DNA of 28,750 nucleotides from the IMG/VR virus record IMGVR_UViG_3300021197_000353, positions 1-28,750 of that record; one strand, written 5' to 3'. Of this stretch, positions 1 to 28,750 are shown in pieces. The notes beneath the pieces were generated by a model that was not told the origin of the DNA, searched no databases, and saw nothing but the letters and a program-made list of their open reading frames with translations. Each line of letters opens with the position of its first letter. The first letter of the stretch is position 1. The stretch is from a virus. The translations under genes and the position numbers were made by a program.

Positions 1-531
1 GACAGAGCCACATATGGGGAATGGGCTTTATTCGGTGACCCAAAATGGCGGTATGGTCCAGCAGCTAAGAAGATAGGATACGATGTCGAGGGATACGTAG
101 AACTATTCAAGGAGATAGAGGATGACCTTGGGATTGATGTAATGGAACGAGTAGGTGATTCACGTTTCTTTGCCAAGGAGAATGAGAACAATGTTGATTT
201 GTTCACTAGATTTTATGACTACGGTATGAGTTTCATACCATCCGATGGTCAACAAGAACAGATTGGTTGTACTGCTCTGGATGAGTGGTTCAATTACAAT
301 CCTAACTATGATATTGATGAAGCCAATAGACCTCGCTGCTACGTCCACAAGGACTGCGAGAACCTAATTGACAGCATCATTAACTATAACTCAGTGGGTA
401 AATCCGATGAGGCACTCAAGGACTTCTTTGATATACTGCGTTACTTGCGTATGTCCAATGGAGGAATGGGACCTGATTACTTTACATCAAACGATATGCA
501 CGCCACGAACCGTGGCAAAGGAGGATACTAA
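1..531 (+). CDS. terL: Terminase large subunit, C-terminal part (5' truncated)
   Basis: The frame is open from base 1, so only the last 176 residues are present; the ATP-binding motor domain lies outside the window. The visible part fits the RNase H-like nuclease domain that cuts concatemeric DNA during packaging. It has an early GDPKW segment with an Asp near residue 14, a GDSRFFA segment near residue 54, and a late segment KDFFDILRYLRM near residue 140, which is typical of the terminase C-terminus. The ATG at 142 is internal and is not taken as the start, because the coding frame and terminase-like residues continue upstream of it. The next gene begins on the last base of the stop codon, and the portal gene follows two genes later, the usual order of a packaging module. 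Assignment is by motif and context, without a database search. Confidence 0.82.
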   Translation, partial: DRATYGEWALFGDPKWRYGPAAKKIGYDVEGYVELFKEIEDDLGIDVMERVGDSRFFAKENENNVDLFTRFYDYGMSFIPSDGQQEQIGCTALDEWFNYNPNYDIDEANRPRCYVHKDCENLIDSIINYNSVGKSDEALKDFFDILRYLRMSNGGMGPDYFTSNDMHATNRGKGGY

Positions 532-908
532 TGGCTAAGAAGAAACTAATACAGATAGCAAAGGAACAAGAAGTTGAATTTGAAGAAGCTATGCAGATAG
601 CTCAAGAAAAACTTCCAGAGGGCAGCTTAACAGGCAAGGGTAAGAATACTTGGGTAACAGAGGAAGGCACAGCTATCCTTGAGGAGTCCTTTATGATTAC
701 TGAAATTATCCCCAAACATTTCAAGGGAATTGTTCTAAATGATTGTCCTAACCCAAAGTACGTAAGTGTACTGCACCCAGAGGAACGTAAGCGTGTCAAT
801 GTTTTGGTTCCACGTAAATGGCAGGGCAAGTTAGTAAAGAAGGAAATTACTTTCGAAGCTATTGAGGATGTGAACGGAGCAAGCTACCGATATGTTGGAA
901 AGCGATAA
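531..908 (+). CDS. Hypothetical protein, packaging region
   Basis: This 125-residue protein of unknown function lies between terminase and portal. The start is well supported: a strong Shine-Dalgarno AAAGGAGG lies 7 bases before an ATG that shares its A with the terminase stop (TAATG). The N-terminus (KKLIQIAKEQEVEFEEAMQI) looks like a short helical domain reminiscent of the IF2 N-terminal fold or a small winged helix, followed by a GKNTWVTEEG segment. The C-terminal half is predicted to be beta-rich and basic. A DNA-binding or packaging-accessory role is possible from position, but this is inference; I do not recognise the family with certainty. Confidence 0.7.
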   Translation: MAKKKLIQIAKEQEVEFEEAMQIAQEKLPEGSLTGKGKNTWVTEEGTAILEESFMITEIIPKHFKGIVLNDCPNPKYVSVLHPEERKRVNVLVPRKWQGKLVKKEITFEAIEDVNGASYRYVGKR

Positions 909-1110
909 ACTAACATTGGACCGTGATTGGTGCAGGGAACAAAGCGATAGATTTGCCTCATGGGAGATGTTTCGGCGTACAGTTACGCATGAAACTTCTG
1001 TGCCAATGAATAATGGTGAACTATGTGATACAATAGGCGTATCATCGAGTTATACTATACGTTTACTCAAATCTTTACAAAGACGACTAGATAATAAAAA
1101 TGCAGAATGA
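892..1110 (+). CDS. Small helix-turn-helix-like protein
   Basis: This 72-residue protein overlaps the end of the previous gene by 17 bases and the start of the portal gene by 11 bases, so translation is probably coupled on both sides. The C-terminal half (NNGELCDTIGVSSSYTIRLL, residues about 40-59) reads like a helix-turn-helix with a GVSSSYT turn followed by a recognition helix. Such a protein next to the terminase could be a small DNA-binding packaging factor or regulator. It is much shorter than usual small terminases, so I do not call it terS. The start at 892 is the best visible ATG, but no clear ribosome site fixes it. Confidence 0.55.
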   Translation: MLESDKLTLDRDWCREQSDRFASWEMFRRTVTHETSVPMNNGELCDTIGVSSSYTIRLLKSLQRRLDNKNAE

Positions 1111-3184
1111 AACTGTCTCTAATTCACTTACTTATGTTAGTGATGAACCCGATATTAAAACTCTCCACTATGCTTATGACCAAACGGTTGTAGAGTTAGA
1201 GTCATATTTTGACCTGTGCCGTACATCATACGATGACCGCCGTAACTGGTGGTCTGGCAAAAGTCGTGACCACCGCAAGCATGGTTCTGACGCATTTCCT
1301 TGGGATGGAGCAAGCGACATGGAGTGCCATGTTATTGACGAGCGTATTACTCGTCTTGTTTCTCTTTTTATGGCTTCACTCAATAGAGCGAATGTTAAAG
1401 CTTTCCCTGTGGAAAGTAGTGACATTGCGAGAAGCCGTCTCGTGTCAGGATTCCTGAAGTGGATGGTGTCATCTGGATACATTCCTCGATTCTACCGTGA
1501 GATGGAACTTGGAGCTAACTATTTGCTTGAGCGAGGCATACTGATTACTTATGTTGGATGGCAGCGTGAAGATAGAAAATTTTTACAACAACTAGACTTA
1601 AATCAAATTTCTCAAATAAGCCCAGAGGTTGCGGATGCTATTACCAGCGGAGAAATGGATGAAGAGTTAATTATACTAATTCAAAATATATTTCCAGGAA
1701 CTACAAAAAAACGTTCCAAAAAAGCTATTAAAGAATTACGAAAAAATGGAGTAGCTGAGTTGCCAATTATACGTAGGCAGGTAAACGCACCCGATGTTAA
1801 AACACTAGCACCTGATGGTGATTTCTTTTTTCCACCTTATGTTACGGACCCTCAAAGAGCACCTTACTGCTTTTGGCGAACGTACTATACACCACAAGAA
1901 CTAGAAAATAAAGTCATCACCGATGGATGGGATGAGGACTTCGTTGATTACGTTATTGAAAAATATCGTGGAGTTAACATTGATAGTATAGAACGAGAGC
2001 AGGAGGGTCGCCGTAGCATAAGTCTTACTGATAATGCTTACGAAGCTGAGGAGCTAATTGAAATCTGTTATGGATACCAACGCCTTATTGACCAAGAGGA
2101 TGGTGCTGAAGGTATTTACTGCACAGTATTTCATAAAGATTTTACTGGCAATGAAATAGTACAGGGATACGCTAAGTTTGAATTACTAAACGGGTACGAA
2201 GATTATCCTGTTGTTGTGACTAAGTTATCAGAGGATAGCAAGCGTCTTTACGACACCATGACTATTCCCTCAGTTCTTCGTGGTATTCAGAACCAAGTAA
2301 AGGTTGAGCGTGATTCACGTGTTGACCGTAATAGCCTAGCTACTTTGCCCCCGATTCTGCATCCAGTTGGTCAAGCACCAACGGACTGGGGTCCTGGTCG
2401 CATGATACCTTACCGCCGTAAGGGTGACTTGGATTTTGCTCCAACACCAGCTTACAATTCTGGTTCCGTTGAAATGGAAAATACTTTAACTGAACTTGCG
2501 GATAGACTGGTTGGATTGGATGAAACTTCAAATATTAGCCAAATACGAAAACAATTCCTAGTTGATAAGTTCCTTAGCCACACTGCGGAGGTCTTGCGTA
2601 TGGCATTTAAATGTTTCCAACGATTTGGACCTGATGAAGTATTTTTTCAAGTTACAGGTATACCTGATGCTCAAACAATGAGTAAGGGCAATCCTGATGA
2701 AAATTTTGACATTATGATTAATTTTGATGTTCAAGATACTAATCCAGAAACTGTTGAAAAGAAACTATCACAGTTTGTTCAACTTAACTCACTGAACGCA
2801 AATGGTAGACTTAATGTTGATTCTTTACTTGATGTTGCCGCTTCGGCTATTGACCCTGTTATGGCTAATGCAGTTCTTCAGCCAGTTGAAACAGCACAGC
2901 AACAAGTGGTCAAAGATGTAACTGATGACCTTGCTAAAATATTTGCAGGCATTGAAATGCCAGCTAGACCTGCAGGTGCACAAATTGCAATGCAAGTTAT
3001 TCAGCAATACACTCAGCAACCTGACGTTGCTCAACGTGCTCAACAAGATGAAGCTTTCCGTGCTCGTCTTGAAAAGTACGCTGGACAATACACGTTCCAG
3101 ATGCAACAAGCACAGAACGCTCAGATTGGTCGTGTAGGTACACAGCCTGCACAAATGGGTGATATTCAAACACAAGGACTATAA
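1100..3184 (+). CDS. Portal protein
   Basis: This 694-residue protein is in the size range of podoviral portal (head-tail connector) proteins and sits where the portal is expected, between terminase and scaffold/capsid genes. The portal forms the dodecameric ring at one capsid vertex through which DNA is pumped and later ejected. Supporting features are the N-terminal SYDDRRNWWSGK and DAFPWDGASDMECHVIDERI segments, which resemble the portal N-terminal region, and a long mixed core. The C-terminal tail is very rich in Gln and Ala (residues about 600-690), as in the helical barrel of many portals. The ATG lies in AT-rich sequence without a clear Shine-Dalgarno and overlaps the preceding gene. 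The stop TAA shares its last base with the next ATG. Confidence 0.8.
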   Translation: MQNETVSNSLTYVSDEPDIKTLHYAYDQTVVELESYFDLCRTSYDDRRNWWSGKSRDHRKHGSDAFPWDGASDMECHVIDERITRLVSLFMASLNRANVKAFPVESSDIARSRLVSGFLKWMVSSGYIPRFYREMELGANYLLERGILITYVGWQREDRKFLQQLDLNQISQISPEVADAITSGEMDEELIILIQNIFPGTTKKRSKKAIKELRKNGVAELPIIRRQVNAPDVKTLAPDGDFFFPPYVTDPQRAPYCFWRTYYTPQELENKVITDGWDEDFVDYVIEKYRGVNIDSIEREQEGRRSISLTDNAYEAEELIEICYGYQRLIDQEDGAEGIYCTVFHKDFTGNEIVQGYAKFELLNGYEDYPVVVTKLSEDSKRLYDTMTIPSVLRGIQNQVKVERDSRVDRNSLATLPPILHPVGQAPTDWGPGRMIPYRRKGDLDFAPTPAYNSGSVEMENTLTELADRLVGLDETSNISQIRKQFLVDKFLSHTAEVLRMAFKCFQRFGPDEVFFQVTGIPDAQTMSKGNPDENFDIMINFDVQDTNPETVEKKLSQFVQLNSLNANGRLNVDSLLDVAASAIDPVMANAVLQPVETAQQQVVKDVTDDLAKIFAGIEMPARPAGAQIAMQVIQQYTQQPDVAQRAQQDEAFRARLEKYAGQYTFQMQQAQNAQIGRVGTQPAQMGDIQTQGL

Positions 3185-3720
3185 TGGACGTACCTCCAGC
3201 ACAAGTAGATAACAAAACGGTAAGCGATATTGCTCTGAAAAGACAAAAGCAAGCTGAGAAACATAATCAAATAGTAGGTACAGCCAAAACATTGATAAAA
3301 TATTTTGGTGCAGAAAATCCTTATGCTATTACTGCCATGTTGGGTAATATAGATGTCGAGACTGGAAACAGTTTTGATTATCTACAAAAACAAGGTGGCG
3401 GTGGTCCTGGTAGAGGATTGTTCCAATTTGATTTTCATAAACCCCAGTATGCAAAATATTTAAAAAGAAAAGGGTTAGAAGATAGTGCTGACTCTCAGGT
3501 AAGATATGTACATGATGCCATATATGGTGATGAACAAGAATTTCTAGGATTTGGTAATGCGAAAAAGTTGCGAAAGCTATTTGCCAGTTCTAGGGATGCA
3601 GTAGAACTATCCGATGGATTTCAAAATATATTTCTTAGACCAAAGAAAGAAAAAGCTCATACCGATAGACGAAGAGAAGCATCACGAATGTATACAATGG
3701 CGTTTGTTCCTGCTAAATAA
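3184..3720 (+). CDS. Lysozyme-like protein (Phage_lysozyme2-type), probably virion-associated
   Basis: This 178-residue protein has a core, residues about 32-85, that matches the tail-lysozyme pattern: AITAMLGNIDVETGN with Glu59 as the likely catalytic acid, then a Gly-rich stretch and GLFQFD. The family cleaves peptidoglycan, usually locally during DNA entry. There is no signal peptide or membrane segment, and the C-terminus is strongly basic (RPKKEKAHTDRRREASR). Its place between portal and scaffold, away from the holin-like genes, favours a particle-bound enzyme over a lysis endolysin, although no other endolysin is visible in the window. The start ATG overlaps the portal stop (TAATG). Activity is inferred from the motif only. 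Confidence 0.65.
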   Translation: MDVPPAQVDNKTVSDIALKRQKQAEKHNQIVGTAKTLIKYFGAENPYAITAMLGNIDVETGNSFDYLQKQGGGGPGRGLFQFDFHKPQYAKYLKRKGLEDSADSQVRYVHDAIYGDEQEFLGFGNAKKLRKLFASSRDAVELSDGFQNIFLRPKKEKAHTDRRREASRMYTMAFVPAK

Positions 3721-3723
3721 TTT

Positions 3724-3942
3724 ATGAATATCCAAGACGATATAGAAAAGCTACATGAATACGAGGCGTTTGCTCGCTTTGTTAAAATGATTCACGAACT
3801 ACGTGAGGAGACAATACAAGAACTCCATGAGGCTCCAACTGAGCAAATACAGCAAGTATCAGGACGTATCATTACGTATGACCAAATCATACAGATGGCT
3901 GGTTTCGATAAGTTGAAAAAGGTATACGCAGATTATATGTAA
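3724..3942 (+). CDS. Small conserved-looking head-region protein
   Basis: This 72-residue, mainly helical protein has a Glu/Gln-rich middle and a segment GRIITYDQIIQMAGFDKLKK near the C-terminus. It starts 3 bases after the lysozyme-like gene, with no clear Shine-Dalgarno. Small helical proteins of this kind lie between portal and capsid genes in many short-tailed phages, but their function is generally unknown. The gene ends just before a candidate promoter and the scaffold gene, so it may close the first late transcription unit. No specific function is claimed. Confidence 0.65.
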   Translation: MNIQDDIEKLHEYEAFARFVKMIHELREETIQELHEAPTEQIQQVSGRIITYDQIIQMAGFDKLKKVYADYM

Positions 3943-3949
3943 CACCCTA

Positions 3950-3958
3950 TGTTATAAT
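3950..3958 (+). promoter_or_regulatory. Candidate extended -10 promoter before scaffold gene
   Basis: TGTTATAAT matches the extended -10 pattern TGnTATAAT exactly. It lies in a 42-base intergenic gap, the natural place for a promoter in this packed genome. No good -35 box sits at normal spacing, as expected for extended -10 promoters. The preceding bases ACCCTATG resemble those at the site before 7982 (ACCCTGTG). The scaffold start is 26 bases downstream of the box. Confidence 0.4.
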
Positions 3959-3984
3959 CCGTCCATCGGCATCGCTCGCCGTTA

Positions 3985-5073
3985 ATGAGTGGACAAATTA
4001 TGACAGACGAAATCGAAACTGCGAACGCTGATGCAGTAGAAAATACAGCGGACAATACTAATATATCCGTCACGGATTTTGCAATGCGGAGACTTGGTGA
4101 AATGACTCCTGAAGCTGAAGAGCAACAGGAAGAAACTCAAGAAGTAGAAGCAGAGCCAGAAGCTGAGGTAGAGGAAACCGAAGAGGTTGCTGAAACTGAA
4201 GAACCTGAATCCGAAGATGTTCTTTCACAGTTGGACCTGGACGATATGTCCGAGGAGGATTTGCGTGAACTATCTGAAAAGCTAGGGAGCCGTGCAGTAG
4301 CTCGATTCGGTGAATTGACTGCTAAACGTAAAGCTGCTGAAGCTCAAATCAAACAGTTAGAATCAAGACTTCAAGAGAAGCCAAACCCATTAGAAAACAA
4401 TAAAAAAATTGAAAACAATCCTTTTAGTAATCTTGATTCAATTGAATCATTACAAGAAAAAGCTGTTGAAGTAGAAAATATTGTTGAATGGGCTGAAGAT
4501 ATTCTTTTTGAAAGTGATGGTTATGCTGCTGATGATGTAGTAACGGAAGTAGATGGTAAAGATTTAACAAAAGCTGATGTGCGTAAGTCCCTATTGCAGG
4601 CACGTAAAGCACAAAAGACTTTTCTTCCTGACCAATTAAAATCTCTACAGGCACAAGAACAAGGGCAGCAACTTGCTGAAGCCTTTGGTCAACGTGCTAA
4701 AGAAGAACTTTCTTGGTTAGAAGGAGAAGACAATGATTTACGGAAGCAGTACGAGGCTACTATTGGTGATGAAAGATTCAAGAAGTTAAAAAACGTCCTG
4801 AAAAAAGAAGCACCCGATGTAGCGTCACAGCTTGATTATTTCTTTGCTCATGCAACAAATAGTATCTATGGGCGTAAGCCAGTAGAAACAAAAAAGAAGG
4901 TAGCTCCTTCAATTAATCCTCCCAAGACAGGTAATCCATCAGCTGCTCAATCTGAAAAGAGTACAGGAAGAACTGCCAAGGCTTTAAAAGAATTAGAAGC
5001 CAGGTTTAAATCGACTGGTAGTGCAAACGATTTCGCCGCCTTACGAAAACTTAAAATGGCTTCACGCCGTTAA
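3985..5073 (+). CDS. Capsid scaffolding protein (probable)
   Basis: This 362-residue protein lies directly before the major capsid gene, the standard position of a scaffold. It has the usual composition: a very acidic, Glu-rich N-terminal third (residues about 35-100), a coiled-coil-prone middle rich in Lys, Glu and Gln, and a basic C-terminus (TAKALKELEARF through KLKMASRR), which in scaffolds contacts the coat protein. It would guide procapsid assembly and leave before or during packaging. Two in-frame starts are possible, ATG 3985 and ATG 4000; the second has a weak purine-rich GAGTGG about 8 bases upstream and may be the true start. No protease domain is visible. Confidence 0.75.
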   Translation: MSGQIMTDEIETANADAVENTADNTNISVTDFAMRRLGEMTPEAEEQQEETQEVEAEPEAEVEETEEVAETEEPESEDVLSQLDLDDMSEEDLRELSEKLGSRAVARFGELTAKRKAAEAQIKQLESRLQEKPNPLENNKKIENNPFSNLDSIESLQEKAVEVENIVEWAEDILFESDGYAADDVVTEVDGKDLTKADVRKSLLQARKAQKTFLPDQLKSLQAQEQGQQLAEAFGQRAKEELSWLEGEDNDLRKQYEATIGDERFKKLKNVLKKEAPDVASQLDYFFAHATNSIYGRKPVETKKKVAPSINPPKTGNPSAAQSEKSTGRTAKALKELEARFKSTGSANDFAALRKLKMASRR

Positions 5074-5104
5074 CTAAATAATAACTCATTAATAATAACT
5101 TATA

Positions 5105-6097
5105 ATGTCATTCTCAAATACATTCGACACCACCAATACTGGTTCTGGTGTTTCCAATCGGGAAGACTTGACTGATGTCTTGACTATCCTTGCTCCTGAA
5201 GAGACTCCTATTCTCTCTTCAGCTAACAAACAACGTGCTACTGCTACTAACGTAGAGTGGACTGTTGATTCTCTAAGTGCTCCAAGTACTGCTGGTATCT
5301 CTGAAGGTGCTGACGTAACTGCATTCACTGACCAATTCGCTGGTCGTGCTCGCCTTGGTAACCGCATCCAGAAGTTCCGCCGTGACTACATGGTATCCGA
5401 CCTCCAAGAGGCTGTTGATTCCGTTGGTCCTGCTAAGATTGCTCAAGCAGAAGCTAAAGCTATCCGTGAACTAAAACGTGACGTTGAAGCTACACTTGCT
5501 GGTACACAAAACAGTGCTACTGAAGATGGTGCTGGTACAGCTAATGCCCTTCGTGGTCTTGGTGACTGGCTTGACGGTGCTGCTGGTGGCGTTCCTGCTG
5601 CCTTCCAGACTCCTGGTGGAAGCATTAACGCAACAGGCACTAACTTCACAGAAACAGTATTCAACACAATGATTAGTTCAATCTTCCGTGTTACTGGTTC
5701 TACTAACAACCTTATGCTTGTTGCTGATACTGCTCTTCGTAGCACTATTGCTGACTTCGCACGTACAACTGCTTCCGCTACTGACAATGTTCGTAGCGTA
5801 AACTATGACGGCAACAGCGGTTCAATCAAACTATCCGTTGACTTATATGAGTCAGACCACGGTGTTGTTTCAATTGTAAACGGCAATCCTGATTGTATGC
5901 CAGCCGTTACTGGTGGTACTGCAAATGGTGCTGGTTATATTGTAAACCCAGAATACTACGGTGTTCACGAGCTTATCCCAATGGGAAGCACTCGTCTTCC
6001 AAATCTTGGTGGCGGTGAGCGTGGATTCGTTGACTGTGCACTTACACTCGGCGTGTACCATCCTGGTGCTCACGGTTACATCCAAGCAATAAGCTAA
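5105..6097 (+). CDS. Major capsid protein, SU10-like HK97 fold
   Basis: This 330-residue protein has an N-terminal segment (REDLTDVLTILAPEETPILS, residues about 19-38) and following VEWTVDSL that match the SU10-type major capsid protein family, which usually reads DLTD.L..I.P.ETPFLS...W..D. Gene order (scaffold, this gene, decoration-like gene) supports the call. The central part has the expected helix with RELKRDVEATLAGTQN, and the end is rich in Gly and beta strands. Hundreds of copies would build the icosahedral head. The 31-base gap upstream is AT-rich, and the ATG has no clear Shine-Dalgarno. Codon use is uniform and rich in GCT and GGT, as expected for a highly expressed gene. Confidence 0.85.
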   Translation: MSFSNTFDTTNTGSGVSNREDLTDVLTILAPEETPILSSANKQRATATNVEWTVDSLSAPSTAGISEGADVTAFTDQFAGRARLGNRIQKFRRDYMVSDLQEAVDSVGPAKIAQAEAKAIRELKRDVEATLAGTQNSATEDGAGTANALRGLGDWLDGAAGGVPAAFQTPGGSINATGTNFTETVFNTMISSIFRVTGSTNNLMLVADTALRSTIADFARTTASATDNVRSVNYDGNSGSIKLSVDLYESDHGVVSIVNGNPDCMPAVTGGTANGAGYIVNPEYYGVHELIPMGSTRLPNLGGGERGFVDCALTLGVYHPGAHGYIQAIS

Positions 6098-6122
6098 CCC
6101 CTAACTAAGGAGATATAATAAT

Positions 6123-6581
6123 ATGGCTAAATTAACCGTAAATGAATCAAGTGGTGATTTTACTCACGTACTTGTTCTTTCTGCTCAAGACATTGTAAAC
6201 GCAAGCACTAACCAAACAGTATGGGGTAAAATTCCTGCTGGTGGTGGAGTTGACGTTGCTTTTGCTGTGGAGTCCGTTGCTCTTGTTGGAGCTTCTGACA
6301 TCACGCTTGAAGTTGGAACTGGAACTGATGACGACACACTTATCGATAGCTTCGACATTGACGCTAACGCAGGTGCTACTGTCTACAACAGTGGAACAGA
6401 CTTCGTTCAAGGTGCTGGAACTACAACAGTTAAGGCTGGAGCCTCTCCTGTAGCTGGTTCTGGTGGTGCTGCTGCAACCAATCTTATTTACAAGTTTGGT
6501 GGAACAGTTGCTAACTTAACTGCTGGTGAAGTTATCATTGGTGTTCGTGTATTCGACCCAATGCGTTTCTCTGCAAGCTAA
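6123..6581 (+). CDS. Capsid decoration-like protein
   Basis: This 152-residue protein is rich in Gly, Ala, Thr and Val with almost no Lys or Arg, predicted to be mostly beta strands, and encoded directly after the major capsid gene. This is the typical place and composition of head decoration or stabilising proteins. The start has the clearest Shine-Dalgarno of the structural region (AAGGAG, 11 bases before the ATG). A strong terminator follows 15 bases after the stop. Capsid and decoration genes thus share a unit whose 3' end is set by that hairpin. The exact family is not recognised. Confidence 0.62.
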   Translation: MAKLTVNESSGDFTHVLVLSAQDIVNASTNQTVWGKIPAGGGVDVAFAVESVALVGASDITLEVGTGTDDDTLIDSFDIDANAGATVYNSGTDFVQGAGTTTVKAGASPVAGSGGAAATNLIYKFGGTVANLTAGEVIIGVRVFDPMRFSAS

Positions 6582-6595
6582 TTAAATTCTGGTTG

Positions 6596-6624
6596 GGGGG
6601 TCTTCGGACCCCCTGCCTTTTTTT
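6596..6624 (+). terminator. Intrinsic terminator with cUUCGg tetraloop
   Basis: A perfect 7-bp stem GGGGGTC / GACCCCC (6596-6602 and 6607-6613) closes a TTCG tetraloop, giving the very stable C(UUCG)G loop, followed by TGCC and seven T. It lies directly downstream of the decoration gene and 4 bases before the next start codon. Confidence 0.92.
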
Positions 6625-6628
6625 ATTT

Positions 6629-6937
6629 ATGGATATAATTGTTCCTACACTTAAACGCTACTCCGATGGCGAGATTGACCGTGCATTAATGCAGGAAATC
6701 AAAAACGGATTCAAGATGGAGCGGAAGAGTGAGCAATCACGTGTTGACCAAGCCGCTAAAGAAGCTACCGAACTAAAGGGGACTACTCACCCTACACTCG
6801 GTAAACCAGTCGCAACTCTTCCACCACGTGAATACTTCCGACTTGTACAGAAGTACGGTCAAGAGACTGTGCATTCTAAAGAATTTTTAAAGTACTACCA
6901 AAGAAAGTTTCCACAACTCAGCCCTAACAAAATCTAA
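6629..6937 (+). CDS. Hypothetical protein, head-tail region
   Basis: This 102-residue protein of unknown function is basic and helical in its first half (DGEIDRALMQEIKNGFKMER), with a segment PPREYFRLVQKYGQETVHSK typical of small uncharacterised proteins from short-tailed phages. The frame is open upstream to a TTG at 6593, but that would place the start inside the terminator stem, so ATG 6629 is chosen. There is no Shine-Dalgarno; the ATG follows the T tract of the terminator by 4 bases. Ribosomes could reach it only on read-through transcripts or from a promoter inside the terminator region. Its stop overlaps the next ATG (TAATG). Confidence 0.65.
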   Translation: MDIIVPTLKRYSDGEIDRALMQEIKNGFKMERKSEQSRVDQAAKEATELKGTTHPTLGKPVATLPPREYFRLVQKYGQETVHSKEFLKYYQRKFPQLSPNKI

Positions 6938-7953
6938 TGCAGACTCGTACATACGGCGATTTATTTAAATTAATCCAATCCTTATCAGGGGTTGGTTCTT
7001 TTGCGTCATCAGAACAAGATGATATTGCTAACTTTATTAATCGCCGATACTCGGAAGCTTTTGAAACAAGTCCTGTATGGAGTAGATTTTTAATTACATC
7101 AGAAGAACGAAAGGTTCTTCCGTTGGATTTAACTATTTCTGGAACAGCACGTGCTGACGGTAATCCAGCAGAACTAAATCAGGACTACGAGTATGTTGGC
7201 GTTGATACCGAAAGGGGAATGCCAGTCTATATTGGTAAAACAAATCCAAGTGCCGCAATACATAGGGATTCATCATATCGCTGGGTTATTGGTGCAGCAA
7301 GTAGCAATTTATCTATTACTGGTGCTAAACCATTTGGTACAGTTGATGTTTCATCAGTAAGCACTTATTTTCGTGGACAACTTCCTAGTACATCATTTGT
7401 TGCAAATTATATATACAATCCTGTTTCTGATACATACACAAAAATTTCAACATATACTGATACAGTTCCTACATTTACGGTAAATAAACAATACATACCG
7501 TATTCTCAATCAAATACTGTAGGTTCAGCTTCAACTCAATCTTTATCAACAATAGGTGGATTTAACCGTATTCACCGAAAACAATCATTTAATAGAAATT
7601 CATCCATTGAGTATGATTTTTTTGTTGACCGTTTGGGTGCTCATATTTTGAACGCAGTAACATCAGATGCAACATCTGCATTTGTTACTTATAAACAACA
7701 GTTTACACCTTTTACGACAAGTTCTAATTATTCAACAAGTAGCGAAGAAGTTCCTTCTGAGTTTTTTCATTACTTGGCTCATGCTGTATATGCTGACTTT
7801 TTACGCATGGATGGTCAAACAGATAAATCTTTAATAGAAGAACAAAACGCTAAAAACTATTTAGACTTAGAATTAGAAAGAATTGATTTAATTTCTAATA
7901 ATAACACAATTAATAATAGATTCACTACTTACGTAAATCGGCAGTCCCGATAG
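6937..7953 (+). CDS. Head-tail connector or adaptor-like structural protein
   Basis: This 338-residue protein starts on the last base of the previous stop. The N-terminus (TYGDLFKLIQSLSGVGSFAS, then QDDIANFINRRYSEAFE) resembles the helical part of podoviral adaptor or head-completion proteins that sit below the portal. The middle is Ser/Thr/Tyr-rich and predicted to be beta. The C-terminal part returns to helices (FFHYLAHAVYADFLRMDGQT, ending in NYLDLELERID), a pattern seen in connector proteins. Position after the capsid cluster supports a role at the portal-tail interface. No catalytic motif is seen. A tail tube component is an alternative. Confidence 0.55.
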   Translation: MQTRTYGDLFKLIQSLSGVGSFASSEQDDIANFINRRYSEAFETSPVWSRFLITSEERKVLPLDLTISGTARADGNPAELNQDYEYVGVDTERGMPVYIGKTNPSAAIHRDSSYRWVIGAASSNLSITGAKPFGTVDVSSVSTYFRGQLPSTSFVANYIYNPVSDTYTKISTYTDTVPTFTVNKQYIPYSQSNTVGSASTQSLSTIGGFNRIHRKQSFNRNSSIEYDFFVDRLGAHILNAVTSDATSAFVTYKQQFTPFTTSSNYSTSSEEVPSEFFHYLAHAVYADFLRMDGQTDKSLIEEQNAKNYLDLELERIDLISNNNTINNRFTTYVNRQSR

Positions 7954-7965
7954 ACGATAACCCTG

Positions 7966-7974
7966 TGATATAAT
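7966..7974 (+). promoter_or_regulatory. Candidate extended -10 promoter giving a leaderless transcript
   Basis: TGATATAAT is an exact TGnTATAAT extended -10 in the 28-base gap before the gene at 7982. Only 7 bases separate the box from the ATG, so the expected transcription start falls on or next to the start codon. The upstream ACCCTGTG resembles the ACCCTATG at 3944-3951. No Shine-Dalgarno is present between box and ATG. Confidence 0.42.
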
Positions 7975-7981
7975 ACCCGAC

Positions 7982-8251
7982 ATGGCAAGTTCACGAAATA
8001 ACACACTAGAATTCTCATCAGCTGGCTCACAAGTTCTTGGAGCAAGCGACACCGCATCACTTACAAGCATTGGTGCAATCCAAGTAATTAATGACTCAGT
8101 TTTCACAACACTTACTAGTAGTAATGTTGATGTTTCAAAGCAAGTCCTTACTGGCGTAACAATACCAGCAGGAACAGTTCTTTACGGTCAGTTCTCTGCT
8201 GTTGTAATGACTTCCGCTGCTGGAAACCTTGTAGTCTGTCACGTAGTCTAA
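7982..8251 (+). CDS. Small beta-rich structural protein, probable
   Basis: This 89-residue protein is rich in Ser, Thr, Val and Ala with only two or three charged basic residues. Its composition is like a one-domain beta sandwich such as a small tail or head trimer protein. The C-terminal half reads ...TLTSSNVDVSKQVLTGVTIPAGTVLYGQ... as alternating beta strands. It is encoded directly before the large adhesin-like gene and separated from it by a single base, so it may be co-produced with that protein. Its ATG lies 7 bases after a TATAAT box. The function is unknown; a decoration or fibre-adaptor role is only inference. Confidence 0.6.
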   Translation: MASSRNNTLEFSSAGSQVLGASDTASLTSIGAIQVINDSVFTTLTSSNVDVSKQVLTGVTIPAGTVLYGQFSAVVMTSAAGNLVVCHVV

Positions 8252-8252
8252 G

Positions 8253-9932
8253 ATGTTCTTAGCACTCAAGAACGCTCTAGGTAAGCCCTTAGTGGCTACC
8301 TACAAGGGTCTGCTGGATTCCTTTAGTGGGGCTTCTGCTGCGTATTCATTGCGTAGGCTTAGTGGTTCCTATACTGGACACGCTTTACGTGTTCGCAGAA
8401 GTGGTGATAATGTAGAGGCTGATGTTGGGTTCAATGGAGGTTCAGTAAGTTTAACATCACCTGTGACCAATGCAAGTGGTGAACCAGCTTACACACTTAC
8501 TTATTCTGATTCTGCCTGGCAGTTTACTGGAAGTGCAACTTTTACAAGTTCTAGTAGCACAGGAGCTTTTGTTATTTCTGGAACTTCGGGAACATTTTCT
8601 ACTGACCTGACATTCAGTACGTCAGTAGCGTCTGGTTCAGCAGTAAGCGTTAGGGTAACCGTAGCCTCAGGTATTTCAGGTACTTGGTCTGTTAATCTTC
8701 AAGACGCAAGTGGTTCAGTTGTTTCAAATAGTGCTGCTATTACAACACAGGGAACTAAGACCCTTGCACTAACTTCAACTGCTCCTGCAACAAAAGTTGT
8801 TATATCAACTATTTCTTCAAGTGCTATTATGGATGCCTCAAGCTTTAGTGCAACCTCCAGTGAAGGTGATACCGCAGCGACAAATCTTGATGCATTCCTA
8901 AAAGAAGGTGCAATAACTTATAGTTCTGATTACAGTTCTGGAACAGATGGCTGGACATTTAGTGGTGGTTCTGTTGCTGCACCTGAAAGCATTGGAGGAG
9001 AAGACAATGCGTTAAAAGTCACAAGAGGTGGGGCTGGTGCTTTCTTTCCACAAAAAAGTAATGCCATTTCAGTTGATGGAACATATATGGTTGAAGTAAA
9101 ACTTTATGTACCGTCAACTAACACAAGCAGTAACTTAAACTTTGATGTTAGGGAATCAAGTGGTGGCAATTCAGTTGCAGTTAATCTTACAGCACATGAC
9201 ACTTGGACAAGCTTTATTGTACCGCTTGTAGTTGGTAGTGGTAATAATGTGATTAGATTTGCAAGTACATCAATGTCAGATGGAGATGAGTTCTACGTTA
9301 AGGACTTCGTTACTACCTTGACTGGTGGTATGGATTTATTTGTTGATACTTGGTATGACCAAAGTGGTAATGAAAAAAATGCTACACAATCTTCTGCTTC
9401 GGCACAAGCAAAGCTTGCCTCAGGTGGTTCGTTAATAACAACTGGAGGAAAGATTGCAATGGATTTTGATGGCTCAAATGACTTTCTAGATATAGATTTT
9501 GGGGCGAACTTATCGCAACCAAATACTGTTCTGTTTGTTCACGAGTCAGATAATACAAATGCTGCTGATAATGAATTCTTTGATGAAAGAGGTAGCGGTC
9601 AACGTAGCCTTATTGATGTAGGTTCAGATGGTGATGATTATAGAATATTTGCAACAGGCTCTTTATTCTTTTCTGGAATTGATATAACTACAAATCAGTC
9701 AACCGTCTTTACAATCTTTAATGGCAGCAGTTCTGTTATTTCAATAAACGGAACAGCAGCTACAGGAACTACTGGTACTAATGGGATTAACCAAACGCAA
9801 GCGATTGCATACTCAGAACAAAATGGTGATTTTTATAATGGAACAATGCAGGAGTTCATTGTTTATAACTCTGACCAATCCTCAAACAGAACTGGTCTTG
9901 AATCAGACCTAAGTGACTTCTACGATATTTAA
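8253..9932 (+). CDS. Adhesin-like tail protein with AbfB-like start and LamG-type C-terminus
   Basis: This 559-residue protein has three visible parts. Residues about 23-70 (AAYSLRRLSGSYTGHALRVR) match a short motif found at the N-terminus of many phage tail fibre or spike proteins and related to arabinofuranosidase-B catalytic-domain starts. Residues about 215-350 look like a beta jelly-roll, carbohydrate-binding-like (GTDGWTFSGGSVAAPESIGG and later NVIRF). Residues about 360-559 form a LamG/concanavalin-like domain opened by DTWYDQSGNEKNATQ with Trp367 and a KIAMDFDGSNDFLDID segment. The whole protein is Ser/Thr/Gly-rich and lacks a signal peptide. It most likely binds host surface glycans during adsorption. 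No catalytic glycosidase residues could be assigned, so enzymatic activity is uncertain. Confidence 0.68.
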   Translation: MFLALKNALGKPLVATYKGLLDSFSGASAAYSLRRLSGSYTGHALRVRRSGDNVEADVGFNGGSVSLTSPVTNASGEPAYTLTYSDSAWQFTGSATFTSSSSTGAFVISGTSGTFSTDLTFSTSVASGSAVSVRVTVASGISGTWSVNLQDASGSVVSNSAAITTQGTKTLALTSTAPATKVVISTISSSAIMDASSFSATSSEGDTAATNLDAFLKEGAITYSSDYSSGTDGWTFSGGSVAAPESIGGEDNALKVTRGGAGAFFPQKSNAISVDGTYMVEVKLYVPSTNTSSNLNFDVRESSGGNSVAVNLTAHDTWTSFIVPLVVGSGNNVIRFASTSMSDGDEFYVKDFVTTLTGGMDLFVDTWYDQSGNEKNATQSSASAQAKLASGGSLITTGGKIAMDFDGSNDFLDIDFGANLSQPNTVLFVHESDNTNAADNEFFDERGSGQRSLIDVGSDGDDYRIFATGSLFFSGIDITTNQSTVFTIFNGSSSVISINGTAATGTTGTNGINQTQAIAYSEQNGDFYNGTMQEFIVYNSDQSSNRTGLESDLSDFYDI

Positions 9933-9934
9933 TC

Positions 9935-10177
9935 ATGTACTTACTTTACGCAACTGAAGAAGAAGCCAGTAATCGTGCTGACCAAGAAGGTCAACTCGTT
10001 GGTTACAAATACTGGACATCAAACGGTAGTACAAAATGGAAGACTTATCCAAGGATTACAGCGAAGCCATTGATTGGTTCAGCCAAGTGGTCATTGGATG
10101 TTTCTGACTATACACTTACAGAAGAGGAACAAGCAGCTACTGTTGATTCAGTAACTTACCCAACCAATAAAGTATAA
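9935..10177 (+). CDS. Hypothetical small tail-region protein
   Basis: This 80-residue protein begins 2 bases after the adhesin-like gene and overlaps the next start by one base. The N-terminus (MYLLYATEEEASNRADQEGQ) suggests a short beta strand and helix, then an aromatic Trp/Tyr-rich segment (YKYWTSNGSTKWKTYP), and an acidic turn before the end. Small genes directly behind a fibre gene are sometimes fibre chaperones, but no such family signature is visible here. Function unknown. Confidence 0.6.
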   Translation: MYLLYATEEEASNRADQEGQLVGYKYWTSNGSTKWKTYPRITAKPLIGSAKWSLDVSDYTLTEEEQAATVDSVTYPTNKV

Positions 10178-10341
10178 TGGATGATATTATTTACAGGTCA
10201 CTTATCGGAATGTTTGGCTTCTTTGCTACTATTGAACTTACACCTGTGAATGAAATATTAGGTTTTGCTGTTGGTCTAGCTACGTTCGTGTACATGACAT
10301 CTTCAGCAATAAAGGTAATACGAGAACTACTTAAAAAATAA
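10177..10341 (+). CDS. Small membrane protein, holin-like candidate
   Basis: This 54-residue protein has two hydrophobic stretches: about residues 8-20 (SLIGMFGFFATIEL) and 26-45 (ILGFAVGLATFVYMTSSA). A basic tail KVIRELLKK follows, which should face the cytoplasm. The ATG overlaps the preceding stop and its stop overlaps the next ATG, so it is embedded in a coupled run of genes. Size, two membrane segments and a charged tail fit a small holin or antiholin. It is placed directly before a second holin-like gene, so the two may form a pair. This is inferred from topology only. Confidence 0.6.
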   Translation: MDDIIYRSLIGMFGFFATIELTPVNEILGFAVGLATFVYMTSSAIKVIRELLKK

Positions 10342-10745
10342 TGACACCAGAAATTATAGCTATGCTGGGTGGTGGAACCTCTGGTTTTATTATGAAGATG
10401 ATTGCCAAGCAAGCAGAGAATCAAGCTCGCTTGTTTGAACAGACCATAAAAAAACAACAAGTCGCTGACGCATCCGCTGATTCTGCTGCTGCTCGTGGTG
10501 GTGATGCAGGTGGTTGGATTCGTAGATTCATAACTATCTGTGTTATGTTAGCTATTATTGCTGCTCCGTTTATTATTGCATTTACTGATGTTGGTGTGTC
10601 CGTACAGAAGGACTCAACATTCTTGTTTGGTTTATTTAGTTCTCAGAAATGGGAAACTGTAACTGGTTACGTTATTCTTCCTGAGGTTCGTCAGACTGCT
10701 TTGGCAATCGTAGGGTTCTACTTTGGAAGCTCGCAAGTAAAATGA
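10341..10745 (+). CDS. Holin-like membrane protein (possible GTA_holin_3TM type)
   Basis: This 134-residue protein begins with a Gly-rich helix (IIAMLGGGTSGFIMKMIAKQ), then a charged helical linker to residue about 55. A strong membrane segment follows GGWIRRF (residues about 62-82, ITICVMLAIIAAPFIIAF), and a last hydrophobic segment is at about 117-130 (TALAIVGFYFGSS). The W-I-R before the membrane span and the FYFGS ending recall three-span phage holins of the gene-transfer-agent type. It would make the inner membrane permeable at the end of infection. No endolysin lies next to it, so a lysis role rests on topology and neighbours. Confidence 0.55.
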   Translation: MTPEIIAMLGGGTSGFIMKMIAKQAENQARLFEQTIKKQQVADASADSAAARGGDAGGWIRRFITICVMLAIIAAPFIIAFTDVGVSVQKDSTFLFGLFSSQKWETVTGYVILPEVRQTALAIVGFYFGSSQVK

Positions 10746-10746
10746 G

Positions 10747-11553
10747 ATGGACAAAGATAAAGCAAGGAAAGAACTTACTCGACTCCGTGATTCGCTCAAT
10801 GAAGTCCTTGGTGGCAAAAGTAATAGCTTATCTAAAGCCGATGCCGAGAAAGCTGTTGTTGAAGCTAAGAAAGGTGTCAAAAGACTTCGTAAGTCCCTTC
10901 TTGAAAGGGTAAAGGATTTACCTGTAATCAACCAGGCTACCCAGTTGGGAGCCGCTGGCAGTGTAGCCGTAGCTACAGCTGCAGTCACACAGACCAATAT
11001 AGCTGTGGACGAGACTGAGATTCTTGTGGCTAGTGTAGCTAATGACGTAGTCGAGAACCGATTCCAGCCGCCATCATTCATTGATAGATTCGTTGATTTC
11101 TCGGAGGTCAATGCTTGGGGTCAAGGAGTAATGCAGGAAAAGGTAGAATCAGTAAAACAAGAGATGGCACGTACAGAGGCTAAGATTGCCCCTACAAGCC
11201 CAGATAAGAGCAAGGGTGATACCCAGGGTACCCCTGAGCCACAAAAGGACGCTGAGGAGCCTTCTAAGGCTAAATCCGTGTCCATAGGCAGGGATAAATC
11301 AGAAGAGGAGACTAAGGACGAGGAACCCAAGTCCGAGGACAAGGAATCCAAATCCGAAGAGCCAAAGTCAGAGGAGAAGGAATCCAATGAAGAATCCAAG
11401 CAAGAAACCCCAAAGGACAATAAGGCTAGGATAGAAAAGCCAGAAGTCATCCCAGAAGAAGAAGTAGATGACATAGAAACAGAAGGACCTAGACCAGGCA
11501 GTGATTTAATATTTACTCCCTATGACATGAAACCTAATTCACCTGCATCATAG
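10747..11553 (+). CDS. Highly charged repeat-containing protein of unknown function
   Basis: This 268-residue protein has three parts. Residues 1-58 are a basic, coiled-coil-prone region (ARKELTRLRDSLNEVL and EAKKGVKRLRKSLLERVK). Residues about 62-100 are small and hydrophobic (QLGAAGSVAVATAAVTQTNI), possibly an amphipathic or membrane-touching helix. From about 150 to the end the chain is a disordered Lys/Glu/Ser/Pro tract with a 12-residue tandem repeat (EPKSEDKESKSE / EPKSEEKESNEE, residues 193-216). It starts one base after the holin-like stop. It could be a lysis-cassette, internal virion or membrane-associated protein; nothing in it allows a firmer call. Confidence 0.6.
   Translation: MDKDKARKELTRLRDSLNEVLGGKSNSLSKADAEKAVVEAKKGVKRLRKSLLERVKDLPVINQATQLGAAGSVAVATAAVTQTNIAVDETEILVASVANDVVENRFQPPSFIDRFVDFSEVNAWGQGVMQEKVESVKQEMARTEAKIAPTSPDKSKGDTQGTPEPQKDAEEPSKAKSVSIGRDKSEEETKDEEPKSEDKESKSEEPKSEEKESNEESKQETPKDNKARIEKPEVIPEEEVDDIETEGPRPGSDLIFTPYDMKPNSPAS
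11323..11394 (+). repeat. In-frame tandem repeat, 2 x 36 bp
   Basis: Two adjacent 36-base units (11323-11358 and 11359-11394) encode EPKSEDKESKSE and EPKSEEKESNEE. They keep the reading frame and lie in the acidic disordered tail of the 10747 gene. Degenerate copies may flank them on both sides. Confidence 0.75.
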
Positions 11554-11554
11554 T

Positions 11555-11719
11555 ATGATAGAATACCTGATAGTAAATTACAAAGATAATATCGTTGCAA
11601 TGTCCTTTGCTTACATTGGCATACTGTCAATTATAGCTATGTTCTTACCTAAGAATAACCTACTCGGAAAGGTCAGCAAAGAAATCAAATCAATTATAAC
11701 TACTCTGTTTAAGAAGTGA
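11555..11719 (+). CDS. Small single-span membrane protein
   Basis: This 54-residue protein starts one base after the preceding stop and overlaps the following GTG start as GTGA. Residues about 14-32 (VAMSFAYIGILSIIAMFLP) form one membrane span, followed by a basic tail (KNNLLGKVSKEIK and ending in LFKK). It belongs to the run of membrane genes from 10177 to 12333 and could be a lysis accessory, antiholin or partner of the downstream PEP-CTERM-like protein. No family is recognised. The frame is supported by tight packing and by a credible membrane topology. Confidence 0.6.
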   Translation: MIEYLIVNYKDNIVAMSFAYIGILSIIAMFLPKNNLLGKVSKEIKSIITTLFKK

Positions 11720-12333
11720 ACCGCATCCTCATAGCATTTTTATTTGTATCTAGCATATTGGCTAGTGTCGTGCTTACTGATGTATCAGTGAAAGAAAGTG
11801 GCTATGAGTACACATTTGGCGTATCAATAGATGACAGCAAGTACGTCACAGATTTTATGGGTATAGGCACATATACTTACTATGAGAATATGACTTTTAC
11901 CACAACTACAGCAGGGCAGTACCAGTTCACAGACATTGGTTCCAGCCTTACTAATGGCAGTACAAATACTGCTGTGCTATTGTACAATAATCCTGATGCT
12001 GTATTGATTACTGATGAGCCATGGGCTTTTTACAACAGTGATGATTTTTACTTTGGTGGCGGGCAGGATTATGTCAACAACATGAATAGCAATGACACTA
12101 GCTCTGACAGTACACCATTTAATACAACCCTGGACTTAAATGCTGACACACAATATACTGCTGTGTTTACTGCATTCCAAGATGGTATACTTGGCGGTAT
12201 CAACGTCAAAATAAACTCACCGTCTCAGTTGACTCATGGTGTTATACCAGAACCAAAGGACGCAGGATTTGTAATCGCTTTAATAGTAGCTACGTTCGTA
12301 GCGTTCAGCTACTTCTATACTAAACTCAAATAA
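11716..12333 (+). CDS. Secreted protein with PEP-CTERM-like sorting signal
   Basis: This 205-residue protein starts at a GTG that overlaps the previous TGA. Residues 1-20 form a signal peptide (MNRILIAFLFVSSILASVVL). The body (about 21-175) is rich in Thr, Ser, Asn, Asp and Tyr, with many possible glycosylation sites and little Lys or Arg. The end shows the three parts of a PEP-CTERM signal: IPEP at 177-180, a hydrophobic span at about 183-200, and a short basic finish KLK. In bacteria such signals are processed by exosortase, which delivers proteins to the outer surface or matrix. Here the protein is phage-encoded, between holin-like genes and the basic-peptide cassette. The basic end is weaker than the usual RRR/RRK, so a plain two-span envelope protein is the main alternative. 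Confidence 0.62.
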   Translation: MNRILIAFLFVSSILASVVLTDVSVKESGYEYTFGVSIDDSKYVTDFMGIGTYTYYENMTFTTTTAGQYQFTDIGSSLTNGSTNTAVLLYNNPDAVLITDEPWAFYNSDDFYFGGGQDYVNNMNSNDTSSDSTPFNTTLDLNADTQYTAVFTAFQDGILGGINVKINSPSQLTHGVIPEPKDAGFVIALIVATFVAFSYFYTKLK

Positions 12334-12342
12334 AGGAATATT

Positions 12343-12450
12343 ATGCCAGATGGAAAAGGTACATACGGAACTAAACGAGGTCGTCCACCAATGGTAGCCA
12401 AAGGCAAAGGCAAAGGCAAGGGCATGACAGGAAAACGAAAGAAGTGCTAA
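12343..12450 (+). CDS. Tiny basic peptide with AT-hook-like motif
   Basis: This 35-residue peptide has a good Shine-Dalgarno (AAAGGA, 6 bases before the ATG). KRGRPP at residues 11-16 contains the GRP core of an AT-hook, which binds the minor groove of AT-rich DNA. It is followed by a Lys-Gly run (AKGKGKGKGM) and ends with KRKKC. It contains 1 acidic residue against about a dozen basic ones. It is the first of five tiny basic genes joined by TAATG overlaps. A role in binding or condensing phage DNA, perhaps inside the particle, is likely but inferred. Confidence 0.65.
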   Translation: MPDGKGTYGTKRGRPPMVAKGKGKGKGMTGKRKKC

Positions 12451-12578
12451 TGCATCGCAAAATACTAGAAGTTGCTTCAAAACTGGAGCAAGCATCCAAG
12501 GCTCATGCTGGACAAGCAAAGGTTCTTAGAAAAATCGTTGACGCTAAAATGTCAAAGAAACGAAAGCCTGTAAAATAA
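12450..12578 (+). CDS. Tiny basic helical protein
   Basis: This 42-residue protein overlaps the neighbouring genes by single bases on both sides (TAATG). It is one long predicted amphipathic helix (KILEVASKLEQASKAHAGQA...) with Lys and Arg on one face, ending in a basic tail MSKKRKPVK. It has no hydrophobic core for a separate globular fold, so it may oligomerise or bind nucleic acid. It is too short for firm family assignment. The main support is its position in the strictly overlapping cassette. Confidence 0.58.
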   Translation: MHRKILEVASKLEQASKAHAGQAKVLRKIVDAKMSKKRKPVK

Positions 12579-12751
12579 TGGCAGCAAAGAAAGCAAAGAG
12601 CGGAGGCAAGATATGCCCCGAAGGTAAGGCGTGGGCAAGGCGAACCTTTGACACGTATCCTTCTGCGTACGCAAACTTAGCTGCATCTAAATATTGTAAG
12701 GACCCCAACTACGCCAAGAAATCAAAAGGCGGTAAAAGAAAGGGACGATAA
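12578..12751 (+). CDS. Tiny basic protein with paired Cys
   Basis: This 57-residue protein overlaps both neighbours by one base. It has Lys-rich ends (MAAKKAKSGGK and KKSKGGKRKGR) around a compact core (ICPEGKAWARRTFDTYPSAY... with Cys13 and Cys40). The pattern CPEGKAWA...YPSAYAN recalls small uncharacterised proteins seen in marine phages. The two Cys could form a disulfide or bind metal. A virion DNA-associated role is possible; function is not established. Confidence 0.6.
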   Translation: MAAKKAKSGGKICPEGKAWARRTFDTYPSAYANLAASKYCKDPNYAKKSKGGKRKGR

Positions 12752-12996
12752 TGGCTCAACTAAAACAATGGCTAAAGCAAAACTGGGTAAGGATTGGAAC
12801 TGATGGCGAAATCAAAGGACCTTGCGGAACGTCTAAGGATAAGAAAAACCCTGACCGTTGCTTGCCTAAAAGAAAGGCTCTCAGCTTGTCGAAAAGCGAG
12901 AGAGCGGCAACTGCTCGAAAGAAGAAATCAGAAGGAGCAAGAGGAAGAACAGTCGTAGCAAACACACCTAAAGCAAAAGTAAGAACTAAAAAGTAA
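12751..12996 (+). CDS. Small basic protein of a marine-phage family (CGT...C motif)
   Basis: This 81-residue protein starts on the last base of the previous stop. The N-terminus (QLKQWLKQNWVRIGTDGEIK) is followed by GPCGTSKDKKNPDRCLP and a Lys/Arg-rich segment (SLSKSERAATARKKKSEGAR). From memory, proteins with W-V-x-I ... G-x-CG ... RCLP-x-x-KA-x-SLSK-x-x-R occur repeatedly in marine phages and some large viruses, without assigned function. The very high positive charge suggests contact with DNA or RNA. It belongs to the overlapping basic cassette. Confidence 0.65.
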   Translation: MAQLKQWLKQNWVRIGTDGEIKGPCGTSKDKKNPDRCLPKRKALSLSKSERAATARKKKSEGARGRTVVANTPKAKVRTKK

Positions 12997-13241
12997 TGGC
13001 TGACAAATCAAAAATGAAATGCAACGTGCCACGCCGTGAAGTACAGGGTGGCAAGAAGTTCGTAGTGAAAGCCTGCCAAGGCGGAAAAGAAAAACTAGTA
13101 CGTTTTGGCGATGCTAACATGACAATTAAAAAAGACCGTCCAGCACGTAAGAAAAGTTACTGTGCACGAAGCGGCGGTATTAAAGGTAAGAACAATAAAC
13201 TATCAGCTAACTATTGGAGCCGTAGGGCTTGGAACTGCTAA
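12996..13241 (+). CDS. Small basic protein of a marine-phage family (RFGD-NM-IKKD motif)
   Basis: This 81-residue protein has an N-terminal part carrying three Cys-containing segments (MKCNVPRRE, KACQGGKEK). Then comes KLVRFGDANMTIKKDRPARK, KSYCARSGGIKGKNNKLSAN and a final YWSRRAWNC. The pattern RFGDxNMxIKKDxPARxKS...ARxxG...YWSRR-W is one I recognise from small proteins in cyanophage- and pelagiphage-like genomes; their function is unknown to me. It probably binds DNA or metal given the charge and Cys content. Its stop overlaps the next ATG. Confidence 0.68.
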   Translation: MADKSKMKCNVPRREVQGGKKFVVKACQGGKEKLVRFGDANMTIKKDRPARKKSYCARSGGIKGKNNKLSANYWSRRAWNC

Positions 13242-15403
13242 TGCCTGAATATCGCACATATGGACGAAGAGATGACCGTATTTCCAGGGATGGAGATGTA
13301 GGTTTTGTTGGTTTTAATAATCGCCTAAGACCTGACCAACTACAATCAGGATTGCTTGCTGATTCACGAAACATAAGACTTGACCGCAATGGTGAAGCAC
13401 AAGTGCGTAAAGGCGTTGAGTTGATTACCGCACCGCTTGCTATCGGTGGTGCAGCTTTAATATTACCATTTTATTTAGTATCCGATGACAGTTCTGTTAC
13501 AGTTACTCAAACTGGCGGTGAGTTAGTAATAACTAATGTAAATGCTACTAACTTTCCAAGTTCAGGAACTATTAATCTTTCAGGCGTTACAGGAATAAGT
13601 CCTGACCCAAATGGAAATCGTGCGTTTACAAGAAACAGTGCAACGCAAATTACAGTTTCGGACCAAACATATACAGGTACAGCTGGTGGTACAGCTACGG
13701 TAAAGTTTGGTATACTTGACGATACTGCTGTTAATTCAATATATGGCTCATGCGGATATTCTGACCCAAACAACAATGCAAGTCAGTATATAATTATTGC
13801 CTCAAATGCAAAAGCAATTTCTATTGATGTAGGAACTGGAACAACTACGGACATTGCTTATCCTACTGGAGTCACAGTCAGTCAATCAGTTGACATGATT
13901 CAAGCCTTTAACAAGGTATTTATTTTTAGAAACGGAGAAACAGCACTTGAGTGGAATGGTTCATTTTCTGGCTCTCCTGCATTTACTAAGGTATCCAGCG
14001 GAACATATACACAGCCAGTACCTATTGATATTACTGATTTAGATTATGCTAGTGGTATTGCAACCGCTACTGTAAGTAGTACGGCAACATTATTAGAAGG
14101 GGATGAATTAACTTTTACTACTGCTGGTTCATCAACTTACGCAGTTGGAGATAAAGTAACCGTCAAGTCAGTAACTAATTCAACAACATTTACTTTTATA
14201 ACAGATAAAGAGGACCTTAGTAATAAATCAGCTACTGTTCAAAAAAATGTATCAGTAGGTCTTGGATTTAGCCATATGCCTGCACCTCCGTTTGCTGTAT
14301 ATCATCAACGTAGATTAGTAATGCCTTACAGATTTACCGTGGATGCTTCAAGCGATAGCTTTACTGCTCGTGGAATACTTGATGAGGTTATTGCTTCTGA
14401 CATATTAGATAGTGATACATATGACCAAATATACGCTCAGTACAGATTTAACGCTGGTACCGCTGACTTTGTTGTTGGATTGCATTCATTCTCTGAAGAT
14501 GTCTTATTGGTATTTAATCGAAACAGTATACATCAAATATCAAATAGTATTAATTTACAATCAGCTACTACACAATTATTAACCAATGAGGTTGGATGTG
14601 TAGCTCGTAAATCAATCGTACAGGTAGGAAATCGTGTTATATTTTTGTCTGATAATGGTATATATGGGACTGAATTTTTTGATGAATACAATCTTCGTGG
14701 TACTGAAACACCATTAAGCGAGCCAATAAATGAAACAATACAAACAATTAATAAGGATGCTTGGGAGAACTCAGTAGCTACTTACTTTGATAATCGTTAT
14801 TTTATTGCCGTTCCTACTGGCTCATCAACCTCCAACAATACTATTCTTGTTTATAATTTTCTTAACAAACAATGGGAAAGCGTAGATACAGTATCAGATT
14901 CTAATTATCACAGCGAAAACTTAATAGTAGTTGGCGATGGTGATAACAGGGGTGTGTATGCCGTAAATGACATTGGCGGCGTTCACAAACTAGATGAGCG
15001 TGTTGATGGCATTGACCGAGTGATTACTCAAATAGGTGGTAGCCAAAAAAATCTTCAAGCGGATGCTTCTGTAACTACAAGACAGTTTACACTTGGTACA
15101 TTAGAGCGTAAATCGTGGAAACAATTTGAAATGCACGTTCAATCAAGCGAAGATAATACTTCTGATTTTAGTATATCATCCGAAACTGAAAATCCTGACG
15201 CAACTATTTCACTGGGAAATCTTTCCGATTTTGTTGGTTCAGCACTAGCAATTGATGAGGATGTATCCATACGTGGTAGAATAGGGAATCGCCGTGGATA
15301 CGGAATACAATTTACAATTAACAATACTATTGGAAGACCAAGATTAAGAGCTATTGATGTTGATGGCTCAATTTCCTTCCGCTCAACTCAAAAAGCTGAC
15401 TAA
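13241..15403 (+). CDS. Large tail structural protein (nozzle or stabilisation-like)
   Basis: This 720-residue protein uses ATG 13241, which overlaps the preceding stop. An in-frame TTG at 13229 lies inside the previous gene and is not used. The N-terminus (GFVGFNNRLRPDQLQSGLLA, then DSRNIRLDRNGEAQVRKGVE) is typical of a family of podoviral tail proteins in which residues before this read GF.G.N....P..L..G.......N......G....R.G. The remainder is beta-rich, with repeated blades such as YFDNRYFIAVP and VFNRNSIHQIS that suggest a propeller. Such proteins form the tail nozzle or plug below the connector. The position between small virion proteins and the collar fibre supports this. Confidence 0.65.
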   Translation: MPEYRTYGRRDDRISRDGDVGFVGFNNRLRPDQLQSGLLADSRNIRLDRNGEAQVRKGVELITAPLAIGGAALILPFYLVSDDSSVTVTQTGGELVITNVNATNFPSSGTINLSGVTGISPDPNGNRAFTRNSATQITVSDQTYTGTAGGTATVKFGILDDTAVNSIYGSCGYSDPNNNASQYIIIASNAKAISIDVGTGTTTDIAYPTGVTVSQSVDMIQAFNKVFIFRNGETALEWNGSFSGSPAFTKVSSGTYTQPVPIDITDLDYASGIATATVSSTATLLEGDELTFTTAGSSTYAVGDKVTVKSVTNSTTFTFITDKEDLSNKSATVQKNVSVGLGFSHMPAPPFAVYHQRRLVMPYRFTVDASSDSFTARGILDEVIASDILDSDTYDQIYAQYRFNAGTADFVVGLHSFSEDVLLVFNRNSIHQISNSINLQSATTQLLTNEVGCVARKSIVQVGNRVIFLSDNGIYGTEFFDEYNLRGTETPLSEPINETIQTINKDAWENSVATYFDNRYFIAVPTGSSTSNNTILVYNFLNKQWESVDTVSDSNYHSENLIVVGDGDNRGVYAVNDIGGVHKLDERVDGIDRVITQIGGSQKNLQADASVTTRQFTLGTLERKSWKQFEMHVQSSEDNTSDFSISSETENPDATISLGNLSDFVGSALAIDEDVSIRGRIGNRRGYGIQFTINNTIGRPRLRAIDVDGSISFRSTQKAD

Positions 15404-16047
15404 TGGCAATTTTAACTAAAGGAACAGATTTCACAACAGGAGACCAGGTAACAGCTGTAAAGCTAGATAACTTGGTAGATAACGCTACATTTGCATCAGG
15501 TGCAGTAGACAATACTACTACTCAAATAGATGGCAGTGGTCAAATTATTGTCAAGGACGCTGGAATTGGTACTGCTAAAATAACTGATGACGCAGTAACT
15601 GCGGCTAAAATTGCAGCTGGTGCAGTAACAGATGTTGTTTACCCTGTTGGTTCAATTTTCACAACCGTTACTAACTATGCTGATTCTGCGGCAGTTGTGT
15701 CCGCTATTGGTGGAACAACATGGACAGCCTTTGGTGCAGGTCGAGTTCTAGTAGGTTTGGACTCCAGTGATACTGATTTTGATACAGTAGAAGAAACTGG
15801 AGGCGTAAAAGAAGTTACACTATCTACTTCTCAAATTCCTGCTCACACTCACGATACTGGCGTTGTTGGTCAAAATGATAAAAACTTTGTAGCAGCTCAA
15901 AGAATAACTGTTTCTAGTCAAAAAGGTTTTGACGATGATAATAATGATGGAACCGCATCATCTAGAACAACATCAGTAGGTGGAGGTTCTGCTCACACAA
16001 ATGTACAGCCTTACATTGTGGTCTATATGTGGAAACGTACTGCTTAA
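15403..16047 (+). CDS. Short tail fibre with tail-collar domain
   Basis: This 214-residue protein overlaps the stop of the previous gene (TAATG). The N-terminal part carries the repeated shaft pattern DAGIGTAKITDDAVTAAKIA (residues about 52-71), common in fibre stems. The C-terminal half matches the phage tail-collar domain: YPVGSIFTTV at 80-89, GRVLVGLDSSD at 113-123, IPAHTH at 145-150, and a closing NVQPYIVVYMWKRTA. The paired His of IPAHTH is the hallmark of this domain, which often binds metal in trimeric fibres. It probably contacts the host surface or joins other fibres to the tail. Confidence 0.82.
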   Translation: MAILTKGTDFTTGDQVTAVKLDNLVDNATFASGAVDNTTTQIDGSGQIIVKDAGIGTAKITDDAVTAAKIAAGAVTDVVYPVGSIFTTVTNYADSAAVVSAIGGTTWTAFGAGRVLVGLDSSDTDFDTVEETGGVKEVTLSTSQIPAHTHDTGVVGQNDKNFVAAQRITVSSQKGFDDDNNDGTASSRTTSVGGGSAHTNVQPYIVVYMWKRTA

Positions 16048-16050
16048 TTA

Positions 16051-16548
16051 ATGGAAGTAGATAACCCCATACTTAACTCAGCTGTATCTGCACTTAATTC
16101 TGCAAAGCAGCCTAAGTTCATTGAGTTCGTAGATAAAGTTGTTGATTATTGTGTAGCCAACGAAAACGGAAAAGTATTTCAGGACTGGGACCGTGATGTT
16201 CTGAGACAGTTAGTAGCGTATCACCAAGCAAAAGGAACGCTGCTTGTTTTGGCTGATAGTGATTCGGAAATAAAAGCGGTGTTCATGTGGTATAATTGTG
16301 ACTCAGATGACCAGTGGAGTTTTGTTTACAATTGGGAAGAGGACAAACCAAAGGGGGATGCAATCTTCCTAGCGTTTCTTTTTGGTAGTGAACCATTTGC
16401 TATGAAAGAACTACTACTTAAATTTATTCAATGCGAACCTGATTGCCTTACAAAGAAATTACTCGGAGTAAGATGCAGGCAAGGTAATCCGACTCGTATT
16501 AAATATACAACTAAATTATTTTCTAAAATACTAAAAGCAAAGGAATAA
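16051..16548 (+). CDS. Hypothetical protein, possible acyltransferase-like fold
   Basis: This 165-residue protein begins 3 bases after the collar fibre gene. The middle holds a beta-rich section (GTLLVLADSDSEIKAVFMWY) and an acidic turn (YNWEEDKPKGDAIFLAFLFG), followed by helices and a basic end (GNPTRIKYTTKLFSKILKAK). Order and pattern loosely resemble GNAT or toxin-activating acyltransferase folds, where a central strand precedes the acyl-CoA-binding loop, but no clear cofactor motif is visible. Genes of this sort sit among virion genes in some podoviruses. It could modify a virion protein; this is speculative. Confidence 0.5.
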   Translation: MEVDNPILNSAVSALNSAKQPKFIEFVDKVVDYCVANENGKVFQDWDRDVLRQLVAYHQAKGTLLVLADSDSEIKAVFMWYNCDSDDQWSFVYNWEEDKPKGDAIFLAFLFGSEPFAMKELLLKFIQCEPDCLTKKLLGVRCRQGNPTRIKYTTKLFSKILKAKE

Positions 16549-16549
16549 C

Positions 16550-17647
16550 ATGGGAGGCAAAGGAAAAGCACCACCACCAATTGACCCAGGCAAAGCTATG
16601 GGCGAATATATGTTCGGAACTCAATTCACTCAAGATTACCAAGGTATTACCGACCCTCGGCTACAGGAGCGAATTATAGGTGCAGAAGAACAGTTTCGTC
16701 CTCGTTATGCTGAACTTGAGTTACAGGACATCGGGACCTTTGCACGTGGTCTAGAAGCTGGAGAAGTAGATGACCCACGATACCAAGCAGCACAGGACCG
16801 CATTAGTGACTTAGAGGCTGAACTAGCACAAACTAGTCCTACAACAACCACTACTAAACGTAGAGGTCGTAGTTCTTATAGCGGAACAACTACGGAAGAA
16901 GTAGAAAATCCAGATTACAAACGACTTCAATCAGAAATAGCAAGTCAAAAAGCTACACTTGATACGCTGTCACCTACACGTATGCGTGAGGATACACCTG
17001 GACTATTTGGTTTACTAGAAGAACAATCTCAACGAGCATTTGAATTACAGCAAGAACAATTAGCCGCACAACGTGCAGCTGATGTTGGAGCATTGCAAGA
17101 GTTTGCCCCTCAAGTTGTTGAGGCTTATCGTGCTGCTGACCCTGAAAGCACAGCATTGGCACAAGCTGCACAGCAACAAGCTATGGGACTCTTTGAGGAA
17201 GCTGCTGGTCCGTTGTCACCTGAGCGTAGACGTATGGCTGAACAGGCTGCTCGTGCTGGTAGTTTAGCTCGTGGACGTATTGGTGACGAATCATCAATTG
17301 CTTCTGAAATACTTGGTCGTGAACAATTTAAATCCGCACTACGTGCTGAAGCTCGTCAAGCAGGTGCTGGAGCATTTGGACAGTCACGTGCTTTGGCTGG
17401 TGATGTAGGAATGACCCTGTTAGGTCGTCCATCACAAGCAATTAATCTTGGGGGTCAGATGCTAGGACAAGCACAAATGCAAGCAAGTCAACCTATTGGA
17501 CCTCAACTATTTGACCCAAATGTGGGTGTTAATCTAGCCCTTCAGCAACGAGCACAGGATACTGAACTTGCAGCAGCAAAAGCACAGGCTCAGGGGGCAA
17601 TGATTGGTGGAGCCTTGGGTGGATTGGGAACAATGTTTGGCAAATAA
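16550..17647 (+). CDS. Internal virion or ejection protein (probable)
   Basis: This 365-residue protein has a good Shine-Dalgarno (AAAGGA, 5 bases before the ATG). The N-terminus is Gly/Pro/Lys-rich (GGKGKAPPPIDPGKAMGEYM), followed by long helices rich in Ala, Gln, Glu and Arg (for example LEEQSQRAFELQQEQLAAQR). The C-terminus is small and Gly-rich (GAMIGGALGGLGTMFGK), like a membrane-inserting segment. An ATG-GGxGKxPPP start with a helical core and a glycine-zipper tail is typical of the first of three ejection proteins in T7-like and related podoviruses. It would leave the head during infection and help form the trans-envelope channel. Confidence 0.65.
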   Translation: MGGKGKAPPPIDPGKAMGEYMFGTQFTQDYQGITDPRLQERIIGAEEQFRPRYAELELQDIGTFARGLEAGEVDDPRYQAAQDRISDLEAELAQTSPTTTTTKRRGRSSYSGTTTEEVENPDYKRLQSEIASQKATLDTLSPTRMREDTPGLFGLLEEQSQRAFELQQEQLAAQRAADVGALQEFAPQVVEAYRAADPESTALAQAAQQQAMGLFEEAAGPLSPERRRMAEQAARAGSLARGRIGDESSIASEILGREQFKSALRAEARQAGAGAFGQSRALAGDVGMTLLGRPSQAINLGGQMLGQAQMQASQPIGPQLFDPNVGVNLALQQRAQDTELAAAKAQAQGAMIGGALGGLGTMFGK

Positions 17648-17662
17648 TAACTATTAAATAAT

Positions 17663-18559
17663 ATGGCATTTCAAACAGGAACACAAATACGCCCAGAACT
17701 GGGCAGAGCAAACGTAAGCGGATTCGCCAGAGGCGGAGCAGCTATTGGTTCTGGTATCCTTCAGGGGATTGAAAACTATCAACAGCAAAAGCAAATTACA
17801 TCATCAGCGTTGGCTGACCTAGAAGGTCGCATGGCTGCTGACCCTTCTTTGTTGGAAACCACTTCACAAGCTGGTGGTGATATTGGAAAAGCTTTCAAAA
17901 GCGTATTTGAGGAAGGCAATTACAAACAAGGTGATGTTCTTAAATTAAGCGGTTTTGTAAATTCTCTTCAATCCCAGAATATTAACGAGCAGCAGTCACA
18001 ACTTCGTGATGCTCAGATTGCAGCAGCAAAAGCACAGGCTTCTGCGACTCAACAGTTACAAAACACCAAAGCTAAAAACCTTAATGCTATGGAAAAGGCT
18101 ATCGCAACAAACACATCAACCGATGGAAGTGTTGATGTCTCAGGGCTTACTTCAACCTATATGCAACTTGGTGGTCGGGACAAGGATGATATTGCTTTAT
18201 TTAGCGATATGGCAGAACAAGCAAAGACTGGCAAGGACCCAGTATTAAAGACCGTTACTATTGATGGCTTCAAGGTTCTGTTGGTTAATAATAAGTTCAT
18301 GCAAGCCAGGGGAGCAGGGGACGGGGTTGTTACTGAGCCATCCCAAATTAAGGTTATGCAAGATAAAACCGAACGGTACAAAAAAGCTCTTGAATTATAC
18401 AAACAGGGCGATATGGTTGGTTCCCAAGCTGAACTTATTGCTATTGGAATGAAAAATTTTATGAATTTACCGATGACACCAGAGGAAGCATTCCCAGATG
18501 TAGTTACTTCAAATAAGCCTACTGTTCCTGACTCACTTGGCATACTTGATACCCCATAG
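17663..18559 (+). CDS. Second internal virion or ejection protein (probable)
   Basis: This 298-residue protein lies in the 16550-23016 ejection block. The N-terminus (GRANVSGFARGGAAIGSGILQGI) is Gly-rich, followed by an extended helical Gln/Ala/Lys-rich region (ENYQQQKQITSSALADLEGR and QLRDAQIAAAKAQASATQQL). The end is short and unstructured. Helical low-complexity proteins of this kind between two other ejection-type genes are usual in short-tailed phages. The ATG has no Shine-Dalgarno. The stop is followed by the TATAAT box that precedes the next gene. Confidence 0.6.
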   Translation: MAFQTGTQIRPELGRANVSGFARGGAAIGSGILQGIENYQQQKQITSSALADLEGRMAADPSLLETTSQAGGDIGKAFKSVFEEGNYKQGDVLKLSGFVNSLQSQNINEQQSQLRDAQIAAAKAQASATQQLQNTKAKNLNAMEKAIATNTSTDGSVDVSGLTSTYMQLGGRDKDDIALFSDMAEQAKTGKDPVLKTVTIDGFKVLLVNNKFMQARGAGDGVVTEPSQIKVMQDKTERYKKALELYKQGDMVGSQAELIAIGMKNFMNLPMTPEEAFPDVVTSNKPTVPDSLGILDTP

Positions 18560-18567
18560 GGTATAAT
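18537..18567 (+). promoter_or_regulatory. Candidate promoter giving a leaderless transcript for the large ejection protein
   Basis: TATAAT at 18562-18567 is preceded by TTGGCA at 18537-18542, a one-mismatch -35 box at a 19-base spacing (longer than ideal). The box ends 6 bases before ATG 18574, so transcription should start at or next to the start codon. The -35 box overlaps the end of the previous gene. The flank ACCCCATAGGG shares the ACCC start with the two other sites. Confidence 0.42.
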
Positions 18568-18573
18568 GCATAC

Positions 18574-21500
18574 ATGGCAATTACGGAACAAGATTTCGCT
18601 CTCAGGGTCAAAAAGAAATACCCTGAATACAAAGACTTAGATAACAAAGAATTAGTAACAAGGGTACTAAATAAGTATCCTGAATACAAGGAGCAGATAA
18701 CTGTTTCTGGTGATGTGCTTGAACCGTCACAGCCTGCAGTGGCTGTAGCACAGGAAGATAAACAAATTCCAGAAGAAGATGTAGGTATAATCCAAAGCGT
18801 CTATGAAGCAGCTTCTGACTTTGCTAGTCAGGCAAATAATATAATACCTAACACTTTAAACTTGCTCGGTGATGCAGGTAACCTGCCTATTGAGTTAGCT
18901 GCTAAAACCATGGATTGGTTTGTTTTTCCAGAATCACGAGACATGGGAACACCATTTCAAGATGTAGCTCCTGAGCCATTTGATTTTAAACCATTGTTCG
19001 TAAAAGCTGGAATTGCAACCGAAGAAGAAGCTGATTCACTGGCTGGTTATGCTGGTAAATTTACTGGAGAAGCATTAGCTTTTAATGCCCTTGCCCTAAA
19101 GGGAGCAACAGCTATTCGTAATGCTGAAAAAATGCTTAATAATCCAGCCTCACGAGGTGTAGCAAAAAATATGCTACTTGAAATACAAAACGATTTCAGG
19201 AAAAACTTAGGTAAATTTATTGCCACTGAAGGTGGTGCTGTAGCTGGTGTTGCTGGCTCACAAGAAGCGTTGGATGATGCTGATTTAGGAACAGGAACAA
19301 AACTATTACTGGAGGTTATATCTGGTCTAGGAGGTGCTGTAACAGGTCGTGCATTGGCATCCGCACCTGAGGCTTTTTCTAAAAAGTTTGGTAAACTAAC
19401 GGTCAATGAACTAAAGGCTGGTGTAGCCAAGGGAGATATTACGTACAAGGACCTTGAATGGCTTCCGATGCTAAGACAGGAAGCTCAAGCAGAGACCGCC
19501 CCTGCCCCAGCGACACCTAAAGCCACATACGAAAAACCATCCGATGTCCCTAAATACTACGAGGATATTCCTACCGATGATTACGTTGAGACCAAGATAA
19601 GGCAATCGAAGGAAAAAGGTTTAAACGAATTCGGCATGGTTGACCAGTCATCTGTAACTGGAGGTATAGATACCATACGCCTACCTTTATCTCAAATAGA
19701 GAATCTAAGAGGAAGAATGGGAGAGCATGAATTTGTAAACACTAAGTTGCCTTACGATAGTAAAGGACAAGCAAAAGTGGATGCTCTTGCTAAAGAACTT
19801 GTAAGGGATGGTAAATTCAAAAGTAAGCCCCTTATTGGCATCTTTTATGATGGACGACCACAGATTATTGAAGGAAACCATAGAATAGCTGCTGCTATAC
19901 AAGAAGGTATTCCTATTGATGTCGAAATAAGATATTTTGATGGGAGCAATTATTATGCTAAGGAGGGTTTTAAACCTAGTGAGTTAGGGAACATGGCTTT
20001 AGACGCTTCGTCTCCACCTAAAAAAACCACTACTACTGCCCTAGAGCCTACTATGCCAGGAATCGTGGAGGAGTCCAAGGTATTCAATGAAGTAAAGAGA
20101 GAGTTCACCAATGCACTTGAGCGTAAAGCAATCGCCGATACAATAGCAGCAACTAACTCTATAAATGCTTACACTCCAAGCCAGAACCCATTGATTCGTG
20201 CGGCTGTAAGTGTTTTAAAAGCTGTTGCTCCTTCTAAGATAGCTGGACGACAAAATGTTTTAGATATAGATAAGGCAAGGGGTCTAATAACTGCTGCCGA
20301 AAAAACAGGAAGTATCGTTCGTAGTAAGATTGAACAGTTCACAGGAAAAGGCAGATTCCGTGTATCAAAGCCAGAAGTAGAATCTAAAGTAAATGATTAT
20401 TTGAATGGTGGCGAGATGGACCCTGACCTTGAACCAATACGTCCGTTCTTAGAAAAGTACCGTGATACACGTAATCAACTATCAGAGGAGTTGCTAAAAG
20501 CACTTGATGATGACGCTGTGTCAATGCTGTCAAAAGAAGCCAAGGAAAATCTATTTGAAACAATACGGCAAAGCATTGATGAAAATAGTTACAACTCACG
20601 TGAGTACAGAATATTCACGGACACCAAGTTTACACCATCTTCTGCCCAAAGAAAAAAGGCTGAGATTGAAATAGCGGAATCCTTGAGGAACTCAATGGAC
20701 ATTACTTATGATGAAGCACTGAGTCTAGCTTCTAAACAACTTGATTATCTTGTTGGTCGCTCTGCTCGTACAGCAAAAGCAAAGCCAGGGGGTTATGTCC
20801 CACGTGCTTTTGATGGTCCCATCAGACGTAAAGATTTAACAATTGGACCCGAACAAAGAAAGTTCTTAGGAGAAATAACAGAACCAGGTGAACGTATATT
20901 TGGTACATTGTCACGCCAATCAAGACTACTTGCGGCACGTGAAATGGATTTAGCTGTCGCTAGGAATCTTTTAAATGAGGGACTAGCTACTACAGTACCA
21001 ACACCAAGCAACAACATACAGCTTCCGCTTGCTACGGCAGATGGACCTTCAGGTATATATGTTTCTGACGAGGTTGCTTCATCCGTATCAAAACTGAGAA
21101 TGGGTGAAACTGTAACAAGAAGTAACAATGAGGTTTTAAACGCACTCACTGACACATGGAACACTCTTGTTGGTGTTTCAAAAGCAACAAAGGTTCTTTT
21201 AAATGTCATTTCTTATGCTCCTGCTGCTTACGGTAATGCTGCTATGTCTGCTGCTTCTGCAATTTTTAGTCCTGTTGATTTGAAACGTGGTATTACTTTA
21301 GCCCTATCGGAGTTCGGTCCGATAAGAAATTTTATCACCAACAAAAATGGAAAAGTTGCTAGAAGTTTACTTGATGACATTGACAGTATGTCCAAGTACA
21401 ACCTCAATACTCAAGGTATAGTTGCGTCAGATATTCGTGATAGCTTCCGTAGAAGTCTAGTTTCAAAGATTGCTGAAAAAACTCTTTCTCCGTTTAGTAA

Positions 21501-23016
21501 AGCTTACTCAGTTCTGGACGTAGGTTTCCGATACATGACATGGAAAGGGAATCAACGTCAACTTTCAAAGATGTTTCCCAATGCAACAGAAGAGCAGATA
21601 AGACAGTCAGCGGCTGCATTGACTAATGACACTTTCCAGCAGTACGACAAGGTATCAAACGCTTTCAAGACACTATCAAGAATTGGTTTTGTCAATCCCT
21701 TCGGAACTTTTGGTGCTGAGATTGTTCGCAATATGTACAACCAGGGCAAGTACGCTGGTCAAATGGCTAAGGGTACGTTTGGTAAAGAAATAGGACTGAA
21801 CCCAGCAACGGCAAATGTTTCAGAAATGAAAAAGATAGGAGCCAAAAGAATAGCCGCCTTAACTACAGTTGGTGCTGGAACAACCGTTGGTATTAGAACC
21901 CTAAATGACAGTAAGGGGATTGACCTTGAATCAGAACGTGAGTTCAACGAAACAATTGCTCCGTTTTATGACGCAACGAAACAGTTAGTAATCATACCAG
22001 ATAATACTGGCAGAAGCGGAACGTACTTTAACCCATCATACTTAGTGCCACAAACCATAGGCAGCAATGCTTTTATGGCTGGTCTAAAAGGCAAGTCACT
22101 AGAAAGTGCTATGGATTCTATTATTGATGAGTTCATCGGTGAGGGTTCTTTTGTGTTTCAGGCTCTTGGTCAAATATCTTTAGGTCGTGATGAACGTGGA
22201 AAAGAAATAAGCCTAAGTGCCGAAGAAGCTGACATACTAAAAGCTAAGGCTAAATTATTCTACAAATTAGTTCTTGAGCCATCTTCATTTAGGGAAGCTG
22301 ATAAATGGGAGAAAGCAATCAAGGACGTTGGAACACTTGATGAGTTCAAATTAATAGGAAGATTACTTGGTCTTAGATATAATTCTTGGGATGCAAAGAA
22401 GAGCGGAATTAGCAAATTCCGTGAAGCGTCCAGCAAGATGCAGGAAGCTAAGTCAAGGTACTCATACGTACGTGACAACACTAATAAGTTACCAGCAGAA
22501 AAAGAATCAACATATAATCAAATGAACTCCGACCGCAAAAGTCAGTTCAATGAGATTATGAAGCACTACAATAATCTTTCAGGAGGAACATGGAAGTTCA
22601 CAATGGATGAAAGAATAGATATGATGAAGGAGGCTGGTTTACCTTCTGACACAATACTTGACTTACTGGATGGTCAGTATGTAGATATGCCCAAGGAAAA
22701 GACATTTCGCACCTCGGACTTCTATGAGCAAATCAAGGGAGACAAAAAACAAATTGAAAATACTATACGCCAAACATTCAAGACTGACCCTCAGTTGGCA
22801 AAAAGACTTCGTGACCATCATAAACGTATCCTTCGTGTAGAGGAAAGAAACCTTTCAGCCAGGGACAAACTATTACTAGGGTTGGACACTGACAAAAGAA
22901 TACGCAGACTTTATGACATGGGAGTACGACCCAACAATGCCTTGTACAAAGAGTACGTACGAATAATATCAAGGGACGTAGCTCAAGGCATTAAGATACT
23001 AGATAGAGGTTATTAA
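18574..23016 (+). CDS. Giant internal virion/ejection protein with ParB/Srx-like domain
   Basis: This 1480-residue protein is the last gene of the rightward block. The N-terminus carries a doubled motif, RVKKKYPEYKDLD and RVLNKYPEYKEQI (about residues 11-24 and 30-42), which I have seen at the start of other large phage proteins. Residues about 380-460 look like a ParB/sulfiredoxin-type domain: LPYDSKGQAKVDALAKELVR, KPLIGIFYDGRPQ and then EGNHRIAAAIQEGI with Glu433, His436 and Arg437. The remaining about 1000 residues are long helices with some hydrophobic stretches. Size and position match the largest ejection protein (T7 gp16-like role), which spans the envelope during DNA entry. No transglycosylase motif was found. 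The domain may be an enzyme delivered into the cell. Confidence 0.65.
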   Translation: MAITEQDFALRVKKKYPEYKDLDNKELVTRVLNKYPEYKEQITVSGDVLEPSQPAVAVAQEDKQIPEEDVGIIQSVYEAASDFASQANNIIPNTLNLLGDAGNLPIELAAKTMDWFVFPESRDMGTPFQDVAPEPFDFKPLFVKAGIATEEEADSLAGYAGKFTGEALAFNALALKGATAIRNAEKMLNNPASRGVAKNMLLEIQNDFRKNLGKFIATEGGAVAGVAGSQEALDDADLGTGTKLLLEVISGLGGAVTGRALASAPEAFSKKFGKLTVNELKAGVAKGDITYKDLEWLPMLRQEAQAETAPAPATPKATYEKPSDVPKYYEDIPTDDYVETKIRQSKEKGLNEFGMVDQSSVTGGIDTIRLPLSQIENLRGRMGEHEFVNTKLPYDSKGQAKVDALAKELVRDGKFKSKPLIGIFYDGRPQIIEGNHRIAAAIQEGIPIDVEIRYFDGSNYYAKEGFKPSELGNMALDASSPPKKTTTTALEPTMPGIVEESKVFNEVKREFTNALERKAIADTIAATNSINAYTPSQNPLIRAAVSVLKAVAPSKIAGRQNVLDIDKARGLITAAEKTGSIVRSKIEQFTGKGRFRVSKPEVESKVNDYLNGGEMDPDLEPIRPFLEKYRDTRNQLSEELLKALDDDAVSMLSKEAKENLFETIRQSIDENSYNSREYRIFTDTKFTPSSAQRKKAEIEIAESLRNSMDITYDEALSLASKQLDYLVGRSARTAKAKPGGYVPRAFDGPIRRKDLTIGPEQRKFLGEITEPGERIFGTLSRQSRLLAAREMDLAVARNLLNEGLATTVPTPSNNIQLPLATADGPSGIYVSDEVASSVSKLRMGETVTRSNNEVLNALTDTWNTLVGVSKATKVLLNVISYAPAAYGNAAMSAASAIFSPVDLKRGITLALSEFGPIRNFITNKNGKVARSLLDDIDSMSKYNLNTQGIVASDIRDSFRRSLVSKIAEKTLSPFSKAYSVLDVGFRYMTWKGNQRQLSKMFPNATEEQIRQSAAALTNDTFQQYDKVSNAFKTLSRIGFVNPFGTFGAEIVRNMYNQGKYAGQMAKGTFGKEIGLNPATANVSEMKKIGAKRIAALTTVGAGTTVGIRTLNDSKGIDLESEREFNETIAPFYDATKQLVIIPDNTGRSGTYFNPSYLVPQTIGSNAFMAGLKGKSLESAMDSIIDEFIGEGSFVFQALGQISLGRDERGKEISLSAEEADILKAKAKLFYKLVLEPSSFREADKWEKAIKDVGTLDEFKLIGRLLGLRYNSWDAKKSGISKFREASSKMQEAKSRYSYVRDNTNKLPAEKESTYNQMNSDRKSQFNEIMKHYNNLSGGTWKFTMDERIDMMKEAGLPSDTILDLLDGQYVDMPKEKTFRTSDFYEQIKGDKKQIENTIRQTFKTDPQLAKRLRDHHKRILRVEERNLSARDKLLLGLDTDKRIRRLYDMGVRPNNALYKEYVRIISRDVAQGIKILDRGY

Positions 23017-23021
23017 TAAAA

Positions 23022-23053
23022 AGCCCCGTCCCCCAACAATAAGGGACGAGGCT
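23022..23053. terminator. Bidirectional terminator between convergent gene blocks
   Basis: AGCCCCGTCCC (23022-23032) and GGGACGAGGCT (23043-23053) form an 11-bp stem with one mismatch and a 10-base loop. For the leftward strand the stem is followed by T5 and A/T-rich sequence, a good tract. For the rightward strand the following sequence ACCTTTATC is a weak tract. It lies between the stops at 23016 and 23140, so it ends both blocks. Confidence 0.85.
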
Positions 23054-23081
23054 ACCTTTATCACACAATGAGGATTTAATA

Positions 23082-23125
23082 GGGAGAAAAAATATAAAAC
23101 TCCCGCTACCGATTACTCAAGTAGC
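23082..23125 (-). other. Two small hairpins in the 3' region of the leftward operon
   Basis: Stems GGGAG/CTCCC (23082-23086 with 23100-23104) and GCTAC/GTAGC (23105-23109 with 23121-23125) lie between the homing endonuclease stop and the main terminator. Read leftward, the GCTAC hairpin runs into a TTTTATATTTTTT tract, so it may be an auxiliary terminator or part of a stable 3' end. Each stem is only 5 bp. Confidence 0.4.
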
Positions 23126-23139
23126 TTACCTCTTACGTA

Positions 23140-23880
23140 TTATACACCTAGCAGTTCCAGCCTTAACTTAAGCTGGCGTTTCTCCTCGGAAAGTTTTTTA
23201 CGCTGTTCAATCATTCGGTCAATGCGGTAAGAAAGTAAGCGTGATTCAGAGCGAATCATTTCAATCTGTGTCTGAATTCTTTCGAGGTTCTCATTAACAT
23301 TATCCATACCCTGAACATGGTATTTCTGATTGTATTTGTCAACGAATAAGTCAGGAAAATTTAGACCTTCTTGAGGGAATCCAAAGTCAAAGGCAATCCT
23401 GTCACGAGCTATTGCTGCGTCTTTTTCATCATCAAAGTATTTGGTACTTTTTCTTTTTTCGTTTCCGCCTTTTTTGACACGGCACATACCCTTCCATTTT
23501 TCTCTGCTGATGTCCCAGCATACCCCTCTGTACTGAGATGACGTACCTTTTATTTTGGACTGGAATGCTCGCTTGTTTTCTGATGCAGTTAAATACCTTA
23601 GATTTTCGGGTCTATTGTCTAGCTTGTTTCCATTAATGTGGTCAACTTGAAATCTGTATTCATGCTTGCCGATAAATGCTTCTGCTATTATAACGTGAAT
23701 AAAGTAATGACTTCCATCCAGAACGGTTTTTGCGTATCCCTTATCGCTGATGAAACCAAATCCCCTCTTAGATTTACCTGAGGACTTGTGATAGCGAGTA
23801 ATACTTCCGTCAGAATGGCAGGTTACTTTAATGCCATTGAATTTAATTGTCCTGGATGTTATTTTGTCTAGTGTTTTCAT
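23140..23880 (-). CDS. HNH homing-type endonuclease with AP2 domain and C-terminal coiled coil
   Basis: This 246-residue protein has two recognisable domains. An HNH_3-type nuclease core includes IHVIIAEAFIG (His62) and VDHINGNKLDNRPENLRYLT (residues 79-98), with Asp80, His81 and the two Asn of the motif. An AP2-like DNA-binding domain begins at SSQYRGVCWDISREKWKGMC (114-133) and ends near residue 167. The combination is typical of mobile homing endonucleases. The last 55 residues (192-246), starting at an internal Met, are a separate coiled coil rich in Arg, Glu and Leu. The ATG overlaps the DnaB stop (TAATG), unusual for a free-standing homing gene. A cut site was not identified. Confidence 0.78.
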   Translation of the reverse strand: MKTLDKITSRTIKFNGIKVTCHSDGSITRYHKSSGKSKRGFGFISDKGYAKTVLDGSHYFIHVIIAEAFIGKHEYRFQVDHINGNKLDNRPENLRYLTASENKRAFQSKIKGTSSQYRGVCWDISREKWKGMCRVKKGGNEKRKSTKYFDDEKDAAIARDRIAFDFGFPQEGLNFPDLFVDKYNQKYHVQGMDNVNENLERIQTQIEMIRSESRLLSYRIDRMIEQRKKLSEEKRQLKLRLELLGV

Positions 23881-25211
23881 TAATCGAATCTCCCTGTGCA
23901 GTGATAGAATTTAAAGAAGCAGCCAATGCCTCGCTCACCTTCACGGTTCTTGGCTAGCTTATAATTAAGCGATGTAAATGCTCCCTTGTGGTCGGTGTCC
24001 TTGGACTCTTCTACAGAACCCTTGGACGGATACATTAAAAGAACTACGTCAGCATCATTCTCGATGTCGCCTGAGTCCTTGAGGTCATACAGTTCTAGCG
24101 GTCCACGTTTAGCACCTTCTCGGTTAACCTGAGCCAGTAGAATAACTGCGATGTTCAAGTCCAAAGCCATCTGCTTAATCTTGTGAGAGATACTAGCAAT
24201 GCCTTCAGCTTTACCCATCTTAGAACTGAATGGGATAAGTTGCAGGTAATCAATGATTACTAGCTTTACTCCATTCTTCTGTACGAATTGTCTTGTCTGG
24301 CTAACGAGGTCATCAGCACTCTTGACGCTATGAGAAGTAAAGATTGGCATATCATTATAAAGCTTTTGAGTAGCTTCATGGACACGCTTCTTCTCTGAAT
24401 CATTAGCTGTGTTATCCAGGATGGTCATCATATTGACTCCTGATATTACCTGCAGTAGACGTTTTGTCAATTGCTTCTGTGGCATCTCAAGTGAGAATAC
24501 AGCACATGAAGTGTTGTCCTTGGATACTGACTGTGATGCAATATATAGAGCAAGTGCGGATTTACCGCATGATGTCGGAGCCGCCAAGGTAAGAACCTCA
24601 CCTGCTGCGATACCACGATTGCCTAGCATTTCATCAAGACGACCGAGGTGAGTCTTAACTACGTCAGGCACGTAAGTACCATCCTGCATTTGCTTAATCT
24701 CTTCCATCAGTTCCTTAGCTGAGTTTGATATACTAGCCTGGTTTACTGCCTCGCTTGGTCGAGATGTTATCTCAGTCTCAAGGTTACTGCGTATAACGTC
24801 ATACGTTACGGACTCGGACTCTGCCTGTTCGACAGCGACACGGCACGAACGCATAAGCTCACGTAGCTTTGACTTCTCAAGGACTACGTTTGCGTAGTAG
24901 TCCACCTGAGACACCATACAAGCCCTTCCAGCCATAGCCATGATACCTGCTATGCCTCCGACCTCGTCAAGACCCTTGGAAGCCTTTAGACGCTCCATGA
25001 GCGTTAAGTCCTCAAAGGATTCACCAGCGGCTGCCATGTCCCCCAATGCTTGGAATACTAGCTTGCCCCTGAGCGTATAGAAATCATCAACATCAACCAC
25101 TTGGCTGACGCTGTCATACACAGAACTGTCCCCATCAATAAGACAGGTAGCGATTAGTTTGTCCTCAGCTTCTTCGCTATGCGGCTGGTTGTGAATCAGT
25201 AAGTCGTTCAT
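23880..25211 (-). CDS. dnaB: DnaB-like replicative helicase
   Basis: This 443-residue protein carries the motifs of the DnaB/RecA-type helicase fold: Walker A APTSCGKSA (about residues 211-219), Walker B LVIIDYLQLI (317-326), LLAQVNREGAKR (358-369), and an arginine-finger segment KNREGERG (421-428). The N-terminal HSEEAEDKLIATCLIDGD and VDDFYTLRGKLVFQALGDM segments match the DnaB N-terminal domain. It unwinds the replication fork as a hexamer. The frame extends 6 bases upstream to a TTG at 25217; ATG 25211 is chosen as the start. It overlaps the preceding gene by 35 bases. No primase domain is fused to it, and no polymerase is seen in the window. Confidence 0.93.
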   Translation of the reverse strand: MNDLLIHNQPHSEEAEDKLIATCLIDGDSSVYDSVSQVVDVDDFYTLRGKLVFQALGDMAAAGESFEDLTLMERLKASKGLDEVGGIAGIMAMAGRACMVSQVDYYANVVLEKSKLRELMRSCRVAVEQAESESVTYDVIRSNLETEITSRPSEAVNQASISNSAKELMEEIKQMQDGTYVPDVVKTHLGRLDEMLGNRGIAAGEVLTLAAPTSCGKSALALYIASQSVSKDNTSCAVFSLEMPQKQLTKRLLQVISGVNMMTILDNTANDSEKKRVHEATQKLYNDMPIFTSHSVKSADDLVSQTRQFVQKNGVKLVIIDYLQLIPFSSKMGKAEGIASISHKIKQMALDLNIAVILLAQVNREGAKRGPLELYDLKDSGDIENDADVVLLMYPSKGSVEESKDTDHKGAFTSLNYKLAKNREGERGIGCFFKFYHCTGRFD

Positions 25212-25350
25212 TTTCAAGTATTTCTACCAACGAACGAAGAACTTGACCCAGAGCTTTATGTTTTACACGATTCTCCTCTGGCATTTTATAGCTGTCAATC
25301 TCATTGTAGATTGATAAGGATACTTGTGTTGCTTCTTGGATTTTATTCAT
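25177..25350 (-). CDS. Small hypothetical protein upstream of the helicase
   Basis: This 57-residue helical protein (KIQEATQVSLSIYNEIDSYK, then HKALGQVLRSLVEILENERL) overlaps the helicase start by 35 bases. Three in-frame starts exist, ATG 25431, 25380 and 25350. The sequence before 25350 (TCAATACAACAAACAACACA, then ACGAA and the ATG) closely resembles the A/C-rich leader before 27438, which shares CAATACAACA. I therefore prefer 25350. The start at 25431 would add 27 residues of less typical composition. A GGAGGG lies 14 bases before 25380, so that start cannot be excluded. It may be a helicase loader-like factor by position only. Confidence 0.55.
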   Translation of the reverse strand: MNKIQEATQVSLSIYNEIDSYKMPEENRVKHKALGQVLRSLVEILENERLTDSQPAA

Positions 25351-25437
25351 TTCGTTGTGTTGTTTGTTGTATTGATTCATATGTAGATTACTTGCCCTCC
25401 ACCGAATTGTGAAGGACAAGCATTCTATCATACCTAG

Positions 25438-25782
25438 CTACGAGTCCTGCTCTCGTTTCAGCATCCCTATGGCTATCAACGAGTAACCAATTAGGTCACG
25501 GAAGATGTCCCGGGATTGGTCGCCTTTGGTGTTAACCTTGAGCGAACCATCAGCACAAAGAGCACGTGCCCTTTGGAATTTATCCTGCATTCTGACGCAG
25601 ATGCCAGTAAGAGGATGAACGCCGAACTCAACTGACTTGTCGAAGTTTGCGAAGGGGTTATCGCATTCAACTCCACCAGTGTAGTCATTGTTTTTGTTGG
25701 CGGTTAGGTCGAGAATCGATTGCACTTCTGCATTTCGAAACTCTTCCCACCACTCCTTATCGAACTGACGTTCGTTCTCCAT
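25438..25782 (-). CDS. DUF1599-like protein (nucleotide-modification-associated type)
   Basis: This 114-residue protein has the conserved pattern ILDLTANKNNDYTGG (residues 23-37), then NPFANFD (42-48), GICVRMQDKFQRA (60-72), LKVNTKGDQSRDIFRDL (81-97) and IGYSLIAIGMLKR. This order of K-N-x-DY, NF, RM-DK, D-x-x-DL-x-GY matches small all-alpha phage proteins related to DUF1599, which are linked by context to nucleotide metabolism or modification. It overlaps the downstream start of neither gene but is overlapped at its own start by the SSB-like gene stop (TAATG). The actual reaction is unknown. Confidence 0.62.
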   Translation of the reverse strand: MENERQFDKEWWEEFRNAEVQSILDLTANKNNDYTGGVECDNPFANFDKSVEFGVHPLTGICVRMQDKFQRARALCADGSLKVNTKGDQSRDIFRDLIGYSLIAIGMLKREQDS

Positions 25783-26036
25783 TAAAACGGAGAGTCGTCA
25801 TTGGTCGGTGCGGTAGCAGCTTTGGGCTGCTCGGTCGCAGGTTTGCTTGCACTACCATCGACAGGGTTAACTGCCAAGGATAAGAAGTTAGTGCCAGTCT
25901 TGGCAGTCTTCTTCCATCCCTTGAGGTAGAACTCTTTACCTTCTACATTAATCTTACCTGAGTAGTCAGGGTGATTAGGTTTTTCCTTGCGGTCATTCAC
26001 GAAGAATGTACCTGAGTTTGTATTATCGTATTCCAT
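25782..26036 (-). CDS. Minimal SSB-like protein with acidic C-terminal tip
   Basis: This 84-residue protein has a small beta-rich domain (about 1-56: YDNTNSGTFFVNDRKEKPNH, PDYSGKINVEGKEFYLKGWK and TGTNFLSLAVNPV). Next come a flexible linker rich in Ala, Thr, Pro and Lys (57-78) and a closing DDSPF. The tip matches the DDxPF-type interaction motif of bacterial SSB proteins, which recruits repair enzymes. The domain pattern resembles the small DUF736-like phage proteins. It lies between the ERF gene and the DUF1599-like gene. A single-stranded-DNA-binding role fits both motif and neighbours, but the fold is much shorter than classic SSB. Confidence 0.62.
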   Translation of the reverse strand: MEYDNTNSGTFFVNDRKEKPNHPDYSGKINVEGKEFYLKGWKKTAKTGTNFLSLAVNPVDGSASKPATEQPKAATAPTNDDSPF

Positions 26037-26066
26037 GATATTATGTTGTTTATGTTATGGGTGAAA

Positions 26067-26507
26067 TTAGAATCCCTGTTGTGCAGGTGCTTTGGACTTA
26101 CCATGTGTATTGGTAGCGTCAGCATCCTTGACATCGTCAATAGCAAACAGTCCGTTCAATGCGTACTTACGAGCGTAACTACTAGCTGAACCAGTAATCT
26201 GTGCATCGTCCATACCCTTCTTGACCTCAGCCTCACGAGCGAACCCGGTTGAACTGACAACAGCATTTGAGTCATTTGAATCAAGCAACTCACAGGTAGC
26301 CTTGACGTATACACGACCACCTACCTCAACGATTTCATCGTGGATGATAAGTGAGCATTCCCATTCAGCAAGTAATGGTTTGAGTGCAGTAAGGATGTCC
26401 TCACAAGAGCGGTACTTGTACCCTCCGAATTTATTAGTCTGCCCCTTTGGAGCTTTGAGGGATGATTGAATCCCTTGTAGTTTTTGATGTAGGTTTTTAT
26501 TACTCAT
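26067..26507 (-). CDS. erf: ERF family single-strand annealing protein
   Basis: This 146-residue protein matches the ERF family through KFGGYKYRSCEDILTALKPL (residues 26-45), a beta hairpin (GGRVYVKATCELL) and the signature QITGSASSYARKYALNGLFA, followed by IDDVKDAD (103-130). ERF proteins anneal complementary strands during recombination and help circularise or repair phage DNA. It overlaps the resolvase gene by 8 bases. Together with the exonuclease to the right, the SSB-like protein and the resolvase it forms a two-component annealing system. The tail KSKAPAQQGF is short and disordered. The leader lacks a Shine-Dalgarno and is A-rich. Confidence 0.88.
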   Translation of the reverse strand: MSNKNLHQKLQGIQSSLKAPKGQTNKFGGYKYRSCEDILTALKPLLAEWECSLIIHDEIVEVGGRVYVKATCELLDSNDSNAVVSSTGFAREAEVKKGMDDAQITGSASSYARKYALNGLFAIDDVKDADATNTHGKSKAPAQQGF

Positions 26508-26946
26508 ATTTATTTTTGGTTAGTTTGCGGAATAATTCTTTCCGTTGTTTTTGATTGGTGCAGGATTCGAGTTCTTCTCTTCCCGCCCCCATGTCAGCTA
26601 GAGTGGCTACCTGTTCTGCAGATGTCAAGTGAGAAGCAAATCTTTTTGTAAGTTGTGTAAGACCTACTGGATGAAGCACTTCCGTAATTGAACCCTCAAG
26701 ATAAGCCGCCATTGCCTCTAGAGTTACAGGTAAAAATTCCTTATCACCTTTGCACATCTTGAAGTAGAAGTTCTCGACCTTACCTAGTAGACTGTTGGCT
26801 TGGCGTGAGATAACGCCACGTACCATTCCAGTCTGATGGTCATGGTCAAGTACCCAGTCATCAGTCTTGATGCTAAGGATGGGACAGCAGGTAGGCTTGT
26901 GCTTATCTCTGTATTCCTTGACCTTGGTCTGAGTCAGGTAGCTCAT
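26500..26946 (-). CDS. Endonuclease VII-like Holliday junction resolvase
   Basis: This 148-residue protein has the endonuclease VII core WVLDHDHQTGMVRGVISRQA (residues 31-50), then N51 and SLLGKVEN (to 59), including DHDH (34-37), Gly40, Arg43, Gly44 and Asn51. The T4 enzyme (gp49) resolves branched DNA before packaging. Here the N-terminal zinc site is reduced: only CC at 20-21 and Cys65 are visible, whereas the family normally has two CxxC pairs. The C-terminal half (GSITEVLHPVGLTQLTKRFA and on) is helical and fits the family. It is placed between the ERF gene and a coiled-coil gene in the recombination cluster. Confidence 0.78.
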   Translation of the reverse strand: MSYLTQTKVKEYRDKHKPTCCPILSIKTDDWVLDHDHQTGMVRGVISRQANSLLGKVENFYFKMCKGDKEFLPVTLEAMAAYLEGSITEVLHPVGLTQLTKRFASHLTSAEQVATLADMGAGREELESCTNQKQRKELFRKLTKNKYE

Positions 26947-27131
26947 AGTGAATTAGTTGGTTCGTTATTGAGTCCAGCAATCGCCTGATGCAGTTGCATA
27001 ATCTCTTCACGGAGTATTTCGTTTTCACGTTTAAGTAGAATGACATCTACCTTTACTCCTCGGTAAGCTTCCTCGTATTCCTTGACGGAGTTAAACTGAG
27101 GTACTCGTATCTTGTCTTCTGATGTAACCAT
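26943..27131 (-). CDS. Small coiled-coil protein
   Basis: This 62-residue protein has a central coiled coil (YEEAYRGVKVDVILLKRENE, then ILREEIMQLHQAIAGL) with regular hydrophobic heptads. The start lacks a Shine-Dalgarno; the leader is AT-rich (ACTAAATAAT before the ATG). It overlaps the resolvase gene by four bases. It may be a partner or regulator of its neighbours, but nothing specific is recognisable. Confidence 0.55.
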   Translation of the reverse strand: MVTSEDKIRVPQFNSVKEYEEAYRGVKVDVILLKRENEILREEIMQLHQAIAGLNNEPTNSL

Positions 27132-27132
27132 A

Positions 27133-27438
27133 TTATTTAGTGTATCTAATTTTCAATTGACGCATCCACCGATTGTAGGTGCTTTGGTGAAGCCCCGCCA
27201 TCTTTGCGGCAACTGGGCTTTTATTTCCCTGTCTTCTGTATTCATGTACTTGTTCAATGACCTTGGCTTTATCCTCCTCGGTCAAACCCTTGGAGCATGG
27301 TATTGCTCTAGTCCTTGGTACAAATTCTCTTGTTCCTGATTCTTTTTCAAACCGCTCGTCTTCTTCTACAGCTTGTGCTATTTTCTGTTCAGCCCATCGC
27401 ATGAATGAACTTATTGTTTGTTGTGATGTTTCGTACAT
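27133..27438 (-). CDS. Helix-turn-helix protein
   Basis: This 101-residue protein has an N-terminal helical and acidic region (residues 1-40), a short linker (EFVPRTRAIPCSKG) and a C-terminal HTH at about 52-97. The HTH reads LTEEDKAKVIEQVHEYRRQG, then KSPVAAKMAGLHQSTYNRWM and RQLKIRYTK. The pattern is like the DNA-binding part of transposase or sigma-related HTH domains. It probably acts as a phage regulator or in replication. The ATG is preceded by an A/C-rich leader (CCAATACAACATAACATTCT). Its ATG overlaps the previous stop (TAATG). Confidence 0.62.
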   Translation of the reverse strand: MYETSQQTISSFMRWAEQKIAQAVEEDERFEKESGTREFVPRTRAIPCSKGLTEEDKAKVIEQVHEYRRQGNKSPVAAKMAGLHQSTYNRWMRQLKIRYTK

Positions 27439-27803
27439 TAGAATGTTATGTTGTATTGGTATATTAGTTTTTCAATTGGCAATAGAACGCCGACTGATGT
27501 GTTGTTGTCGCCACCCTTACGTTCAGCAGTAGTGCCGACCAGGGGAGCAATTATGTCGGTTAGTTTATCCTTGGCAATGATGATGAATACTTCACCGATA
27601 TCAAACGCCCAGTAGTCAGCCTCGCTTGTTGCGATGCCTGATGGATTACCTCTTGATTCAAACTCAATAAAGAGATTGCCGGTCTCCAGTGCCATGAGGT
27701 CACGCTTTACTTCAACCTTTTTATTTTCAAAGATTTCACCAAGAGCCTTCTCGGAAACCTGTCCGACCTCAAGGTCGTGTCTAAAATCAGAATTGTAATC
27801 CAT
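27438..27803 (-). CDS. PD-(D/E)XK nuclease-like protein
   Basis: This 121-residue protein has the core order expected of this fold. It has HDLEVGQVSEKALGEI (residues 9-24) with an early Glu, KKVEVKRD (28-35) whose EVK is the candidate (D/E)xK, and a strand GNLFIEFESRGNPSGI (42-57) followed by ATSEADYWAFDIGE. I recognise the VEVKRD...GN...IE..SRG.PSGI...ADYW pattern from small phage nucleases. It probably cuts or trims branched or double-stranded DNA in replication. Its start overlaps no strong Shine-Dalgarno, and the leader ends AATTAATTAAT before the ATG. It lies next to the HTH gene. Confidence 0.6.
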   Translation of the reverse strand: MDYNSDFRHDLEVGQVSEKALGEIFENKKVEVKRDLMALETGNLFIEFESRGNPSGIATSEADYWAFDIGEVFIIIAKDKLTDIIAPLVGTTAERKGGDNNTSVGVLLPIEKLIYQYNITF

Positions 27804-27808
27804 ATTAA

Positions 27809-28006
27809 TTAATTAGTTATTTGTTCAACGGACAGAATCTTTCCTGTACCGCCACGTTTGAATCTGCATCTTCCATCCTTCTCAGGATTGACCTGTAGTA
27901 AGAGACGGACAGCGTCCTTCTCGTTGTGTGCCCACTTGACTGCACAACTTGTGTTGCTCTCAGCAGGTAGCTCGTCAACTCGGTACGTTATGTAGTACTG
28001 CTTCAT
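27809..28006 (-). CDS. Small hypothetical protein
   Basis: This 65-residue protein of unknown function has strand-like and helical segments: QYYITYRVDELPAESNTSCA, VKWAHNEKDAVRLLLQVNPE, KDGRCRFKRGGTGKILSVEQ. The ATG is inside the coding sequence of the next gene to the right (overlap of 32 bases) and lacks a Shine-Dalgarno. The middle helix (KDAVRLL) could be part of a compact alpha-beta fold. Confidence comes from gene density and codon use only. Confidence 0.5.
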   Translation of the reverse strand: MKQYYITYRVDELPAESNTSCAVKWAHNEKDAVRLLLQVNPEKDGRCRFKRGGTGKILSVEQITN

Positions 28007-28235
28007 TTGAATATATTACTGTGAAGTCCATGCCTGCATTAGTACCAAGCACATTGTAGTCAATCCAGTCAACCGCTTCCTCCTCGGTCATATCCTCCAT
28101 GAATATCTCAAGCATCTTGTGGTAGTCATAGACGAGGTTTCCTCGGTGGTCGTACCCAACAATGGCATTGTCGAGTCCAGTAAATCGGATAGCTTCATCG
28201 CTTACCCAATCGAATATTTGTTTAATGTCCTTCAT
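27975..28235 (-). CDS. Hypothetical acidic protein
   Basis: This 86-residue acidic protein reads KDIKQIFDWVSDEAIRFTGL, VGYDHRGNLVYDYHKMLEIF, MEDMTEEEAVDWIDYNVLGT and a short end. The frame is open further upstream into the exonuclease gene, up to ATG 28355, but ATG 28235 follows the exonuclease stop by one base and avoids a large overlap, so it is chosen. Its many Asp, Glu, Tyr and Trp residues may suggest a DNA-mimic or inhibitor, but this is only composition. The leader TAGAATGTAAT shows no Shine-Dalgarno. Confidence 0.55.
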   Translation of the reverse strand: MKDIKQIFDWVSDEAIRFTGLDNAIVGYDHRGNLVYDYHKMLEIFMEDMTEEEAVDWIDYNVLGTNAGMDFTVIYSNEAVLHNVPS

Positions 28236-28236
28236 A

Positions 28237-28750
28237 TTACATTCTAAGAAGCCAGTAAAGCTCCGCACATTTTTTAGCGACTCGTATTCCGTTTTCCATC
28301 TCTTCGGGAGTCCATACCTTGTGATGGTGTTTCTTTGTATCGCAGTCAATAACAACTGAGATGCACTTCGGCAAGTAGCTTAACTTGTGTTCTCGTGATA
28401 GCATCCATGATTCAATAGCTAACTGCTGGCAGTCCTTGTCGTAGACCTTAGCCTTACCCTTGGTGTTGGTGCGGCACTTGTAGTCAGCTAAGAATAACTG
28501 ACCCTCGGCATCGTGTCCAATGAAGTCAACTGAGCCAGCAATCTTGATACGATTGTCAGCTATGATTTTCTCACAAGCAATTGGCTTCACGTTTTTTTCC
28601 TGTACCCATTTATAAAAGGGTTCAGCCCATTCATCGAAGTCACGACCTTCGGGAAGCTCACGCATCCTGTCCCATATTAGGGATTCGACCATGTCCTCGA
28701 TTGTCTTGTGAACCGCTGTGCCAAACTCGGACGATGGAATCGTCTCACCG
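28237..28750 (-). CDS. RecB/Cas4-like PD-(D/E)XK exonuclease, 5' part outside window
   Basis: The frame is open to the window edge on the right, giving at least 170 residues. The first visible part (SSEFGTAVHKTIEDMVESLI) carries the G-x-x-x-H-x-x-x-E motif that opens RecB- and Cas4-type exonuclease domains. It continues with SVDFIGHDAEGQLFLADYKC, whose Asp and the DYK triad form the PD and (D/E)xK motifs, and the QQLAIESWML helix with its conserved Gln. The Met at 28692 is therefore internal. It is the likely partner of the ERF protein, producing single-stranded ends for annealing. Its true start and length cannot be given. Confidence 0.8.
   Translation of the reverse strand, partial: GETIPSSEFGTAVHKTIEDMVESLIWDRMRELPEGRDFDEWAEPFYKWVQEKNVKPIACEKIIADNRIKIAGSVDFIGHDAEGQLFLADYKCRTNTKGKAKVYDKDCQQLAIESWMLSREHKLSYLPKCISVVIDCDTKKHHHKVWTPEEMENGIRVAKKCAELYWLLRM

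Follow-up and report, generated by a model that had tools for sequence, protein, structure and literature searches.

PEP-CTERM proteins, which are recognized by the model TIGR02595 and sorted by exosortase (EpsH), combine a C-terminal PEP or PE motif with a helix and a basic end, and their bodies are unrelated outside this tail (Haft et al. 2006, PMC1569441). In the proposed topology, the motif lies on the periplasmic side of the inner membrane, beside the active site of the exosortase, and the basic end points inwards (PMC1569441). The LPXTG/sortase and GlyGly-CTERM/rhombosortase systems (PMC3237569) show a similar tripartite arrangement of motif, helix and basic cluster, but use another motif and another enzyme. 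Here, we describe a phage gene with a PEP-CTERM-like tail, encoded in a virus record of 28,750 bases (the window), which also encodes a SU10-type capsid gene. The gene family shares the tail and the unrelated bodies with the bacterial proteins, and its long type has a signal-like N-terminus as well. In contrast to these proteins, the phage versions are phage-encoded, were seen once per contig and are coupled to a 54-aa membrane protein. Furthermore, the window protein lies below detection by the model, the final P of the motif varies among long-type tails, and the short type has no signal peptide, unlike PEP-CTERM proteins, which are said to have one always or nearly always (PMC3237569, PMC1569441).

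Among described phages, verrucophage P8625 (NC_029047), which infects Puniceicoccales strain IMCC8625, shares the 54-aa gene at the head of the cassette and the 134-aa membrane gene with the window (49% and 63–64% identity), but is annotated as a siphovirus whose coat protein is of the P22 type and has no PEP-tailed gene. The closest annotated phage is C75C1 (OQ984151), with a capsid of 66% identity, a portal-region protein of 71%, a 134-aa protein of 48% and many common genes; in contrast to the window, it has no 54-aa/PEP pair, and no host is on record. Besides that, C75C1 (L003) has annotated gamma-glutamyl cyclotransferase and amidoligase genes at 20149–22830, whose products possibly act on peptides or the cell wall. 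The earlier note on this DNA knew of no well-described phage case, and our literature search, whose coverage is incomplete, likewise found no report of a phage-encoded PEP-CTERM protein or of phages that make use of the exosortase pathway or target it. The signal as such has been described before. What appears to be new is that phages use it, that it comes with a fixed 54-aa partner and that one form does without a signal peptide.

The ORF, with its motif, hydrophobic span and basic end, was confirmed from the sequence as the earlier note had described it, and so was its position inside a run of membrane genes (10177–10341, 10341–10745 and 11555–11719; Table 1). Its start codon overlaps the stop of the preceding gene. 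According to hydropathy, the protein has only two hydrophobic segments (residues 1–26 and 180–204), the second of which directly follows the motif as a transmembrane helix (183–204 in the structural model). The N-terminal segment, present in 12/12 long-type proteins, had been read as a signal peptide at residues 1–20; the hydrophobic stretch is there, and on hydropathy its identity as a signal peptide is probable. The basic end is only KLK in the window, KPKRRK in its relative L001, and KRRK or KRRNK in the short type. The body was modelled with AlphaFold2 from an alignment of 12 homologues (mean pLDDT 67, pTM 0.61). Fold comparison gave no significant PDB match, nor did solved structures give a significant match by sequence; the best viral fold match was A0A516MBN4, an unnamed protein (E 7.5e-8). 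A search of 50,697 phage records returned nothing for the ORF, which also falls into no Pfam or PHROGs family, and the body and its cassette neighbours found no family model in Pfam or NCBIfam. An alignment of the long body (A5) found no bacterial relative, and with 0 matches in 373 genomes of the likely host order, a bacterial origin of this body is unsupported.

Table 1 Features of the PEP-tailed gene and its membrane cassette in the window.
Feature	Position	Strand	Basis
PEP-CTERM-like tailed phage protein, long type, 205 aa, GTG start	11716..12333	+	ORF and homologues
N-terminal hydrophobic segment, probable signal peptide, residues 1–26	11716..11793	+	Hydropathy 2.83
Beta-rich body, residues 30–168	11803..12219	+	AlphaFold2 model
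IPEP motif, residues 177–180	12244..12255	+	IPE invariant in 12 long-type homologues
C-terminal transmembrane helix (~residues 184–201) and short basic end KLK	12265..12330	+	Hydropathy, model helix 183–204
54-aa single-span membrane protein, MFLPKNN motif	11555..11719	+	4-base overlap with PEP gene; paired in every case
268-aa charged protein, acidic C-terminal part, conserved cassette member	10747..11553	+	Upstream of 54-aa gene in 62/62 distinct contexts
134-aa membrane protein (phrog_38283), holin-like by position only	10341..10745	+	PHROGs; common to P8625 and C75C1
54-aa membrane protein, head of cassette	10177..10341	+	49% identical to P8625 gp27

On more than 80 marine viral contigs, the gene directly after the 54-aa membrane gene ends in [VI]PE, a helix and mostly basic residues. 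This tail is borne by two unrelated bodies, namely the 205-aa long type of the window and an acidic short type of 80–105 aa. Short-type proteins mostly start with MSHE, show no hydrophobic N-terminus in hydropathy analysis and carry a net charge of −9 to −14 before PE and +2 to +4 after it, which is consistent with an N-out/C-in topology. Their tails are often canonical, for example VPEPSTYALLAGFAVLIFTMIKRRNK (L322) and IPEPSTYVLFAGFAVLLYTLIKRRK (L183). Three of them (L180, L186, L188) bear the window-type tail, IPE[PA]ADAGF..VA[FY].YFK, on the short body, which links the long and the short kind. Judged by sequence, the tail is a module common to two unrelated bodies. Within the long type, all 12 homologues, the most distant at 36% identity, have kept IPE and D182 unchanged: L001, a copy with 91% identity, retains SIPEPKDTGFVIALIVAAYVAFSYFYTKPKRRK, and homologues at 36–43% identity keep both features, with P, L, M or V in the fourth motif position. 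Conservation of IPEP had been proposed as support for the signal, and it holds for IPE but not for the final P, which is kept in 5/11 distinct long-type tails and replaced by L, M or V in the other 6. Among distinct short-type tails, 26/32 have [VI]PEP and 32/32 have [VI]PE; PE is present in all distinct tails of both types.

The PEP-CTERM assignment was examined with TIGR02595, which has a cut-off of 16 bits. Neither the window protein nor its 33-aa tail matched this NCBIfam model, even at E ≤ 10, and consequently the assignment is weak if drawn from the window protein alone. Pro-Glu-Pro is present near its C-terminus, and the protein is PEP-CTERM-like rather than a member of TIGR02595. Syntenic short-type relatives, on the other hand, exceed the cut-off (L322, 21.4 bits; L183, 17.5; L192, 17.2; L182, 16.3). 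In addition, a host-tail model built from 15 PEP-CTERM tails of an Opitutae MAG matched L183 at E 2.9e-7, and 14/15 of its best viral matches were the PEP-tailed gene; in the control, one shuffled tail reached E 0.06, and the window tail was not reached at E ≤ 1. The claim of a PEP-CTERM-like signal in phages is thus upheld by the conserved IPE core and by the short-type relatives, while a model match for the window protein itself is lacking.

In the cassette, the 134-aa membrane protein is followed by the charged protein of ~270 aa, the 54-aa membrane protein and the PEP-tailed protein, and the whole sits among structural genes. Structural genes are normally expressed late. The 54-aa gene and the PEP-tailed gene, whose start overlaps it, were paired in 80/80 and 93/93 cases when redundant copies are counted, and the first set comprises 43 distinct pairs. 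A second scan found the PEP-tailed gene after the 54-aa gene at 79/80 further loci; at the remaining locus, an ambiguous base interrupts a short-type gene. The 54-aa protein (11555–11719), in which MFLPKNN is nearly invariant, is always accompanied by the PEP-tailed gene in these contigs; it belongs to no known family, and its family has no relatives in 353 genomes of the likely host order. The ~270-aa gene is constantly present before the 54-aa gene, and the 134-aa gene is found upstream in 47 distinct contexts. Conversely, the pair is absent from 27/29 contigs that were found via the 134-aa gene and have 3 kb on both sides of it, and is therefore accessory in that set. The 134-aa gene itself (10341–10745) matches only the uncharacterised family phrog_38283 in PHROGs and, in the annotated collection, only the two phages P8625 and C75C1. 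Its product ends in ILPEVRQT, a hydrophobic span and K (LPE[VI] before the last hydrophobic stretch across the family), a geometry resembling the PEP tails, and also occurs in phages without a PEP gene, such as P8625. Three small basic proteins (12578–13241; e.g. MAAKKAKSGGKICPEGKAWARRTFDTYPSAYANLAASKYCKDP...) follow the cassette, in related contigs too.

As far as sequences can tell, the locus is characterized by a tripartite tail, its conservation, two bodies, a fixed 54-aa partner and a cassette among late structural genes. The reading towards which we lean, without great confidence, is that the gene represents one version of a conserved marine-phage gene with a PEP-CTERM-type sorting signal, altering the host envelope via exosortase. 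Since the protein carries a bacterial surface-sorting tag, the phage probably uses or disturbs the host's own protein-sorting enzyme. The phage tails appear to fit the topology described for the bacterial proteins (PMC1569441): anchored in the inner membrane, the protein would expose its body to the periplasm and keep the basic end inside, and the host exosortase would bind PE(P) at the outer face and cut there, thereby releasing the body or re-attaching it in the envelope. The long type, with its signal-like N-terminus and beta-rich body, could undergo export and cleavage and end up in the envelope, and the short type may insert its acidic N-terminal part without a signal peptide. Made late together with neighbouring membrane proteins, the product would most likely alter the host envelope at the end of infection, a change that would help lysis or release, or keep progeny and competitors off the cell. 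Surface display of the protein, as proposed in the earlier note, fits the long type and less so the short type; the latter has no signal peptide, and therefore simple display fails to explain the whole family. The late neighbourhood and the other membrane proteins point at least as much to an envelope action at the end of infection. In a wider proposal, which we put forward tentatively and with less confidence, the 54-aa membrane protein and the exosortase-signal protein might form a widespread marine-phage module that seizes or blocks exosortase sorting late in infection, with the short form as a substrate or inhibitor lacking a signal peptide. So far, most of what is understood of exosortase biology comes from genome-based inference. 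If the proposal is true, the module would serve as a natural probe of how exosortase works, mark the hosts of uncultured marine phages and reveal a new means by which phages act on the cell surface.

Among the other explanations, a simple membrane anchor within a cassette for lysis or envelope functions, with PE(P) as a leftover or helix cap and exosortase uninvolved, survives best, and we regard it as rather unlikely. It would agree with the membrane proteins next to the gene, one of them holin-like by position, with the variable final P of the long type, and with the comparable LPE, helix and K end of the 134-aa protein, which is also found in phages binned with hosts lacking exosortase. However, both TIGR02595 and the host-tail model match short-type tails specifically, PE is invariant although the bodies are unrelated, and some tails are canonical, such as VPEPSTYALLAGFAVLIFTMIKRRNK in L322. 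Still less probable is that the short acidic, and perhaps the long, proteins act in the membrane as a decoy that occupies or blocks the exosortase of the host, whose PEP-CTERM proteins and exopolysaccharide-linked surface layers would then fail to mature during infection. The short type indeed offers little beyond an acidic stretch and the signal and lacks a signal peptide for cargo export, both bodies have nothing but the tail in common, and the pairing with a small membrane protein is fixed; yet the folded body and signal-like N-terminus of the long type, conserved over 12 homologues, would be needless for a pure decoy, and the genes sit in a late cassette.

Among 6906 distinct ORF tails from related viral contigs, 59 combine [VIL]PE with a hydrophobic span and a net basic end, against 2.1 expected after shuffling; 40 of these come from the PEP-tailed gene, 19 from the neighbouring 134-aa gene and 0 from elsewhere. 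As the contigs are related by descent, the 40 tails do not represent 40 independent events, and the occurrence of a common tail on two unrelated bodies carries more weight. A chance motif in an ordinary membrane-anchored phage protein, as the failure of the window protein alone to match TIGR02595 might suggest, is very improbable and was rejected, since these 40 distinct tails stand against about 2 expected in all ORFs and the tail is conserved in about 60 distinct partners of the 54-aa gene.

The sorting signal had also been suggested to identify an exosortase-bearing host, and this part of the proposal is borne out to some extent. P8625, with its Puniceicoccales host, shares two cassette genes, and two phage contigs are binned in G001, an uncultured Opitutae MAG: one resembles P8625, and the other belongs to the same phage group as the window (capsid 73% identical, DNA 65–72% over several genes). 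G001 encodes an exosortase with the residues EACSG..R..H and over 15 PEP-CTERM proteins, and exosortase matches were found in 75/103 genomes of its order. Positions 1–20000 of the window, compared at the DNA level with 353 host-order genomes, matched G001 only, apart from short matches at E ~1e-3 that were taken as chance. However, a contig with a capsid closer to the window's than that of the G001 contig (L198, 82% identity) is binned in a ‘Rickettsiales’ MAG, in which we found no exosortase or PEP-CTERM matches. A capsid search in 385 genomes of the class of another MAG (L199, Rhodobacteraceae) reached 36% at best. Small phage contigs in bins are weak host evidence in either direction. Altogether, a Verrucomicrobiota host is likely, but not proven because of the closer contig in a MAG without exosortase.

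Elsewhere in the window, a phage tail lysozyme (PF18013, 3184–3720) immediately follows the 694-aa gene in the portal position, at a distance from the membrane cassette, and is a possible endolysin. We also considered a spanin role, in which the PEP protein would replace a lipoprotein; although no lipobox protein was found in the window, nothing speaks positively for this role, and it was rejected. Finally, an HNH endonuclease (PF13392) with a weak AP2 match is located between the structural and replication genes (23140–23880) and looks like a homing-type enzyme.
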